Below are positions 1 through 64,000 of a stretch of 64,000 nucleotides of DNA, one piece after another. The translations under genes and the position numbers were made by a program. Under the pieces are notes generated by a model. It was not told where the DNA came from and made no database searches. It was given only the letters and a program-made list of their open reading frames with translations. Source of the stretch: Dietzia timorensis (lineage in GTDB: Bacteria > Actinomycetota > Actinomycetes > Mycobacteriales > Mycobacteriaceae); assembly GCF_001659785.1 (NCBI RefSeq), contig NZ_CP015961.1, positions 558,001 through 622,000 on the forward strand, given 5' to 3'. Position 1 is the stretch's first letter; each line of letters opens with the position of its first letter.

Positions 1-833
<833 letters not shown>

Positions 834-1183
834 TACGACACTCCTATTCGCCTATGTTCGATGAGCGGATGCGTCCCTTGGGTCCCCGAGCGATCGTTCT
901 CGGCGCGAGGGGTGCTCAGCGACCGTGAAACGGCGCGGGGGATCTCCACCGCCGTTGTTGTTTGGATCACATCCGATATACATGAGGATAACCGCATCTT
1001 TGGCGATGCGGTGAAAATCGCACGTGGGACAGGCGAAAACTCCCCTGATGGGCAGTCGCTCCGAGCGGGTTAGTCGCGGTAAACCGACCAAGGGCCAATT
1101 AGTAGATCGGTTAGCGGGTGTAAACAAAAGTGCCCCCGGCAATTCGGAATCCACGAATGTCATCTACGCGAAACAAAGAAGCA
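834..1183. promoter_or_regulatory. acs upstream region up to the first IS
   Basis: About 350 bases between the acs start and the first IS1380 target duplication. I see no convincing gene; the reading frames across it are short and without recognisable motifs. It should hold the acs promoter. It is probably what is left of the acs/opp divergent intergenic region before the IS pile-up entered. No promoter element is assigned. Confidence 0.45.
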
Positions 1184-1187
1184 TTAG

Positions 1188-2849
1188 CCTGGGTGTTTCA
1201 TGGGGATCTGCGGATCGCTGGGCGAAAATAGACCGAAGTGCTTCCTGAGCAGGGGAAACTGGGACTTGTCTAAGGTTCCATGTTCTCCAGCAGAAAGCAC
1301 TCGGTAGGTGAAGCGTACTTCGTGGTCGGCCGGTCTGTCCGTTACTGCTGATGGTGTCGGGGTGATCGCCCACGCCGGGGCCATCGTGCCTCGACTTCTG
1401 GCTGATCAGGTCGGTCTGACCGCCGAGCTGTCAGGGGCCATGGCTCGCCGACAATTCATCCCGATCCACGACCGCGGCCGTGTGCTGATCGACACCGCGG
1501 TGATGCTCGCCGATGGCGGCGAGTCCATCTCCGACATCGGCGTCCTGCGCCACCAATCCGGGGCCCTGGGCCCGGTCGCCTCGGCGCCGACGGTGTGGCG
1601 CACACTCGATGAGGTCACTGCCGGCAAGCGCAAGAAGATCCAGGTCGCGCGTGCCCGCACGCGGCGGCACGTGTGGTCCCAACTGCCCGGCGGAGTACCC
1701 GCATCGGCGTGTGCGGGGCGGGATCTGGGATCGACGGTCGTGCTCGATGTGGATGCCACCATCGTGGTCACCCACAGCGAGAAGGAACATGCAACTCCGA
1801 CATATAAGCGCACGTTCGGGTACCACCCGATCGGCGTGTGGTGCGACAACACAGAAGAGTTTCTCGCCGCGAGCTTGCGCCCGGGCAACGCCGGGTCGAA
1901 CACCGCTGCCGACCACATCGACGTCCTGGGCCAGGCCATCGCGCAGATCCCCGCCAGTCATCGGCGTGATCTGCTGATCCGCTCCGACGGTGCCGGCGCC
2001 TCCCACGACTTGCTGGAGTGGATCACCGAGCAGAACCGCGTTCGTGGTCGACAGGTGGAGTACTCGGTCGGCTTCGCTATCACTGCCCCGATTCGCCGGG
2101 CCATCGCGACCTGCCCCGAAGCCGCGTGGGGACCAGCGCTCAACCCCAACGGGGACATCCGCGACGGGGCCGACATCGCGGAGCTGACCGGGTTCCTCGC
2201 TCCCGGGATGCTCGCAAAGTGGCCAGACGGGATGCGGGTGATCGTACGCCGCGAGCGGCCCCACCCCGGCGCCCAGTTGTCGATGTTCGAGGAGATCGAT
2301 GGATGGCGCTACCAGGCTTTTGTCACCAACACCGCCACCGGCCAGCTGCAGTTTCTTGAAGCCAGGCATCGGGCTCACGCCCGGGTCGAGGACCGCATCC
2401 GCCACGCCAAAGACACCGGCCTGGGCAGGCTTCCCTCGCGGGAGTTCGCTCTCAACCAGGCTTGGCTGGTGGCGGTGATGATCGCCGCAGATCTGGTGGC
2501 GTGGACTCGGATGCTGGCCTGCACCGGCGACGCCGCAGTTCTGGCCTTGTGCGAGCCCAAAGCGCTGCGCTACCGCTTCCTTCACGTGGCAGCCCGACTG
2601 GTCCGTAGTGGCCGGCGGCGGCGCGTGAAGATTCCCGAAACATGGCCGTGGGCCACCGCCATCGTCGCAGTGTTCAACACGATCGCCGCGATCCCAAAAC
2701 CCGCCTGACCTCACCTGCCCGCCCACGACATCACCACCCGGAGACCCGCCCACCGGCAGCGCCAGCCGGCACACACGCACGCCCACACGCGAAAACAAGC
2801 CCGCCGTCACCCGACAGCAGCAGTCACACCGGCCCGTGAATCAGCGGGG
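1188..2849 (+). mobile_element. IS1380-family element, copy 1 (type A)
   Basis: A complete 1,662-bp insertion sequence. Left end CCTGGGTGTTTCATGGGG and right end (reverse complement) CCCCGCTGATTCACGGGC form an imperfect inverted repeat. It is flanked by the 4-bp direct duplication TTAG (1184-1187 and 2850-2853); 4-bp duplications are characteristic of the IS1380 family. It carries one transposase gene. A copy with the same transposase and the same length lies inverted at 37890-39551. Confidence 0.93.
1308..2708 (+). CDS. IS1380-family transposase (copy 1)
   Basis: 466-residue transposase starting at a GTG (MKRTSWSAGLSV). The DDE/RNase-H-like catalytic region shows DVDATIVVTHSEKE (first Asp), LIRSDGAGASHDLLEW (second Asp) and the ARHRAHARVEDRIRHAKDTGLG segment (third acidic position). 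Full length for the family with no internal stop, so probably active. It moves the surrounding element by cut-and-paste into YTAR/TTAA-like 4-bp targets. Its protein is the same as that of copy 3 (38031-39431) and clearly divergent from the 2a/2b type. Confidence 0.94.
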   Translation: MKRTSWSAGLSVTADGVGVIAHAGAIVPRLLADQVGLTAELSGAMARRQFIPIHDRGRVLIDTAVMLADGGESISDIGVLRHQSGALGPVASAPTVWRTLDEVTAGKRKKIQVARARTRRHVWSQLPGGVPASACAGRDLGSTVVLDVDATIVVTHSEKEHATPTYKRTFGYHPIGVWCDNTEEFLAASLRPGNAGSNTAADHIDVLGQAIAQIPASHRRDLLIRSDGAGASHDLLEWITEQNRVRGRQVEYSVGFAITAPIRRAIATCPEAAWGPALNPNGDIRDGADIAELTGFLAPGMLAKWPDGMRVIVRRERPHPGAQLSMFEEIDGWRYQAFVTNTATGQLQFLEARHRAHARVEDRIRHAKDTGLGRLPSREFALNQAWLVAVMIAADLVAWTRMLACTGDAAVLALCEPKALRYRFLHVAARLVRSGRRRRVKIPETWPWATAIVAVFNTIAAIPKPA

Positions 2850-2971
2850 TTAGAGTGGTGTAACTCGGTGGCCGAGATCGTCTCCGACATCCGTGTCGTT
2901 GACGGATGTAGAGCGGCCACCGTGTGATCCATCGAGTCAACCTTCCAAAGAATCCTCGAGGAGTCATCACG

Positions 2972-3306
2972 ATGACCGCACCCCATATTGTCGACCCGGC
3001 AGGCCTGCTTGGCCAAGCCCTCACAGAGGCGTCTCCAGATCTGATGCGTGAGCTGCAGCAGACCATGATCAACGCCCTGCTGTCCGCGGACGCCGATGCC
3101 GTCTGCGGCGCCGAGTGGAACGCCCGCTCGGAGCAGCGCACCAACCACCGCAATGGCTACCGCCACCGGCCCCTGGATACGCGGGTCGGCACCGTTGATG
3201 TCGCCGTCCCGAAGCTGCGCTTGGGCAGCTACTTCCCCGAGTGGCTGCTCGAGCGCCGCAAGCGGGCCGAGTCCGCGCTGATCACGGTCGTGGCGGACTG
3301 CTACCT
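2972..3306 (+). pseudogene. IS256 (Mutator) family transposase, N-terminal fragment
   Basis: The frame from ATG 2972 reads MTAPHIVDPAGLLGQALTEA, then NHRNGYRHRPLDTRVGTVD and VPKLRLGSYFPEWLLERRKR, ending at LITVVADCYL. These are hallmark N-terminal motifs of IS256-type transposases, which are normally about 400 aa. After about residue 112 the similarity stops and unrelated sequence follows, so the catalytic core is missing. The sequence just right of the IS1380 duplication (from about 2854) may be its left end. A dead remnant. Confidence 0.85.
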
Positions 3307-3636
3307 GCGTTCCGGGCACCGCGCCGGGAGCGGTCGAGTGGAGGAGGTTGTCGTGCCGGGGCAGGACGACCGGCACGCGGCCATCTCCCAGACTGAACCC
3401 CCCGGCCGCCGGCTCGTGGAGGAGAGCGGTGGTGATTGTCTGGCGGACGCCCGGGGCTGCCTCGCCCAGCGCATTTCTTGAGCTATCACTCGGCGGGCGG
3501 CGCAGGAACGAAGGATCCTTTCGATGGACCGCTGAGGTAGGTACATGCCTGCATGAACGAATGTATAGTCACGTAACCGCATGCCCGTCCAACCGGAAAC
3601 CGCGCAGATTGCTGCGACGCCGATTCAGGAGATGTC
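3307..3636. other. Unassigned junction between IS256 remnant and BtrH-like gene
   Basis: About 330 bases with no recognisable gene. Reading frames on both strands are open in places but low-complexity and motif-free. Near 3540-3570 there is a spaced inverted repeat (TACAT...ATGTA) upstream of the next gene, which could belong to its promoter. I cannot say more. Confidence 0.3.
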
Positions 3637-4743
3637 ATGTCAGTCGAGGTCCCTACCCGTCATCCAGAGCCGCGACGAGTCCTACTGGACTATCCCCACC
3701 GTCAGGCAGGGCATTGTGGTTCCGGAGCGCTGAGAGACCTCCTGGAGTGGGCCGGTCTGGGCTGGGACGAGGTGCCGAGCGAAGGTCTGGTCTTCGGAAT
3801 GGGCGGTGGTCTCGGCTTCACCTACCTGCGGGCACCGGGTCTCGCCCCTCCCATCTACTTCGTCGGGCGTAGCAGCGACCTCGAGGTCGACCTTCTCGCC
3901 AGGCTGGGTGCAGAGGTCGACGTTCGGGGAACCGACGATCCCGAGACCGGCTGGGGCTGGGTCCGCCGCGAACTCCAGCAAGGCCGTCCCGTGCTGATGT
4001 GGGCCGACATTTCTGAGCTGCCCTACCTCAATGTCCGCCTTCAGATGAGTCGGCACGACATCGTCGTGATCGGTTACGAAGACGACACCGAGACGGCTTT
4101 CGTGGTGGACAACGACCGAGCCGAGATGCAGAAAGTCCCCTACGAGGCTCTTGCGCGGGCGCGCGCGTCCCGATCGTTCCCCGTGCCCACGAGGCACACC
4201 ACGTACTTCGTGAACTGGCCCCAGATCCTGCCCGATCTCCGCCAGACTGCGGCTTCGGCCCTCGTGGCCTCGGTCGAAAACATGCAGGCGGCGACAACCG
4301 CGATTATTCCGGACGCGTCGGTGCTACCGCCGGATGCCGTTGCCGCTGCCGGGATCAGTGGAGTCACGGTCTTCGCCGAGGATGTCGACCGGTGGCCGGG
4401 GCTCATGCCCGAACCGGAACTGGACATCGCGCTGCGTTCTCTCCACGCCTTTGTAGAGAAGGCAGGCACGGGCGGCGGCCTGTTCCGCCGGTTGCAGGCA
4501 CAGTTCTGTGGCGACGTGGCCCGGCTAACGGAGTCCGCGGAGATGGCGAAGGCCGGAACTGCGCTCTTGCGCTGCGCGGACACGTGGTCGGCTCTGGCTG
4601 CGGCCGGCCGTAGCGACGGATCGACGCTCGATCGCTGGCGACGGGTCAATGAACTCGCCGCGACGCTTCCCCGCGACGAAGGCCATGCCATCTCTCACAT
4701 GCGCAAAGCGGCGGGGGAACTGGGGATGGGTGACCCATTGTAG
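3637..4743 (+). CDS. BtrH N-terminal / DUF4872 domain protein
   Basis: 368 residues, ATG with AGGAG five bases upstream. The N-terminal part (about 15-120) has HRQAGHCGSGALRDLLEWAG, EGLVFGMGGGLGFTYLR and PIYFVGRSSDLEVDLLARLG. This is the signature of BtrH N-terminal domains, which have a papain-like acyltransferase fold; the Cys in HCGSGA is the probable nucleophile. Residues 100-370 match the usual DUF4872 partner (VIGYEDDTETAFVVDNDR). In butirosin synthesis BtrH transfers an acyl group from an acyl carrier protein; here no carrier protein or biosynthetic genes are nearby, so the substrate is unknown. The gene is boxed in by an IS256 remnant and an ISL3 remnant, suggesting horizontal arrival. 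Confidence 0.82.
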   Translation: MSVEVPTRHPEPRRVLLDYPHRQAGHCGSGALRDLLEWAGLGWDEVPSEGLVFGMGGGLGFTYLRAPGLAPPIYFVGRSSDLEVDLLARLGAEVDVRGTDDPETGWGWVRRELQQGRPVLMWADISELPYLNVRLQMSRHDIVVIGYEDDTETAFVVDNDRAEMQKVPYEALARARASRSFPVPTRHTTYFVNWPQILPDLRQTAASALVASVENMQAATTAIIPDASVLPPDAVAAAGISGVTVFAEDVDRWPGLMPEPELDIALRSLHAFVEKAGTGGGLFRRLQAQFCGDVARLTESAEMAKAGTALLRCADTWSALAAAGRSDGSTLDRWRRVNELAATLPRDEGHAISHMRKAAGELGMGDPL

Positions 4744-4782
4744 GCAAGTCGGCGAACGCAGCAAGCGAGCACCACTGCCGGG

Positions 4783-5253
4783 TTGCAGCAGCAAATCTGC
4801 GGCCACCGCGGACGTAAAGGCGACCCGCTCTACGGGATCCGCACCATCATCCGCTGCGACCCGGCACGGCTGACCGAGCGGCAGTGGCGACGGTTCAATG
4901 ACGCATTGGCCGCCGACCCCCGGCACGAGGAACTGTTCCTCGCCTGGCAGATCGCCCACGAACTCCGACAGGCCTACCACCATAAAGACCTGCCAGCCGG
5001 GCGCAGCGCTGCGGAGAAGATACTCGCGACCTTGCCGTCCTGCCCGATCCCAGAGATCGCCCGCCTCGGCCGCACTCTTCGCAAGTGGAAGGACTCCTTC
5101 CTCGCCTACTGGACCACTGACCGATCCAACAATGGTGGAACCGAAGCGATCAACGGCCTCATCGAACTCCACCGGCGCCTGGCCCGCGGCTACCGCAACC
5201 GCGACAACTACCGCCTGCGGATGCTCCTCATCGCCGGCGGGCTACGGACCTGA
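4783..5253 (+). pseudogene. ISL3-family transposase, C-terminal fragment
   Basis: The plus frame reads LQQQICGHRGRKGDPLYGIR, then LGRTLRKWKDSFLAYW and SNNGGTEAINGLIELHRRLARGYRNRDNYRLRMLL up to a stop. This is the C-terminal third of an ISL3 DDE transposase (normally about 400-450 aa). The N-terminal DDE part is absent because the fragment begins about 40 bases after the BtrH-like gene. It is followed by GAAGAGCC (5270-5277), which looks like the ISL3 right terminal repeat. It is not the same sequence as the neighbouring ISL3 element. Confidence 0.88.
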
Positions 5254-5517
5254 CCCCACACTCAGATGCGAAGAGCCCCTTATCCGGCCCTTCCGGAATC
5301 AGAGTGCATTGATCCGGTCGTGAAGCTGACCGGAGTGGATCAGTGACCGCAAGATGTAGTGCTTGAGGTTGCGGAAGCCCAGGGCGATTCCGCGGAGGTG
5401 TTCGAGGCGTCCGTTGATGGCCTTGACGGGGCCGTTGGAGGCGCCCACGTCGAAGTAGGCGAGGATCTCGCGGTGCCGCTTCCATAGCGACCGGCCCAGC
5501 TGGGCGAGCTCGGGCAG

Positions 5518-6792
5518 TGGACCGTTCCCGCTCTGGTGGACACCCGGAGATGAGCGGTGAGTTCCCCCAAGATAGAGGGAGCGGATTATGGGATCTACTC
5601 GTCGGAGCTTCACTGCCGAGTACAAGGCCAACGCGGTAAGTTTGGTCATCGATGATGGCCGTGCGATCGCCGAAGTTGCACGCAGTATCGGCGTTCACGA
5701 GATGACGTTGGGGAAATGGGTGAAGAAGACTCGAGACGAGGGAAACGGTGAGTCTGACCGCCCGTTGAATGAGGACGAGCGGGCGGAACTCGAGCGCCTT
5801 CGCGAAGAAGTGAAGCACGCCCGGATGGAGGTGGAGTTCGCAAAAAAAGTAGCGACCTGGTTCGCGAAAGACCCGCGGTGAAATTCGCGGCTATCGCGGA
5901 CTGGGCTGAATCCGATTCATATACGGTCACGTTCATGTGTGCTCAACTCGGCGTATCGACTTCTGGCTACTACAAGTGGCGCGGCAAGTCGCGCTCAGCT
6001 CGAGACCTCCGAGACGACGAGTTAACAGCGCTGATCGAGTACCACTACGAGCACCTCAACGGCCGTCCCGGCGTTCGGCGCATGCGTGCGGAACTCGCCG
6101 CCGGCGGCCACCGGGTCTCGCACAAGCGGGTGTGGCGGCTCATGAAGGTCGCAGGTCTGGAAGGCCGCCACCCGAAGGCGTGGAAACGCACCACCGTCGC
6201 CGGAGACAGCCCCGTTGGGGCACCTGACCTCATCGGCCGCGACTTCACGGCGGCCGAGGCGAACACCAAATGGTGCGGCGATATTACTTACGTACGGACC
6301 TGGAACGGCTGGGCGTACCTGGCCACCGTCATCGATCTGCACTCCCGGATGGTCGTCGGATGGGCCGTGGCCGACCACATGCGAACCGAGCTGGTCACCG
6401 ACGCACTGGACATGGCCATCGCTCGTCGTCGACCACCCGGAAAAGTCATATTCCACAGCGATCGCGGAACTCAATACACGTCCACCGACTTCGATAAGTA
6501 CTGCACGAAAAACAATATCCGACGATCATTGGGGCGCACTGGCATTTGTTTCGACAACGCGGTCGCAGAATCATTCTTCGCGAGCTACAAGAAGGAACTC
6601 ATTCACACGCGCCCGTGGCCCACTCTAAAAGCACTCAAAAAGAGCACATTCACCTGGATTGAGGAGTACTACAATAGGGCCCGACGACATTCCACACTGG
6701 GCTATTTGACACCAGCCGAGTTTGAACTAGGATTCAGAGACATATACGACTCGCCGCTTAATTGCAGTGGCCACTTTAGCGGGAACACTCCA
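5518..6792 (+). mobile_element. IS3-family element nested in the ISL3 transposase
   Basis: A 1,275-bp element with TGGACCGTTCCCGCT at the left end and TGGAGTGTTCCCGCT as the reverse complement of the right end. Both ends start with TG and the inverted repeats continue through a shared GTGG.CAC block. It is flanked by the 3-bp direct duplication CAG (5515-5517 and 6793-6795), the size usual for IS3-family insertions. It contains orfA and orfB, with an A-rich slippery run between them. It looks complete and recent. Confidence 0.93.
5588..5881 (+). CDS. IS3-family transposase OrfA
   Basis: 97 residues beginning MGSTRRSFTAEYKANAVSLV, a typical HTH_Tnp_1 helix-turn-helix (IAEVARSIGVHEMTLGKWVKK), followed by a leucine-zipper-like tail (ELERLREEVKHARMEVEFAKK). 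OrfA binds the terminal repeats. A run of seven A residues followed by GT lies in the FAKKV codons (about 5841-5848). It is an A-rich slippery site; a -1 shift there joins OrfA to OrfB as EFAKKSSDLVRERPAVKF, the normal route to the active OrfAB transposase in this family. Confidence 0.9.
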   Translation: MGSTRRSFTAEYKANAVSLVIDDGRAIAEVARSIGVHEMTLGKWVKKTRDEGNGESDRPLNEDERAELERLREEVKHARMEVEFAKKVATWFAKDPR

Positions 6793-6984
6793 CAGTTCGG
6801 TGGGCACCCCGGCCCGGATCGAGCGCAGGAGCTTGTACATCGCGATCTTGCCCTCCCGCTTGCCCGAGGCCTCGTAGGCGGCGATGAGTCGCTGGTAGAC
6901 GCTGTAGGTGACCTCCACCGCCGCGTGCGCGTCATTGGCGGTGAACGCCTTGAACAGGCGGACCTTCTGCTTGTCGGTCAGTAG
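5878..6984 (+). CDS. IS3-family transposase OrfB (integrase core)
   Basis: The frame starts at a GTG overlapping the OrfA stop (GTGA). It contains the HTH_21-like segment (HLNGRPGVRRMRAELAAGG) and the rve integrase core: WCGDITYVRTWNGWAYLATV (D), FHSDRGTQYTS (D) and GICFDNAVAESFFASYKKEL (E), ending with the typical YYNRARRHSTLGYLTPAEF. The DDE triad is intact. The frame has no stop inside the element: it runs through the right terminal repeat at 6792 and stops at 6984 in ISL3 sequence, so about 65 C-terminal residues are not element-encoded. Confidence 0.9.
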   Translation: MKFAAIADWAESDSYTVTFMCAQLGVSTSGYYKWRGKSRSARDLRDDELTALIEYHYEHLNGRPGVRRMRAELAAGGHRVSHKRVWRLMKVAGLEGRHPKAWKRTTVAGDSPVGAPDLIGRDFTAAEANTKWCGDITYVRTWNGWAYLATVIDLHSRMVVGWAVADHMRTELVTDALDMAIARRRPPGKVIFHSDRGTQYTSTDFDKYCTKNNIRRSLGRTGICFDNAVAESFFASYKKELIHTRPWPTLKALKKSTFTWIEEYYNRARRHSTLGYLTPAEFELGFRDIYDSPLNCSGHFSGNTPQFGGHPGPDRAQELVHRDLALPLARGLVGGDESLVDAVGDLHRRVRVIGGERLEQADLLLVGQ

Positions 6985-8047
6985 CTCAGCGCGGGTGCGC
7001 AGGGTGCGGCGGATGCCGTACAGCGGATCGCCGGTCCGTCCCCGGTGTCCGGTGGTGGCCTGCTGGATGCGTTGGCGGCACACGGTGAGCTTGTCGGCGG
7101 CCAGGTGCACGACGTGGAATGGGTCCATCACCGTGCGTGCTTCGGGGACGGCTTTGGCGGCGGCGGTGTGGTAGCCGGCGAATCCGTCCATCGTGACCAC
7201 CTTGACTCGGTCTCGAAAAGCCTGGTCGCGGGCGTTGAGCCACTCGGTGAGGACCTTCGCCGAGCGCCCGGGGATCATGTCCAGCAGACGAGACGGGCCG
7301 GTGCCGTCCACGACCGGGGTGAGGTCGACGAGAACGGTGACGAATGAGGACGTGCCGTCGCCGCGGACGTGCTTCCATTTGTGCTCATCGACCCCGAGAA
7401 TGCGGACGCCGTCGAAGTGTCCGGGCTGGTCGTAGACCATGGCGCGGGTCTCGGTGACCGCCAGGTCGTTGACCAGGTCCCAGCCCAGCCCGAGGGCCTT
7501 CGCGACGGCGGACACGCTGGTGCGGTCGATCGCCAGGCGCTGCAGGATCCAGCGGCTGCAGCGGCGGGTGGTCTTGGCCCGCGGCTTAGCCAACGCCGGC
7601 ATCCGCTGCTGGAAAATCCGCGTCTCGCATTCGATGTTGTCGCAGGTGAAGCGGGGTATGCGTACGTGCAGTCTGGTGGGATGGCCGACGATCGGTAGAT
7701 CCGTGACCTTCCGCTGGACGTGGTCACGCAGCCTCCCCTCCGTCCCGCAGTCGGCGCACACCGGGTCCAGCGTGACCGGGGAGCAGAACAGGTGCGTGAA
7801 CTCGTCGGCCACCGCGGCGTCGGTGATGGTGACCCCGAGCTCGACGGTGCGGCAGATGGTGTCGGCAAGCAGGCTGGCGGTAGCGTTCAAAGCGGGTCCT
7901 GGGTGGTTCTGGGTGCAGGTGTAGGAACCGCAATCCTCACACCCCCAGGACCCCTACATCTTGTGCCTCACCGCATCACCGCAGCATCCCCGCTACGCAC
8001 TCCGGATCCGGAAGAGCCCCCAAACTAGACTATACGTCGGTACCGCA

Positions 8048-8067
8048 TACTGTATGTTCGTACAGTA
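8048..8067. promoter_or_regulatory. Perfect palindrome upstream of thioesterase gene, operator-like
   Basis: TACTGTA, six bases, TACAGTA: a perfect 7-6-7 inverted repeat. It lies 30 bases right of the ISL3 end and 210 bases upstream of the thioesterase start. The form is that of TetR/GntR-type operators. No matching regulator remains beside it; the nearest regulator is the broken AraC gene, whose family does not normally use such palindromes. Confidence 0.5.
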
Positions 8068-8276
8068 CATGGTGTCCCGGCTCAGTCGGCCTTGTCGACC
8101 TGACTATCGCGCCGTCGGCAGCCAGTTGCTCAGGCCACCCGCACCGGCCTCCCGGCCCCTTGGACGCCAGGTGGAGGTTGGGTCACGGGTCGGACGTACG
8201 GGTGTCGGCGATATCTCCGTCGCCACAAGCCGAGGTATCGCACCCAGCACAACTTCATCGACAGGAAGGTCTGGAC

Positions 8277-8801
8277 ATGGACACATTTCGCGACAAGGCC
8301 GGCGGGCCGATAGGTACCGATATCGACACCTGGGTGCGCTCGTTTACGCGCATGGAATCCGGTTCCTCCGAGCTTCCTCCCCACCACCCCAACTGCCTTG
8401 GCTGTGGACCAGAGAACCCGAATGGTCACTTCCTCTCGGTACGGCGTGACGGAGACGGCGTCGTCGCACACCACCAGTTCGACCAGCGCCACGTCGGGGC
8501 ACCCGGCATTGCACACGGCGGCGCGGTAGCGACCGTGATTGACGACCTCTTCGGCTTCTTGCTCTATTCGGTCGGCGAGCTCGCCGTGACGCGCCGTCTC
8601 GAGCTCGAGTATCTTGCGCCAGCACTACTCGACACCCCGTACATCCTGCGCGCTGCAGTTCGGTCTCGCGATGGCCGGAAATTGGACCTCACGTCCACGA
8701 TGGAGGATGCAGAGGGCCGCACTGTTATTACTGCCACTGCCCTGTTCATCGTGGTCGAGGTTGAACACTTTTTGCAGTCACAGAGAAACTCGAGGGCTTA
8801 G
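8277..8801 (+). CDS. PaaI-family hotdog-fold thioesterase
   Basis: 174 residues from ATG 8277, chosen because AGGAAGG lies nine bases upstream; an in-frame start further upstream has no such signal. The sequence has HPNCLGCGPENPNGH at about 37-51, then APGIAHGGAVATVIDDLFGFLLY, the HGG catalytic-helix motif of the PaaI/4HBT hotdog family, and TRRLELEYLAPALLDTPYILRA for the strand region. The family hydrolyses small acyl-CoA thioesters in the cytosol; the substrate here is unknown. It stands alone between IS elements and is convergent with the interrupted AraC gene. Confidence 0.85.
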   Translation: MDTFRDKAGGPIGTDIDTWVRSFTRMESGSSELPPHHPNCLGCGPENPNGHFLSVRRDGDGVVAHHQFDQRHVGAPGIAHGGAVATVIDDLFGFLLYSVGELAVTRRLELEYLAPALLDTPYILRAAVRSRDGRKLDLTSTMEDAEGRTVITATALFIVVEVEHFLQSQRNSRA

Positions 8802-9541
8802 GCCAAACTCACCGCCGCGAGCACCAGGCCCGAATACGTCGAGGATGTCGGCGGAGCCTGAAGCTATTGAACGCCACGCCCAAAGAAAGGGCGAAGCTGA
8901 AGGCACCGTGCATCGCCAGTTGCCCTGTACGAGTCAACCAAGAGGCAGCGCTACCTACGACGGAACCCCGTCGGCGGGTGGCCGGTCCAGTGCTTGAAAG
9001 CGTGTGAAAAGCTGGCGAGGTCGCTATATCCGAGGTCCGTGGCGATCTCGCTCGCGGACACAGATCCGTCCAGTAAACGAAGAATCGCGTACTCACGAAT
9101 GACCGACTGGCGCAGTCCGCGATAGGTCATCCCTTCCTCAGAGAGGCGCCGCTTAAGTGTGCTCGTAGAGATGGAGAGTTCGTCTGCAATCCACTGACTT
9201 CCACAATCTGCGGGACGCTTCTCTATCAGACGTCTCACCTTGTCCGAATACGAGGCGATTTTACTCCGCTCGTCGAGCCTTCGCTGCAAGTCACTGATAG
9301 CGAGTCGATACGCCACGGGGTCAGAGAACCGGCAGACGTGATTGACCGCGTCAACGGGAAAATGCAGAATGGACAGTGAAGCGTCAAATACCAGGCGACC
9401 AGCTAACCGATCCTGATCCACGGGCAGACCTTCCGGAGCGGGCCAACCCAGTGAGAGTGTGATGTCTGGTGCATCGCCAACGAGTATATTCAGCAGCCTC
9501 AGCAGGACCGCACCACAGTAGGTGACCACTAGGGAGTCTAG

Positions 9542-11203
9542 CCCCGGTAGTTCACGGGGATCTGCGGATCGCTGGGTGAAAATAGACCGAAGTGCTTCCT
9601 GAACAGGGGAAACTGGGACTTGTTTAAGGTTCCTGATCCTCAAGCAGAAAGCACTCGGTAGGTGAAGCGTACTTCGTGGTCGTCTGGTCTGTCGTTCTCC
9701 GTCGAGGATGTCGGGGTGATTGCTCATGCCGGGGTCATCGCGCCGCGTCTTCTGGCTGATCGCGTCGGCCTGACCGCCGAGCTGTCGGGGGCCATGGCGC
9801 AGCGCCGATCCATCCCGATCCATGACCGTGGCAGGGTGTTGACCGATGTCGCGGTGATGCTCACAGGTGGCGGCACGTCCATCGCCGACATCCGCGTCCT
9901 GCGCCACCAATCCACTGTCCTGGGTCCGGTCGCCTCCTCTCCGACGGTGTGGCGCGCCCTGGACGAGGTCACCGCTGGTAAACGCAAAAAGATCCAGGTC
10001 GCGCGGGCCCGTACGCGGCGGCATGTGTGGTCCCAGCTGCCCGGCGGGGTGCCGGCCTCCAAGTGCGCGGGCCGGGATCTGGGGGACACGGTCGTGCTCG
10101 ATGTGGACGCCACCATCGTGGTCACCCACAGCGAGAAAGAACAGAGCGCGCCGACCTACAAGCGCACCTTCGGCTACCACCCGATCGGCGTGTGGTGCGA
10201 CAACACAGAAGAGTTCCTCGCTGCGAGCTTGCGGCCGGGCAACGCGGGGTCGAACACCGCGGCCGACCACATCGACGTCCTGGGGCAAGCCATCGCCCAG
10301 ATTCCCGCCGCCCATCGGCGTGATGTGCTGATCCGATCCGACGGCGCCGGCGCCTCCCATGACCTGTTGGAGTGGATCTCCGAGCAGAATCGGATCCGTG
10401 GTCGGCGGGTGGAGTACTCGGTCGGCTTCTCGATCACCGCCGGAATCCGCCGGGCCATCGCGATCGCCCCCGACACCGCGTGGGGGCCAGCGGTGAATCA
10501 AGACGGCGACCTGAGGCCGGGCGCGGAGATCGCCGAGCTGACTGGACTGCTGCCGCCCAGGATGCTCGCCAAGTGGCCCGACGGGATGCGGGTCATCGTC
10601 CGCCGTGAGCGGCCCCACCCCGGCGCCCAGTTGTCGATGTTCGAGGAACTCGACGGGTGGCGCTACCAGGCGTTCGTCACCAACACCGCCACCGGTCAAC
10701 TGCAGTTCCTCGAGGCCAGGCATCGGGCGCACGCCCGGGTGGAGGACCGGATCCGCCACGCCAAAGACACCGGCCTGGGCCGTCTGCCCTCGCGAGAGTT
10801 CGCTCTCAACCAGGCATGGCTGGTGGCGGTGATGATCGCCGCCGACCTCGTCGCCTGGACCCGGATGCTGGCCTGCACCGGCGCCGCCACCATCCTCGCA
10901 GCGTGCGAGCCCAAAGCGATGCGCTACCGCTTCCTCCACGTCGCCGCCCTACTGACCCGCAGCAGCCGACGTAGACGGGTCAAAATCCCCGAGACCTGGC
11001 CCTGGGCCACCGCCATCGAAGCGGTGTTCCACACGATCGCCGCGATCCCCAAACCGGCCTGACCCCACCTGCCCACCCACGACAGCACCACCCGGAGACC
11101 CGCCCACCGGCAGCGCCAGCCGGCGCCCAAACACGTCTACACGACCCGCCGGACACAACATCCGTAGAAACCCGACTCCATCACGCCCCATGAATCAGCG
11201 GGG
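9542..11203 (+). mobile_element. IS1380-family element, copy 2a (type B)
   Basis: A 1,662-bp element with ends CCCCGGTAGTTCACGGGG (left) and CCCCGCTGATTCATGGGG (right, reverse complement). The flanking tetramers are CTAG (9538-9541) on the left and TTAG (11204-11207) on the right, differing at one position. It interrupts the AraC-type gene. It appears identical to copy 2b, which follows in direct orientation after only 381 bases. Confidence 0.9.
9662..11062 (+). CDS. IS1380-family transposase (copy 2a)
   Basis: 466 residues from a GTG start (MKRTSWSSGLSFSVEDVG), same length as the type A copies but with many substitutions (for example NQDGDLRPGAEIAEL in place of NPNGDIRDGADIAEL). The catalytic motifs DVDATIVVTHSEKE, RSDGAGASHDLLEW and RVEDRIRHAKD are present. 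No interruption is seen, so it should be functional. Identical in translation to copy 2b. Confidence 0.94.
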   Translation: MKRTSWSSGLSFSVEDVGVIAHAGVIAPRLLADRVGLTAELSGAMAQRRSIPIHDRGRVLTDVAVMLTGGGTSIADIRVLRHQSTVLGPVASSPTVWRALDEVTAGKRKKIQVARARTRRHVWSQLPGGVPASKCAGRDLGDTVVLDVDATIVVTHSEKEQSAPTYKRTFGYHPIGVWCDNTEEFLAASLRPGNAGSNTAADHIDVLGQAIAQIPAAHRRDVLIRSDGAGASHDLLEWISEQNRIRGRRVEYSVGFSITAGIRRAIAIAPDTAWGPAVNQDGDLRPGAEIAELTGLLPPRMLAKWPDGMRVIVRRERPHPGAQLSMFEELDGWRYQAFVTNTATGQLQFLEARHRAHARVEDRIRHAKDTGLGRLPSREFALNQAWLVAVMIAADLVAWTRMLACTGAATILAACEPKAMRYRFLHVAALLTRSSRRRRVKIPETWPWATAIEAVFHTIAAIPKPA

Positions 11204-11584
11204 TTAGTCTCTGCGTAACCGCGACATTGATGCGTGACCCCGCAGTGAGTGTGGGGCGATCGGTGGCATCGATGGTGAATTCAAACGGTGACCAGGTGGT
11301 GCTTGCCGCTTGGCCTTGTAGCAGGGTTGCTGCTTCGAAGAGATGTCGGAGTTCTCTCGCAGAGAGGGCGTTCGGGATGCGAAGCAGATCCGTGGAGTGC
11401 TGCTGGATTACGTCCAATGCTCGTACGAGCCGCGCCGTTAGATGGAGATTCGGATTTCGGTCATGAGGGTAAGGCACAGTCCAGCTATAGCGGCGCGGTC
11501 CGTGGCTGGGACTCAGCCCGATTGACGCTCCGCGATCGACCGCATCCATGAATGAAACGGCATCGATTGGAGTGTTCCCGCTAA

Positions 11585-13246
11585 CCCCGGTAGTTCACGG
11601 GGATCTGCGGATCGCTGGGTGAAAATAGACCGAAGTGCTTCCTGAACAGGGGAAACTGGGACTTGTTTAAGGTTCCTGATCCTCAAGCAGAAAGCACTCG
11701 GTAGGTGAAGCGTACTTCGTGGTCGTCTGGTCTGTCGTTCTCCGTCGAGGATGTCGGGGTGATTGCTCATGCCGGGGTCATCGCGCCGCGTCTTCTGGCT
11801 GATCGCGTCGGCCTGACCGCCGAGCTGTCGGGGGCCATGGCGCAGCGCCGATCCATCCCGATCCATGACCGTGGCAGGGTGTTGACCGATGTCGCGGTGA
11901 TGCTCACAGGTGGCGGCACGTCCATCGCCGACATCCGCGTCCTGCGCCACCAATCCACTGTCCTGGGTCCGGTCGCCTCCTCTCCGACGGTGTGGCGCGC
12001 CCTGGACGAGGTCACCGCTGGTAAACGCAAAAAGATCCAGGTCGCGCGGGCCCGTACGCGGCGGCATGTGTGGTCCCAGCTGCCCGGCGGGGTGCCGGCC
12101 TCCAAGTGCGCGGGCCGGGATCTGGGGGACACGGTCGTGCTCGATGTGGACGCCACCATCGTGGTCACCCACAGCGAGAAAGAACAGAGCGCGCCGACCT
12201 ACAAGCGCACCTTCGGCTACCACCCGATCGGCGTGTGGTGCGACAACACAGAAGAGTTCCTCGCTGCGAGCTTGCGGCCGGGCAACGCGGGGTCGAACAC
12301 CGCGGCCGACCACATCGACGTCCTGGGGCAAGCCATCGCCCAGATTCCCGCCGCCCATCGGCGTGATGTGCTGATCCGATCCGACGGCGCCGGCGCCTCC
12401 CATGACCTGTTGGAGTGGATCTCCGAGCAGAATCGGATCCGTGGTCGGCGGGTGGAGTACTCGGTCGGCTTCTCGATCACCGCCGGAATCCGCCGGGCCA
12501 TCGCGATCGCCCCCGACACCGCGTGGGGGCCAGCGGTGAATCAAGACGGCGACCTGAGGCCGGGCGCGGAGATCGCCGAGCTGACTGGACTGCTGCCGCC
12601 CAGGATGCTCGCCAAGTGGCCCGACGGGATGCGGGTCATCGTCCGCCGTGAGCGGCCCCACCCCGGCGCCCAGTTGTCGATGTTCGAGGAACTCGACGGG
12701 TGGCGCTACCAGGCGTTCGTCACCAACACCGCCACCGGTCAACTGCAGTTCCTCGAGGCCAGGCATCGGGCGCACGCCCGGGTGGAGGACCGGATCCGCC
12801 ACGCCAAAGACACCGGCCTGGGCCGTCTGCCCTCGCGAGAGTTCGCTCTCAACCAGGCATGGCTGGTGGCGGTGATGATCGCCGCCGACCTCGTCGCCTG
12901 GACCCGGATGCTGGCCTGCACCGGCGCCGCCACCATCCTCGCAGCGTGCGAGCCCAAAGCGATGCGCTACCGCTTCCTCCACGTCGCCGCCCTACTGACC
13001 CGCAGCAGCCGACGTAGACGGGTCAAAATCCCCGAGACCTGGCCCTGGGCCACCGCCATCGAAGCGGTGTTCCACACGATCGCCGCGATCCCCAAACCGG
13101 CCTGACCCCACCTGCCCACCCACGACAGCACCACCCGGAGACCCGCCCACCGGCAGCGCCAGCCGGCGCCCAAACACGTCTACACGACCCGCCGGACACA
13201 ACATCCGTAGAAACCCGACTCCATCACGCCCCATGAATCAGCGGGG
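11585..13246 (+). mobile_element. IS1380-family element, copy 2b (type B)
   Basis: A 1,662-bp element with the same ends as copy 2a. The flanking tetramers are CTAA (11581-11584) and TTAG (13247-13250), which are not direct repeats of each other. The left neighbour is the 5' part of the split AraC gene and the right neighbour is the peptide-transporter upstream region. The mismatch suggests that the sequences now on its two sides were not originally adjacent, for example after an IS-mediated deletion. Confidence 0.9.
11705..13105 (+). CDS. IS1380-family transposase (copy 2b)
   Basis: 466 residues, identical in translation to the copy 2a transposase, with the same GTG start and intact catalytic motifs. 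The identity points to a recent duplication of this element. Together the pair forms two long direct repeats, a substrate for homologous deletion of one copy and the spacer. Confidence 0.94.
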   Translation: MKRTSWSSGLSFSVEDVGVIAHAGVIAPRLLADRVGLTAELSGAMAQRRSIPIHDRGRVLTDVAVMLTGGGTSIADIRVLRHQSTVLGPVASSPTVWRALDEVTAGKRKKIQVARARTRRHVWSQLPGGVPASKCAGRDLGDTVVLDVDATIVVTHSEKEQSAPTYKRTFGYHPIGVWCDNTEEFLAASLRPGNAGSNTAADHIDVLGQAIAQIPAAHRRDVLIRSDGAGASHDLLEWISEQNRIRGRRVEYSVGFSITAGIRRAIAIAPDTAWGPAVNQDGDLRPGAEIAELTGLLPPRMLAKWPDGMRVIVRRERPHPGAQLSMFEELDGWRYQAFVTNTATGQLQFLEARHRAHARVEDRIRHAKDTGLGRLPSREFALNQAWLVAVMIAADLVAWTRMLACTGAATILAACEPKAMRYRFLHVAALLTRSSRRRRVKIPETWPWATAIEAVFHTIAAIPKPA

Positions 13247-13412
13247 TTAGAGTGATTTACCAATGCGTAAGGCATTGTTCATATCGTGATCCGTATCACA
13301 TGCCTTAGGCGGTTGATCAGCGGCGATTCGCTGTCGGGTCTTACGAGGACTCGGCGTCGTCGTGCGGGTGGAGGGCCCACTTCTGCTCGCGAATCGAAAC
13401 GGGAGGTTTTCT

Positions 13413-15038
13413 GTGCGTAGGTTCAACAAGGTTGTCGCGGTGTCGGCAGCCGCACTCTTGGCAGGGACGTCGCTCGCGGCGTGTTCCAGTGACGGCTCCG
13501 GCGGGGGAGACTCCGGCGACAACGTGATCAGTGCCTTCAACACCGAACCCCAGAACCCACTCATCCCGACGAACACCAACGAGGTCGGCGGCGGCCGCGT
13601 CGTCGACCTTCTCTTCGAGGGGCTCGTCTCCTACGACACCAAGGGCGAGATCAGCAATGCAGTCGCAGAGGAGATCACCCCGAACGACGACGCGACCGAG
13701 TTCAACATCAAGCTCAAGGAGGGCAAGACCTTCTCCGATGGCTCGCCGGTGACGGCGAACAGCTTCGTCGACGCATGGAACTACGGCGCTGCCTCTAAGA
13801 ACGCGCAGCTCGCCCAGTCGTTCTTCGAGCCCATCGAGGGTTTTGAAGCCGTCTCCGAAGAGGGCGCCACCGAGACCGAGCTCTCCGGTCTCGAGGTCGT
13901 CAGCGACACCGAGTTCAACGTCACACTCTCGCGCCCCACCGCCGACTTCCCCGATCGCCTCGGGTATTCGGCGTTCAGTCCGCTCCCGGAAAGCGCGTAC
14001 GACGACATGGACGCCTTTGGTGAGAACCCGATCGGCAACGGCCCGTACAAGCTGGGCGACGAGGGCTGGACCCACAACGAGTCCATTCAGCTCGTGCCTA
14101 ACGAGGAGTACGAAGGTGAGCAGGAGCCGAAGAACGAGGGCATCGACTTCCGCATCTATTCGAGCATGGACACCGCCTACCTCGACGTACAGGGTGGGCA
14201 GCTCGATCTGATGGACTACCGCGTCCCCTCGCAGAACTACGGGACCTACGAGTCCGACTTCCCGGACTCCAACGTCAACCAGCCCGCCGCGGTCTTCCAG
14301 TCGTTCACCATTCCCGAGCGGCTCGAGCACTGGGGCGGTGAAGAGGGCAAGCTCCGCCGCAAGGCGATCTCCATGGCCTTCGACCGCGACGAGATCACCG
14401 AGACGATCTTCGAGGGAACCCATACCCCCGCCGTGGACTTCACCACCCCGGCCATCGAGGGCGGCGGCGAAGAGCTCGAGAACGGTGATGTCCTCCAATA
14501 CAACCCGGACGAGGCGAAGAAGTTGTGGGCAGAGGCCGACGAGATGAGCCCCTTCTCCGGTTCTCTCGACATCGCCTACAACGCCGACGGCGATCACCAG
14601 GCGTGGGCCGAGGCCGTGACCAACCAGATCCGCGAGACCCTTGGCATCGAGTCCGAGGGTGTCAGCGTTCCCACGTTCCAGCAGATCCGCGATGATGTCA
14701 CCGATCGCACGATCGAGACGGCATTCCGCACCGGCTGGCAGGCGGACTACCCCTCGACGATGAGCTTCCTCACCGACCTCTACCGCACGGGCGCCGGTTC
14801 CAACGACGGCGACTACTCGTCTGAGGAATTCGACCGGCTCATCGACGAGGCCGGTTCCGAGACCGACGAGGACAAGCGCGCCGAGATCGTCCACGATGCG
14901 CAAAACGTCCTGCTTGAAGACCTTCCGGCCATCCCGCTGTGGTACTCGAACGTGTCCACCGCCTGGAATCCGGAACTCAAGGACGTCGAGTACAACTGGA
15001 AGTCCGTACCGGTCTACACCCAGATCACCAAGAACTAA
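13413..15038 (+). CDS. Peptide ABC transporter substrate-binding lipoprotein (DppA/OppA)
   Basis: 541 residues from GTG 13413, chosen for GGGAGG eight bases upstream; upstream in-frame codons lack a ribosome site. The N-terminus MRRFNKVVAVSAAALLAGTS followed by LAAC is a lipoprotein signal with lipobox, so the protein is tethered outside the membrane. The body is an SBP_bac_5 domain (LKEGKTFSDGSPVTANSFVD, GNGPYKL, IEGGGEELENGDVLQYN). It delivers peptides to the OppBC/DF channel encoded downstream. Corresponds in position to dppA (Rv3666c). Its upstream region (13251-13412) begins directly at the right end of IS copy 2b, so its promoter may have been altered by the insertion. Confidence 0.94.
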   Translation: MRRFNKVVAVSAAALLAGTSLAACSSDGSGGGDSGDNVISAFNTEPQNPLIPTNTNEVGGGRVVDLLFEGLVSYDTKGEISNAVAEEITPNDDATEFNIKLKEGKTFSDGSPVTANSFVDAWNYGAASKNAQLAQSFFEPIEGFEAVSEEGATETELSGLEVVSDTEFNVTLSRPTADFPDRLGYSAFSPLPESAYDDMDAFGENPIGNGPYKLGDEGWTHNESIQLVPNEEYEGEQEPKNEGIDFRIYSSMDTAYLDVQGGQLDLMDYRVPSQNYGTYESDFPDSNVNQPAAVFQSFTIPERLEHWGGEEGKLRRKAISMAFDRDEITETIFEGTHTPAVDFTTPAIEGGGEELENGDVLQYNPDEAKKLWAEADEMSPFSGSLDIAYNADGDHQAWAEAVTNQIRETLGIESEGVSVPTFQQIRDDVTDRTIETAFRTGWQADYPSTMSFLTDLYRTGAGSNDGDYSSEEFDRLIDEAGSETDEDKRAEIVHDAQNVLLEDLPAIPLWYSNVSTAWNPELKDVEYNWKSVPVYTQITKN

Positions 15039-15070
15039 CAACGGGATCATTTCCAGCGCAATCGCCTGAT

Positions 15071-15106
15071 GGGGCGCACTGCCGGCACAGTTCCGGCGTG
15101 CGCCCC
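15071..15106 (+). terminator. Strong hairpin between substrate-binding protein and permease genes
   Basis: GGGGCGCAC, one unpaired base, GCCGG, a seven-base loop, CCGGC and GTGCGCCCC form a long GC-rich stem-loop without a T run. It sits in the 112-base gap between the oppA-like stop and the oppB-like start. Hairpins here commonly stabilise the abundant upstream mRNA or cause partial termination, making more binding protein than permease. Confidence 0.75.
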
Positions 15107-15150
15107 AGGGGCGCGTCTGGGCAATGGCACTACACATCTAGAGGTCAACC

Positions 15151-16077
15151 ATGATCTGGTATCTACTGCGGCGACTGCTGCAATTGATTCCCGTCTTCTT
15201 CGGTGCGACGTTCCTCATCTACGCGATGGTGTTCCTGATTCCCGGCGACCCCGTCGCCGCGCTCGCCGGCGACAAGCCGCTCAGTGAATCGGTCATCAAC
15301 ACGCTGCGCGAGCAGTACAACCTGGACAAGCCGTTCCTCGTCCAGTACCTGCTGTACCTACAAGGAATCTTCACCGGAGACTTCGGCACCACGTTCTCCA
15401 ACCGTCCCGTCCTCGACGTCATCGCCGAGGCGTTCCCCGTCACCCTCAAGCTCGCCGTCATGGCGCTCATCATCGAAACGATCTTCGGCATCGGGTTCGG
15501 CGTCATCGCCGGCATCCGCAAGGGCGGCTTTTTCGACTCCACGGTGCTCGTCGTCAGTCTCGTCATCATCGCCGTTCCGATCTTCGTCATCGGCTTCGTC
15601 TCGCAGTTCCTCCTCGGCGTCAAATGGGGAATTGCTCCCATCAGTGTCGGGTCGGACACCTCGATCCAGAGCCTGCTGTTGCCGGCGTTTGTTCTCGGTC
15701 TCGTTTCGTTCGCCTATGTGTTGCGCCTGACTCGGTCATCGGTCGCGGAGAACCTCGGCGCCGATCACGTCCGCACCGCCTACGCGAAAGGATTGAGCAA
15801 GCCGCGCGTCATCTCGGTGCACGTGCTGCGCAATTCGCTCATCCCCGTGGTCACGTTCATCGGTGCCGATCTCGCCTCGCTCATGGGCGGCGCCATCGTC
15901 ACCGAGGGAATCTTCAACATCAACGGCATCGGCGGACTCGTGTTCCGCTCCGTGCAGATCAGTGAGGCGCCGACCGTGGTCAGCGTCGTCACCCTTCTCG
16001 TGATCATCTACATGCTCGCCACGTTGATCATCGATCTGCTCTATGCCGCGCTCGACCCGAGGATCCGCTATGCCTAA
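15151..16077 (+). CDS. Peptide ABC transporter permease (DppB/OppB)
   Basis: 308 residues, ATG start, beginning MIWYLLRRLLQLIPVFFGAT. Six hydrophobic segments are visible, with the first at residues 8-30. The BPD_transp_1 EAA loop appears as VRTAYAKGLSKPRVISVHVLRNSLIPVV, a good match to the OppB consensus. One half of the inner-membrane pore for di- and oligopeptides. Its stop overlaps the start of the next permease (ATGCCTAA). Confidence 0.94.
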   Translation: MIWYLLRRLLQLIPVFFGATFLIYAMVFLIPGDPVAALAGDKPLSESVINTLREQYNLDKPFLVQYLLYLQGIFTGDFGTTFSNRPVLDVIAEAFPVTLKLAVMALIIETIFGIGFGVIAGIRKGGFFDSTVLVVSLVIIAVPIFVIGFVSQFLLGVKWGIAPISVGSDTSIQSLLLPAFVLGLVSFAYVLRLTRSSVAENLGADHVRTAYAKGLSKPRVISVHVLRNSLIPVVTFIGADLASLMGGAIVTEGIFNINGIGGLVFRSVQISEAPTVVSVVTLLVIIYMLATLIIDLLYAALDPRIRYA

Positions 16078-17062
16078 GTCGAACCCGAACGAAAAATCCG
16101 CCGTGTCGACATCGCCCGACCATTCCCATCTCTACGACCGCGGCGCGCGCTACGTCTCGAAGGCGGAACCGGATGACGTCGTCGTACGCGATGCCAAGTC
16201 GCCGACCTCGACTCCCCGCGGCCTGTGGGGAGAAGCGTGGATCGACCTGCGCAAGCGCCCACTGTTCTGGGTCTCCGCAGTGATCATCCTGCTCGTTGTC
16301 GTGGTCGCCGCGTTCCCGCACCTGTTCACCTCTCTCGACCCCCGAGCGGGCGACCTCGCCAAGTCCGAGGCCGGTCCCGAACCCGGGCACCCTTTCGGCT
16401 TCACCAAGCAGGGCTACGACGTCTACGCGCGCACCATCTACGGCGCCCGCGCCTCGGTGCTCACCGGCCTCGGGGTCACCGCTTTCGTGCTCATCGTCGG
16501 AGTCTCCGTCGGTGCGCTCGCCGGCTACCTCGGTGGGTGGATCGACTCGCTACTCTCGCGCATCACCGACGTGTTCTTCGCGATCCCGCTGATCCTCGCC
16601 GGCATCGTGCTCATGCAGCTGTTCGCCGATCGCAACACCTTCACGGTGATCATCGTGCTCGCCGCGTTCGCGTGGCCGCAGATGGCCCGCGTCGCACGCG
16701 CCGCGGTGATCGAGGCCAAGCAGAACGACTACGTGACGGCGTCCCGTTCCCTCGGGCAATCGGGCATGGGCATCCTTCTCAAACACGTGTTGCCCAACTC
16801 GCTGGCGCCGATCATCGTCATCGCGACGACGAGCCTCGGAATCTATATCGTCGCCGAAGCCACCCTGAGCTACCTGGGGATCGGACTTCCGCCGTCAGAG
16901 GTGTCGTGGGGTAATGACATTTCGACGGCGCAGTCCTCGCTGCGCCAGTCGCCGATGATCCTGTTCTGGCCGGCCTCCGCTCTGGCGCTCACGGTGCTCG
17001 GATTCATCATGATGGGCGACGCGCTCAGCGACGCCCTCGACCCGAAGGAGCGGAAGCGATGA
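16070..17062 (+). CDS. Peptide ABC transporter permease (DppC/OppC)
   Basis: 330 residues from ATG 16070, which overlaps the preceding stop by eight bases and is preferred over the in-frame codon at 16043. A soluble N-terminal extension (about 60 residues) precedes the first membrane segment (PLFWVSAVIILLVVVVAAFP). The EAA loop reads DYVTASRSLGQSGMGILLKHVLPNSLAPI. It partners OppB to form the channel. The stop overlaps the ATPase start as ATGA, so the operon is translationally coupled. Confidence 0.94.
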   Translation: MPKSNPNEKSAVSTSPDHSHLYDRGARYVSKAEPDDVVVRDAKSPTSTPRGLWGEAWIDLRKRPLFWVSAVIILLVVVVAAFPHLFTSLDPRAGDLAKSEAGPEPGHPFGFTKQGYDVYARTIYGARASVLTGLGVTAFVLIVGVSVGALAGYLGGWIDSLLSRITDVFFAIPLILAGIVLMQLFADRNTFTVIIVLAAFAWPQMARVARAAVIEAKQNDYVTASRSLGQSGMGILLKHVLPNSLAPIIVIATTSLGIYIVAEATLSYLGIGLPPSEVSWGNDISTAQSSLRQSPMILFWPASALALTVLGFIMMGDALSDALDPKERKR

Positions 17063-18828
17063 GCGAGAAATCGAAGCGCGACGCCTCAACGCCCGACGCC
17101 GCAGAAGACCGCCCACTCCTGGAGATCCGCGACCTCGACATCGCGTTCGGCTCGAAGCGCAAGCCCATGCCGACCGTGTTCGGGGCCTCGCTGTCGGTGT
17201 ATCGCGGCGAGACCGTCGCGATCGTCGGAGAGTCCGGCTCGGGCAAGTCGACCACCGCCGCGGCGATTCTCGGTCTGCTGCAGGGGGGCGGGCACGTGAC
17301 CGCCGGGACGATCGAGTTCGGCGGGGAGCGCCTCGTCGGCACAGACGAGGCGGGGAAGTTCCGCGTCGCCCCGGCGAAGCGCTACCAGCAGCTGCGCGGG
17401 GCGCACATCGGTTTCGTGCCGCAGGACCCGATGTCCAACCTCAACCCGGTGTGGAGCGTCGGCTACCAGATCGACGAGGCCGTGCGCGCCAACAACGTCG
17501 CCTCCGGGCGCAAGGCGGTGCGGGCCCGCACGATCGAGCTCCTCAAGGAGGCGGGGCTTTCTGACGCCGAACGCCGGGTCAACCAGTACCCGCACGAATT
17601 CTCGGGCGGGATGAAACAGCGCGCGCTCATCGCGACCGGGCTCGCGGCGCGCCCCGAGCTGCTCATCGCCGACGAGCCGACGTCCGCTCTCGATGTCACC
17701 GTGCAGCGGCAGATCCTCGACCACCTCGAGGGGCTGACCTCCGAGCTCGGCACTGCGGTGCTGCTCATTACCCACGACCTCGGCCTCGCCGCCGAGCGCG
17801 CGCAGCGCATCGTCGTCATGAGCCGGGGCAGGATCGTCGAATCCGGGCCGAGCCTGGAGATCCTGCAGAACCCGAAGCACGAGTACACCAAGCGGCTCGT
17901 CGAGGCCGCACCCTCGCTGGCCTCGCGCCGGATCGAGCTCGCCGGTGGCACGGCCGAGCTGCGCGAGGAGGTCGTCGCGGAGTCCGTCGCCGAGGCCGAG
18001 ACCGTGGCCGAGGAGAAGAACCCGGACCGCGACGTCATCGTGGCCGAGGACCTGACCAAGGTGTTCAAGGTCCGCGGGAAGGTGCCGTGGAAGTCCGAGG
18101 ACGTGGCCGCGGTGAAGAACGTGTCGTTCACGATGCGGCGCGGGACTACCACCGCGCTCGTCGGCGAGTCCGGCTCGGGCAAGTCGACCGTCGCGCAGAT
18201 GGTGCTCGGGCTGCTCGAACCGACCAGCGGTTCCGTGACCTTCGAGGGCACGAAGGTGAGCGGGCTCTCGCGTAAGGAGGAGCTGACTCTGCGCCGCAAG
18301 ATGCAGCCGGTGTTCCAGAACCCGTACGGCTCGCTCGATCCGATGTACTCGATCCACAACACGATCGCCGAGCCCATGCGGATCCACGGCGTGGGCACGA
18401 AGGCCGAGCGCGATGCGAAGGTGCGCGATCTGCTGGAGAAAGTGGCGCTGCCGCCGGAGATGGCGCGCCGGTTCCCGGGCGAATTGTCCGGTGGGCAGCG
18501 TCAGCGCGTCGCCATCGCGCGAGCGCTGGCGCTCGATCCCGAGGTGATCGTGCTCGACGAGGCGGTGTCCGCGCTCGACGTGCTCGTGCAGTCGCAGATC
18601 CTCGACCTGCTCGCCGAGCTGCAGAGCGAGCTGGGGCTGACGTACCTGTTCATCACCCACGACCTCGCCGTCGTGCGGCAGATCGCGGACTATGTGCTCG
18701 TGATGTCCAAGGGCGAGGTCGTCGAGGAGAACACCACCGACGAGCTGTTCGACGACCCGCGCGAGGAGTACACGCAGAAGCTGCTGGCCGCGGTCCCCGG
18801 AAAGGACATCGACCTCGGCGTCGGCTGA
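17059..18828 (+). CDS. Peptide ABC transporter ATPase, OppD-OppF fusion
   Basis: 589 residues carrying two complete ABC domains. The first has Walker A GESGSGKST at about 57-65, signature FSGGMKQR and Walker B LLIADEPTSALD. The second (about 335-580) again has GESGSGKST, LSGGQRQR and VIVLDEAVSALD. An acidic linker (EEVVAESVAEAETVAEEKN) joins them. One polypeptide therefore supplies both ATPase halves that drive the OppBC pore, as in the DppD protein of mycobacteria. A single oppD-oppF fusion is typical for this group. Confidence 0.94.
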   Translation: MSEKSKRDASTPDAAEDRPLLEIRDLDIAFGSKRKPMPTVFGASLSVYRGETVAIVGESGSGKSTTAAAILGLLQGGGHVTAGTIEFGGERLVGTDEAGKFRVAPAKRYQQLRGAHIGFVPQDPMSNLNPVWSVGYQIDEAVRANNVASGRKAVRARTIELLKEAGLSDAERRVNQYPHEFSGGMKQRALIATGLAARPELLIADEPTSALDVTVQRQILDHLEGLTSELGTAVLLITHDLGLAAERAQRIVVMSRGRIVESGPSLEILQNPKHEYTKRLVEAAPSLASRRIELAGGTAELREEVVAESVAEAETVAEEKNPDRDVIVAEDLTKVFKVRGKVPWKSEDVAAVKNVSFTMRRGTTTALVGESGSGKSTVAQMVLGLLEPTSGSVTFEGTKVSGLSRKEELTLRRKMQPVFQNPYGSLDPMYSIHNTIAEPMRIHGVGTKAERDAKVRDLLEKVALPPEMARRFPGELSGGQRQRVAIARALALDPEVIVLDEAVSALDVLVQSQILDLLAELQSELGLTYLFITHDLAVVRQIADYVLVMSKGEVVEENTTDELFDDPREEYTQKLLAAVPGKDIDLGVG

Positions 18829-18838
18829 GGCGCGCGGC

Positions 18839-19468
18839 CTACCGGGAAGTCGGGGGCTCGGCCGGACTGCCGGCCGGGCCCTCGGTGGATTTCGGCGACG
18901 CGGCGGGCTCGGGCACCTCGGTCTCCACAGGCTTCGTGCTCTGGGGAGCCGGCGACGCCGGGTTCGCGGAAGCTCCGCCGTCGTGGGTGCCGGGTTTTTC
19001 GGGCTGCTCCACCGAGGCGAGGCGGCGGGCCGGGATGGTGCCAGGCTCGGCCTTCGCCTCGTCGCCGCCCTCGGCGGAGGACGCTGCAGGTTCGGAGGAC
19101 GCATCCTCGCGGGCGGCCGCGTCGCGGCGCTGCTGGGCGGCGGGATCGAGCGGCGGGGCGTCCATCCCGAAGTGCTCGAGCAGGTCGCGCTCCTGGTCGG
19201 GCGTAAGGGTATCCTCGGAATTATCGAAGCGAGGGGAATCCTTGATCGCGGCCTTCTTGTGGCCGAGGTGCAGCTCGCCGTCGAGTAGCCGCGAACCGAA
19301 CAGCGGTACCACGGCGTCCGCGGAGAAAATGCCGGTGCTTACCGAGGCGAAGGTGGCGCGCCCGGTCGCGTCGTCGAGGTAGACCTGGCGAACGTCGCCC
19401 ACCTTGGTGCCGGCGCTATCGAATGCAGTCGCCGAGAGCAGCATCTCCAGCTGTTCCTGTGCAGACAT
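18839..19468 (-). CDS. PRC-barrel domain protein with Pro/Ala-rich tail
   Basis: 209 residues from ATG 19468 (MSAQEQLEMLLSATAFDSAG), chosen for AAGGAAGAG upstream; the frame opens 48 codons earlier without a ribosome site. Residues 10-80 form a PRC-barrel (GTKVGDVRQVYLDDATGRAT, VVPLFGSRLLDGELHLGHKK), here with the DUF2382-type spacing but no DUF2382 domain. The rest is disordered, rich in Ala, Pro, Glu and Ser. PRC barrels are small beta-barrel adaptors; the partner is unknown. Convergent with the opp operon, with only ten bases between stops. Confidence 0.8.
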   Translation of the reverse strand: MSAQEQLEMLLSATAFDSAGTKVGDVRQVYLDDATGRATFASVSTGIFSADAVVPLFGSRLLDGELHLGHKKAAIKDSPRFDNSEDTLTPDQERDLLEHFGMDAPPLDPAAQQRRDAAAREDASSEPAASSAEGGDEAKAEPGTIPARRLASVEQPEKPGTHDGGASANPASPAPQSTKPVETEVPEPAASPKSTEGPAGSPAEPPTSR

Positions 19469-19811
19469 GTTCTCTTCCTTTTGTCGAGGTAAGGCCTCTA
19501 TGCTCGCCCCGCGACCGCTCGCTTCGGCGGAGGGAGGGCGGACCCGAACGCGATCTTTCGTACCCACCGGGGTGAGCCGGGAGTGGCGCTTCCCTAAAGG
19601 CACTCCCACCACGTATTCTTAGTCGAAGTTCAGTTATCCGTACGGGACATTCTCCGGCGAGGCCCACATTGGGTACGCCTCTATCGATTTTACCGATGGT
19701 GCAGCGGATAAACGTTCTTTTGGCGGGCACTGTGCCCCTGTAGCGTTCGTGTGCTCCCCGCTTTCGGCGGCGCTCCCGGAGCGTCGAACGGGGCCGCGGG
19801 GCCCTGGAGAG
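19469..19811. other. Intergenic region between PRC-barrel gene and membrane protein gene
   Basis: About 340 bases between two divergent genes. It should carry both promoters. Frames here are only antisense or out-of-frame extensions, and no RNA gene or repeat is evident. Confidence 0.4.
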
Positions 19812-20402
19812 ATGGAGAAGGCTGTGGCTGGGGATCAGTGGGGCGGCGGTTACGGCGGTTTCGGCTACCAGGGGCAGCCGCAGTGGGCGCCCGAGGCCAC
19901 TCGTAGGCGCACCAGCCCGGCGCTTATCGTCGTGGTAGTGGCGATCGTCCTGCTCGTCGCGGCGATTTCCGTGCTCGGCACGCTGCTGTGGTTGGGCTCC
20001 GGCACCACCTCCACCCAGGGCGCGGCGGCCACCTCGACCCACTTCGTGACGGCGGAGGAAGAGCCCGATTCAGCGGACTCGGCCTCGACGATGCCCGTGG
20101 TGGAACCGGCGTCGCCCGCGCCCGCCCCGGCCGTTCCCGCGACCCCCGCCGGCGCGTATCAGTGTTCCTCGCTCGGCGGCGGCCCCTTCGCGCGGGCCGG
20201 CGCCGGCTCCTCGTCGACGAGCTGCCCGTTCGCCTCGTCCGTGCGCGACTCCTACCTCGCTTCGGGTGCCGGGGGAGGCGCGGCGACGATCAGCGCGTAC
20301 AGCCCGGTGACGGGCACGTCCTACACGATGTACTGCGCGCCCGCCGGCACGAACGTGGTGCAGTGCACGGGAGGGAACAATGCGGTCGTCTACGTCTACT
20401 AG
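19812..20402 (+). CDS. Single-pass membrane protein, unknown function
   Basis: 196 residues from ATG 19812; a GTG four codons later is an alternative start, and neither has an ideal ribosome site. A short Gly/Gln-rich cytoplasmic head (WGGGYGGFGYQGQPQW) leads into one strong transmembrane helix (ALIVVVVAIVLLVAAISVLG). A Thr/Ser/Ala/Pro-rich stalk follows, then an external C-terminal domain of about 80 residues with two Cys pairs (YQCSS, SSCPF, MYCAP, VQCTG). The external module may be disulfide-stabilised. Not recognised as a named family. Overlaps the next gene by 23 bases, so the two are probably co-expressed. Confidence 0.7.
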   Translation: MEKAVAGDQWGGGYGGFGYQGQPQWAPEATRRRTSPALIVVVVAIVLLVAAISVLGTLLWLGSGTTSTQGAAATSTHFVTAEEEPDSADSASTMPVVEPASPAPAPAVPATPAGAYQCSSLGGGPFARAGAGSSSTSCPFASSVRDSYLASGAGGGAATISAYSPVTGTSYTMYCAPAGTNVVQCTGGNNAVVYVY

Positions 20403-21351
20403 GCTGCGCGGCGCGGGAGCGCTGGCCGCGGCGGCCGCGGTCGTGCTCCCTCTGGCCGGATGTATGCCGAACCACGAACCGCCCGCCCGCAACATCGCCG
20501 ACACGGTCGTGGCTCCTGCCCCGGGTGCGATGGGCGTCCAGCCCGGCGTGGAAACGGTGCCCGAGGTTACGCAGTCGCCCGGCGGGGCGCAGCCTTCCGA
20601 GGCCGGCCCGCCGTCGGTGGCGGCGCCACCGAGCCCCGCGAACGGAGAGGCGCTCGAGATGATCGGCCGAGCGCTTCCAGAACTCACCGGCATCGCGATC
20701 GCCCCGGTCGGGCGGGCCGCGGAGGTCACCGTGCTCGGCGAGCTGCAGACCGGCGTCGCCTGGTCGACGAGCAAGGTGCCGCTGGCTATCGCCGCTCTCC
20801 GGGCGAACCCGGGAGCGACGACGCAGGTCCGCGCGGCCATCACGCAATCGGACAACGAGGCCGCAGAGGCGCTGTGGGAGGGCCTCGGCGGTGGGGAGAG
20901 CGCCGCCTCCGCCGTCACAGACGTGCTGCGCCAGGCACGCGACGAGACCACCACCGTCCCGGCGACGCGGCTTCGCGAGGGGTTTACGGTGTTCGGTCAG
21001 ACGCAGTGGGACGCGGCCAATCAGGCGAGGTTCGCCGCGAACCTGCCGTGCCTGGCGGACTCCTCGGCGGTGCTCGGCGAGATGGGTTCGATCGTTCCGG
21101 AGCAGCGCTGGGGGCTCGGTCGCATCGACGGCGCCTCATTCAAGGGCGGCTGGGGGCCGGCCGACACGCACGCCGGCTACCTCGCGCGGCAGTTCGGCAT
21201 CCTGCCCACCCCGAGCGGTGACGTCGCCGTCGCCGTGCTCGCCGACGCGCCGGATCTCGGCGCCGCGGAGAAGAAGCTCGACGCGATCGCGCAGACGCTC
21301 ACCGAGCAACTGGGGAACCTGCCCGGCGGAACGTGCCCGCCCGCGGCGTAG
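20380..21351 (+). CDS. Beta-lactamase-like lipoprotein
   Basis: 323 residues, ATG with GGGAGG upstream. The signal peptide ends with a lipobox (LPLAGC, Cys about 27), so it is a cell-surface lipoprotein. After a Pro/Ala linker the sequence keeps, in order, the spacing of serine beta-lactamase-fold proteins: STSK (SxxK, about 130), SDNEAAEAL (SDN, about 160) and KGGWG (KTG-like, about 256). This supports a class A beta-lactamase-type fold. The usual EPELN omega-loop glutamate is not seen, so hydrolysis of beta-lactams is not implied; a peptidoglycan-related role is possible. Function is inferred from motifs only. Confidence 0.68.
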   Translation: MRSSTSTRLRGAGALAAAAAVVLPLAGCMPNHEPPARNIADTVVAPAPGAMGVQPGVETVPEVTQSPGGAQPSEAGPPSVAAPPSPANGEALEMIGRALPELTGIAIAPVGRAAEVTVLGELQTGVAWSTSKVPLAIAALRANPGATTQVRAAITQSDNEAAEALWEGLGGGESAASAVTDVLRQARDETTTVPATRLREGFTVFGQTQWDAANQARFAANLPCLADSSAVLGEMGSIVPEQRWGLGRIDGASFKGGWGPADTHAGYLARQFGILPTPSGDVAVAVLADAPDLGAAEKKLDAIAQTLTEQLGNLPGGTCPPAA

Positions 21352-21397
21352 CCGAGCGCGCGCCCGAAGTCGCCTTCGCCAGGGCGCAGGCGATACC

Positions 21398-22180
21398 GTG
21401 GCATTCGTGACTTCTCCACCAGCCGATCCACTGGCCCCGCTCGCCGAATTGCCCGGTATCCCCGACGCGCTCGAGGAGGCCCGCGAAGCCATCGCGGCCG
21501 TGCACCGGCACCAGGCCAACCGTCGCGGCTGGGCGACGTCGGCCGCCGAGGCCAGCCTGCGCGCGGCCCGCTCGTCCGCGGCATTGGCCGGCGGCACCGT
21601 GCGGCTCGGCACGACTGGCGACGTCGACGATCCGATCGTCGCCGGGGCGCTGCGCGTTGCGGGGATCCTGCACGGTGAGGGCCTCGACCACGCGACCGCC
21701 GTGTGGACCCGCGCGCCACTGCAGCAGCTCGCGCGAATGCACACTCTCGCGGCGGCGGGGCTCGATTCCGAGGTTCCGGACGCCGACCTCGAGCGCCTCG
21801 GCAGGCCGCGCGCCGACGCCGGGGTGTCCGAGCGGCTGCAGGGTCTGGCGGCGCTGGTCACCGGCGGAACGAACGTGGCCGCGCCGGTGCTGTCGGCCGT
21901 CGTCCACGGCGAGCTCGCCTCGCTGCGGCCGTTCGGCTACGCTGACGGGGTTGTCGCGCGAGCCGCCTCGCGCCTGGTGTGCGTGTCGACGGGACTCGAC
22001 CCGCGCGGTCTCGGGGTGCCCGAGGTGCTGTGGAACCGCGACCGCGACCGCTACGAGACGCTGCTCGCCGGCTTCGCCACCGGCACGGCCGAGGGCCTCA
22101 CCGACTGGATCGCGTTCCAGTGCGAGGCAATCGTCGATGGCGCGCGCGAGGCCCGCGCTATTGCGGACGCCGCTGGTTGA
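21398..22180 (+). CDS. Conserved actinobacterial protein (Rv3662c position)
   Basis: About 260 residues from GTG 21398 (a second GTG three codons on is equally plausible; no strong ribosome site). It is Ala/Arg-rich and mostly helical, with conserved-looking stretches IPDALEEAREAIAAVHRHQA, DDPIVAGALRVAGILH and LASLRPFGYADGVVARAASR. The last segment resembles the HPFxDGNGR region of Fic proteins, but the catalytic His is replaced (LRPFGYADGVVARA). Its position between the dpp operon and the SerB-like HAD gene matches mycobacterial Rv3662c. Function unknown; a degenerate Fic fold is my inference. Its 3' end overlaps the convergent HAD gene. Confidence 0.7.
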   Translation: MAFVTSPPADPLAPLAELPGIPDALEEAREAIAAVHRHQANRRGWATSAAEASLRAARSSAALAGGTVRLGTTGDVDDPIVAGALRVAGILHGEGLDHATAVWTRAPLQQLARMHTLAAAGLDSEVPDADLERLGRPRADAGVSERLQGLAALVTGGTNVAAPVLSAVVHGELASLRPFGYADGVVARAASRLVCVSTGLDPRGLGVPEVLWNRDRDRYETLLAGFATGTAEGLTDWIAFQCEAIVDGAREARAIADAAG

Positions 22181-23027
22181 GCGCGTCCATCGCGGTCCGC
22201 GCCTTCGCGCGGGTTGTGATCGCCGAATTATCCAGCTTGTCCTTGAGCTTGCCGCGCATGGTCTTCGGCATCGAGGACGGGAACAGCGGCGTCGGCTTCG
22301 AGAATTCGAGGATCGGCCAGCCGCGCTCGACGGCTTCGCGGCGCAAAAGCCGGTTGGGGTTGACGGCGACGGGGTGGCCCACCTGGCCAAGCATCGGGAT
22401 GTCCGAATCGGAGTCCGAGTAGGCGTAGGAGGCCGAGAAATCGACAGGCGCCTTCTCCGCGAGCGAGCGCATCGCATCGACCTTGCCGTCCGCCCAGCAA
22501 TAGAACGAGATGGCGCCCGTGTACTGGCCGTCGGGCCCGACCTCGAGCTCGGTGCCGCGGAACTGGTCCGCCCCGAGCATTCGGGCGATCGGCTGGACCA
22601 TCTCGCTAGCCGCGGCCGAGAGAACGACCACCGAGTGCCCGGCGCGCCGATGGTCGGCGATGAGCTCCTTGGCCTCGGTGAATACCTTCGGGGTGATGAT
22701 CTCCTCGAGGGTCTCGTCCACGACCCGCTGGACCTCCGCGCGGGTCATCCCGCGCACCGCGTTACCGGCGAGGTCCATGGCGCGCTGGGTGTCGCCGACC
22801 TCGCTCGGCACGACCTCGACCGCGAGCTTGGCGACCGCGGTTTTCGCGAGGGTGCGCCGGCTCATCATCCCGTTGCGGATGAATTCGGCATTGAACGCGA
22901 ATGAGGCGGATGTGGCGATGATCGTGTGGTCCAGATCGAAGAACGCCGCCACCTCCCCGGCAGTGCCCACAGGCGTCGCCCCGCCGATGCGGTGCGGGAT
23001 GCGCGCTGGTCCAGGGGGTGTGGTCAC
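22158..23027 (-). CDS. HAD-IB family hydrolase (SerB-like)
   Basis: 289 residues from GTG 23027 (MTTPPGPARIPHRIGGAT). Motif I is AAFFDLDHTIIATSA at about 35-49, with nucleophile Asp and general acid Asp in DLD. Motif II is SVVVLSAAASEMV. Motif III/IV is YAYSDSDSDIPMLGQVGHPVAVNPN, with the SDSxxD metal site. This is the HAD subfamily IB (PSPase-like) pattern known for Rv3661 neighbours of ssd. The family includes phosphoserine and lysolipid phosphatases; the substrate is not predictable. A hydrophobic stretch is lacking, so it is cytosolic. Confidence 0.88.
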   Translation of the reverse strand: MTTPPGPARIPHRIGGATPVGTAGEVAAFFDLDHTIIATSASFAFNAEFIRNGMMSRRTLAKTAVAKLAVEVVPSEVGDTQRAMDLAGNAVRGMTRAEVQRVVDETLEEIITPKVFTEAKELIADHRRAGHSVVVLSAAASEMVQPIARMLGADQFRGTELEVGPDGQYTGAISFYCWADGKVDAMRSLAEKAPVDFSASYAYSDSDSDIPMLGQVGHPVAVNPNRLLRREAVERGWPILEFSKPTPLFPSSMPKTMRGKLKDKLDNSAITTRAKARTAMDALNQRRPQ

Positions 23028-23175
23028 ATGGGCATTCTGGCACATCCGACGCCCGAACACACCCGAGTTCGGCCAATGAAATGGGCCTGTGGACAACTCT
23101 TCGTTATCCACAGCGGTTGATTTCGTTGCAGGTTGTCCGGGCGGGACGTCCGACGTCATGGGCGAGGGTTGTGCC

Positions 23176-24312
23176 ATGCCCACACCACGCACCCAGGCCC
23201 AGCCGGTACCGCGGCGCACCGCGACTCCCGCGCGCGCCTCGGTCGCGGTCTGCGTCGACGACCCGGACCTCGCCGAGGACTGCCTCGCCGCCGTGCGCGC
23301 CTGCGGCCTCGCCGCGACCACCGCCGAGCTGGCCGGGCTCTCCCCGGGGACGCCGCTCATGTTCTATGACGCCGGAGCGTACGAGCGCGCAGGCGAGGCC
23401 GCCGAACCTGCGTGCCGCATCGTCGACAGGGCGGTCCCGGTGTGCTCGGACCTCACGCCGCGGCGCCCCGGAGGCCGCCGCGCGCTGGCCCTGCCGAGCG
23501 AGACCTCCACGCTGCTGCGGTTGCTCGACGGCGCCGCCGGGGCCGATTCGGGCGGCCGCCACGTCCTCGTCGCCGGCGCCCACGGCGGTGCCGGGGCCTC
23601 GACGTTCGCGTGCGTCGCAGCGCTGCGGGCGGCCCGAAGGTCCGAGCCCGGGGTCGTGCTCGTCGAGGCCGACGCCCGAGGGCCGGGGCTTGACCTGCTG
23701 CTCGGGATGGAGTCGGAGCCCGGCCTGCGGCTCGGCGGGGTGCACGCCGGCGCGGGGACCCTGGATCCGGATCAGCTGTGGACCGCGCTCCCGCGGCACG
23801 GCGGCCTCGCGGTCGCGGCGGCCGAGGCATCGGTGGACGGCATGGCGGGCACGGGGGAGGGGCCGGACTGGTCGACGCCGCTCGCAGTCGCGCATGCAGG
23901 GGTTGCCGGAGGCCGGCTCGTCGTCACCGACGCCGGACCGGCGAGCGCGGTGCCCGAGGCGTTCCTCCGCGCCGCAGACGTCGTCGCGCTCGTGTCGCGG
24001 TCGACGCTCGCCGGAATGTTGCAGACGTTGCGGGAGGCGCCGCGACTCGCGGCGCATGCGGCCGCCTTGGTCGTCGTTCTGCGCGGTGCCCGCACCGACT
24101 CCCTCGGCGCCGGCGATCTGCGCCCGCAGCTCGACGCGGCCGGCAGGCGGTCCGGCTTCTCCGGAGCCGCGGTGCCGATCTGCACCTTCTCCTCGAACTC
24201 GGCGATCGCGCGGACTCTCGACGGCGGCGGCACACTGCGGCCGTCCCGGGGGCTCGCCGCAGCTGCAGACCAGGTACTTTCCGGCGCCCTGGACCGCGGG
24301 GGCGCAGCGTGA
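23176..24312 (+). CDS. ssd: Septum-site-determining / TadZ-like MinD-family protein
   Basis: 378 residues from ATG 23176 (MPTPRTQAQPVPRRTATP); the frame opens 29 codons earlier. A receiver-like N-terminal half (SVAVCVDDPDLAEDCLAAVR) is followed by a MinD/CpaE-type P-loop domain: VLVAGAHGGAGASTFACVAA, VVLVEADARGPGLDLLLG. The P-loop is GGAGAST, without the usual lysine before S/T, as noted in actinobacterial Ssd proteins. In this locus Ssd is thought to act as the TadZ-like polar or septal localisation factor for the Tad pilus machine. It overlaps tadA by four bases (GTGA). Confidence 0.88.
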   Translation: MPTPRTQAQPVPRRTATPARASVAVCVDDPDLAEDCLAAVRACGLAATTAELAGLSPGTPLMFYDAGAYERAGEAAEPACRIVDRAVPVCSDLTPRRPGGRRALALPSETSTLLRLLDGAAGADSGGRHVLVAGAHGGAGASTFACVAALRAARRSEPGVVLVEADARGPGLDLLLGMESEPGLRLGGVHAGAGTLDPDQLWTALPRHGGLAVAAAEASVDGMAGTGEGPDWSTPLAVAHAGVAGGRLVVTDAGPASAVPEAFLRAADVVALVSRSTLAGMLQTLREAPRLAAHAAALVVVLRGARTDSLGAGDLRPQLDAAGRRSGFSGAAVPICTFSSNSAIARTLDGGGTLRPSRGLAAAADQVLSGALDRGGAA

Positions 24313-24917
24313 GCGTGACGACTGACCCGGACATCGTCTCGGCGGTGCGGGACTACCTCGTCGCCTCGGGCGAGGCGACGACGATGTCCACGATCGTCGA
24401 GGCGCTGCGCGCGTCCGAGTCGACGATGCGAGGCGCGGCCGATCTCATCGACACAGCCCGCGCGGTGCACCGCCAGCTCGCCGGCGCGGGCCCGCTCGAA
24501 CCGCTGCTCATGCGGCCGAACGTCACCGACATCGTCGTCAACGGGCCGGGGGAGGTGCTCGCCGATACCGGCGCCGGCCTCGTCCCCGCGGGCGTGGTCA
24601 TCGCCGACGTCGACCAGACCCGCCTCCTGGCGCAGCGGCTCGCTGCACGGGCCGGCCGCCGTCTGGATGATGCGAGCCCCTTCGTCGACGGGGTTTTCGC
24701 TGCGCGCGACGGGATCCGATGGCGACTGCACGCGGTGCTCGCGCCGCTCGCCGTCGACGGGACCTGCTTGTCGCTGCGCGTGCTCCGGCCGGCGACGAGT
24801 AGCTTCCCCGCTCTGGAGGAGTCCGGCTCGCTCGATGTCGAGGCGGCCGCGCTGCTGCGAGACATCGTCGCGGCTCGGCTCAGCTATCTCGTGATCGGAG
24901 GCACCGGCGCCGGTTAA
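24309..24917 (+). pseudogene. tadA: TadA/CpaF pilus ATPase, N-terminal half, disrupted in the P-loop
   Basis: GTG start coupled to ssd. About 202 residues hold the TadA N-terminal domain (LAGAGPLEPLLMRPNVTDIV, VNGPGEVLADTGAGLVP, SPFVDGVFAARDGIRWRLHA). It ends in the first part of Walker A, VIGGTGAG, followed directly by TAA. The lysine-containing remainder (GKTTLL) lies 15.5 kb away at 40412. The truncated product lacks the nucleotide-binding lysine, Walker B and the hexamer core and cannot work. TadA normally powers Flp pilus assembly at the cytoplasmic face. Confidence 0.95.
24909..24914 (+). other. Left integration junction (attL candidate)
   Basis: GCCGGT, encoding the Ala-Gly of the tadA P-loop, is the last tadA-like hexamer before island sequence (TTAAGG...). 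The corresponding hexamer on the right is GCGGGC (40415-40420), also Ala-Gly. The two differ at two positions. In Tn554-type elements the six-base core at one end is carried from the previous site, so a mismatch like this is expected. The assignment of the core is inference. Confidence 0.5.
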
Positions 24918-24931
24918 GGTAAGTTCACGTT

Positions 24932-26305
24932 ATGTCTCGGGATGATCGCAGAAAATACTTCGTCGTCTACACAAGCAAAAAGCCAAAAGCCGTTGCTGCT
25001 GCAGCAAAGCAAGTTCGAATACGCCAGATGCCGGTGAGGGATGTAGACGGACTGCCCGTAATCGTTGACCAATTCGGCAGGCCAGAAACAACTTTCCTGG
25101 GTTTTATCTTGACGTATTCATCGCTTTCGAAAAATACGTTGGAACAATATGGTAATGCGCTCGCCCGATTTGCAAATTTTATGTCTGCAACGTTCTGTGA
25201 GATCCCCGCAAAAGCGACCGCAAGTCAAATTGACCTCTATAAGCGAACTCGATTGCACCTTCAGTCAAAGCCAATACAACCGATATCTTTCAAGCCCGAA
25301 GCGGCTGTTCTGAGGAACTACTTCTTGTGGCTTGAGCAGAGTAATCTTATCGAAAAGTCTCCCATATTACGTACTTCTAGAGCGGGAACGGACCTATTGC
25401 ACGTGCGCGCGATTGGACAGAATCGCGTGCGGTACGTATCAAAAGAGGCATTTCGAAAGTTCATAGATTCAGCCGAAGGGTCGAATCGGATACATAATCT
25501 GAGACGGGCAGATTTGAGAAACGTGGCAGTAATAAAGACACTCGTTTCTGCTGGAATGCGCCTACAAGAAGTGAGCACGTTACTATCGTGCGAGGTTGAT
25601 ACGGCAGTTCGTCGAAGCCAGGTTTGGGAATTCGATATTCAAGCGGCGGCAAAGAATGGAAAACGTCGAACAATCTATCTCGATATATACGCACTTAGGG
25701 CGATTGAGAAGTATCGAAAGATCGAAAGACGACATATTGTAAAGTCAAATCAGGAGCGGTTCAGAGATCATTTGGACGAGCTCTTCGTTGTTGAATCTAT
25801 CGATCCGAAGTCAGGAATGGTTAGCGGTTCGTGGGGCATGAGTGGGCCCCATTTAAAGTATGAAATTCGTTCTACTCCGGTCGATATTCGAAGGAAGATT
25901 GTTTCGATCAACAAACACGGATTCGTGGAACCGCTAGCGCTCTTTCTTAGTCAATCCAGGGGACTCCCTATGTCTCGGTCGGGGTGGGAGCAAGTGTTTA
26001 GAAAAATATCTGAACAGGCTTTCTTCGGAAAAGAGTATTATAGCGAGCCACATATTTCACCACATGACTTGAGACATACGTTTGCAATCAACTATCTGAG
26101 ATATAGATACGCGCAAATGGTCACACAGGAACAAGAAGACCTCGCTCATCCGTTGTTGGATCCACTTGTTGATCTCCAGGAGATACTCGGACATTCAAGC
26201 ATGGCGCAAACCATGCGATATCTTCGCCTCTTGAACAAGCTAGACGAGGGAGTCGCGGCGTCACTTAAATCATACGTAGGGGAACTGTATGGCGAAGAAA
26301 AATGA
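24932..26305 (+). CDS. Tyrosine recombinase 1 of the island (GinA/TnpA-like)
   Basis: 457 residues, ATG. A SAM-like N-terminal core-binding domain (about 45-180; TLEQYGNALARFANFM) precedes the catalytic domain. The full tyrosine recombinase set is present: Arg210 in SAGMRLQEVSTLL, His378 and Arg381 in PHDLRHTF, His421 in LGHSSMAQ and Tyr430 in MRYLRLL. It should therefore be competent for strand cleavage at the att sites. It is the first gene of a four-gene operon; the next start overlaps its end by 17 bases. Size and order fit the first recombinase of GInt-type elements. Confidence 0.9.
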   Translation: MSRDDRRKYFVVYTSKKPKAVAAAAKQVRIRQMPVRDVDGLPVIVDQFGRPETTFLGFILTYSSLSKNTLEQYGNALARFANFMSATFCEIPAKATASQIDLYKRTRLHLQSKPIQPISFKPEAAVLRNYFLWLEQSNLIEKSPILRTSRAGTDLLHVRAIGQNRVRYVSKEAFRKFIDSAEGSNRIHNLRRADLRNVAVIKTLVSAGMRLQEVSTLLSCEVDTAVRRSQVWEFDIQAAAKNGKRRTIYLDIYALRAIEKYRKIERRHIVKSNQERFRDHLDELFVVESIDPKSGMVSGSWGMSGPHLKYEIRSTPVDIRRKIVSINKHGFVEPLALFLSQSRGLPMSRSGWEQVFRKISEQAFFGKEYYSEPHISPHDLRHTFAINYLRYRYAQMVTQEQEDLAHPLLDPLVDLQEILGHSSMAQTMRYLRLLNKLDEGVAASLKSYVGELYGEEK

Positions 26306-28154
26306 GCGTCAGACAATTGTGAATAGCGCGGTTCATTCGGCGCACGAACAATTCGGTGTTTCCTACCTTGGCGTCCGAAAAATTACTATCGACCAAGGAG
26401 TCACTACACGGGATATTTCTTTTGACCCTTCGACGTACGGAAACCCGCAAATCGCAAATGCTCTGGCGGATGCATGGGTTTCGGTCAGTCAAAGTCAGTC
26501 ATATAGCGCCGCAGCGGTCAAGAAGCAGGCCATTACTTTGTTTCTCGAAGATCTGGATCTAAAAGGATATAGAAACTTATCATTCTCATCGACACCAGAT
26601 TTAGTGTGCGATTCATTGATTGATTGGAGTTTAAAGCTCGAACGTGAATACCCTGTAGATTCCTTTATGCCATACAGGATGAGCAGTACAATTCAGCAGC
26701 TTATATACACTTTTCTGAGTCTGGCCAGAGCCGATGATGGAATGTTGTGGCGAATCGCCAAAGGTCCGAGTTTGATAGTCAAGCCCGCTAACAGGGAAGT
26801 AGACGAATTCAGCAAATCGGAACTTGATCAACTCGTAATGGCGGCTCGAGCGCATATACGAATGGCGAAGGCCGCATCAATGTGGGCACGAAACGTGATT
26901 GAGGGTAACGCTACATGTGAGCCTCACTCAAATGAAAACGAACTTCGGCGTCTGCTCTCCCTCGCTTATCGCTTTGAGCTAAGTGCTTTGGATACTCAGT
27001 GTGTGGACGTTAAAGAGATCGCAAGCTTGTTTCCGGAAGATTGGCGAAAGCTACTTTCCGCGAAATCGCTGTTAGGTCTCTGTTATCAAACTGTACATTC
27101 TTCTGTTTCAGGGTTAGTTCCTTTTCGTATTCTTTTGATGGAGTTAACCGGATTGTCTTCTGATGAGATTAGCGGTTTGAAAGTTAGTGGGTGTGCCTTC
27201 GCTGACGGCGGAGTGTCATTAAACGTCGAGAAGTCGAGAGCGGTTCGAAATCGAACGGTATTCTATAAAGACAGAAGCCCGAACGGTCGATGGGGATTAA
27301 CAGGCGTTCTGAAGGAGCTTCTGTTGAACGTGGATTCGCTTAGGGCGAATGCTGCACCTCTGTTAAACGATGAGGTGTGGCTTCGACTTGCCTTTCCGAG
27401 CGATAAAGAAGTACCTGCCGTTACCTCTGTCAATTTTTCATTTGGTGCACTCTCCACCCGCTCCTGGGTTGCCTCGATGATTGGGGCGGGTTTCGCTTTG
27501 GATCTTTCTGAACCAATTGATGTGCGTCGGATTCGCAAAGCTAAAGTTTCTGATCGGGCCATCTCGTTGGGAGCACGCGCGTCTGACATAGCGGCTGATC
27601 AGCATTCGATTGCCGTTTTTGACAGCTACTACGCTTCCGCTAGTTCAATACAGGTGTTTTCAGCTACCCGTGTAGTAGAAGTGCAGGCCAAGATGTCTCA
27701 AGGGGTTAGGGTCGGCTTCGCGGGGCTAGCTGAGAATCGTGAAGACGTTTCTACGCAGGCGTTATCAGAGTTCGCCGACGTCACACCAGATGCCGCTCAG
27801 GCGATAAAAGAAGGGCATCACGACGTCGGCGTGGCGGATTGCAGGGATCCTTTCGATTCGCCTTTCGATGCCTACGGAGTTCTCTGTCATGCGGCGCCGT
27901 TGTTCTGCCTAGGCTGCAAGAACGGTCTGGTGTTTCCAATACATGCTCCTCGAATAGCTTCATTTCTAAAATCGATTCGATCTGCAAAGTACCCTGAAGA
28001 TACGGATGACTGGGTTAGGACGTGGGGTCCTCAGATCGCGGCTGCGGAGCGAGTTTTATCCGAACTCGGCTGGACGGAATCAGACATTGAGGAGTGCCCT
28101 CTCGAGTTGACCGACGAACTTCCAGCCTGGATTCGTGTGGGTAACGATGAATAA
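26289..28154 (+). CDS. Tyrosine recombinase-like protein 2 (GinB/TnpB-like), catalytically degenerate
   Basis: 621 residues, ATG. The C-terminal half has the recombinase layout, but key positions look changed. The Arg I box reads LTGLSSDEISGL (Ser where Arg is expected), and the HxxR box reads DVRRIRKAK without His. A final QHSIAVFDSYYASAS keeps a candidate nucleophile Tyr. A Cys cluster (CRDPF...CHAAPLFCLGCKNG) follows, a common feature of the larger recombinases in these elements and possibly zinc-binding. Probably a structural or DNA-binding partner rather than an independent recombinase. Overlaps both neighbours (17 and 20 bases), indicating coupled translation. Confidence 0.8.
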   Translation: MAKKNERQTIVNSAVHSAHEQFGVSYLGVRKITIDQGVTTRDISFDPSTYGNPQIANALADAWVSVSQSQSYSAAAVKKQAITLFLEDLDLKGYRNLSFSSTPDLVCDSLIDWSLKLEREYPVDSFMPYRMSSTIQQLIYTFLSLARADDGMLWRIAKGPSLIVKPANREVDEFSKSELDQLVMAARAHIRMAKAASMWARNVIEGNATCEPHSNENELRRLLSLAYRFELSALDTQCVDVKEIASLFPEDWRKLLSAKSLLGLCYQTVHSSVSGLVPFRILLMELTGLSSDEISGLKVSGCAFADGGVSLNVEKSRAVRNRTVFYKDRSPNGRWGLTGVLKELLLNVDSLRANAAPLLNDEVWLRLAFPSDKEVPAVTSVNFSFGALSTRSWVASMIGAGFALDLSEPIDVRRIRKAKVSDRAISLGARASDIAADQHSIAVFDSYYASASSIQVFSATRVVEVQAKMSQGVRVGFAGLAENREDVSTQALSEFADVTPDAAQAIKEGHHDVGVADCRDPFDSPFDAYGVLCHAAPLFCLGCKNGLVFPIHAPRIASFLKSIRSAKYPEDTDDWVRTWGPQIAAAERVLSELGWTESDIEECPLELTDELPAWIRVGNDE

Positions 28155-30600
28155 TCTTCCAGGAATTTTCGATTCGCTTGAGCACGGTAAGTCCGATGGT
28201 CGGATATTCGACCCTGATGATGAAGTGTTTGCCCAATACCCCGGCAAGGTCGAAGATGCATCCGTCGTTCGATATTCGGACATCTCTTGGTCACTAGAAG
28301 GGGTAGCTGATTTACGTCGGAACTCGCATTTCGGCTCGGCCACGCTCAAGTTTCGAGCGCATGAACCGTGGCTGACTCTGATGCGTGAGTTCGCAATGGT
28401 TCAACTGAACCCAAGCGACCGCCGCGTTCTTTCTCGCGAGATTTATATTGGGTTGCATCCCGTGAACTTCTCAACTGTTATCTCGAAAAATGCGTCACTT
28501 CAGCTTCTAGCTTCGTGGCAGCGCGATTGTGGCTTGCCAACAAGTATGTGTGATTGGACGGCCTGGGACTGGGAAAACTTGGTCATGGACCTGGTGGAAT
28601 CTGGACGTGCGAAGGGCACAATAAAAAACCTAGTCTCTGCCGTACGCGATCTAATTTCGTGCCGCGGTATCAACCCAACCCTTATCCCGAAGCTAGACCC
28701 CTGGGACGGCGCGCCGACAGCGAAAATTGCACAACGAGCCGAGGCGAAATCAATGAAAGTGATTGAGCCTGCTGTATGGATGCCACTAATGGCCGCAGCC
28801 TGGAAGTACATCTCCGTATTTAGTGCGGACATCATCAGCCTGCGGACGTCGCATGATTGCCGGGAAGCCGTAGACCGCTCGTCTCACAAGACTCCGCGTC
28901 AATTGCGCGAGGAGGTATTCCGACGGTTTCTCGATTCTTATCAGGGCCCCATACCTGCTCGTATCGATAGCGGCGAGATTCAGCCGGCCTGGGTGCGGCT
29001 CTCGATTCTAGTGACATGCGGAGCTTCCACGCACCATTTTGCTTGGAGGAACGTTGATCGTCGGGACCTTATCAGGTCAAGAGTTTCTTCTGGCGCTCTG
29101 CAACTTGAGGTAATGACGAAAACCGAGTTCGAGAACTTATGTGCTGAGTGGAACAAAGTATTGGGTGCTCCGGAGTTGGATTCCGCGAAGAAGTCCGGAG
29201 AAGAGACTAATAAGATGGTTCGGGACTGGCTAAGTCTTGAAGACTCGCGTGTGGCATTGAAACATCGCGTTTCGGATCTCGACAGTATTACGTCGTCGGA
29301 TATTAATTGGGCAATGATGGAGCGTGAGGTGTATAACGCTAATTGTCAGAATGGACTCCTTTCCCAAGATTCGGAGAACGCTCAATTCCGCCGTCAATTA
29401 ATAGTTGACTTTGCTAGAAAAGGCCGAGTTTACGTGGCCGATAAGGGTCAACTTAGTAGGAAGCGAAAGTGTCCCGGATTCGTGCAGGTAGAGAGTTCTT
29501 CGGGTGAGCTTTCTGCATGGGCAACTGAATTGTCAGATTTTGAAGCACGTAATGAGCTCCTTGCGCTGCGCGCCGCTTGTTTTATTTTTGTCTGTGGAAT
29601 GACTCTAATGCGAGATTCTGAGATCCAGGCGATCAGGCGGAATTCGATTATCGACTATTTCGGACAACGAGCAGTTCGTTCCGTCTTCTATAAAGGACGG
29701 ACCGTTCCAACTCCGGGATTTTGGTGGGTAACAGACGAGGTTGTGCAGGCGTTTGAAGTTCTCGAGTCGTTGAGTATGGATGAAGAGTATCTAGTAGGCG
29801 CGGTGGTTAAGACTGACATCGAGAAGGGGCCAAAGGGGTCGCACAAGGCCGAGAGAAAGGAGTTCGCCAACCGAGGAATTACGGCAGGACGCGAAATAGA
29901 CCGCTTCATCTCCATAGTGAACAGGTGCGGTAGCTCAAAGGGGCTGTCGCCGATCCCATCGGAAGCGGGGGTCGGACCAAGGTCCTTGCGAAGGACTGGC
30001 GCGACGATTCTTCGAGAACTAGGTGCTGACGAGCTTTCGCTTAGTCGACAACTCAAACACTCCATTGCGGCTACGCGTTCGTCCGTCACAGCGTCATACA
30101 TGGCTCCCGACAGGAATTGGGAAGCTTTGTTACGCGGGGAACAAAGACAGACGGCAATTCACGCTGTCTCGAATGCCCTTGCCAGCAATGACCGCAAGAA
30201 GATTCGAATTAGTGGAGGAGGGGCAAATCGGATTCAGGAGGCTGCTGAGGCCTTAGGGCTTTCCGCTGAGACACTTACAAGCAGGGAAGTGCAAGCTCTG
30301 TTGAAAACTGAAGAGGGGGAACTCTTCATGGGTGCGACCAACGCTTGCCTATACGACCCCTCAACAGCCCTCTGCCATAAGCGCGGAGAGCACTCAGAAC
30401 GCCCGCACTTCGCCTCTTGCGATGCAGTTAATTGCCGAAATTCAGTAATCACTATCGAGCAACTTCCAATCTGGAAGGCGGAAAGATCTCAACTCAAAAC
30501 CTTGCTCGAAGTTAGTCGAGTGAGTTCTGTAAGGAAGAAAATGCTCGAACGGAGGCTACAGCAGGTTGAAAAGGTCATATCGGACTTCGTGGAGGAGTGA
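28135..30600 (+). CDS. Tyrosine recombinase 3 of the island (GinC-like)
   Basis: 821 residues, the largest of the trio. The catalytic domain shows Arg493 in TLMRDSEIQAI, Arg616 and Arg619 in GPRSLRRTG (Arg replacing the usual His of HxxR), His642 in QLKHSIAATR and Tyr655 in TASYMAP. It ends with a Cys-rich region (ACLYDPSTALC, then FASCDAVNC), probably a zinc-binding fold, and a charged helix. It lies between the second recombinase and the small coiled-coil gene, overlapping the first by 20 bases and the second by four. Length matches the long third recombinase of GInt elements. Confidence 0.83.
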   Translation: MWVTMNNLPGIFDSLEHGKSDGRIFDPDDEVFAQYPGKVEDASVVRYSDISWSLEGVADLRRNSHFGSATLKFRAHEPWLTLMREFAMVQLNPSDRRVLSREIYIGLHPVNFSTVISKNASLQLLASWQRDCGLPTSMCDWTAWDWENLVMDLVESGRAKGTIKNLVSAVRDLISCRGINPTLIPKLDPWDGAPTAKIAQRAEAKSMKVIEPAVWMPLMAAAWKYISVFSADIISLRTSHDCREAVDRSSHKTPRQLREEVFRRFLDSYQGPIPARIDSGEIQPAWVRLSILVTCGASTHHFAWRNVDRRDLIRSRVSSGALQLEVMTKTEFENLCAEWNKVLGAPELDSAKKSGEETNKMVRDWLSLEDSRVALKHRVSDLDSITSSDINWAMMEREVYNANCQNGLLSQDSENAQFRRQLIVDFARKGRVYVADKGQLSRKRKCPGFVQVESSSGELSAWATELSDFEARNELLALRAACFIFVCGMTLMRDSEIQAIRRNSIIDYFGQRAVRSVFYKGRTVPTPGFWWVTDEVVQAFEVLESLSMDEEYLVGAVVKTDIEKGPKGSHKAERKEFANRGITAGREIDRFISIVNRCGSSKGLSPIPSEAGVGPRSLRRTGATILRELGADELSLSRQLKHSIAATRSSVTASYMAPDRNWEALLRGEQRQTAIHAVSNALASNDRKKIRISGGGANRIQEAAEALGLSAETLTSREVQALLKTEEGELFMGATNACLYDPSTALCHKRGEHSERPHFASCDAVNCRNSVITIEQLPIWKAERSQLKTLLEVSRVSSVRKKMLERRLQQVEKVISDFVEE

Positions 30601-30980
30601 GAATGCCTGAGTCGAAGCGATCAGAAGAGAAAATCTTGCGGGCAATGGTCGAGCTCCTAGCAGCACCCAGCGAGAAAACAGACAAGAAGCCGACGAAGAC
30701 GGATTTGGCTACCCAAGCCAATATTTCGAGAGCAACTCTATACCGACATCGAGACCTACTTGATACATGGGACAGATGCGTCGACCGCCGCGGATGCGGA
30801 CAAGATCGAGCCCGAGTGAAAGAGTTGGAAGAGCTTCTGGAAAAGGAGCGGGAATCAAGGGAGCTAGCCGAGCAACTTTCTGAAGGTCTCGCGAATGCCT
30901 ACGTGGAGTTGTTCGAACAGACTAAGCCAACTGCCTTGAGCATCGAAAGATCACGTAGAAGCGACGGCATCGGCAAATAA
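30597..30980 (+). CDS. Small HTH/coiled-coil protein of the island (GinD/TnpC-like)
   Basis: 125-127 residues. ATG 30603 is the likely start because GGAGGA lies just upstream; a GTG at 30597 overlaps the preceding stop (GTGA). The N-terminal half has an HTH (KTDLATQANISRATLYRH), and the C-terminal half is a charged coiled coil (ELEELLEKERESRELAEQLSEG). The same plan is found in TnpC of Tn554 (125 aa) and GinD. In Tn554 TnpC is an accessory factor influencing frequency and orientation of transposition; the same role is inferred here. Confidence 0.8.
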   Translation: MRMPESKRSEEKILRAMVELLAAPSEKTDKKPTKTDLATQANISRATLYRHRDLLDTWDRCVDRRGCGQDRARVKELEELLEKERESRELAEQLSEGLANAYVELFEQTKPTALSIERSRRSDGIGK

Positions 30981-31151
30981 CGTCAAGTCCAAGGTATGAT
31001 GTTCGGCTCACTCCGGGGTTCGATTGTTAGTGTCGGCGATTTTCGATCGCCACTCAATGGAAGGCCTGAAGTTGCCATACATAAAAATTGGGCTCCACCT
31101 GCCACAACGTGAAGTAGGAACCAATGGAGCTGTCACAAAAGGAGACCTTAC

Positions 31152-32081
31152 ATGTTAGAAGAGCCGTTCGATATATCTAATGCCGTCGATGTCTGGCTTG
31201 TCGGTCAGAAAGTAAGCCCTACCCAACGCAAGGAACGGTACGTCCGCGAATCCTTCTCCCACCCAGCCAAGATGCTTCCCGAGCTAGCTGCGCGCCTCAT
31301 ACGGACATACACCAAGGAGGGTGAACTCGTGCTCGATCCGATGAGTGGCATCGGGACTTCGGGAGTAGAGGCTATTTGGCAAAATCGAAACTACGTGGGC
31401 ATCGAAGTGGAGACACAATACGCCAAGCTTCAAGAAGAAAGCCTTCGGTTGGCAGAATCGCAAGGCGCTGAAGGGTCGTGGAATGTCTACAATCGCGATG
31501 CTCGGGAAGGGTTCTCAGCCGAGACGGTCGATCTAATCTGCTTTTCTCCGCCGTATCACGATGCTATACACAATCAAGGCGACGAGATCGCGCGAATAAA
31601 ACGAAAGATCGACTCGGGCAAGGCTACACCTGCGATGTTGAGTCGATTCAAAAATTGGAAACCGGAAAGTGAATACGCTGGCGCAGGCACGCGGTCTTTT
31701 GGGTATTCGTCAAATGGAGAGAACATAGGGCATCAAAATGGGGACCAATACTGGCGCTCAATGGATCACATATACGGTAAAGCGTATGACGCCCTGAAGC
31801 CAGGGGGGTATTTGGCGGTAGCTACGAAAGAGCAACGAGACCGAAAAACCGGAAACTTAACAAACTTGTACGGAGATACAGTCGCGCACTGTCAAGCAAT
31901 TGGATTTGGGCTCCATCAGCATATAGCAGCGGTGCTTTGTAAAATTCATGGTGACGGCGAAGTCATTCCAAGGACATCACACTGGCAAAGGATGGCCGTA
32001 AAGAAGGCCAACGAATCGGAACGGGTAGTTTTGCTAAATCAATTTGAAGATGTCGCTGTATTTCGTAAACCACTAACATGA
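31152..32081 (+). CDS. DNA amino-methyltransferase, SPPY type (M1)
   Basis: 309 residues, ATG with AGGAGA upstream. Motif X-like ESFSHPAKMLPELAARLI precedes motif I VLDPMSGIGTSGVEAIWQ (SAM-binding FxGxG variant) and the acidic motif II YVGIEVE. Motif IV is LICFSPPYHDAIH. This X-I-IV order is the gamma arrangement, and SPPY is usual for N4-cytosine and some N6-adenine enzymes, not for C5-cytosine ones. The C-terminal half is the probable target-recognition region. It is convergent with mcrC (36 bases between stops). Proposed to protect one strand of the island's restriction target. Confidence 0.85.
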   Translation: MLEEPFDISNAVDVWLVGQKVSPTQRKERYVRESFSHPAKMLPELAARLIRTYTKEGELVLDPMSGIGTSGVEAIWQNRNYVGIEVETQYAKLQEESLRLAESQGAEGSWNVYNRDAREGFSAETVDLICFSPPYHDAIHNQGDEIARIKRKIDSGKATPAMLSRFKNWKPESEYAGAGTRSFGYSSNGENIGHQNGDQYWRSMDHIYGKAYDALKPGGYLAVATKEQRDRKTGNLTNLYGDTVAHCQAIGFGLHQHIAAVLCKIHGDGEVIPRTSHWQRMAVKKANESERVVLLNQFEDVAVFRKPLT

Positions 32082-32117
32082 ATGGAGTAGGATATTTTAG
32101 AAAACGCGAACGTAGAA

Positions 32118-33461
32118 CTAAATTTGACTCGCGTTCGCCACTCCCTTCTTGTTCGAATAATCTTCACTGTTTAGCAGGGCGAGAGCAGTCATATTTATCG
32201 ATTCAATCAGCTTATCTAAGCTCGTAAAATCTATAGAAATCCATAGCCGGAACACACGTTTCTCCGCAAGGAATCCAAGCATTTCCAGCCGGGGGCTCTT
32301 GAGCGTAGTTTTGCTGGGGTAGATTAACAAGACCGTATTACAGCTAAATGCATCGGCGTGAGCACACACTTGATGAATATGACTAGAGCTTGGGGACAAT
32401 GAGTATTTTACTTCGCCTATGAGCCAACTTGAATCGCGTTGCTGAATAACGAAATCTGGGTGCGCACTTTCGGTCGCCCTAACGGGCGTCCAGAAGTGAT
32501 TGGATTCGACCGGTGGATGAAGTAATGGAGTGTTTGACACGCCGCTAGTGTCTAGAAGCTCGAAACTTTCTCCGTTTAAAGACTTGTTAAAAATTGCGAT
32601 GCAAAATTGCTCAAACGTCTTCTCCATATCCAGCACGAGAGGCGGCAGGCTAAATTGGATGCCCTCAGCCTCGCCGGCAACGTCGGGAGTTTCACCGGAT
32701 GCGATGAGAAGGGCTAGGTTCAACAATGGGCGAAAGGAAAGATATGGTTCTTCTGAAACGTCTGTTGATAAGTGGTCGCGAAGCGGAGAAAGAAATAGAT
32801 ACGGAGGAGCCTCGGAAACGGATTCTAAAATCGTTCGAGACTCGACAAGAATATTCATTTGTTGTTGAATGCTGTTGTTCGATTCCTCCATCGTGTCGAT
32901 GAGGTAACCGATTGCAAATTTCATTGCTTGATTGAGAAAGTTGGAATAGTCGAACTCGTAGAACTCTGTTGATAGATGGTCGTATCGGCCTCTGGCCCAA
33001 GCGCGATTTATTGTGCCGGACACGTCAATCCTCCCTCGAGCGCCCGGACCAATCGATCGGTTCCGCCTGTATCGCCGAATCGGCCCTTTTTGGATGAGCG
33101 TCGGAAGTTGATCGCAAAATGAGCGTCGTATCGCCTTTAAGAGGTCATAGTCGTCTTCTGACGCGGTAATCTCCGCCAGGCCAAATGGTAACTCCACAAT
33201 ATCGTGAGAGATGAGTGAAAGCATCTGAACGATTTGTGAAACCGGAACTTTCGGTCGTACCCTAATTCCAAGATCGTGTGAAACTGGGATCATTCCGATA
33301 TGATTCTGTCCTCGAATTAAGAGGCCGGATTTGTGAACCTCTCTCTTGATCAGGTTCCTATCAATGATTCTATGGTCGATGTTTAAAAGCGCATCTACGT
33401 CATTCTTATCGCTGACTACAAGGGGGCTACCGCCTCGCTCCTCTGTATCGAGCCACCTCAA
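32118..33461 (-). CDS. mcrC: McrC-family restriction nuclease subunit
   Basis: 447 residues, ATG overlapping the mcrB stop (ATGA). The N-terminal half carries McrC features (LLIRGQNHIGMIPVSHDLGI, IRVRPKVPVSQIVQMLSLIS, GPIRRYRRNRSIGPGARGRI). The C-terminal PD-(D/E)xK core is visible as SAHPDFVIQQRD followed by SWLIGEVKYSL. In McrBC systems McrC binds the McrB ring, stimulates its NTPase and cuts DNA. It is the last gene of the methyltransferase-mcrB-mcrC operon. Name assigned by family, not by orthology to the E. coli 5mC-specific enzyme. Confidence 0.88.
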   Translation of the reverse strand: MRWLDTEERGGSPLVVSDKNDVDALLNIDHRIIDRNLIKREVHKSGLLIRGQNHIGMIPVSHDLGIRVRPKVPVSQIVQMLSLISHDIVELPFGLAEITASEDDYDLLKAIRRSFCDQLPTLIQKGPIRRYRRNRSIGPGARGRIDVSGTINRAWARGRYDHLSTEFYEFDYSNFLNQAMKFAIGYLIDTMEESNNSIQQQMNILVESRTILESVSEAPPYLFLSPLRDHLSTDVSEEPYLSFRPLLNLALLIASGETPDVAGEAEGIQFSLPPLVLDMEKTFEQFCIAIFNKSLNGESFELLDTSGVSNTPLLHPPVESNHFWTPVRATESAHPDFVIQQRDSSWLIGEVKYSLSPSSSHIHQVCAHADAFSCNTVLLIYPSKTTLKSPRLEMLGFLAEKRVFRLWISIDFTSLDKLIESINMTALALLNSEDYSNKKGVANASQI

Positions 33462-35215
33462 TTTGTGGTCTCGGACTGTATTAGCGCTTGATCGAATAAT
33501 GCGCGCAGTTCATCGGTGTCGGCCTTCTTGTGGGCCAGTTGCCGCGAGATTATTGGTTCAAGCCGGTAATCCCAGATCCTTCTCAAAGATTCACGGGAGT
33601 CTGCACCCTTAAAATGAGCATGGCCAAGACCGCCTTCCGGGAGGATCTCTTGGGCGCGCTCGAAAAATGATCTGATGCTGTTTTGAACGTGGTTGCTCAA
33701 TCCGCCACGTACTAAGAAATTCTGAAGCGCCTCTCCGTTCGGCCTCACTGGAATTGTGAAAAATCTTCGGATAAGCGCAACATCAAGAGATACGACTGAA
33801 CGGTCAAATGGATTCAGTGTTGCCAAAATAATCAAATTGTGAGGAACGGTCAGTGAGTTTCCGGACGCCAGAGTGAATTCCTCGCCTCTGTAATCTTCCT
33901 CCAGGTACGTTATTGCCTCGCCAAAAATTCGACCTACGTCCCCCCGGGATAATTCGTCGATCAATATGACGACGTAATCTGCTTCTGCGCACATGCGGAC
34001 AGCGTGCTTAAGAATTTTGGGTTGAAGCTCAAAAGTGGGGACGTGAGAGTCTTCAGTCATTGTGGGTACGTATCCCTCAACGAAATCCTCATATCCGAAA
34101 GAAGGATGGAATTGCACTTTCAATGATTTCACGTTGAATGATTCTGATAGTTCCGCGACCGCGCGACGTGCGATGAACGATTTCCCTGTGCCAGGTGGGC
34201 CACTTAGGAGGATCGAGCGGACGCCGTCGTAAATCAATTCGAGCACTTCCTGCACCGTATTAGTCGAAGTCTCGTCTAGTTCATTGCTCGGATACGGCTC
34301 CTCGTTTGAGTCCGGTAGCAGGCGTCGTGCCTCTCCGTGTTTCAGGGCCCAAGAGTGCTCATCAACGTAGTCAATAAAATTTGGAGTCGTTGAAACAACG
34401 TGACTTATGAATGGACGGAAAGCTTCTGAGACTTCCCATTCATTATAGGATGGCTTGCTTAGAAGTGAGGGCTGATCTCCAATCGCGGCACCAGCTTTGC
34501 CCATCCAATACTTGGGCTCCTTAGCTGCAGTCGAAGTCAAAGGTGTCGGGTATTTTGCGTCTAATTCTGCAGTGGAAAGATGTGAGTCTTCTCGGAACCG
34601 TTTGATCTGTATTACAGTGTTCGGAATCTGATCGGCTGTCTTTAGCTTGAAAACGAATCGTTGCAATTCCTCGGTGGTTATTCGCCAGTCGCAATCATGC
34701 ATTATCTTCCAGATTGTCCAATATGGGAATATGTCGGATTTCCCTCTGGCTTCAGCCAGTGCTTGGTTCTTTACTTTGGGGTAGCCTGGGTGATTAATTT
34801 GGTAATCGGCCAGCAAGTCGACCAGGAAGTATGGCACCACACGTAGGAAGTCCGGAACTTTTGAGAGTAGAACCTCTGCTTGTTTACCTGCGTCCGTGAT
34901 CCGAACCGTTCCGGAAGAAGTGTCGATCCACCCAACTTCTTTATATGCGAGGACCGCAGTGGCGAACTTTCCACCGTGCCGGTTTTGCGACGTTGCGCCT
35001 GTGAGTAGATTGTAGTCTCGGTCGATCTGACTCTTTGCAGTCGACAGTTCCACTCCGTCGTACTTGCAAGCAATTTGAAAGAGTTGAACGCCACTCGGAG
35101 TGAAGCTATGATCTCGGGATTGATACCAATAATAGGTATTATCAGTCGGATTTGAATCGGTTGTGCCGTCTTCTGCTTGCACAACGTCGTTGGCGTTCGT
35201 AGGGTCTTGTGTCAT
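33458..35215 (-). CDS. mcrB: McrB-like AAA+ restriction subunit
   Basis: 585 residues; the start follows the methyltransferase stop directly (TGA-ATG) with GAGGAG upstream. Residues 1-330 are a divergent N-terminal region, presumably DNA recognition (PSGVQLFQIACKYDGVEL, KVKNQALAEARGKSDIFPYW). The AAA+ domain has Walker A LLSGPPGTGKSFIARRAV, Walker B VVILIDELSRGDVGRIFGEA and sensor-1 region ILATLNPFDRSVVSLDVALIRRF. E. coli McrB has a GTP-specifying MNTADRS at the last site; here it reads LNPFDRS, so nucleotide preference may differ. Works with McrC as an NTP-driven translocating nuclease. Confidence 0.88.
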   Translation of the reverse strand: MTQDPTNANDVVQAEDGTTDSNPTDNTYYWYQSRDHSFTPSGVQLFQIACKYDGVELSTAKSQIDRDYNLLTGATSQNRHGGKFATAVLAYKEVGWIDTSSGTVRITDAGKQAEVLLSKVPDFLRVVPYFLVDLLADYQINHPGYPKVKNQALAEARGKSDIFPYWTIWKIMHDCDWRITTEELQRFVFKLKTADQIPNTVIQIKRFREDSHLSTAELDAKYPTPLTSTAAKEPKYWMGKAGAAIGDQPSLLSKPSYNEWEVSEAFRPFISHVVSTTPNFIDYVDEHSWALKHGEARRLLPDSNEEPYPSNELDETSTNTVQEVLELIYDGVRSILLSGPPGTGKSFIARRAVAELSESFNVKSLKVQFHPSFGYEDFVEGYVPTMTEDSHVPTFELQPKILKHAVRMCAEADYVVILIDELSRGDVGRIFGEAITYLEEDYRGEEFTLASGNSLTVPHNLIILATLNPFDRSVVSLDVALIRRFFTIPVRPNGEALQNFLVRGGLSNHVQNSIRSFFERAQEILPEGGLGHAHFKGADSRESLRRIWDYRLEPIISRQLAHKKADTDELRALFDQALIQSETTN

Positions 35216-36610
35216 TCAGCTGCTCCTCAAGACAAGGACTGACTCTCGAAGTAGTTTCTGATTCTCTCTGGGGATAAGCCTTCTTTGCTGTGGGCTCGTG
35301 GTCAATGCCCGCGCTACTTCGATTCTCTCCACGGTCATACCCAGCTCTCTTGCCATGCTGGCAATAAAGAGATCCGTAGGCACTATCAAACCAGCATAGG
35401 CGGAATTGCCAACTACGATGTGTGCGAGTGCTCCCGGTTTGAGGACGCGGTTTACTTCATTGATAATTCTGTGCATGTCGAAGAAATATGCAAGGACGCT
35501 ATCGGGGAGTTTCCTGCTCCACAACTTGCGCGATCGCAGCGTTGAAACAATTGAAAGTAGTTCAGTCGGTAAGGTTTCTTCTTGTTGGTCGTTTAATTCT
35601 GAAAGGTCCAGTTCGACGTGTGATCTAAGCGCTGTATCAGTCAACTGCTTTAAGTGCGAATAGTTTTCGACATATCCGCCCATCCATAATTCAATCTTGA
35701 ACGCTTTGAAGTAATTGAAGTTGTTGCAGTACGGCGGGGAAAAGACACTTACATCGATTGAATTCGACTCGATCTCCGAAAGGGAGGCCACGGAAGATCG
35801 CTCTCTAATAGCAGGCTCAATACCGTTTGCGGGGAACGACTGCACGTCGTTGATCATCATGTCGATTTGGTTGATGAAACGATCGATGCACGTCTCCCGC
35901 GCAGGCAAGAGGTAGCCCGGGACTTGTTCCCAGGGAACTTGCACGTAGCCGTTTTTTGTTCGCTTTCTATTACGATACTTAATACCATTGCCCTCTTTAA
36001 AGGTGTTGGAGACTCCTTCAAGTATCGAAACCCAGGCAACTTTCAGTAAGTCTCGCGCGCGGTAGTTTTCGATCCCGTCGATCACGTATCGCATTGATAA
36101 GAGGATCGCCAGAACGTCGGGACGAAATACTTTTTGCAAGATTTTGAGTTCTGGTGTCTTCGCTTGCGGTGACTGGTCGGTAAGCTGGCGAATATCTGCG
36201 ATAGCTTGGTCGACTACAAGAAAGTCGGTGGATGAGTAATTATGAGTCTTCGCCCGACTCAGTTGAGCGATAACTGGATTGACTTCATACCCCAGGGAAT
36301 CAAGCCCATGACGTCGGGCAACAACAAGGGAAGTTCCTCCACCTGAAAACGGGTCTAGAAGCGTCCCCTTGTCTAACGGGAGTGAGGCCGATTTTTCTGA
36401 TTCGGCGATCGCTCTGTCGACGATTTCGGGAGCGTACCCTTCTCTGTACTTGAGCCAGCGCTGGAACGGTGCAGAAGCGCTTGGGAGGGAGTTGACCAAT
36501 GTAGCAAGTTTGGGTTCATTGACGACGTTGAACTCACTGTTCAATGCCCTGAGCTCGGACATGTCTTGTGTTTCGTGCGAACCGATTTCTTCTTCACTGG
36601 CTATAGTCAC
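35216..36610 (-). CDS. DNA amino-methyltransferase, SPPY type (M2)
   Basis: 464 residues if the GTG at 36610 (VTIASEEEIGSHETQDM) is used, with AGGA upstream; the frame stays open to 36721. Motif I is TLLDPFSGGGTSLVVARRHG with motif II LGYEVNP, and motif IV is VSVFSPPYCNNFNYFKAF. A long insert between them (about 120-290) would be the target-recognition region. A C-terminal GALAHIVVGNSAYAG strand completes the fold. First gene of the operon with mcrB and mcrC, directly abutting mcrB. It is only distantly like M1, as expected if each modifies a different strand of an asymmetric site. Confidence 0.85.
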   Translation of the reverse strand: MTIASEEEIGSHETQDMSELRALNSEFNVVNEPKLATLVNSLPSASAPFQRWLKYREGYAPEIVDRAIAESEKSASLPLDKGTLLDPFSGGGTSLVVARRHGLDSLGYEVNPVIAQLSRAKTHNYSSTDFLVVDQAIADIRQLTDQSPQAKTPELKILQKVFRPDVLAILLSMRYVIDGIENYRARDLLKVAWVSILEGVSNTFKEGNGIKYRNRKRTKNGYVQVPWEQVPGYLLPARETCIDRFINQIDMMINDVQSFPANGIEPAIRERSSVASLSEIESNSIDVSVFSPPYCNNFNYFKAFKIELWMGGYVENYSHLKQLTDTALRSHVELDLSELNDQQEETLPTELLSIVSTLRSRKLWSRKLPDSVLAYFFDMHRIINEVNRVLKPGALAHIVVGNSAYAGLIVPTDLFIASMARELGMTVERIEVARALTTSPQQRRLIPRENQKLLRESVLVLRSS

Positions 36611-37039
36611 GATCGGAATCCTACTGTAGCAATACGACAGTTTAACTCCGTGTAGGCGTCTTGATGGGGAATGTGGGGGTGTCAATTCAGATTGTACGGT
36701 GCGCTGTTGGGGCTCCCGCACGGAGTTGTGACGCCTGACCTTGCTCGTCCCTCATGTGGGCCAGGACCGAAGTAGACAATGCCTCCCCTTACCGCCAGAA
36801 GTCTAGCGATGAAGTCGTGCCCGTGACCCGTTCCCCAGAAGAAGCTGGCGCTCTTGCGCAGGTCGCGAGGTATGTCGAAGTCCGCGATTTGGAATTTCCT
36901 TTAAAGAATTCGCCAATCCGAGATCGATGACGAAATTCTTCTTGGTGAGTCCATCAAGAACTCCGCGGAGCGGTGTGCGTTTCATCTACGGAACCGTCTG
37001 TTAAAGCAAGAGATCGAAGTCCTGCGTTACGCTGTCGCA

Positions 37040-37250
37040 TTTCTGTTGCAGGCGAACTTGCCGTTGGAGGTTCGACGCCCTTGTGAGTGAGGTCGTCCCT
37101 GATGCCGTTCCCGTTGCTATTTCCCGCGGGGAGTGAAGGTTTCGCGCCAGGCCAAATGCGGCTGGCGGAAACAGTAGATGGTCAGGGATGAGCTCATCGG
37201 GGCTCATCCAGCCAAGGCCCTGGTGGATGCGAACTGAGACGATCGGCGAG
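37040..37250 (-). pseudogene. Integrase-core transposase remnant (C-terminal tail)
   Basis: Minus frame SVRIHQGLGWMSPDELIPDH resembles the conserved C-terminal signature of IS3/IS481-type transposases (..HRPHQGLGYRTPAE..). No upstream DDE core remains in frame, so this is a short decayed remnant. Confidence 0.55.
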
Positions 37251-37419
37251 CTCAGCTACTGGTTCCTCGTCGGAAAAGACGGCGACGCCGGCTAAGAGAT
37301 GTGCGAGCAGACTTGAGTGGCGGATTTTCGGGACAAACGGTAGTGGTCCGTGTTCGGGAAGAAGCGTGGCAAGAACAGGAAACGACCAGTCCTACAAGTC
37401 TAAGATGGTCTGGTTAAGC

Positions 37420-37560
37420 GAGGCTGCTCCGCTGATCATGTCAACGAACTCTGGCTGGCCGACTTCACTGAGCGCTGGACCCCGAGGGGCTATTCGCCCC
37501 CTGCGCTATCAAAGATGGATCTTATGACGTTTTGATGGCGACTCGTTCAACGACTGGATG
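37420..37560 (+). pseudogene. IS3-type OrfB remnant
   Basis: Plus frames read VNELWLADFTERWTPRG and, one frame over, CAIKDGSYDVL. Together they resemble the first part of an IS3-family integrase core (..ELWVTDITEHWT..LYLCAIKDVYS..), where the first catalytic Asp sits. A frameshift divides them and the remaining core is absent. Confidence 0.5.
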
Positions 37561-37889
37561 AGGGTGCGAGTTTTGGTAAAAGTTCTGGACCACGCGCTAC
37601 TTGGTCGGCGCGACGCCGCTGGATGCTTCGTGCATTTGAAACGGGGGGTCACGGAAATACATGCCCGCTCTCAACCGTCAACAGATCGTTAGATCGATTT
37701 GTCAGGTCGGCGTGGGCTATTGCGTCCATCGAAGGCGAGACCATCGTGAACCCGGCCATGAGCCTTGGGGCCTCTCAACAGATCGCAAGGCGGCCCCATA
37801 AGAGCGCTGCCCTCGCATGTTTTTCGGTCTCGAAGGACGAAAATGAACTCATCGCGGAAACTTGCGATGTCCACTTTCTTGTAGATTAA

Positions 37890-39551
37890 CCCCGCTGATT
37901 CACGGGCCGGTGTGACTGCTGCTGTCGGGTGACGGCGGGCTTGTTTTCGCGTGTGGGCGTGCGTGTGTGCCGGCTGGCGCTGCCGGTGGGCGGGTCTCCG
38001 GGTGGTGATGTCGTGGGCGGGCAGGTGAGGTCAGGCGGGTTTTGGGATCGCGGCGATCGTGTTGAACACTGCGACGATGGCGGTGGCCCACGGCCATGTT
38101 TCGGGAATCTTCACGCGCCGCCGCCGGCCACTACGGACCAGTCGGGCTGCCACGTGAAGGAAGCGGTAGCGCAGCGCTTTGGGCTCGCACAAGGCCAGAA
38201 CTGCGGCGTCGCCGGTGCAGGCCAGCATCCGAGTCCACGCCACCAGATCTGCGGCGATCATCACCGCCACCAGCCAAGCCTGGTTGAGAGCGAACTCCCG
38301 CGAGGGAAGCCTGCCCAGGCCGGTGTCTTTGGCGTGGCGGATGCGGTCCTCGACCCGGGCGTGAGCCCGATGCCTGGCTTCAAGAAACTGCAGCTGGCCG
38401 GTGGCGGTGTTGGTGACAAAAGCCTGGTAGCGCCATCCATCGATCTCCTCGAACATCGACAACTGGGCGCCGGGGTGGGGCCGCTCGCGGCGTACGATCA
38501 CCCGCATCCCGTCTGGCCACTTTGCGAGCATCCCGGGAGCGAGGAACCCGGTCAGCTCCGCGATGTCGGCCCCGTCGCGGATGTCCCCGTTGGGGTTGAG
38601 CGCTGGTCCCCACGCGGCTTCGGGGCAGGTCGCGATGGCCCGGCGAATCGGGGCAGTGATAGCGAAGCCGACCGAGTACTCCACCTGTCGACCACGAACG
38701 CGGTTCTGCTCGGTGATCCACTCCAGCAAGTCGTGGGAGGCGCCGGCACCGTCGGAGCGGATCAGCAGATCACGCCGATGACTGGCGGGGATCTGCGCGA
38801 TGGCCTGGCCCAGGACGTCGATGTGGTCGGCAGCGGTGTTCGACCCGGCGTTGCCCGGGCGCAAGCTCGCGGCGAGAAACTCTTCTGTGTTGTCGCACCA
38901 CACGCCGATCGGGTGGTACCCGAACGTGCGCTTATATGTCGGAGTTGCATGTTCCTTCTCGCTGTGGGTGACCACGATGGTGGCATCCACATCGAGCACG
39001 ACCGTCGATCCCAGATCCCGCCCCGCACACGCCGATGCGGGTACTCCGCCGGGCAGTTGGGACCACACGTGCCGCCGCGTGCGGGCACGCGCGACCTGGA
39101 TCTTCTTGCGCTTGCCGGCAGTGACCTCATCGAGTGTGCGCCACACCGTCGGCGCCGAGGCGACCGGGCCCAGGGCCCCGGATTGGTGGCGCAGGACGCC
39201 GATGTCGGAGATGGACTCGCCGCCATCGGCGAGCATCACCGCGGTGTCGATCAGCACACGGCCGCGGTCGTGGATCGGGATGAATTGTCGGCGAGCCATG
39301 GCCCCTGACAGCTCGGCGGTCAGACCGACCTGATCAGCCAGAAGTCGAGGCACGATGGCCCCGGCGTGGGCGATCACCCCGACACCATCAGCAGTAACGG
39401 ACAGACCGGCCGACCACGAAGTACGCTTCACCTACCGAGTGCTTTCTGCTGGAGAACATGGAACCTTAGACAAGTCCCAGTTTCCCCTGCTCAGGAAGCA
39501 CTTCGGTCTATTTTCGCCCAGCGATCCGCAGATCCCCATGAAACACCCAGG
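37890..39551 (-). mobile_element. IS1380-family element, copy 3 (type A)
   Basis: A 1,662-bp element, inverted relative to copy 1 and with the same ends and transposase. It is flanked by perfect 4-bp direct duplications TTAA (37886-37889 and 39552-39555), so it entered by a simple transposition into the right arm of the island. It separates the decayed stretch from the XRE regulator. Confidence 0.95.
38031..39431 (-). CDS. IS1380-family transposase (copy 3)
   Basis: 466 residues, translation the same as copy 1 (MKRTSWSAGLSVTADGVG start, DVDATIVVTHSEKEHAT and RSDGAGASHDLLEW catalytic motifs). Complete, no interruption, presumed active. The identity to copy 1, about 37 kb away on the opposite strand, shows recent movement of this IS within the genome. 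Confidence 0.95.
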   Translation of the reverse strand: MKRTSWSAGLSVTADGVGVIAHAGAIVPRLLADQVGLTAELSGAMARRQFIPIHDRGRVLIDTAVMLADGGESISDIGVLRHQSGALGPVASAPTVWRTLDEVTAGKRKKIQVARARTRRHVWSQLPGGVPASACAGRDLGSTVVLDVDATIVVTHSEKEHATPTYKRTFGYHPIGVWCDNTEEFLAASLRPGNAGSNTAADHIDVLGQAIAQIPASHRRDLLIRSDGAGASHDLLEWITEQNRVRGRQVEYSVGFAITAPIRRAIATCPEAAWGPALNPNGDIRDGADIAELTGFLAPGMLAKWPDGMRVIVRRERPHPGAQLSMFEEIDGWRYQAFVTNTATGQLQFLEARHRAHARVEDRIRHAKDTGLGRLPSREFALNQAWLVAVMIAADLVAWTRMLACTGDAAVLALCEPKALRYRFLHVAARLVRSGRRRRVKIPETWPWATAIVAVFNTIAAIPKPA

Positions 39552-39700
39552 TTAAGCACGCGATTTGGTCTATTTCATCGCACCAGTTGGGATTTCAACT
39601 CACCTTGAAGCGGTTGCGTTCCGGGCCGACGTTCTTCGGGCCATTTTGGCAGAGTTCGCTACGGCCTCTTCGTGAAAGCATCAGACTGATCGGAAATTGA

Positions 39701-39725
39701 GCATCAATGCACTACTAGTGGGGCA
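39701..39725. promoter_or_regulatory. Operator-like repeat upstream of XRE regulator
   Basis: GCATCAATGCACTACTA (39701-39717) followed by GTGGGGCA. The core TGCACTACTAGTGGGGCA is an imperfect palindrome around ACTAGT. The first 17 bases match GCATGAATGCACTACTA at 40311-40327 at 16 of 17 positions. It lies about 35 bases upstream of the XRE gene start, which fits autoregulation. Confidence 0.6.
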
Positions 39726-39758
39726 GATTTTTGATTGGGTGCCAACCCTACTTAGGTT

Positions 39759-40028
39759 GTGCCAACTCGACCAAGTCAAAATGATCCAGCACGTGTGGAA
39801 GCCTGGGCTGCGTACCGCGCTCTCGTTGGAGGACGAATTAGGGAAATACGAAAACGTCGAGGCTTTACACAGGAAAGGCTTGCCCTGGAGTCCGGCGTCA
39901 CCCGAAATGTTCTCATTCAAGTAGAGCAGGGCAAGAGGGGGCTCCTGTACGAAAGGCTATTCGATCTTGCGAATGTGCTTGAAGTTTCGGTGCCGGCTTT
40001 TTTTGAATCAAGTGAAGAAGATGGGTGA
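39759..40028 (+). CDS. Small XRE-family (Cro/C1-type) regulator
   Basis: 89 residues, GTG start. The body is a single HTH_3 domain: GRIREIRKRRGFTQERLALE, SGVTRNVLIQVEQGKRG, LFDLANVLEVSVPAFFE. Such single-domain XRE proteins include the controller (C) proteins that time restriction-modification genes, and antitoxin-type repressors. It is bordered by two near-identical operator-like repeats and is convergent with a small unknown gene (one base between stops). A C-protein role for the island's R-M system is possible, but it is separated from that operon by about 3 kb of IS and debris. Confidence 0.78.
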   Translation: MPTRPSQNDPARVEAWAAYRALVGGRIREIRKRRGFTQERLALESGVTRNVLIQVEQGKRGLLYERLFDLANVLEVSVPAFFESSEEDG

Positions 40029-40029
40029 C

Positions 40030-40314
40030 TTAACCGTCAGGGGTCTTCTTTGATTCAATTTCGTGTAATTGTATGAGGTCCCATAAGCGCGCGGAATTTT
40101 CAGGTTGCCGCGATAGCTCAATGGCGAGGTCCAAGAGTGCCTCCACAAATGAGCTTTCGCTGGCCAATCCATTAAGTGCCTTCATTCTTGAAGGGTCTTC
40201 GATGTGCCAAGCGATCCTGAAATCCAGTAGTTGCGTGTAGAACTTCTCGGAAAATAGTAGGTTCTTTCGGATGATCTTGCCGGACATAGGCGTGACGCCC
40301 CCTCGCTCTAGCAT
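40030..40314 (-). CDS. Small island protein of unknown function
   Basis: 94 residues from ATG 40314, or 85 from ATG 40287 (MSGKIIRKNLLFSEKFYTQL), which has a purine-rich GAGCGAGGGGGCG upstream. It is predicted soluble and largely helical (LASESSFVEALLDLAIELSR), with no family I recognise. Its upstream region holds a strong palindrome matching the one before the XRE gene, so both genes may be controlled by the same regulator. Convergent with the XRE gene. The pairing could be a toxin-antitoxin or an element-control module; neither is shown by motifs. Confidence 0.6.
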   Translation of the reverse strand: MLERGGVTPMSGKIIRKNLLFSEKFYTQLLDFRIAWHIEDPSRMKALNGLASESSFVEALLDLAIELSRQPENSARLWDLIQLHEIESKKTPDG

Positions 40315-40340
40315 GAATGCACTACTAATAGTGCATCAGT
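40311..40340. promoter_or_regulatory. Operator-like palindrome near the right end of the island
   Basis: TGCACTA, four bases, TAGTGCA (40319-40336) is a perfect 7-4-7 inverted repeat. It is preceded by GCATGAATGC, so that 17 bases repeat the motif at 39701. It overlaps the start region of the 94-aa gene and lies about 80 bases from the right junction with tadA. Confidence 0.65.
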
Positions 40341-40411
40341 TTGGGCTCGGAAGGCCGAGGACATCCTTATTTAGACGACTATTTCCGTGAGACACCTGAA
40401 GTTGACAACAT

Positions 40412-41026
40412 AACGCGGGCAAGACCACCCTGCTCGCCGCGATGCTCGGCCTCGTCCCGGCCCGTGAACGCATCGTGTGCGTCGAGGACTCGCCCGAACT
40501 CGCCCCCGCACACCCGCACGTCGTTCGCCTGGCCGCGCGCGGCGGAAACTCCGAGGGCGCAGGCGAGGTCGCGTTGCGCGAGCTCGTCCGCCAGTCGCTG
40601 CGTATGCGCCCCGACCGCGTCGTCGTCGGGGAGGTGCGTGGCGCCGAGGTCGTCGACCTGCTCGCCGCGCTCAACACCGGACACGACGGATCGGCGGGCA
40701 CGATCCACGCGAACTCCGCCGCCGAGGTTCCTGCCCGTCTCGCGGCACTAGGAGCGCTCGGTGGCCTGTCCGGCCCGGCGCTGGCCGCGCAGGTCGCGGC
40801 CTCGATTCACGTGGTCATCGGCGTGCGCCGCGACCTGGACGGTCGCCGGCACGTCGCCGAGATCGGTGTGGTCACCACGACCCGCGACGCCGCCGGTCTC
40901 GACCTGCGCGTGGAACCGGCGTGGACTCACGGCGCCGGCGACACCGAACCGCCCGCGGGCCGCAAAGTGCTGGATTCGCTGTTGCGGACGCGGCTCCCCG
41001 CCGTGGCGGAAACGGAGGCACGATGA
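40412..41026 (+). pseudogene. tadA: TadA/CpaF pilus ATPase, C-terminal half, cut off from its start
   Basis: From the right junction the frame reads N-AGKTTLLAAMLGLVP, that is the second half of Walker A. Then come the Asp/Glu boxes (RIVCVEDSPELAPAHPHVVR), Walker B VVVGEVRGAEVVDLLAALNT and the His box GSAGTIHANSAAEVPARL. About 204 residues. The part has no start codon of its own before the P-loop; ATG 40442 is internal. Together with 24309-24914 it makes a TadA of normal size (about 400 aa). Ends overlapping tadB (ATGA). Confidence 0.95.
40415..40420 (+). other. Right integration junction (attR candidate)
   Basis: GCGGGC, encoding Ala-Gly of the P-loop, is the first tadA-like hexamer after island sequence (...CAACATAAC). 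It mirrors GCCGGT at the left junction. Core extent cannot be fixed without the empty site. Confidence 0.5.
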
Positions 41027-41832
41027 CGTCGCACGTCTGCGCCCTTCTCGCAGCAGCAATAGTTGCCTGGCCCGGACCCGCGTCCGCCTTCCGCCTGCGC
41101 ACCCTCGGCGCTAGCCCTCGCACTGCGGCTCCGCTTGCGGCCGTGCGCGGGGTCGATTCGTCCTCGTTGGTGCTCGCTCTCGGCGCTGTCGCCGCGGTGA
41201 TCGCGCTCGTTGCCGGCGTGGGAATCGGGCTCGTCGCCGGCGCCGTGATCGTCGGCGGTGCGCTGCGCCACGTACTCCGCGGTGAGAGGTCTCACGCCCG
41301 CAGGATGCGGGAGGACGAGGACTGGGTCGGCGCGCTCGATGCGGTCGTCTCCGCACTGGCCTCCGGCGCCGCGATGGGCGCCGCATTGCGCGGCGCGCGG
41401 CACGGCTCCGGCGGCGCGGTCTCGACCGAACTCGACCGGGCGGTCGCCCTCGATGGGCTCGGCGGCGACGTCGCCGCGCTCCTTTCCACGTCGGCCGCGC
41501 TTCCGGCGAGGCGGCTCGGCCAAGCCATCGCCCTGTCCACCGGGCACGGGTTGCCGCTCGCCGACGTCGTGCGCCAAGCGAGTGAGGAGGTCTCCGAAAC
41601 CAATCGGCACGCGGGCGAGATCGAAGCCGCCCTCGCCGGGCCGCGCGCCACCGCACTGATTCTCACCGCGCTGCCCCTCCTCGGACTTGGTGTTGGTCAT
41701 CTCATGGGAGCAGATCCCGTGGGCACGCTCGGTTCGGGAATCATCGGCGCTGCGCTGGCGATCGTCGGCGCGGCGCTCATCGCCGCGGGCCTGCTGTGGA
41801 CCTCGCGGATCATCGCAGGAGCGCGCGCATGA
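41023..41832 (+). CDS. tadB: Tad pilus platform protein TadB
   Basis: 269 residues from ATG 41023, overlapping the tadA stop. The N-terminal hydrophobic segments (SLVLALGAVAAVIALVAGVG, GLVAGAVIVGGAL) are followed by the T2SSF cytoplasmic domain (WVGALDAVVSALASGAAMGA, HGLPLADVVRQASEEVSE) and further membrane segments at the end. TadB and TadC form the inner-membrane platform through which TadA drives Flp pilin assembly. Its expression may be altered because the island lies upstream in the operon. Confidence 0.88.
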   Translation: MTSHVCALLAAAIVAWPGPASAFRLRTLGASPRTAAPLAAVRGVDSSSLVLALGAVAAVIALVAGVGIGLVAGAVIVGGALRHVLRGERSHARRMREDEDWVGALDAVVSALASGAAMGAALRGARHGSGGAVSTELDRAVALDGLGGDVAALLSTSAALPARRLGQAIALSTGHGLPLADVVRQASEEVSETNRHAGEIEAALAGPRATALILTALPLLGLGVGHLMGADPVGTLGSGIIGAALAIVGAALIAAGLLWTSRIIAGARA

Positions 41833-42530
41833 CCCCGGCGATGCTCGTCCTCCTCGCGCTCGCCGTACTGGCGTGGCACGGCGCCCCGCGAGCCTCGGCC
41901 CGGCTCGACGATCGGGCCCCGCTCCTCATCGCAGAAACCTCTGACACCCCGGCGTCCACCGACGACGCGCCGCGCACCCGAGACGGCGGCCTCGCCTCCT
42001 CGATTCCGCCGCTGGCTGCGGCGATGCGCCTGTTCGAATACCTTTCATCCAGCCGCGGCCGACGTGCCCGCGATACCGCCCCGACCGCGGACGATGCGTG
42101 GGCCGTGGACCTGCTCGCGGCGGCCTATGCGGCGGGTCTGGATACGGCCTCGGCGCTGCGCGCGGTGTCCGCGGTTGCGGAGGGACCGGCCGCGAAAGCA
42201 TTCGCCAGGGCGGCCGCGCACGTCGGGTTGGGGCAGGACGTCGCAGGCGCGTGGGGCGCGGAGAACGGGACGTCCGCCGTCATACCGCGCGTTCGTGAGG
42301 CGCTCGGGCGCAGCGCCGACTCCGGTGGTTCGGTGACCGATTCCCTGCGCCGCGCCGCGACGTGGTCGCGCACACGTGCCGTCGCCGAGCGCAAGGCTTC
42401 AGCCGAACGGGCGGGCGTGCTCATCGCGGCGCCGCTCGGCGCGTGCTTTCTGCCGGCCTTCGTCTGCCTCGGCGTCGCGCCGGTCGTCGTCGGCCTGGCC
42501 CGCCAGATCCTGCCGGAGGTTTTCGGATGA
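41829..42530 (+). CDS. tadC: Tad pilus platform protein TadC
   Basis: 233 residues from ATG 41829, overlapping the tadB stop by four bases. A signal-like first helix (MLVLLALAVLAWHGAP) is followed by a long linker, a T2SSF domain (WAVDLLAAAYAAGLDTASAL, SADSGGSVTDSLRRAA) and C-terminal membrane helices (LIAAPLGACFLPAFVCLGVA). Partner of TadB. In this group both platform proteins are shorter than proteobacterial ones. Confidence 0.87.
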   Translation: MTPAMLVLLALAVLAWHGAPRASARLDDRAPLLIAETSDTPASTDDAPRTRDGGLASSIPPLAAAMRLFEYLSSSRGRRARDTAPTADDAWAVDLLAAAYAAGLDTASALRAVSAVAEGPAAKAFARAAAHVGLGQDVAGAWGAENGTSAVIPRVREALGRSADSGGSVTDSLRRAATWSRTRAVAERKASAERAGVLIAAPLGACFLPAFVCLGVAPVVVGLARQILPEVFG

Positions 42531-42593
42531 CTGCCCGGCGCCCACGCTTCCCCCGCGGACCAGCCGCGGCGGGAATTACGAAAGGAAACGACA

Positions 42594-42887
42594 ATGCCCA
42601 CCACAACGCCCACTACATCTGTCATGACGTCGGAAAGCGCAGCCACACCGACTCGCCGAGCGCCCGTGCCGCCGGCGAACCTGAGGCGGCGGTTGTCCCG
42701 GGCGATCACACGGCGAGCGATCCTCGCCGTCACGGGGGACGACGGGATGTCGACCACCGAATATGCGATCGGCACCCTGTCGGCCGCGGCCTTCGCCGCG
42801 TTGCTTTACGTGATCGTCAGCGGGGACACCGTCTCCGGGGCGCTCGAGGACCTGTTCGAGCGGGCGCTCAACACGTCCGTCGGGTAA
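42594..42887 (+). CDS. DUF4244 Flp-like pilin
   Basis: 97 residues, ATG with GAAAGGAAACG upstream. A basic N-terminal leader (RRRLSRAITRRAILAVTGDDG) ends at the prepilin-type boundary G-MSTTEYAIGTLSAAAFAALL. The TEYAIGT motif with Glu at position +5 is the typical Flp-class prepilin signature, followed by a hydrophobic helix and a short tail. This is the DUF4244 family always found in actinobacterial tad clusters; it is the probable major pilin. Confidence 0.9.
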   Translation: MPTTTPTTSVMTSESAATPTRRAPVPPANLRRRLSRAITRRAILAVTGDDGMSTTEYAIGTLSAAAFAALLYVIVSGDTVSGALEDLFERALNTSVG

Positions 42888-42910
42888 AGGCGCTCGCGCC
42901 CGATGCGGGC

Positions 42911-43240
42911 ATGGTCACGACCGAGGCGGCGATCGCGCTCGGTTCGGTCGTGGCCGTGCTCACCATGGCGGTCGGCGGGTTCGCCGCGCTGCTCACACAG
43001 ATCGCCGCCGTCGACGCGGCGCGCGAGGCAGCAAGAGTGGCGGCGGTGTCCGGGGTCGATGCTGGTGCCGATGCCGGCGTGGCCTCGCTCGGCGCGAAAC
43101 CAGGCGAGGTGACGGTCGACTTCAATGGCACGTCTATGACCGCGATCGTGCGCGTCGACGCTCCCGGCCTGCCGAACTGGGCCGGGATCGAGCTCAGCGC
43201 CGAAGCCGTGTCCCGCGCGGAGATGGGGGTGGGCGGATGA
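42911..43240 (+). CDS. TadE-like minor pilin
   Basis: 109 residues from ATG 42911 (MVTTEAAIALGSVVAVLTMA); the frame is open upstream but no better start is seen. The N-terminal VTTEAAIALGSVVAVL is the TadE-type class III pilin signature, with Glu at +5 after cleavage. A helix with AAREAARVAAV repeats and a beta-rich tail (GEVTVDFNGTSMTAIVRVD) follow. Corresponds to Rv3655c-type pseudopilins. The stop overlaps the next start. Confidence 0.85.
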   Translation: MVTTEAAIALGSVVAVLTMAVGGFAALLTQIAAVDAAREAARVAAVSGVDAGADAGVASLGAKPGEVTVDFNGTSMTAIVRVDAPGLPNWAGIELSAEAVSRAEMGVGG

Positions 43241-43593
43241 GACGAGAGCCTGCGACCCGAGATGCAGGGGTCATGACGACGTGGGCCGCGATCGCCTGTG
43301 CGGCGCTACTTATCGCCTTCGTCGGCCTCGCACACATCGGTGCCGCGGTCGTGGCCAGGCACCGGGCCCAGTCGGCGGCGGACCTTGCCGCGCTGGCCGG
43401 GGCGACCGCGCTGCGCGACGGATTCTCGGCGTGCGATGCAGGCGGTGAGCTCGCGACCCGCAACGGCGGCGTACTCGCCGAGTGCCGGGAGGAGGGCGGC
43501 GGAGACGTCTACATAGAAGTAGAGGTCCCGGTGTTGTCGGCGTCGGCGACCGCATGCGCCAGGGCAGGCCCGTGGGAAGGGCCCACGGGATGA
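43237..43593 (+). CDS. TadE/TadF-like pilus-associated protein (Rv3654c type)
   Basis: 118 residues, ATG overlapping the previous stop. The single N-terminal helix TTWAAIACAALLIAFVGLAH follows a short basic leader. After it comes QSAADLAALAGATALRDG, the hallmark of the helicase/secretion-neighbourhood TadE-like family (TadG-like start), with four Cys in the tail (SACDAG, AECREE, ATACARA). Probable minor pilin or assembly factor; last recognisable gene of the tad operon. Confidence 0.83.
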   Translation: MRREPATRDAGVMTTWAAIACAALLIAFVGLAHIGAAVVARHRAQSAADLAALAGATALRDGFSACDAGGELATRNGGVLAECREEGGGDVYIEVEVPVLSASATACARAGPWEGPTG

Positions 43594-43931
43594 CGGCGGC
43601 GGTGTGGGTCGCGCTGGCGGTCGGTATCGCGAGTGCCGTGATCAACACCGTGTCGGTTTGGTTCGTGTTCCGCACGTCTAGGCTGGCTCAGTTTCGCGAA
43701 AACTCCGACCGCGCATGGCGCCGCGCGACGTGGATGGTTCAGTTACTCGAATCTCCGGACGCGGACGTTGCAGACGGCGGCCTTACCGTCCTGTCCGTTC
43801 TCGGTGAAGAATATGCGCACGGGCCCCGGCACGACGTTGACCAGGAAGATCGCATGCTCGTCGGCGCTCTTTTGAATAACTTGCTCAGCAAGTGGGCTCT
43901 TGAGTTTTCCCATCCGCCAGAGGAAGCTTGA
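43590..43931 (+). CDS. Small membrane protein, unknown
   Basis: 113 residues from ATG 43590 overlapping the previous stop (ATGA). One N-terminal helix (VWVALAVGIASAVINTVSVWFV) and a soluble tail with acidic residues (ESPDADVADGGLTVLSVLGE). No family recognised. It is coupled to the tad operon by overlap but is not a usual tad component, so it may be an acquired passenger. Confidence 0.6.
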   Translation: MTAAVWVALAVGIASAVINTVSVWFVFRTSRLAQFRENSDRAWRRATWMVQLLESPDADVADGGLTVLSVLGEEYAHGPRHDVDQEDRMLVGALLNNLLSKWALEFSHPPEEA

Positions 43932-43981
43932 AATATGAAAGGACCACGAAATTCGGGGTTCTCAAACGACTTGGAGCAATG

Positions 43982-44179
43982 ATGGTCAGACACAGGCGTT
44001 TTCGACGGCGAAGCGTTGTCGACCTGATGACCGAAGATCACGCCCGCGCCTTCGCCCGAATCGTCGTGAAGAACAACGAAATCGATGGTGTGGAAACCGA
44101 GCAGTGGGTCAAGGATCTGGCCGAGGGGCGCGAAATTACTCGTCCCATTCTTCGCGAGGCTAGTTCTACCGAGTCCTAA
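43982..44179 (+). CDS. Small basic protein, unknown
   Basis: 65 residues from ATG 43982, chosen for GGAG five bases upstream. A longer form from TTG 43928 overlapping the previous stop is possible. It begins MVRHRRFRRRSVVDLMTEDH and has an acidic C-terminal half. Not recognised. Probably co-transcribed with the membrane protein before it. Confidence 0.45.
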   Translation: MVRHRRFRRRSVVDLMTEDHARAFARIVVKNNEIDGVETEQWVKDLAEGREITRPILREASSTES

Positions 44180-44213
44180 CTTAGGCGATATCGAAGATCG
44201 TTCCGCGCCCTCG

Positions 44214-44840
44214 CTACGCAGGTGAGATCTCGCTTTCGACGACCCACTTGTGGTTGGTCATCTCCTTCCCGTCCATTTCGAAATCGACCATGTACACCGT
44301 CTCTTCGGTTGACCCCGCGACCGTTCCCTCGGCGCCCTGCATTCCTGACATGTGATCGGCGCCGATGGTCACCGCTGCGCCGTCCGCGACTGGAGCTGCC
44401 GGCGGATCGACGAGCTCCTCTTGAACGACCCATTTGTGGTCCTTGACCGGTGCGCCACCATCGGTCGGTGTGTAGTCCACTGCGTACGTCGTGGTGGTGA
44501 ATGCGCCGGTGATCGTCGCGGAGGCGCCGTCCATGCCGGGCATATGGTCGGTGTGCAGGATGACTTGCGATCCCACCGGGTACTGCGGTTCCGACGCGGG
44601 CTCGATGCCCTCCGGGGCGGGGCCGCCGTCCGGAGAATGTTCGTGATCCATGTCCATTTCGGCATGGTCATGCTCGCCGCCGGACGAGTGATCGGCGTGC
44701 CCGTCGGCGTGCGCCGGGGTTTCTTCGGTGCCGTGGTGTCCGGCGTGCTCGTCAACTGACTCGTCGGCCGAGCACGCTGAAAGGGCACCAACGGCGAGTA
44801 TTGCAGCGGCGACAGTGGACAAAACTCGAATCGAGCGCAT
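44214..44840 (-). CDS. YdhK-family (DUF1541) lipoprotein
   Basis: 208 residues from ATG 44840, with AGGAGG upstream. Signal with lipobox (VGALSAC, Cys about 23), then a His/Asp-rich linker (DEHAGHHGTEE, HDHAEMDMDHEH) that could bind metal. Two tandem DUF1541 repeats follow (GSQVILHTDHMPGMDGASAT with KDHKWVVQEEL; GAAVTIGADHMSGMQGAEGT with TNHKWVVESEI). The family is exported and often found with copper or metal stress genes; the His/Met content (DHMPGM, DHMSGM) supports metal contact, but the function is unproven. Confidence 0.88.
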   Translation of the reverse strand: MRSIRVLSTVAAAILAVGALSACSADESVDEHAGHHGTEETPAHADGHADHSSGGEHDHAEMDMDHEHSPDGGPAPEGIEPASEPQYPVGSQVILHTDHMPGMDGASATITGAFTTTTYAVDYTPTDGGAPVKDHKWVVQEELVDPPAAPVADGAAVTIGADHMSGMQGAEGTVAGSTEETVYMVDFEMDGKEMTNHKWVVESEISPA

Positions 44841-44906
44841 GGAGATCCTCCTCGGGTGTCGCGATTCACCTAACCCTACACCTTTACCCCCAGGGGGTAT
44901 CAAGGC

Positions 44907-47363
44907 TTAGTCGGGAACCGCGTCGCGCAGACAGCCAACGACCTCCTCAAGTAGCCGCACGGCACCCGCCTTGTCCAGGGGATTGTTGCCGTTGCCGCAT
45001 TTCGGGGACTGCACGCACGAGGGGCAGCCGGACTCGCACTCGCACGAGGAAATCGCCTCGCGCGTCGCCGCGAGCCACATTGCAAGCCGGCGAAAGCCGC
45101 GCTCTGCGAAACCCGCCCCGCCCGCGTAGCCGTCGTAGACGAACACCGTGGGCAGTCCGGTATCGGGATGCAGATCCGTCGAGAGCCCGCCGATGTCCCA
45201 GCGGTCGCACGTCGCCACCAGTGGCAGTAGGCCGATGGCCGCGTGCTCGGCGGCGTGCAGCGAACCGGGGACGTCGGCCTCCTCGATACCCGCGGTGCGC
45301 AACAGCTTCGGGGTCACCGTGTACATCACGGCTTTCGTCACCAGCGTCTGCGGCGGCAGGTCCAGCGGCGCGACCTCGAGGATCTGGCCGTAGCGGTCCC
45401 GCCGCTCGAATTCCACGACCTGCGTCGTCACTTCCACCTCGCAGAACGACGCCTGTACGGGACCGGCATCAAGCGTCTCCAGCTCGTCGATCAAGTCGAG
45501 CGAGACCTTTTCGCGCGCGCTCGTCGTCCACTCCGGATCCTCCGGGCGCACGATCGCCACATTGTCGACCAGGTCGAGTTCGTCGACTACAAAAGACTCG
45601 CCCATGTGCAGGTACAGCGCGCCGGGATGCACCTGGGTGCGGGCGCGTCCGGTATCGATCGACCCGAGGATCCGCCCGTCGGAACCGTCGACGATCGTCA
45701 CCTGCGCGCCGCCCGTACCGCGAATGTCTACCTCCGGGTGCGGATCGCCCTCGTCGACGCCCGGATACCAGCCGGCGCGGCGCCTGCGCACGAGCCCGCG
45801 CTCGGCGAGAGATTCGAGCACGCCCACCGCGTCCCAGGCCTCGGCCTCGGCGTGGGTCATCGGGTACTCGGACACCGCGCAGCGCAGCTGCCCGTCGAGG
45901 AGCACGGGGTTCGCCGGATCGGTCACCGTCGCCTCGACCGGCTTGCCGAGCAGCGCCTCGGGGTGATGCACGAGGTAGGTGTCGAGCGGGTCGTCGCGCG
46001 CGACGAGTACGACGAGCGAACCCTGCCCGCGCCGCCCGGCGCGGCCCGCCTGCTGCCAGAACGACGCGCGAGTACCGGGGAATCCCGCCGAGATCACGGC
46101 GTCGAGACCGGAGATGTCCACCCCGAGCTCCAGCGCCGATGTCGACGCAACGCCCATGAGCGTGCCGTCGCCGAGCGCCTTTTCCAGCGCGCGCCGCTCC
46201 GAGGCCAGATAGCCCGCCCGGTAGGCGGCCACCTTTCCCGCGAGCTCGGTCGACTCCGCCGCCGTCAACCCCAGGTCCAGAGGCTCCGAGCCCCATGGGT
46301 CGTCGGGGGCGGGCGGACGTGCGGCGTCACCCAGCATTTCTTTGGTGCGCAGAGCCAGCGATTCCGCGCCGGCGCGCGAACGCACGAACGTGATGGTGTG
46401 CGCGCCCTGCCGCAACAACGCCGCCATGATCCGCGCCGCATCCGACGCCGCCGCACGCCGAACCGGGGCCCCGCCCTCACCGAGGCTGCCGGGTACGAGT
46501 CCCGGTTCCCACAGCGCCACCGTGCGCCCGCCCTGCGGAGAACCGTCATCTGTGACGGCGGAGACGCTGTGCCCCACCAGGCGGGACGCGGCCTCTGCGG
46601 GATCGGACGTCGTCGCCGAGGCGAGTACGAAAGTCGGGGAGGCGCCGAGCGAGCGCGCGAGTCGATCGAGCCGCCGCAGGATCAGCGCGACATTCGAACC
46701 GAAGACGCCGCGGTAGGAGTGGCACTCGTCGACGATGACATAGGTGAGATTGCGTAGCAGACGCGTCCACGAGCCGTGGCGGCCGAGGATCGACAAGTGC
46801 AGCATGTCGGGATTGGTGACGATCCAACGCGAACGCTCGCGAATGAAGCGGCGGGCCTCGGTCGGGGTATCCCCGTCGTAAGTGGATGGCGCGATATCGC
46901 GGAGCTCCGGTACCGCGTCGACGAGCGAGACCAGCGATTCGAGCTGATCCCCGCCAAGCGCTTTCGTCGGCGCGAGGTACAGGACCGTGGACCGCGGAGA
47001 ACGCGCCAGGTCGCTGAGCGCGGGGAGTTGATAGCCCAGCGATTTGCCCGACGCGGTGCCCGTGGAGACGACGACGTGCTCGCCCGCATGCGCCTTCTCG
47101 GCGACGGCGACCTGATGCGCATACGGAAGGCTGAGACCGGCGGCCGTGAGATGGTCTCGCAGGCTGGGAAGAACCCACTCCGGCCACTCCCCGAAAGTGG
47201 ATGTCTGCGGGGGTAGATCGGCGACGAATGTAACGGGATCGGTGTGGCGCGGCGTGGCCACGCGGAGCACGTCGTCGAGCAGCTCGCGACCGAAGGTCGG
47301 CGCGGCGCCGCCGGCGCTGCCAGGAGTGTGTTCGTCCTGGTGGGGGAGGGCCGGCGGGGTCAT
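44907..47363 (-). CDS. DEAD/DEAH-box helicase with DUF1998 domain (MrfA/Rv3649 type)
   Basis: 818 residues. Walker A STGTASGKSLGYQLPAL, motif II IVDECHSYRG (DECH box), motif III LASATTSDPAE and motif VI QQAGRAGRRGQGSL define a superfamily 2 helicase. The C-terminal DUF1998 domain ends in a four-Cys cluster (CECESGCPSCVQSPKCGNGN), a metal-binding site. B. subtilis MrfA has the same architecture and acts in repair of mitomycin-type DNA damage; a similar cytosolic repair role is likely. It lies next to the tad cluster in most actinobacteria, which gave that cluster its helicase-neighbourhood name. Confidence 0.9.
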   Translation of the reverse strand: MTPPALPHQDEHTPGSAGGAAPTFGRELLDDVLRVATPRHTDPVTFVADLPPQTSTFGEWPEWVLPSLRDHLTAAGLSLPYAHQVAVAEKAHAGEHVVVSTGTASGKSLGYQLPALSDLARSPRSTVLYLAPTKALGGDQLESLVSLVDAVPELRDIAPSTYDGDTPTEARRFIRERSRWIVTNPDMLHLSILGRHGSWTRLLRNLTYVIVDECHSYRGVFGSNVALILRRLDRLARSLGASPTFVLASATTSDPAEAASRLVGHSVSAVTDDGSPQGGRTVALWEPGLVPGSLGEGGAPVRRAAASDAARIMAALLRQGAHTITFVRSRAGAESLALRTKEMLGDAARPPAPDDPWGSEPLDLGLTAAESTELAGKVAAYRAGYLASERRALEKALGDGTLMGVASTSALELGVDISGLDAVISAGFPGTRASFWQQAGRAGRRGQGSLVVLVARDDPLDTYLVHHPEALLGKPVEATVTDPANPVLLDGQLRCAVSEYPMTHAEAEAWDAVGVLESLAERGLVRRRRAGWYPGVDEGDPHPEVDIRGTGGAQVTIVDGSDGRILGSIDTGRARTQVHPGALYLHMGESFVVDELDLVDNVAIVRPEDPEWTTSAREKVSLDLIDELETLDAGPVQASFCEVEVTTQVVEFERRDRYGQILEVAPLDLPPQTLVTKAVMYTVTPKLLRTAGIEEADVPGSLHAAEHAAIGLLPLVATCDRWDIGGLSTDLHPDTGLPTVFVYDGYAGGAGFAERGFRRLAMWLAATREAISSCECESGCPSCVQSPKCGNGNNPLDKAGAVRLLEEVVGCLRDAVPD

Positions 47364-47726
47364 GCGTCCAAGGTTAGCGCGACCGGCGCGCGGTGTGTGA
47401 ACCCGAATCCGCCGGCCCGCGCGCGGCGCACGGCAGGCCGCGAGGTGGCCCCGAAACGGGGGAATCCGGGCCCGGCGGGGGCGGAACCCAAGTGAACTTC
47501 AGGAATTAGGGGTTTCGCTTTGCCAAACTTCATGTTCTACTTAGTTTCGGTCGCAGCTTCTGTGTCGGTACACCCCGCATGCAGGATCTCAAGATGCGGG
47601 TAGACGTATGTCGCTGGAGAGTTCTCGAGGGGGTTCTCCGCTTTTCTCGTTACACCTAATTCTGCCCGGCGCGGGAGAACCTAACGCGCGCCGTACATCA
47701 AGTTAGACGAAGGATTTAAGATAAGC
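47364..47726 (+). promoter_or_regulatory. Upstream region and long 5' leader of cspA
   Basis: About 360 bases between the divergent helicase and cspA genes with no gene. The stretch after about 47500 is locally A+T-richer (AGGAATTAGGGGTTTCGCTT, TTCTACTTAGTTTCGG) and is likely the promoter and long untranslated leader typical of cold-shock genes. I cannot define a thermosensor fold by eye. Confidence 0.45.
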
Positions 47727-47930
47727 ATGGCACAGGGCACTGTGAAGTGGTTCAACGCTGAAAAGGGCTACGGTTTCATCGCCCCTGAAGACGGCTCCGC
47801 TGACGTATTCGTTCACTACTCGGAGATTCAGGGCAACGGCTTCCGCACCCTCGAAGAGAACCAGAGTGTCGAATTCGAAATCGGCACCGGCCAGAAGGGC
47901 CCGCAGGCCATGGGCGTTCGCGCGCTCTAA
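47727..47930 (+). CDS. cspA: Cold-shock protein CspA
   Basis: 67 residues, ATG, full length for the family. RNP1 [11 protein letters not shown] and RNP2 DVFVHYSEI are both present, plus the conserved start [15 protein letters not shown] and end [11 protein letters not shown] single OB-fold RNA/DNA chaperone that melts mRNA structure. Monocistronic, with a strong hairpin just after it. Confidence 0.97.
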
Positions 47931-47950
47931 AGGTCTCCACAACTTTCAGT

Positions 47951-47996
47951 CGAACCGCCCGGCACTTTCGCTTTTGCGAAGGAGCCGGGCGGTTCG
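47951..47996 (+). terminator. Hairpin terminator after cspA
   Basis: GAACCGCCCGGC and GCCGGGCGGTTC form a perfect 12-bp stem whose loop contains an inner CTTTCGC/GCGAAGG hairpin. It starts 21 bases after the cspA stop. The T tract is weak (GCTATTTCC), as often in high-GC actinobacteria. Confidence 0.85.
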
Positions 47997-48077
47997 CTAT
48001 TTCCGCACCCGCCCGAATCCGCCCTTCGGGTTCGGCCGACGGATGCGCGCCGCCGGCGATCCGGGCATGCTTGAGGT

Positions 48078-48944
48078 GTGTGCCTCATCGTTGTCGCCCG
48101 CCATGTCCACCCCCGTTTTCCGCTGGTCGTCGCGGCGAACCGCGATGAGGTTTTCGAGCGCGACGCCGCCGGCTTGGATCGCTGGTCGGAAGCGCAGTTC
48201 GCCGAGGGGATCGGCGCGACCTTGCCGTCATCCACAAATGGTGTCCCACAACCGATGACGCCGGAGGGCCTTGTCGCCGGGCGGGACCGCACCGCCGGCG
48301 GGACGTGGCTCGCGGTCGCGGCCGGCGGGAGATTCTCGGCCGTCACCAACGTTCGCGACGCGAGCGCCCCGCCCACGGCACTGTCCCGGGGACGTCTGCC
48401 GCTGCTCGGTGTCGCCGGCGAGATGCCCGCCGACCTCGCACCCTACGGCCCGGCGAACGTGCTGTGGGGCGACGCGGACCGGCTCATGTGGGCGTCCAAT
48501 CGCGGCGAGCCCGGCCCGCGGGAGGTCGGCGAGGGCGTGCATTCGCTGTCGAACGCGTCGCTCGATACGCCGTGGCCCAAATCGGTTGCCGCCGCGGAAG
48601 CGGTGGGCGAGGTGCTGCGCGAATGGACCGGTCCCACAGCCGGTGGCGACGCGCTCGGAGGAGACGCCCGCGCGCCGGGAGATACTCCGCGCTGGGCGGC
48701 GCAGCTCCTTCAGCCGCTGCTCTCCCGCGAACGCGCCGCCCTGGGCGCGCTTCCCGACACCGGCGTGCCCATCACTTCCGAGTGGTTCCTGTCCGCGCCA
48801 TTCGTGCGCATGCCCGGGTACGGGACCCGGTGCCAGACGGCCGTCGCCGTATCGAATTCCGGCGCGGTGTCCATTGTCGAGAGGCGGTTCGACTCGACCG
48901 GTTTCGCCACCGAAATCCGCGAGGCGAGAGTGGAGGCGCGATAA
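48078..48944 (+). CDS. TANGO2/NRDE family protein
   Basis: 288 residues from GTG 48078, so the protein starts M-CLIVVARH with Cys at position 2. Family motifs: FPLVVAANRDEVFER (NRDE), GLVAGRDRTAGGTWLAV (GG-W), SNASLDTPWPKS. The family is related to Ntn-type folds; human TANGO2 is linked to lipid/heme handling, and bacterial members have no settled function. Cytosolic, monocistronic. Confidence 0.9.
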   Translation: MCLIVVARHVHPRFPLVVAANRDEVFERDAAGLDRWSEAQFAEGIGATLPSSTNGVPQPMTPEGLVAGRDRTAGGTWLAVAAGGRFSAVTNVRDASAPPTALSRGRLPLLGVAGEMPADLAPYGPANVLWGDADRLMWASNRGEPGPREVGEGVHSLSNASLDTPWPKSVAAAEAVGEVLREWTGPTAGGDALGGDARAPGDTPRWAAQLLQPLLSRERAALGALPDTGVPITSEWFLSAPFVRMPGYGTRCQTAVAVSNSGAVSIVERRFDSTGFATEIREARVEAR

Positions 48945-49082
48945 ATCGGCAGGTGGAGGTGCAAAAATCGGACAGTTGTTGACACGTCACCAAAACGTGA
49001 GTAGGTTTATCCACATCGGCCCCACGAGGGTCGCCACAAATTACCGACGCAGATGCGTCTCCCGAACACACAGGAGAAAACC

Positions 49083-49619
49083 ATGGCTGACTTTGAAGGG
49101 CTTTCCGCAGGTACCTGGAACCTCGACGCGATTCACTCGAACATCGGCTTCCGAGTTCGCCACATGATGGTCTCGAAGGTCAACGGCAACTTCACCGGCG
49201 CCGAAGGCACCATCGTCGTCGACGAGAACGGTTCGGCCAAGATCAACGCCACGATCGACGCCTCGACGATCAACACCAATAATGGCCAGCGCGACGAGCA
49301 CATCCGCTCCTCGGACTTCTTCCACACGGCCGAGTACCCGACGATCGAGTTCACCTCGACCGAGATCAAGTCCTCCGGAGAGGACGCCGAGGTCACCGGC
49401 GATCTCACGATCCACGGCAACACCCGTCCGGTCACCCTCCGCGGTTCCTTCTTCGGTGTTAACTCGGGCAGCGGCAACGATGTCGCCGGCTTCGGGGCCG
49501 AGGGCAAGATCTCTCGCAAGGAGTTCGGCATCGATCTCGAAATGCCGCTCGAGGGCGGCGGAACGGTCATCGGCGATCAGATCACCATCATCCTCGACAT
49601 CGAGGCAGTGAAGGCCTAA
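49083..49619 (+). CDS. YceI-family lipocalin-like protein
   Basis: 178 residues from ATG 49083, with AGGAGA upstream. YceI fold motifs: GTWNLDAIHSNIGFRVRHMM, EHIRSSDFFHTAEYPTIEF, DLTIHGNTRPVTLRG. No signal peptide, so cytosolic, unlike proteobacterial YceI. The family binds isoprenoid chains in a beta-barrel; in actinobacteria its role is unknown. Confidence 0.93.
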   Translation: MADFEGLSAGTWNLDAIHSNIGFRVRHMMVSKVNGNFTGAEGTIVVDENGSAKINATIDASTINTNNGQRDEHIRSSDFFHTAEYPTIEFTSTEIKSSGEDAEVTGDLTIHGNTRPVTLRGSFFGVNSGSGNDVAGFGAEGKISRKEFGIDLEMPLEGGGTVIGDQITIILDIEAVKA

Positions 49620-49659
49620 TATCGCCGAACGCCGGTATCTCTCCGGCATGCACCTCATG

Positions 49660-49695
49660 AAGCGCCTGGTCCCCACCTGCGGGGCCGGGCGCTTT
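49660..49695 (+). terminator. Hairpin after yceI-like gene
   Basis: AAGCGCC...GGCGCTT with an inner CCCC/GGGG pairing forms a strong stem-loop about 40 bases after the stop codon, followed by TC. It is placed to end transcription before the next gene. Confidence 0.7.
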
Positions 49696-49733
49696 CGCGC
49701 GCGTACCGAAGCGCGGGAAGTAAAGTCGAACCC

Positions 49734-50336
49734 ATGCCGAATACGCCGGAATTGCGCGCCGAAGTCGCCGGAGTGGTTGCAGTGGTCGACATCTCCCGCG
49801 AAGGCGAGACGGTCCGCCACGCGGTGTGGCACGTCGCCATCGCCCCTGACGACGCAGGTCCGCGCCTTCGCGGCGCCTGGGTCGTCGGCGAGGCGTCAGA
49901 GCTATCCGGGCTCATCCGCACGAGGCCTGTGTGGGCGCTGTCCGCCGACGCGGAATCCGCCGTGGCGGAAGAGGCGGACTTCCTGCTCGATGCTCCGGCC
50001 ACCGACGCCGCCGTCGACGCCGCGATCGACGCTCTCGACACCGCCTTCGCCGAGGAAAAGAAGCGCACCGGCAACAACTGGGTCACGCCCGACTGGTCGG
50101 TGTCCGCTCGCCTTGCCGCCGAAGACAAGGACTCGGAGATCGACGGGAACCTCGACGACGAGCTTCGCCGCCGCGCGCTCTGGCACGCACGATCGCTGGA
50201 GAACGTGGCCATCGCGTGGGCGCAGTCCCAATCCCAGCGAACCTCTCGGCAGGGCAAGGCCGGCTCGCGAGACTTCCTGCTCGCCGAGGATCTCGGCGGA
50301 CCGCATCCGGCGCCTCTGCCGCTCGCGGCGCGCTGA
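49734..50336 (+). CDS. Conserved hypothetical cytosolic protein
   Basis: 200 residues, ATG. The sequence is soluble, acidic and Ala-rich (AAVDAAIDALDTAFAEEKKR), with a beta-rich start (AEVAGVVAVVDISREGETVR) and RALWHARSLENVAIAWAQS near the end. I do not recognise a family. It is convergent with korB (23 bases between stops). Confidence 0.7.
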   Translation: MPNTPELRAEVAGVVAVVDISREGETVRHAVWHVAIAPDDAGPRLRGAWVVGEASELSGLIRTRPVWALSADAESAVAEEADFLLDAPATDAAVDAAIDALDTAFAEEKKRTGNNWVTPDWSVSARLAAEDKDSEIDGNLDDELRRRALWHARSLENVAIAWAQSQSQRTSRQGKAGSRDFLLAEDLGGPHPAPLPLAAR

Positions 50337-50359
50337 CCAGAGCGCCGTAGCGGCGTTAA

Positions 50360-51427
50360 TTACTCCACAGTCCAGGTATTCGTGCCGTTGAGTAGCGCTT
50401 GGAGGTCGCGGGTCTCCGCGTCCTTCGCCTGAGCGACCTGCTCGCGTGCCTGGTCATCGTAGGTCGGCCGCGTCACCTGCCGGATGATCCCGACGACCGT
50501 GTATTGCAGATCTTGCGAGCTCAGAGACGCGAGCGCTTGCGCGTAGCCGGGATCGTCGGCGTGGGCGTCGTGGACGATGATGTCCGCCTCGTCGACGTCG
50601 GCCGTCGCACGTACCGCGAGACCGAAGCCCTGCTGGACGACACACCACTGATCGTCGGTGCCGAAAAGAATCTTCTCTCCATGACGCACGTGGATCAGGT
50701 GGTCCGGAGCTTCCTCCTTGCGCAGCACGTCGAACGAGCCGTCGTTGAAGATCGGGCAGTCCTGCAGGATCTCCACGAACGCGGTGCCTCGGTGCAGGGC
50801 CGCAGCCATCAGCACCTCGGTGAGCACCGTCCGGTCGGAGTCGAGCGCCCTGGCGACGAAGCTTCCCTGCGCGCCGAGAGCCAGCGAGAGCGTGTTGAAC
50901 GGGTGGTCGATCGAGCCCATCGGCGTCGACTTGGTCACCTTGCCCTCTTCGGACGTGGGAGAGTACTGCCCCTTGGTGAGACCGTAGATGCGGTTATTGA
51001 ACATGAGCACGCGCATGTTCACGTTGCGCCGAAGAGCGTGGATCAGGTGGTTGCCGCCGATGGACAGCGCATCGCCATCGCCGGTGATGACCCATACCGA
51101 CAGATCGGGGCGAGTCGTCGCCAGGCCGGAGGCAATTGTCGGTGCTCGGCCGTGGATGGAGTGCACACCGTAGGTCTCGAGGTAGTAGGGAAAGCGGCTC
51201 GAGCAGCCGATTCCCGAGATGAACGCGACGTTCTCACGCTTGATCCCGAGCTTCGGAAGCACCTGACGAACTGCCGCGAGAATGACGTAGTCGCCGCAGC
51301 CCGGGCACCAACGGACTTCTTGATCGCTGGTGAAGTCCTTCGGCTTCATCGTCTCGTCGGTTTTCGGCACGTCGGAGAGAGCGTCGAGCAGGTCGTGGCC
51401 GACCATGCTGTGTTGTTCGATAGTCAT
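50360..51427 (-). CDS. korB: 2-oxoglutarate:ferredoxin oxidoreductase, beta subunit
   Basis: 355 residues from ATG 51427 (MTIEQHSMVGHDLLDALSDV), in preference to the frame opening at 51523, which would overlap korA. RWCPGCGDYVILAAVRQ carries the Fe-S/TPP Cys motif. VITGDGDALSIGGNHLIHAL (GDG) with NNRIYGLTKGQYSPTS is the thiamine-diphosphate site. KorAB converts 2-oxoglutarate and CoA to succinyl-CoA with ferredoxin as electron acceptor, a TCA-cycle variant present in mycobacteria. It follows korA with a 37-base gap. Confidence 0.94.
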   Translation of the reverse strand: MTIEQHSMVGHDLLDALSDVPKTDETMKPKDFTSDQEVRWCPGCGDYVILAAVRQVLPKLGIKRENVAFISGIGCSSRFPYYLETYGVHSIHGRAPTIASGLATTRPDLSVWVITGDGDALSIGGNHLIHALRRNVNMRVLMFNNRIYGLTKGQYSPTSEEGKVTKSTPMGSIDHPFNTLSLALGAQGSFVARALDSDRTVLTEVLMAAALHRGTAFVEILQDCPIFNDGSFDVLRKEEAPDHLIHVRHGEKILFGTDDQWCVVQQGFGLAVRATADVDEADIIVHDAHADDPGYAQALASLSSQDLQYTVVGIIRQVTRPTYDDQAREQVAQAKDAETRDLQALLNGTNTWTVE

Positions 51428-51464
51428 GGGCAGTGACCGTCCTGTTGTCGAAAAGGCGGGCGAG

Positions 51465-53468
51465 TTATGGGCTGGTGCGCTCGGCGCCGACGTAGTCGAA
51501 TTCGGCGTCTCCGCCGTAGGCATTCGTCAGTCCCGGCCGGGGGGAGAGGTGGACCTGATCCCCGGTGGTGGTGACGACGTCCTGCAGCGCGCGCCGGTAC
51601 TTCGCGTGTTCGGTATCGCGCAGAGTCCCCGCGAACTCTGCGTCGATGGCCTCGGCGAGTTCCTCGCCGGTAAACGCGAGTCCGCGCACCTTCGTCACCG
51701 GCTGGATATCACCGTCGAAGCGGGCCTTGAGCAACATCGACAGCTGCCCGAGGTTCATCTCCGGAACGATGATTCGCGTGTAGCCGGCCAGGACCTCCGA
51801 AAGGTTTCGCGGCATCGGGTTGATGTAGCGCAGGTGCGCGCGGGCGATGTTGTGTCCGCGTCCGCGGGCGGTCCGGATCGCCTCGCCGATCGGCCCGTAC
51901 GACGAGCCCCAACCGATGATCAGCGTGTCCGCGCCATCTGGGTCGTCAACCTCGAGGTCGGGCACGTCGATACGCGCCACGCGCAGTGCGCGCACTCGGG
52001 TCATGAGCTCGTGGTTCGGACCGTGGTAGGAGATGTTGCCGGTGCCATTGGCCTTCTCCAGTCCGCCGATCCGGTGCTCGAGCCCCGCCTCGCCGGGGAC
52101 CGCCCAGTTGCGCGCGAGCGTTTCCGGGTCGCGCGCGTAGGGCAGGTAGTCCCCGGCATCGTCGGTGTCGTCGGCCACCGAGATGTTCGGGTCGATTTCG
52201 GGAAGGTCCGCAGCGTCGGGAATCGCCCAGGGCTCCGACCCGTTCGCGATCGCGCCGTCGGAGAGCACGAGAACGGGAGTGCGGTAGGTGACGGCGATGC
52301 GTGCAGCCTCCCGTGCGACGTCGAAACAGTCGGAAGGAGACTGCGGTGCGAGAATCGCGACAGGCGATTCGCCATTGCGTCCGAACATGGCCTGGAGCAG
52401 ATCGGACTGCTCGGTTTTCGTCGGCAGGCCGGTCGAAGGGCCCCCGCGCTGCACGTCGAAGATCACCAGCGGCAGCTCGGTCATCACCGCCAGCCCGAGC
52501 GCCTCGCTCTTCAGCGCGAGTCCCGGACCCGACGTCGTCGTCACTCCCAGCGCGCCGCCATAGGACGCTCCGATCGCCGTGCCGATGCCGGCGATCTCGT
52601 CCTCGGCCTGGAAGGTCGTGATGTCGAAACCCTTGAGCTTGGACAGCTCGTGGAGAATGTCCGAGGCGGGCGTGATCGGGTACGAACCGAGGAACACCGA
52701 CATCTTCGCGCTCAGACCCGCCGAGGCGATGCCATAGGCGGTGGCCATATTGCCGGTGATCTGCCGGTACGTGCCCGCCGGGAGCTTCGCCGGCTCGACC
52801 TCGAACTCGGAAGCGAAGGCCTCTGTGGTCTCTCCGTAATTCCACCCGGCGCGAAGCGCGAGCAGATTCGCCTCGAGAATGAGCGGCTTCTTCGCGAACT
52901 TGCTGGTGAGAAAAGCCTCTACTCCGTCGACCTCGCGGCCGTACATCCACGTGAGCAGCCCCAGCGCGAACATGTTCTTCGAGCGCTCGGCATCCTTCTT
53001 GCCGATGTCCACGGTTTCGACGGCGCCGATCGTCAGCGACGACATCTCGACCTCGTGCAGCTGGTATTGCTCCATCTCCGGTGACGCGAGCGGGTCGCCC
53101 TCGTAGCCGACCTTCTTGAGGTTGCGCTTCGTGAACTCGTCGGAATTGACGATGACGATGCCTCCCTCGCGAAGGTCGCCCAGGTTCGCCTTGAGGGCCG
53201 CCGGGTTCATCGCCACGAGCACGTCCGGCCTGTCGCCGGCGGTGAGGATGTCGTAGTCGGCGATCTGGATCTGGAAGCTCGATACCCCGTGCAGCGTGCC
53301 CTGGGGGGCGCGGATCTCGGCGGGGAAGTTCGGCTGGGTGGCCAGGTCGTTGCCGAAAGAGGCAGCCTCGGAGGTGAACTGGTCGCCGGCGAGCTGCATG
53401 CCGTCGCCAGAATCGCCCGCGATGCGGATGACGACCTTGTCGAGCTTGGTCTTCGCTCCTGTACTCAC
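51465..53468 (-). CDS. korA: 2-oxoglutarate:ferredoxin oxidoreductase, alpha (gamma-alpha fusion) subunit
   Basis: 667 residues, GTG start. The N-terminal gamma-type domain (VIRIAGDSGDGMQLAGDQFT) is fused to the alpha pyruvate-ferredoxin-oxidoreductase-like domain (GSYPITPASDILHEL, EDEIAGIGTAIGASYGGALG, TTSGPGLALKSEALGLAVM). The C-terminal transketolase-like domain has LIIGWGSSYGPIGEA. Together with KorB it makes the functional enzyme in the cytosol. First gene of the korAB operon. Confidence 0.95.
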   Translation of the reverse strand: MSTGAKTKLDKVVIRIAGDSGDGMQLAGDQFTSEAASFGNDLATQPNFPAEIRAPQGTLHGVSSFQIQIADYDILTAGDRPDVLVAMNPAALKANLGDLREGGIVIVNSDEFTKRNLKKVGYEGDPLASPEMEQYQLHEVEMSSLTIGAVETVDIGKKDAERSKNMFALGLLTWMYGREVDGVEAFLTSKFAKKPLILEANLLALRAGWNYGETTEAFASEFEVEPAKLPAGTYRQITGNMATAYGIASAGLSAKMSVFLGSYPITPASDILHELSKLKGFDITTFQAEDEIAGIGTAIGASYGGALGVTTTSGPGLALKSEALGLAVMTELPLVIFDVQRGGPSTGLPTKTEQSDLLQAMFGRNGESPVAILAPQSPSDCFDVAREAARIAVTYRTPVLVLSDGAIANGSEPWAIPDAADLPEIDPNISVADDTDDAGDYLPYARDPETLARNWAVPGEAGLEHRIGGLEKANGTGNISYHGPNHELMTRVRALRVARIDVPDLEVDDPDGADTLIIGWGSSYGPIGEAIRTARGRGHNIARAHLRYINPMPRNLSEVLAGYTRIIVPEMNLGQLSMLLKARFDGDIQPVTKVRGLAFTGEELAEAIDAEFAGTLRDTEHAKYRRALQDVVTTTGDQVHLSPRPGLTNAYGGDAEFDYVGAERTSP

Positions 53469-54083
53469 CTGGCTGCCTCCCGAATCTGATCACGCCACAA
53501 GATGTGTGGCAGGCCACAACGGTAGCGCGAAACTGACACACGTTCTAGTTTTGTTCCACCGCCCTTGTGTTTCTCGCCTCCCGGGAGCGTCGTGTGGTCC
53601 ATCCCCCTCGCTGCGTGGCAGCTGTGATTTGCACCTCGTATTCTAGCGCTCGCCACAAGAGCGAAGGCGTGCCGCGACGCAATTGTCGATGCGGAAGTTA
53701 CGTGGAAAAGTCTCTCTGACCTCGCTGCTTTCCGCGCCTGCATGCTTGACTCCAGTCCCCGATGCCGATGGCGCGAGTGCCATGGTTACTCACATTCGCC
53801 GCCCGGAAAGCGGCACGGTATGACGCCGGGGCGTCCTGCCTCCCGGGCCTACGGGATCACGACGCGAGGCAGCGGGCGGGGGCGACGCGTGGAGGTGTTT
53901 TCGGACGTCCCGGCTCCGGCGCTCGGGTGGCAGCTGCGAAAGCATCGGTGATAGGTGTATTAGATAAGGACAGCTTGTCGAGCCACGAACGAGTGGGCGA
54001 TGCAATACAGTGCTGTACTACTCTTCGGGAGACGAGAACGTCCCGATAATTCGCGGTGACCGTATATATAGGGGGAATGCCAC
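53469..54083. promoter_or_regulatory. korA-topA divergent intergenic region
   Basis: About 615 bases. Short frames exist (for example from ATG 53762), but they are arginine-rich, motif-free and overlap in all frames, so I call no gene. Near the topA end there is an A+T-rich stretch (TATTAGATAAGG) and the inverted repeat TACAG-TG-CTGTA (54006-54017), about 65 bases before the topA start. These probably belong to the supercoiling-responsive topA promoter or an operator there. Confidence 0.45.
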
Positions 54084-57000
54084 GTGGCGACCAAGACGAC
54101 GACAGACCGCGATCTCAAGCGTCTGGTCATCGTGGAGTCGGCCACGAAGGCGAAGAAGATTCAGCAGTACCTCGGCTCGAACTACATCGTCGAGGCCTCC
54201 GTCGGACACATTCGCGACCTCCCCGGCCGCGCCGCCGATGTTCCGGCTGCTTATAAGAAGGAGCCGTGGGCGCGCCTCGGCGTCAACCCGGACAACGACT
54301 TCGAGCCGATCTACGTCGTCGACTCGGACAAGTCGAAGAAGGTGACGGCGCTGCGCCGCGACCTCAAGGAGGTCGACGAGCTCCTCCTCGCGACAGACCC
54401 CGACCGCGAGGGCGAGGCGATCGCCTGGCACCTTCTGCAGGTGCTCAAGCCCAAGGTTCCCGTGCGCCGCATGGTGTTCCACGAGATCACCGAGCCCGCG
54501 ATCCGCGAGGCCGTCGAGAACACCCGCGAGCTCGACCAGGACCTCGTCGACGCGCAAGAGACCCGTCGCATCCTCGACCGCCTCTACGGCTACGAGGTCT
54601 CGCCGGTGCTGTGGAAGAAAATCCAGCGCGGGCTGTCGGCGGGCCGCGTGCAGTCCGTCGCGACGCGGATCATCGTCGAGCGCGAACGCGAGCGCATGGC
54701 GTTCATCTCCGCCGGCTACTGGGATATCGAGGCCGAGGTCAGCGGCGAGGACTCGGTGAGTGGCACGCGCCGCGCGTTCGGCGCCAAGCTGGCCCAGGTC
54801 GAGGGCAAGCGCATCGCACAAGGGCGCGACTTCGGTCCCGATGGAAAGCTCACCTCCGACGTCACACCTCTGGGTGAACAGGCGGCGCGGGCGCTGGCCA
54901 CCGGCCTGGAGAAGGCCGAGTTCCGTGTGGACTCGGTGGAGTCCAAGCCGTACACGCGTCGGCCTTCGTCACCGTTTATGACGTCGACGCTGCAGCAGGA
55001 AGCCGGGCGGAAGCTGCGATTCACGTCCTCGCGCACGATGCGCGTGGCGCAGCGGCTCTACGAGAACGGCTACATCACCTATATGCGTACGGACTCGACC
55101 TCGCTGTCGGCCGCAGGTACGCAGGCCGCTCGCGACGCGGCGACCACGCTGTTCGGCTCCGAATATGTCGCCGATTCGCCGCGCCGCTACGAGCGCAAGG
55201 TGAAGAACTCGCAGGAGGCCCACGAGGCGATCCGCCCCGCAGGCGAGACGTTCCCCACCCCGGGTGAGCTGCGCCCTGCGCTGTCGGCGGAGGAGCACCT
55301 GCTCTACGAGCTGATCTGGCGGCGCACCCTCGCCTCGCAGATGGCGGACGCGCGGGGAACGACGGTCTCGGTGCGCCTCGGCGCGCGGGCCGCGGAGAAT
55401 GCCTCCGGCTACCGCGACACCGTGTTCAACGCCTCCGGGCGCACGATCACGTTCCCCGGCTTCCTCCGCGTGTTCGACGACGACGCAAGCGAAGACGGCG
55501 CCGGCGGCTCGGGCAAGGGCGAATCGCGGCTGCCGCAGCTTAGCGAGGGGCAGACGCTGGCGCCGGAGAAGATTTCGCCCGAGGGGCACTCCACGAACCC
55601 GCCGGCGCGCTACACCGAGGCCTCGCTGGTCAAGGCGATGGAGGAGATGGGCATCGGGCGCCCGTCGACGTACGCCTCGATCATCAACACGATCCAGGCG
55701 CGTGGCTACGTGTACTCGCGCGGCAATGCGCTCGTACCCTCCTGGCTCGCGTTCCCCGCGGTGCGGCTGCTGGAGGAGAACTTCGGCACGCTCGTCGACT
55801 ACGACTTCACCTCGCTCATGGAGGACGATCTCGACCGGATCGCCTCGGGGCAGCAATCGCGCACCGACTGGCTCAAGGGCTTCTACTTCGGTCGCAGCGC
55901 CGTTGCCGATGGCGACGACGACAGCGCGGCGGTCGGGCTCAAGGACCTCGTCGGCGATCGGCTCGCCGAGATCGATGCCGCGGCGGTGAACTCGATCCGC
56001 CTGTTCGAGGACGATGAGGGCCGCACGGTGTACGTGCGCAACGGCCGCTACGGCCCGTACCTCATGCGCCGTGACACCGACGAAAATGGCGAGTCGTCCG
56101 AGCAGCGAGCGAATCTGCCGATCGCGCTCAATCCGGACGAGCTCACGCTGCAGGTCGCCGAGAAGCTGTTCGCGATTCCGCAGGAGGGGCGCAAGCTCGG
56201 AGTCGACCCGGCGACCGACCACGAGGTCGTCGTCAAGGACGGGCCGTACGGACCCTATGTGGCCGAGCTGCTGCCGAAGATGAGCGAGGACGAGCTCGAG
56301 ACTGCGCGTGCCGAGGCCGGCCGTGCCGCCGAGGCCGCCGAGATGGAATCCCAGCTCGGAGACGGGGCGACCGAAGCCGAGGCGAAGAAGGCGGCCAAGA
56401 AGGTCGCCAAGAAGGCGGCGAAGGATTACACCGAGCCCAAGGGCAAGATGGCCTCGCTGTTCAAGACGATGGACGCCGAGACAGTGACGCTCGAGGAGGC
56501 GCTGCGGCTGTTGTCGCTGCCGCGCGTGGTCGGCGTCGACCCGGCCGACGGCAAGGAGATCACCGCGCAGAACGGCCGCTACGGCCCGTACCTTCGTAAG
56601 GAGCGCGATTCGCGCTCGCTCGGCTCCGAGGAGGAGCTGTTCACGGTGACGCTCGACGAGGCCCGCCGCATCTACTCCGAGCCGAAGCGGCGCGGGCGCT
56701 CCGGGCAGCCCTCGTACCTCAAGGACCTCGGCGACGATCCGATCACCGGCAAGAAGGTGCTGGTCAAGGACGGCCGCTTCGGCCCATATGTAACCGACGG
56801 CGACACCATCGCCTCGCTGGGTAAGGGCGATACACCGGACACGCTCACCCCGGACCGCGCTTCCGAGTTGCTCTCCGCGCGCCGCGACCAGCAGGCCGCG
56901 AAGGACGCCGACCCGGACAAGGCGACGAAGAAGACCGCGAAGAAGTCCGCGGCGAAGAAGTCGACAGCTCGCAAGTCCTCGGGCGCACGGGCAGCGAGCA

Positions 57001-57101
57001 AGACCGGAAGTCGCGTGGCGAAGAAGGGTGCGACGAAGAAGGCCACCAAGACCGGGGTTTCCGGGGTGCGGAAGGCCGCGGCCAAGTCCTCGGGAAGCTA
57101 G
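54084..57101 (+). CDS. topA: DNA topoisomerase I
   Basis: 1,005 residues from GTG 54084 with GGGGGAA upstream. The Toprim domain has RLVIVESATKAKKIQQYLG and LATDPDREGEAIAW; the catalytic Tyr is residue 333 in YITYMRTDSTSLS. The C-terminal half contains repeated topo-C domains (GRYGPYLMR, DGPYGPYVAEL, NGRYGPYLRK, DGRFGPYV). It ends in a Lys/Ala/Ser-rich basic tail (about 945-1005), typical of actinobacterial TopA, which lacks zinc fingers and uses the tail for processive DNA binding. Relaxes negative supercoils; essential. Confidence 0.97.
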   Translation: MATKTTTDRDLKRLVIVESATKAKKIQQYLGSNYIVEASVGHIRDLPGRAADVPAAYKKEPWARLGVNPDNDFEPIYVVDSDKSKKVTALRRDLKEVDELLLATDPDREGEAIAWHLLQVLKPKVPVRRMVFHEITEPAIREAVENTRELDQDLVDAQETRRILDRLYGYEVSPVLWKKIQRGLSAGRVQSVATRIIVERERERMAFISAGYWDIEAEVSGEDSVSGTRRAFGAKLAQVEGKRIAQGRDFGPDGKLTSDVTPLGEQAARALATGLEKAEFRVDSVESKPYTRRPSSPFMTSTLQQEAGRKLRFTSSRTMRVAQRLYENGYITYMRTDSTSLSAAGTQAARDAATTLFGSEYVADSPRRYERKVKNSQEAHEAIRPAGETFPTPGELRPALSAEEHLLYELIWRRTLASQMADARGTTVSVRLGARAAENASGYRDTVFNASGRTITFPGFLRVFDDDASEDGAGGSGKGESRLPQLSEGQTLAPEKISPEGHSTNPPARYTEASLVKAMEEMGIGRPSTYASIINTIQARGYVYSRGNALVPSWLAFPAVRLLEENFGTLVDYDFTSLMEDDLDRIASGQQSRTDWLKGFYFGRSAVADGDDDSAAVGLKDLVGDRLAEIDAAAVNSIRLFEDDEGRTVYVRNGRYGPYLMRRDTDENGESSEQRANLPIALNPDELTLQVAEKLFAIPQEGRKLGVDPATDHEVVVKDGPYGPYVAELLPKMSEDELETARAEAGRAAEAAEMESQLGDGATEAEAKKAAKKVAKKAAKDYTEPKGKMASLFKTMDAETVTLEEALRLLSLPRVVGVDPADGKEITAQNGRYGPYLRKERDSRSLGSEEELFTVTLDEARRIYSEPKRRGRSGQPSYLKDLGDDPITGKKVLVKDGRFGPYVTDGDTIASLGKGDTPDTLTPDRASELLSARRDQQAAKDADPDKATKKTAKKSAAKKSTARKSSGARAASKTGSRVAKKGATKKATKTGVSGVRKAAAKSSGS

Positions 57102-57104
57102 GCG

Positions 57105-58814
57105 CTAGCGGCCCTCGGGGCGCGGGTTCTCTGCAGGGCTACGGCCCGGGAGGTTCTCGTTCGCGATATTCGCCGCGTTCGCGTCGATCGCGGCGTCTAC
57201 CTCTTCCTCGTCATCGTCGAGGAGATTCTCGCGCAGCGTCGGCTCGGTGACATTCGGCAGCTCCTCGAGGCCGAGGTCGTGCGCGGCCTGCCAACGGTCG
57301 GCGAGCGTCGGCCGCAGCGGGCGGGCGAGCTGGGTCATCGCGCCGCGGCCGCGCAGCTCGACGGCACGGCCGAACGTCCAGCGGTCCGCCTCCTCCGGGT
57401 CGGCGGCCTCCACGGCGCGCCGCGCGGCGAGCACGCCGCCCTGCTCGAGCTTCGCCAGGGAGGTCAGGCGCGAGGCCTCGTTCACCGGATCGCCGATGAC
57501 GGTGTACTCGAAGCGCTTCGCGTGGCCGATGTGCCCGGCGATCACGGTGCCGTAGGAGATGCCGATGCCCGCCGTCAGAGGGTGGATTGACTCCATCTTG
57601 CGGCCGAGCGCCCGCGCCGTCGCGAGGGCCTGGCCCGCCGGATCCCACGCCTCCATCGGCGCGCCGAAGATCGCGAGCGCCGCGTCGCCCTGGAACTTGT
57701 TGATGTAGCCGCCGTGCTCGTCGACGGTGTCGACGACGATGCGGAAGAAGTCATTGAGCACCTTGACCACACGAGCCGGCTCGTTGATCGCGGCGAACTC
57801 CGTCGACCCGGCGAGGTCGACGAACAGCACCCCGACGGTCCGTTCGGAACCGCCGAGCTCGGTGCCGTTCTCCAGCGCGTGCAGCACGACGTCCTCGCCG
57901 ACGTAGCGGCCGAACAGGTCCTGCATGGTCTCGCGTTCCTCGAGGTCGGCGACCATCTCGTTGAACCCGACCTGCAGCGCGCCCATCTCCGTTGCGTCGT
58001 AGACCGCCGTGCGCGCCGAGAAATCGCCCTGCTGCACCCGCTTGACCGCCGACTGCAGGTCGCGCACAGGGTCCGCGACCGACGTCGACACGAGCTGCAT
58101 GCCGAACACGCCGGTGACGAGGGCGGCGATGGCGAGCATCCCGATCGCGCGGATGACGACCCGCGGATCGTCTCCGAGCTGATCGAAGTGGTAGGCGATG
58201 ACCACGAGCACGATCCCCACCGATGGCACGGCCGTGGTGAGCACCCAACCGAGGATGATGCGGCGGCGCACGCCGGGCAGGTGGCTGTCGACCGGCACGC
58301 CCTCGCCGAGCGCGCGCCGCATGATCGGCCGCATGAGCCGCTCGGATTGCAGATACGAGATAATGCACGTGACCAGGCCACCGAGGATCGCGGTGACGCC
58401 CATGATGAGCGCGAGACGGTGTGAGACGCCGAAGTTGACCGCGACGAACACCGTCGTGCCGAGGACCCAGATCGCACCCTGGAGCCACGCCTGATAGGCG
58501 GGCATGTTCAAAGTGCGCTGGCGCGCTTGCCGGTCGAACGGCTCGCCCGAGCGCATCGCGCGCAATACGGGGATGATGAGCCACGTCGAGATCACCGCAC
58601 CGGCGACGAGTCCGAAGATCAGCGTCCCGAGGAATAGATACTGGTTGACCAGCTGGAACGGTCCGATATCGAGAAACGTGTCGAGCGGCAGCCCGAATCG
58701 CAAAAACGCGAACACGAACACCGCACCGATGAGGTGCGACTGCAACGTGGTGAGCGCATACACGGGCCATGGCGTGGACCACAGCCATTTCGCAAAGCGC
58801 AACCACTTATTCAC
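57105..58814 (-). CDS. Membrane-bound class III adenylate cyclase (HAMP domain)
   Basis: 569 residues from GTG 58814 (VNKWLRFAKWLWSTPWPVYA); the frame also opens at GTG 58889, giving 594. About six membrane helices at residues 15-250 are followed by a HAMP linker (SVADPVRDLQSAVKRVQQGD). The catalytic domain has VGVLFVDLAGSTEFAAINEP (first metal Asp), INKFQGDAALAIFGAP (second Asp region) and ISYGTVIAGHIGHAKRFEYTVIGDPVNEASRL. A Lys in NKFQGD and Asp in VIGDPVNEA mark substrate residues. Matches Rv3645-type cyclases. Converts ATP to cAMP; the long acidic tail is of unknown role. Confidence 0.92.
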   Translation of the reverse strand: MNKWLRFAKWLWSTPWPVYALTTLQSHLIGAVFVFAFLRFGLPLDTFLDIGPFQLVNQYLFLGTLIFGLVAGAVISTWLIIPVLRAMRSGEPFDRQARQRTLNMPAYQAWLQGAIWVLGTTVFVAVNFGVSHRLALIMGVTAILGGLVTCIISYLQSERLMRPIMRRALGEGVPVDSHLPGVRRRIILGWVLTTAVPSVGIVLVVIAYHFDQLGDDPRVVIRAIGMLAIAALVTGVFGMQLVSTSVADPVRDLQSAVKRVQQGDFSARTAVYDATEMGALQVGFNEMVADLEERETMQDLFGRYVGEDVVLHALENGTELGGSERTVGVLFVDLAGSTEFAAINEPARVVKVLNDFFRIVVDTVDEHGGYINKFQGDAALAIFGAPMEAWDPAGQALATARALGRKMESIHPLTAGIGISYGTVIAGHIGHAKRFEYTVIGDPVNEASRLTSLAKLEQGGVLAARRAVEAADPEEADRWTFGRAVELRGRGAMTQLARPLRPTLADRWQAAHDLGLEELPNVTEPTLRENLLDDDEEEVDAAIDANAANIANENLPGRSPAENPRPEGR

Positions 58815-58951
58815 GTTACTCAGGGTACTTGCCCGGCCCCGCGCCCGAAGCCCAGTCGCGGCCACTAGCGTGTCCCCGCCGAAATCCACCTATGACGTCT
58901 GAGGCACGTGGGCACCCCATCGCGTCGGAGTCGGCGGCTACCATGTGACCC

Positions 58952-60217
58952 ATGGAATCCGTGGCCGCCGAGGAGATCGCCGTCGGGCCGGTGTTCAACG
59001 CGCTGGCCGGGCAGCCGGAGGTGCGCTCTGCGCTCTCGCGTGCGGCGTGGGAGTCCCGGCAGTGGGTGTCCGGCGAGCGGACCGCACGCGAGATGCGCGC
59101 CCAGGCCGAATCCGCAGTCGGTGCGATGACCCACGCGTGGCTGTTCACCGGTCCCCCCGGTTCCGGGCGCACGGTCGCGGCGCGCGCCTTCGCCGCCGCG
59201 CTGCAGTGCACCGACCCGGACACCGTCGGCTGCGGGGAATGTCGCGGCTGCACGACGGCACTCGCAGGCACCCACGCCGATGTGCATTTCGCCCGCACCG
59301 AGCGCCTGTCGCTCCAGCTGGCGGACGTGCGCGGGATCATCGAGCGTGGCAATTCGCGCCCGGTCAGCGGGAATTTCTCGGTCGTCATCATCGAGGACGC
59401 CGACCGGCTCACCGAGCAGGCCGGCAACGCCCTGCTCAAGGTCATCGAGGAGCCTTCGGGCCGCGCGATCTTCATCCTGTGCACGCCGACGGACGATCCG
59501 GCGGATGTGATGGTGACGCTGCGCTCGCGCTCGCGGCACGTCTACCTGCGCACGCCGAGCGCCGAATCGGTGGCGACGGTACTACGGGCCGACGATTCGG
59601 TTCCCGCGGACAAGGTCGATTGGGCGGCCTCGGTGTCCGGCGGGCACGTGGGCCGCGCCCGCTGGCTGGCCACCGACGCCGACACGCGGGCGCGCCGCGA
59701 GCGCGTCGTCGAACTCGCGCTGGCGATGAATTCGCTGGGGCGCTCCCTGCCGCTCATCTCCTCGATCGTCTCGGATGCCGCCACGGGCGCGGCGGACCAG
59801 CACGCGGCGACGGACGAGCGCGAGGCAGCCGAGCTGGGTCAGGCGCTGGGCGCGGGCGGCACCGGCAAGGGGGCAGGCACTGCGACGCGCGGGACGAAGG
59901 GCGTGCTCAAGGAGCTCGAGGACAAGCAGAAACGCCGCCGTCAGCGCTCCACCCAGGACGCCCTCGATCTCGCACTCGTCGATATCGTGGGGCTGTACCG
60001 CGATGCCATCGTGCAGGCGACCGGAGCGCAGGTCGCGTTGCTGCACCCCGACTTCGGGGAACGCTCGGCCAAGCTGGGCCGCCATTACGGTGCGGCGCGC
60101 ATGCTGCGCGCGGTGCGGGCGGTGCAGGACGCGCGTGAGGCGCTGCGGACGAACGTCAAGCCGCAGTACGCGCTCGCGGCCATGGCGGGTCGCGTGCAAC
60201 AGGAGCTCAAGGTCTGA
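58952..60217 (+). CDS. holB: DNA polymerase III subunit delta'
   Basis: 421 residues, ATG. The AAA+ clamp-loader domain has AWLFTGPPGSGRTVAARAFA (P-loop with Arg for Lys, as delta' does not hydrolyse ATP). The zinc module is TVGCGECRGCTTALAGTHAD, then VVIIEDADRLTEQAGNALLKVIEEP and MVTLRSRSRHVYL (SRC-like sensor). The C-terminal half is the clamp-loader collar. Part of the replication clamp-loader complex with tau/gamma and delta. Divergent from the cyclase gene, as in mycobacteria. Confidence 0.95.
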   Translation: MESVAAEEIAVGPVFNALAGQPEVRSALSRAAWESRQWVSGERTAREMRAQAESAVGAMTHAWLFTGPPGSGRTVAARAFAAALQCTDPDTVGCGECRGCTTALAGTHADVHFARTERLSLQLADVRGIIERGNSRPVSGNFSVVIIEDADRLTEQAGNALLKVIEEPSGRAIFILCTPTDDPADVMVTLRSRSRHVYLRTPSAESVATVLRADDSVPADKVDWAASVSGGHVGRARWLATDADTRARRERVVELALAMNSLGRSLPLISSIVSDAATGAADQHAATDEREAAELGQALGAGGTGKGAGTATRGTKGVLKELEDKQKRRRQRSTQDALDLALVDIVGLYRDAIVQATGAQVALLHPDFGERSAKLGRHYGAARMLRAVRAVQDAREALRTNVKPQYALAAMAGRVQQELKV

Positions 60218-60305
60218 GAACCCGGCGGTTTTTCCCTCGGGCGGCCATACGCTAGGATTCTTCGATGGACCTTCCCGCACGGCATTCGCCGGTGCGAATG
60301 GCCCG

Positions 60306-60381
60306 GCCGCGTTAGCTCAGTCGGTAGAGCATTTCACTCGTAATGAAAAGGTCGTCGGTTCGATTCCGACACGCGGCTCCA
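60306..60381 (+). tRNA. tRNA-Thr (anticodon CGT)
   Basis: 76 bases with encoded CCA. Acceptor GCCGCGT pairs with ACGCGGC. The D-arm is GCTCAGTCGGTAGAGC, the anticodon arm TTTCACTCGTAATGAAA places CGT in the loop, and the T-arm is GTCGGTTCGATTCCGAC with the TTCGATT loop. All four stems form. Reads ACG codons. Confidence 0.96.
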
Positions 60382-60499
60382 TCTCGGCGCCCCGTCAGAT
60401 CGGGTTCTTCGGAACCTCGTCTGCCGGGGCGTTTCTCGTTAATAGGCGGCAAAGTCGTTCCCCTCGCGCGGCAGCATTGCACCACCTAATATCCCAGGG

Positions 60500-61723
60500 G
60501 TGACCGACACCGCACCCCGCAACAACCGCTTCTTTCTCGTACCGATGCGCCCGCGAGACGCGAGCGAATCCAACCGCGCGGCGAGCACGCTCGAATTGTT
60601 CTTCGACCTCGTCTTCGTGATTGCGGTGAGCCAGGCGAGCACATCGCTGCACCATATGCTCGCCGAAGGGGACTGGGCGGGCGGCCTGCCCCGGTACCTG
60701 CTCGCGTTCTTCGCCATCTGGTGGGCGTGGATGAACTTCACCTGGTTCTCCACCTCGTTCGACACCGACGACTGGCTCTACCGCGTGCTCACGATCGCGC
60801 AAATGGGCGGGGTGCTGCTGTTCGCCGCGGGCATCGAACCGATGTTCACCGAGGACTCCTTCGCGCTCATGATCGCCGGGTACGTCGTCATGCGCATCGC
60901 CATGGTCCTGCAGTGGCTGCGCGCGGCCACCGGCGGCGGCCCGACGCGGCGCACGGCGCTGGTCTACGCCGCGGGCATCGCCATCGCGCAGGCGCTGTGG
61001 GTGGCGTGGCTGTTCGTTCCGGAATCGCCGGCGCGGACCGCGTTCCTCATCGTTCTGGTTCTGTGCGAGATCGCTGTTCCCGTCGTGGCGGAGTCGGCGG
61101 GCCGTGCGAGGACGCCGTGGCATCCCGAGCACATCACCGAGCGCTACGGTTGTTTCACGCTCATCCTGCTCGGCGAGAGCCTCCTCGGTTCCGCCAATGC
61201 GGTGTTTTCCGCGCGCGCGGACGTCGACTCGCTGACGAGCCTCGTCGAGCTGGCGGTGCTCGCTCTCATCGTCACCGCCTCGCTGTGGTGGATCTACTTC
61301 TGGCCGCCGCACCACCGCGCGATCGGCAGCTTCGCGAGCTCGCTGCGCTACGGCTACGTGCACTACATCGTCTTCGCAGCGGCGGGCGCCTTCTCCGCGG
61401 GAATCGAGGTCGAGATCGCGGTGCTCACCGGCGAATCCGAGCTGTTCGAGCTCGCGGCGTCGTTCACCGTGACGATCCCCATCGCCGTGTTCATCCTCGG
61501 CATCTGGTGGATTGCCTTCCGCGGCAACGCGGACCGGGTCGTCAACACCGTCGTCCCGGCGGGCGCGCTGCTCGTCCTCCTCGATCCGCTCATTCCGGTG
61601 CCGATCGCGTTGTCCACGATCGTGTGCATCGCCATCGTCGCGGTGCTCGTCGTGCGCCGGCCCGTGCCCGAGGACGAGCTACCGAACGATCAGCTGTCCG
61701 ACCAGGCCGACGCGTCGGCGTAG
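60500..61723 (+). CDS. ltrA: Low-temperature-requirement A (LtrA) family membrane protein
   Basis: 407 residues, GTG start. The family begins with a conserved soluble lead, RDASESNRAASTLELFFDLV, followed by about ten hydrophobic helices (VFVIAVSQASTSLHHML, LALAFFAIWWAWMNFTWF-like, WWIYFWPPHHRAI). The HPEHITERYGCFTLILLGES motif is diagnostic for LtrA. Inner-membrane protein; named from a Listeria cold-growth mutant, with molecular function unknown. It overlaps the convergent secreted-protein gene by 34 bases. Confidence 0.9.
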   Translation: MTDTAPRNNRFFLVPMRPRDASESNRAASTLELFFDLVFVIAVSQASTSLHHMLAEGDWAGGLPRYLLAFFAIWWAWMNFTWFSTSFDTDDWLYRVLTIAQMGGVLLFAAGIEPMFTEDSFALMIAGYVVMRIAMVLQWLRAATGGGPTRRTALVYAAGIAIAQALWVAWLFVPESPARTAFLIVLVLCEIAVPVVAESAGRARTPWHPEHITERYGCFTLILLGESLLGSANAVFSARADVDSLTSLVELAVLALIVTASLWWIYFWPPHHRAIGSFASSLRYGYVHYIVFAAAGAFSAGIEVEIAVLTGESELFELAASFTVTIPIAVFILGIWWIAFRGNADRVVNTVVPAGALLVLLDPLIPVPIALSTIVCIAIVAVLVVRRPVPEDELPNDQLSDQADASA

Positions 61724-62187
61724 ACGAACGTGCCGGGCCCGCCGCCGGGCGAGGTCTCGCCGGCGTGGCTCGGGAAGTTGTACGGCAGCTTCACCAATTT
61801 GTGGGGCGTGCCCTCGCGGTCGGCCTGCCAGCAATCGAGTGTGACGCCGTGGAATGAAGTGCACACGACGCGCGTGGAAAGCCCGAACGGGGAAATGATG
61901 CGGTCGGCGGCAAGCCCGACATTCCAGAACTCCGGGCTCTCCGGGGTGAGAAGATCGTCTCGGTCGACACCGCCGGTGGGGTCATCCGGGTTCGGGGGCT
62001 CGGGCCATTCGTCGACCGGTGAGCCGGCGGACAGCGAATCGATCGAGCCCACCGAGCCCAAGTCGAACGAGCCGGTCTGTGCGGTCGCCGCGGGAGCGAG
62101 GAGCGCCGAACCGGCGACCGCGAGAGCGGCGGCGCAGCCGCCGATGCGTGCGCGGCGAGAGAGAGCTCGGGTCTGGATGCGCGACAT
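61690..62187 (-). CDS. Secreted protein, unknown function
   Basis: 165 residues from ATG 62187 (MSRIQTRALSRRARIGGCAA) with AAAGGA upstream. A Sec signal peptide ends near APAATAQ (about residue 34). The mature protein is acidic and Pro/Asp-rich at first (WPEPPNPDDPTGG), then has two Cys (VVCTSFHGVTLDCWQA) probably forming a disulfide, and ends in an aromatic/Gly segment. Not recognised. A perfect palindrome lies just upstream. Confidence 0.7.
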   Translation of the reverse strand: MSRIQTRALSRRARIGGCAAALAVAGSALLAPAATAQTGSFDLGSVGSIDSLSAGSPVDEWPEPPNPDDPTGGVDRDDLLTPESPEFWNVGLAADRIISPFGLSTRVVCTSFHGVTLDCWQADREGTPHKLVKLPYNFPSHAGETSPGGGPGTFVYADASAWSDS

Positions 62188-62220
62188 GAGATGTCCTTTC
62201 CGTCGCAGGAGAGCCAACAT

Positions 62221-62239
62221 GTATTGCATCGCGCAATAC
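62221..62239. promoter_or_regulatory. Perfect palindrome upstream of secreted-protein gene
   Basis: GTATTGC, five bases, GCAATAC: a perfect 7-5-7 inverted repeat, 34 bases before the ATG of the minus-strand secreted-protein gene. It is well placed to be an operator for a TetR-type or similar dimeric regulator. The regulator is not identifiable in this window. Confidence 0.6.
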
Positions 62240-62264
62240 AACTTCGTTGTTACCCCGGCCGGGG

Positions 62265-63137
62265 CTAGCAGCGCGAGAGTTCGCGGTCCATGGCATCGCG
62301 TTCGGCCGCCGTCACCCACAAGCGGTATTCCTGCTTGACGACGATCTGGCGGGCCACGTATTCGCAGCGGTAGCCGACATTCGGTGGGAGCCAGGTGGCC
62401 GCGTCGCCGTCTCCTTTTTGCGAATTGAGCGAGCCCTTGACTGCCTGGAGATTGAGGGGATCGTTGGCGAAATTGCGGCGCTCTTCCTCGCTGAGCTGCT
62501 GCGCGCCCTTCTGCCAGGCGTCCGAGAGCGCGACCATATGGTCGATCTGCACGGCCTGCGAGGTGCCCTTACCGCGCTGGAATTCGATGAGTTCGGCGGA
62601 GAAGGGATCGGCGAGGGTGCCGGTGAGTACGACGCAGTCGCGCGTGCCCTCTTTGAAGACGATATTGTCCAGGTCCCGCGCGAGGATGTCATTGCGGGTG
62701 TCGCAGCCGTTGTGGCCGCCGGCAACCGTGACATCGTCGCTCCACGCCTGACCGAAGAGCTCGCGCTCGTAGCCTGTCTTCGGGGCGCGGCCCTTGACCT
62801 CGAGCATCGGCAACCCGATGCGGGCGGCATTAACGAGGTCGGCAGGTGCCCCGGAGGGCTGCGCGTCGGCAGGCGGCGGGGGAGCGGGCGCCTCCTCCGG
62901 TACCGGTGTCGGCTCGGGAGGAAGGGGCTCGGGCGCGGGCTCGTTCGGCTCGCCGGCGAAGGGATCGAAATCCGGGGAAGCGACTTCCATGTCCTCGCCC
63001 ACGGGAGGGGCGTCGAGATCGAGCTCCGCGCAGCCGGCTAACGCGACCGTGAGCAGCGAAGCCAAGGCGGCGCCGGCGCGTGCCCGGCGGGAGAGGCGTC
63101 CGGTGGACGGGGTAGGAGAAGGTCGTCGGTCGAGCAT
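62265..63137 (-). CDS. Secreted HNH (DUF1524/GmrSD C-terminal-like) lipoprotein
   Basis: 290 residues from ATG 63137 (MLDRRPSPTPSTGRLSRRAR); the frame opens three codons earlier at TTG. Lipobox VALAGC, then a Pro/Glu-rich linker (EPAPEPLPPEPTPVPEEAP) spanning the wall. The DUF1524 nuclease domain has WSDDVTVAGGHNGCDTRNDI, RDCVVLTG, QIDHMVALSDAWQKGA (HNH His) and NDPLNLQAVKGSLNSQKGDG, then YRCEYVARQIVVKQEY. The family is common as exported nuclease-like proteins in actinobacteria; substrate untested. Confidence 0.9.
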   Translation of the reverse strand: MLDRRPSPTPSTGRLSRRARAGAALASLLTVALAGCAELDLDAPPVGEDMEVASPDFDPFAGEPNEPAPEPLPPEPTPVPEEAPAPPPPADAQPSGAPADLVNAARIGLPMLEVKGRAPKTGYERELFGQAWSDDVTVAGGHNGCDTRNDILARDLDNIVFKEGTRDCVVLTGTLADPFSAELIEFQRGKGTSQAVQIDHMVALSDAWQKGAQQLSEEERRNFANDPLNLQAVKGSLNSQKGDGDAATWLPPNVGYRCEYVARQIVVKQEYRLWVTAAERDAMDRELSRC

Positions 63138-63207
63138 GATTGGCAACTCTAGTAAGCGGCCCCGACACTCCGGTTCCGGCGATCAGTGTGTGGCCGCGAT
63201 CGAGTCC

Positions 63208-64000
63208 CTACTTGGGTTCGATGCCCGCGAGGATGAGCAGCTCGTTCGCGGCCGGCTCGGCGGCGGCGCGATCATCTGGGATGAGGCCGAGGCGGAAGCG
63301 GCGGTCGAGCAGATCGGCCACCGTTGCGACGCCCTCGCTGCGGATGGCGAACTCGAACTCGGCGCGCGTGATGTCGATACCCTCGGCGACGTTGTCCAGT
63401 GGCCGGTCGCAGGTCGCGGAGCGAACCACCGTGGGGGTCTCGCGGCCGAAGCGGCGCACCATCGACGCCGGGTAGCCGATGAGGTCGGCGCCGCTGACCT
63501 TGGCGAACGCCGGATTACCGGGAGCGCCCACGAGCGGTAGGTTCTTGGTCGCGCATTCGTGGAAGCGGCCGGGGCCGCCGCCGATCCGCTCGATGACCTT
63601 GTCCACGGTTTCCTCGGCCATGAGCCGATATTCGGTGAGCTTCCCGCCGGTCACGGTGATGAGCCCGTTTTCGGAAGTGAGGATCGCGTGGTCGCGGGAG
63701 AGGTCGGAGGTGTCGTCGCCGTCTCCCTCCATGGAGATCAGCGGCCGGAGTCCGGCATAAGCACCGGCGACGTCATCCATTGTGAGTTTTGTGCCGAGCC
63801 CGCGGTTGACGACATCGAGCACCCACTGGACATCGTCCTCGGGCGCGTCGGGCACATCCGGGATCTCGCCCGGCTGGTCGACGTCGGTGAGACCGATGAA
63901 GCAGCGGCCCAGCTCCTGCGGAAGAACGAAGCAATAACGGCTGGTCGAGCCGGGTACGGGCACCGTGAGTGCGCCTTCGGGATTGCCGAGCTTCTCCGAG
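63208..64000 (-). CDS. glpD: Glycerol-3-phosphate dehydrogenase, C-terminal part (runs off window)
   Basis: About 263 residues at the C-terminal end; the N-terminal FAD-binding region lies beyond the window. Visible features: PVPGSTSRYCFVLPQELGRC, GLTDVDQPGEIPDVP, VVNRGLGTKLTMDDVAGAYA, GLRPLISMEGDG, ISMEG..SRDHAI, ENGLITVTGGKLTEYRLMAE (conserved T-GGK-T motif) and the DAO_C tail. FAD-linked, membrane-associated oxidation of glycerol-3-phosphate to DHAP. Ends at 63208. Confidence 0.93.
   Translation of the reverse strand, partial: SEKLGNPEGALTVPVPGSTSRYCFVLPQELGRCFIGLTDVDQPGEIPDVPDAPEDDVQWVLDVVNRGLGTKLTMDDVAGAYAGLRPLISMEGDGDDTSDLSRDHAILTSENGLITVTGGKLTEYRLMAEETVDKVIERIGGGPGRFHECATKNLPLVGAPGNPAFAKVSGADLIGYPASMVRRFGRETPTVVRSATCDRPLDNVAEGIDITRAEFEFAIRSEGVATVADLLDRRFRLGLIPDDRAAAEPAANELLILAGIEPK

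Follow-up and report, generated by a model that had tools for sequence, protein, structure and literature searches.

The window analysed here is a stretch of 64,000 nucleotides from the Dietzia timorensis genome (NZ_CP015961.1, positions 558,001 to 622,000), in which two predicted methyltransferase genes, M1 and M2, lie beside genes for a McrB-like GTPase and a McrC-like nuclease. The features discussed below are as follows.

Genes and mobile element

24917-40413 (ends approximate): mobile element with the system, inside the P-loop codons of a cpaF/tadA-like gene
24932-26305, + strand: tyrosine recombinase (PF00589, E = 8.2e-18)
26289-28154 and 28135-30600, + strand: two further long proteins with no convincing Pfam match
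30597-30980, + strand: small HTH-like protein, at the end of the recombination genes (24932-30980)
31152-32081, + strand: M1, amino DNA methyltransferase of 309 aa (DPMSGIGT at residue 62, SPPY at 132)
32118-33461, - strand: McrC-like nuclease of 447 aa (PF10117, E = 2.5e-21; PD at 335, EVK at 350)
33458-35215, - strand: McrB-like AAA+ GTPase of 585 aa with a fused N-terminal recognition region (AAA_5, E = 7.9e-14)
33524-34264, - strand: AAA+ motor domain of McrB (residues about 318-564), 34-44% identical to McrB of SPPY-methyltransferase operons
34574-34993, - strand: part of McrB (residues about 75-214) that is a remote homologue of the recognition half of AlwI/BspD6I-type restriction endonucleases
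35216-36721, - strand: M2, amino DNA methyltransferase of 501 aa as the longest ORF (DPFSGGGT at 123, SPPY at 328)

All four genes are uninterrupted and keep their catalytic motifs. The sequence-only reading had taken M2, McrB and McrC for one operon with M1 convergent to it, and the ORFs and junctions bear this out (36721-32118, - strand). Because the M2 stop directly abuts the McrB start (TGA|ATG) and the McrB stop overlaps the McrC start (TTGA), translational coupling along the operon is likely. M1 and McrC converge across a gap of 36 bases. Position 36610, formerly given as the end of the region, is a GTG that lies within the M2 ORF; since the closest M2 homologues (32-35% identity) align only from residue 50-58 onward, the true start is probably this GTG or the ATG at 36562.

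The four genes are carried by a recombinase element of low GC content that has inserted into the cpaF/tadA-like gene. In 2-kb windows the GC content is 0.475-0.551 at 26-38 kb, as against 0.606-0.743 at 1-24 kb and 42-64 kb. The T2SSE domain of the interrupted gene is matched on the left (5.6e-5, under the Pfam cut-off) and on the right (6.8e-30), and the junction sequences also point to insertion. We presume the two long proteins at 26289-30600 to be recombinase-like by their arrangement only (compare tnpABC of Tn554). The idea that the whole genus shares the module was discarded, the DNA of 24932-36721 being matched in none of 22 other genomes.

The predicted N-terminal reader of McrB

What does the N-terminal region of McrB read? 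Searched by itself, it gave weak matches to RE_AlwI (0.017, covering only model positions 56-120 of 441) and PDLC03422 (0.0035), and blastp matched it to an HNH endonuclease of a Pseudanabaena plasmid (2e-7). We then compared two profiles of four sequences each, on which the reader homology rests: A4, made of the McrB N-terminus and three kin and containing no AlwI sequence, and A3, made of four AlwI-family endonucleases. With hhalign, A4 matched A3 with a score of 60.1 (E = 4.9e-7), as against at most 20.3 for 100 column shuffles and 12.5-21.3 for all 12 of the other McrB N-termini used as controls. Removal of any single endonuclease from A3 left scores of 43.0-60.0. The window's McrB N-terminus alone scored 27.5 (at most 22.7 for 100 of its own shuffles), a signal that was lost (18.6) upon removal of the enzyme of genome G232. 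The reader-like proteins of loci L012 and L086 did not match A3 individually (16.1 and 16.4); the L086 subunit was rejected as stand-alone proof of AlwI kinship, its score being within the noise. Identity is remote, at 28% over 125 residues with the HNH enzyme and 23% over 124 columns with the AlwI profile.

When 396 genomes of the phylum were searched with A4 (E <= 0.01), two matched, the window's own genome and G232, where the match (0.00102) is an AlwI-family endonuclease encoded next to an M2-like enzyme and another SPPY methyltransferase. A4 matched only one of six genomes with PF09491, the six having come from an earlier, separate draw. The AlwI alignment matches N.BspD6I over nearly its full length (2ewf, 6.7e-63); among PDB sequences A4 found nothing, N.BspD6I included, and the McrB N-terminus alone found nothing significant (best E 0.82). 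An AlphaFold model of the reader from one sequence had a pLDDT of 35.6, too low for fold comparison. Taken together, the profile comparisons show a remote homology between the McrB N-terminal region and the recognition half of the AlwI/N.BspD6I type IIS endonucleases.

Because of this homology, the region most likely reads an unmodified sequence, as had been proposed from the letters alone, and the same homology makes a conventional, modification-blocked restriction-modification system, which had been proposed with it, the most likely type. Pfam models of the DUF3578, YTH and EVE readers gave no match on McrB at E <= 1, a search that a very divergent one could escape; the B3 domain likewise gave none at E <= 1, and the AlwI-type match lies there instead.

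The reader was rare in the other collections searched. In single-sequence searches, 393 other genomes of the same class yielded no close relative of the McrB N-terminus at E <= 0.001; the plasmid collection yielded none either, and none was confirmed in viral contigs, nor was any relative of whole McrB there. Phage records matched only the motor region of McrB, at most residues 213-540 among the 15 of 20 records listed, and the one viral-contig relative of the HNH enzyme covered residues 242-432 only, outside the reader part. In the plasmid collection the G232 enzyme had no match, and the L086 and L012 subunits had none beyond their source.

The methyltransferases and their neighbouring cutters

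Both methyltransferases carry motif I and SPPY and match PF01555 (N6_N4_Mtase; 9.6e-21 for M1, 1.6e-8 for M2), so the amino class first assigned to them holds, as does their dissimilarity: their mutual alignment is limited to the surroundings of motif I and to SPPY, for which reason recent duplication was rejected. In both, motif I precedes SPPY, with a spacing of about 60 residues in M1 and about 200 in M2. The LlaI enzyme is presumably of the adenine (amino) class. Along 99% of its length M1 shares 32% identity with a protein of a Streptomyces plasmid, and it shares 26% with a Helicobacter plasmid enzyme, the first of two methyltransferases at a type II locus; around the closest full-length relative of M1 (L019), blastp matched neither McrB nor McrC within 8 kb. 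M2 matches PADLOC MTase_II (PDLC03224, 3.2e-78, residues 80-499) and phrog_18146 (2.6e-64). It shares full-length homology (28% over residues 72-501) with a Ligilactobacillus plasmid methyltransferase that adjoins an annotated AvaI/BsoBI endonuclease, and we take the product of such AvaI/BsoBI-type relatives to be N4-cytosine.

The closest relatives of M2 (32-35%; L012, L013 and L004/L079) stand in a recurring arrangement, in which a cutter comes after an M2-like enzyme and a further SPPY methyltransferase. First, in L013 the cutter is an HNH endonuclease with the same N-terminus. Second, in L079 it is an AlwI-family endonuclease. Third, in L012, the Cryobacterium plasmid pA28BH1 (NZ_MN657145), the pair precedes a separate subunit akin to the reader, with McrB and McrC. 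pA28BH1 thus resembles the window in its two SPPY methyltransferases, one of them M2-like (35%), its McrB and McrC, and its kin of the recognition domain, and differs in that the reader is a separate gene and the second methyltransferase is not M1-like. The reader and methyltransferases thus resemble a portable cassette that has been combined with several cutters. That this type IIS set has served as a portable specificity cassette for at least three unrelated cutters (PD-(D/E)XK, HNH and McrBC) is a reading we lean towards, if only modestly; on that reading, and with the same slight preference, McrBC would have been joined in both ways, with a separate subunit on the Cryobacterium plasmid and by McrB fusion in the window.

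The second methyltransferases of L012, L013 and L079 form a family (Mb) to which M1 does not belong. This fact, the position of M1 convergent to and outside the operon, and the transposase gene and gene-poor sequence that follow the operon would all fit a decayed or composite system, whose McrBC and methyltransferases no longer share a target and in which the element has assembled pieces. We consider this very improbable: the four frames are open and their motifs intact, an active McrBC without matching protection should kill its host, and the Helicobacter plasmid pairs M1-like and M2-like enzymes beside a type II endonuclease, itself without a match to the A4 profile.

That the target is asymmetric, each of its strands being modified by one of the two enzymes, is a plausible inference. 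AlwI is protected by two methyltransferases, as predicted for the window, and the sites of AlwI (GGATC) and BstNBI/BspD6I (GAGTC) are asymmetric (PMC4081073). A variant compatible with modification-blocked cutting is a palindromic or near-palindromic target, with methyltransferases that act on different bases or are partly redundant. MlyI, which protects an asymmetric site by one enzyme (PMC4081073), lends this variant some credit, as do related operons with one SPPY methyltransferase, which fit a site modified on both strands by a single enzyme. The dissimilarity of M1 and M2 and the AlwI/BspD6I-type reader speak against it, as do the asymmetric sites just mentioned, and we regard it as rather unlikely.

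These operons, with an SPPY methyltransferase directly before McrB and McrC, were found at 13 of 31 scan loci and on three plasmids; the scan favours this family because the alignment from which its patterns were made includes three plasmid operons. Methyltransferases at the scan loci were flagged by a motif regex that can miss some, and several loci stop at contig ends; a 'C5' flag on L038 sits opposite McrC and is probably spurious. The operons (L015-L017, L024-L036) have the McrB motors closest to that of the window (34-44%; McrC 19-23%). Unlike the window system, they encode a single methyltransferase, in which SPPY comes ahead of motif I, and their McrB N-terminus is of another kind, without an AlwI profile match in the three tested.

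A proposed McrBC cutter with a type IIS-like reader

McrBC is the textbook modification-dependent nuclease. McrB of the window is an AAA+ protein with Walker A (GPPGTGKS at 339), Walker B (DELSR) and an Nx(x)D motif of the NxxD type (NPFDR at 468), and matches the NCBIfam McrB model NF008457 (2.5e-23, under that model's own cut-off); McrC has a PD-(D/E)XK site whose PD and EVK line up with those of relatives.

In a first McrB tree, 16 of 18 rows labelled amino methyltransferase grouped with the window, the two outside being L012, on a very long branch, and L040, whose methyltransferase (NPPY) lies about 1.7 kb off. That tree dropped ORFs above E 1e-8, those without a recognised Walker or DExxR motif, those of fewer than 180 residues after trimming and any second ORF with the same label per locus; L002 and L055-L059, repeats of other loci, were left out, and the 'none' labels of L060-L073 are based on about 1.5 kb of flank. 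In a second tree, the window motor grouped with the 13 SPPY-methyltransferase operons placed there (support 98/91), which had been selected from 16; L074, L075 and L086 failed the Walker regex and are absent from this tree, and L027 and L029 come from one strain. The window McrB is a long branch in both trees.

Could this be a type IV, modification-dependent McrBC that merely lies beside methyltransferases with another role (orphan, regulatory, or protecting against another enzyme)? The next branch of the second tree, just outside the window's group, is L076, which has an AspBHI-type reader (RE_AspBHI_N, 7.6e-46) and no flagged methyltransferase. Moreover, McrBC is the prototype of type IV restriction (PMC11090510), and MspJI was once misjudged as modification-blocked owing to an adjoining methyltransferase gene (PMC3874153). 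We nevertheless consider it unlikely, since the McrB reader appears akin to type IIS recognition domains, M2 abuts McrB within a single operon, and M2-like enzymes recur beside type II-like nucleases with kin of the same reader.

McrBC-related restriction of unmodified DNA has precedents. An analysis of 2008 described LlaI, BsuMI and LlaJI as McrBC-related type II systems with a type IIS methyltransferase pair, which cut unmethylated DNA and, like the window, combine a McrB-like GTPase, a McrC-like PD-(D/E)XK nuclease and a methyltransferase pair (PMC2614495). LlaI and BsuMI differ from the window in their three-ORF restriction cassette (PMC1459862). LlaJI has an asymmetric site (GACGC/GCGTC) to which its R1 binds site-specifically, and has two 5mC enzymes (PMC1459862), in contrast to the SPPY amino type of both enzymes here; its reader is a B3 domain (PMC12707154, PMC7680126), as opposed to the apparently AlwI-like fused reader of the window. 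The AlwI and BstNBI-BspD6I endonucleases, whose N-terminal recognition region appears remotely homologous to that of the window McrB, have their own C-terminal PD-(D/E)XK domain, in place of which McrB has an AAA+ motor with McrC. A 2024 census of CoCoNuTs associates McrB GTPases with predicted DNA methyltransferases; its methyltransferase-associated clades resemble the window in an NxxD-type McrB next to such enzymes, and are deferred there to a later publication, with no AlwI-type reader named in the sections consulted (PMC11090510). The earlier view of this combination as probably undescribed thus went too far, given these known systems, the census and the SPPY operons of the scan; what looks new is the AlwI-type reader fused to McrB.

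We propose, with a probability of roughly 0.78, that the locus encodes a mobile, conventional (modification-blocked) restriction-modification system in which a McrBC motor and nuclease serve as the cutter and an AlwI/BspD6I-type domain in McrB as the reader. This domain, in the N-terminal half of McrB, would bind a short, probably asymmetric, unmodified sequence, on which M1 and M2 would place N4- or N6-methyl groups, each enzyme probably on its own strand, and host DNA would thereby escape McrB binding. On unmodified phage or plasmid DNA, McrB would form a GTP-driven ring and recruit McrC, and the two would move and cut the DNA as McrBC does. From the genes we infer binding to unmodified DNA, the strand assignment, GTP use, translocation, cutting and phage defence; it is the reader domain only that suggests that the system's own methylation would block cutting.

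If the reader of a McrBC can be of the AlwI/BspD6I type, what separates type IV from type II restriction would largely be a matter of which reader sits on the same motor; a continuum between the two types has been raised as an open possibility in a review (PMC3874153). The reader homology makes the idea testable: mutations can be designed from the solved structures of N.BspD6I, and sequencing should disclose the target through the marks of the two methyltransferases. There would also be practical use for a GTP-driven, sequence-specific cutter whose reader can be identified, and, should the cassette reading be true, McrBC would be a general, retargetable cutting engine that borrows readers of unmodified sequence from ordinary restriction endonucleases.

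The four-gene system and the element that carries it

The sequence-only reading had described an M2-McrB-McrC operon with a convergent M1 gene, both methyltransferases being SPPY enzymes, and this description was confirmed: all four open reading frames (ORFs) are intact and the motifs are present.

31152-32081, + strand: M1, intact ORF, Pfam N6_N4_Mtase
32118-33461, - strand: McrC, intact ORF, Pfam McrBC
33458-35215, - strand: McrB, intact ORF, Pfam AAA_5
35216-36721 (longest ORF), - strand: M2, intact ORF, Pfam N6_N4_Mtase

M1 and M2 retain both SPPY and DP[MF]SGxGT, McrB retains GPPGTGKS, DELSR and NPFDR, and McrC retains PD and EVK; among NCBIfam families, McrB scores best against the McrB model (2.5e-23, under that model's cut-off). 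Because the McrB start immediately follows the M2 stop and the McrC start lies inside the McrB stop, M2-McrB-McrC look like a coupled operon, to which M1 is convergent. Translation of M2 probably begins at GTG 36610 or ATG 36562, because its closest homologues align only from residue 50-58.

The system is cargo of a low-GC segment, the GC content per 2-kb window being 0.475-0.551 at 26-38 kb versus 0.606-0.743 at 1-24 kb and 42-64 kb. The segment opens with a tyrosine recombinase (PF00589 8.2e-18), followed by two long proteins without a convincing Pfam match and one small HTH-like protein, an arrangement that we take to resemble tnpABC of Tn554. It splits a T2SSE (cpaF/tadA-like) gene within the P-loop codons, the left part matching at 5.6e-5 (under the Pfam cut-off) and the right part at 6.8e-30. 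The recombinase-bearing element (24917-40413, ~15.5 kb) interrupts this secretion ATPase gene at a conserved motif, and the stretch 24932-36721 had no match in any of the 22 other genomes of the genus. The element also contains a DDE transposase (38031-39431, PF13701 1.2e-63), a gene-poor, possibly degenerate sequence between M2 and this transposase (~36.7-37.9 kb) and, near its right end (39759-40314), a small HTH_3 regulator (PF01381 3.3e-12); the opposite strand of the same region has an ORF of 94 aa that matches no Pfam family.

Relatives of the McrB motor

Is the pairing of an amino methyltransferase with McrBC itself undescribed, as had been proposed from the sequence? It is not. A genome scan with a McrB alignment that included three plasmid loci (L015-L017) gave 31 loci, in 13 of which (L024-L036, two from one strain) a SPPY methyltransferase lies immediately upstream of McrB and McrC; the three plasmid loci share this operon, and the CoCoNuTs census places McrB alongside predicted DNA methyltransferases, with details deferred to a later paper (PMC11090510). 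No SPPY methyltransferase was flagged adjoining McrBC in the remaining 18 of the 31 loci; L040 and L041 have an NPPY methyltransferase farther from McrBC. When 27 McrB motors were compared in a tree, that of the window fell together with the 13 SPPY-methyltransferase operons placed there (98/91), the next branch being L076, an AspBHI-type fusion with no methyltransferase flagged. In a tree of 51 rows, the window and all 16 operons form one group (100/99), outside which fall two further amino-labelled rows, L040 and L012 (Cryobacterium plasmid pA28BH1, NZ_MN657145). In each of the two trees the window sits on a long branch.

These three-gene operons are conserved and span alpha-, beta- and gammaproteobacteria as well as plasmids, and their McrB N-terminus comprises ~230 residues, with no Pfam match in the two tested (L015, L016). 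Within the window's taxonomic family, L074 and L075 have a SPPY methyltransferase convergent to McrC-McrB, like M1, and L086 (1762-7713) encodes consecutively two C5 methyltransferases, a 265-aa protein weakly resembling window McrB residues 158-214, a short McrB and McrC, which is a BsuMI-like layout. The McrB of L076 (4452-6011) has an AspBHI-type N-terminal domain (RE_AspBHI_N 7.6e-46), probably a reader of modified DNA joined to a motor of this kind. L087 (G000:C1:2315000-2327000) is a second chromosomal McrB-McrC pair, and each of the 22 further genomes listed for the genus yields one or more McrB matches.

The LlaI enzyme is an adenine methyltransferase. A 2008 grouping unites LlaI, BsuMI and LlaJI as type II systems related to McrBC, which cleave unmethylated DNA and possess paired type IIS methyltransferases (PMC2614495), and an unmodified sequence is given as the LlaI target (PMC3874153).

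The probable recognition region of McrB

No relative of the McrB N-terminus turned up in 393 other genomes of the class or among the plasmids searched. Weak matches to Pfam RE_AlwI (residues 159-218, 0.017) and PADLOC PDLC03422 (residues 162-211, 0.0035) hint at a family of restriction enzymes. A phmmer search of the ORFs in the collected loci picked out an HNH endonuclease encoded by a Pseudanabaena plasmid (L013), whose N-terminus matches that of McrB at 1.4e-6, an E-value in a small local set; blastp gave 28% over 125 residues (2e-7, single pair), and the HNH endonuclease is matched by a separate protein of the Cryobacterium plasmid system (4e-9, single pair). An alignment of these three sequences and the L086 subunit (A4) was compared with an alignment of four AlwI-family restriction endonucleases (REases), that of genome G232 included (A3), and scored 60.1 over 124 columns of the N-terminal part (E 4.9e-7, probability 92.5). 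The alignment of AlwI-family enzymes covers N.BspD6I (2ewf) nearly end to end (6.7e-63). The sites of these type IIS enzymes are given as GGATC for AlwI and GAGTC for BstNBI/BspD6I (PMC4081073).

Against A3, 100 column-shuffled versions of A4 scored 13.4 on average and 20.3 at most, reversed A4 14.9, 60 sets realigned after residue shuffling no more than 21.5, and the N-termini of 12 other McrB proteins 12.5-21.3. Omitting one REase at a time left A4 at 43.0, 46.7, 60.0 and 51.4, and 7 of 7 subsets lacking the window scored higher once its sequence was added. Alone, the window N-terminus scored 27.5 (100 shuffles, at most 22.7), and 26.1-27.9 in three of the four leave-outs; against A3 minus the G232 enzyme it scored 18.6, which is noise. 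No signal came from the Cryobacterium protein (16.1) or the L086 protein (16.4) when each was used by itself, and A4 searched against PDB sequences did not find N.BspD6I.

A scan of 396 genomes of the phylum with A4, an alignment free of AlwI sequences, is a less biased test. At E <= 0.01, two genomes matched, the window's own and G232, the latter in the N-terminal part of its AlwI-family REase (0.00102); G232 had originally been picked through M2 similarity, not through its recognition domain. PF09491 was found in 6 of 346 genomes, and since the five besides G232 had no A4 match, A4 reaches just the closest AlwI-family member.

Judged from this remote homology, McrB most likely carries an AlwI-type reader. 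The part of the sequence-only interpretation that foresaw a conventional, modification-blocked restriction-modification system is therefore likely to hold, although its association of amino methyltransferase with McrBC is not new; an asymmetric target is plausible. McrBC-type readers named in the available literature are DUF3578 or SRA-type, YTH, EVE and B3 (PMC12707154, PMC7680126), and no title or abstract opening within a search that extended to later McrBC work and covered few subscription journals describes an AlwI- or BspD6I-type reader fused to McrB. Such a fusion, together with the apparent exchange of a specificity cassette described below, would be the new feature here.

Methyltransferases, proposed mechanism and apparent exchange of specificity

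One PADLOC type II methyltransferase model covers almost all of M2 (3.2e-78), and M2-like enzymes with 32-35% identity occur in L012, L013 and the G232 locus, L079. In all three, a second SPPY methyltransferase, which belongs to a different family (Mb), comes after the M2-like enzyme; next in line are a reader encoded as its own protein, McrB and McrC (L012), the HNH endonuclease (L013, where the first methyltransferase is 32% identical to M2) or the AlwI-family REase (L079; PF09491 3.9e-15, PDLC03422 2.6e-98). A more distant M2 relative adjoins an annotated AvaI/BsoBI REase. M1 is not of the Mb type; its full-length relative is a Streptomyces plasmid protein (32%), near which no McrB or McrC match was found, and on a Helicobacter plasmid an M1-like enzyme (26%) adjoins an M2-like one (24%) and a type II REase (PDLC03439 5.1e-67). 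In L079, a DUF6119 protein (2474-4258, 3.6e-28), which has two unassigned neighbours, also adjoins the AlwI-family restriction-modification locus. The SPPY motif suggests N4-cytosine methylation, and the product of M1 and M2 may be N4-methylcytosine.

We propose that the AlwI-type domain of McrB would bind an unmodified, probably asymmetric site, that McrB would then form a GTP-driven ring activating McrC, and that M1 and M2 would protect host DNA, the binding step being based on homology and the later steps drawn by analogy from the McrBC and LlaJI literature (PMC1459862, PMC7680126). R1.LlaJI is reported there to have bound probes carrying its site in vitro, and neither cleavage nor GTP hydrolysis was demonstrable with purified LlaJI subunits (PMC1459862). 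Across these loci, one specificity cassette appears, from sequence comparison, to have been exchanged among three kinds of cutter.
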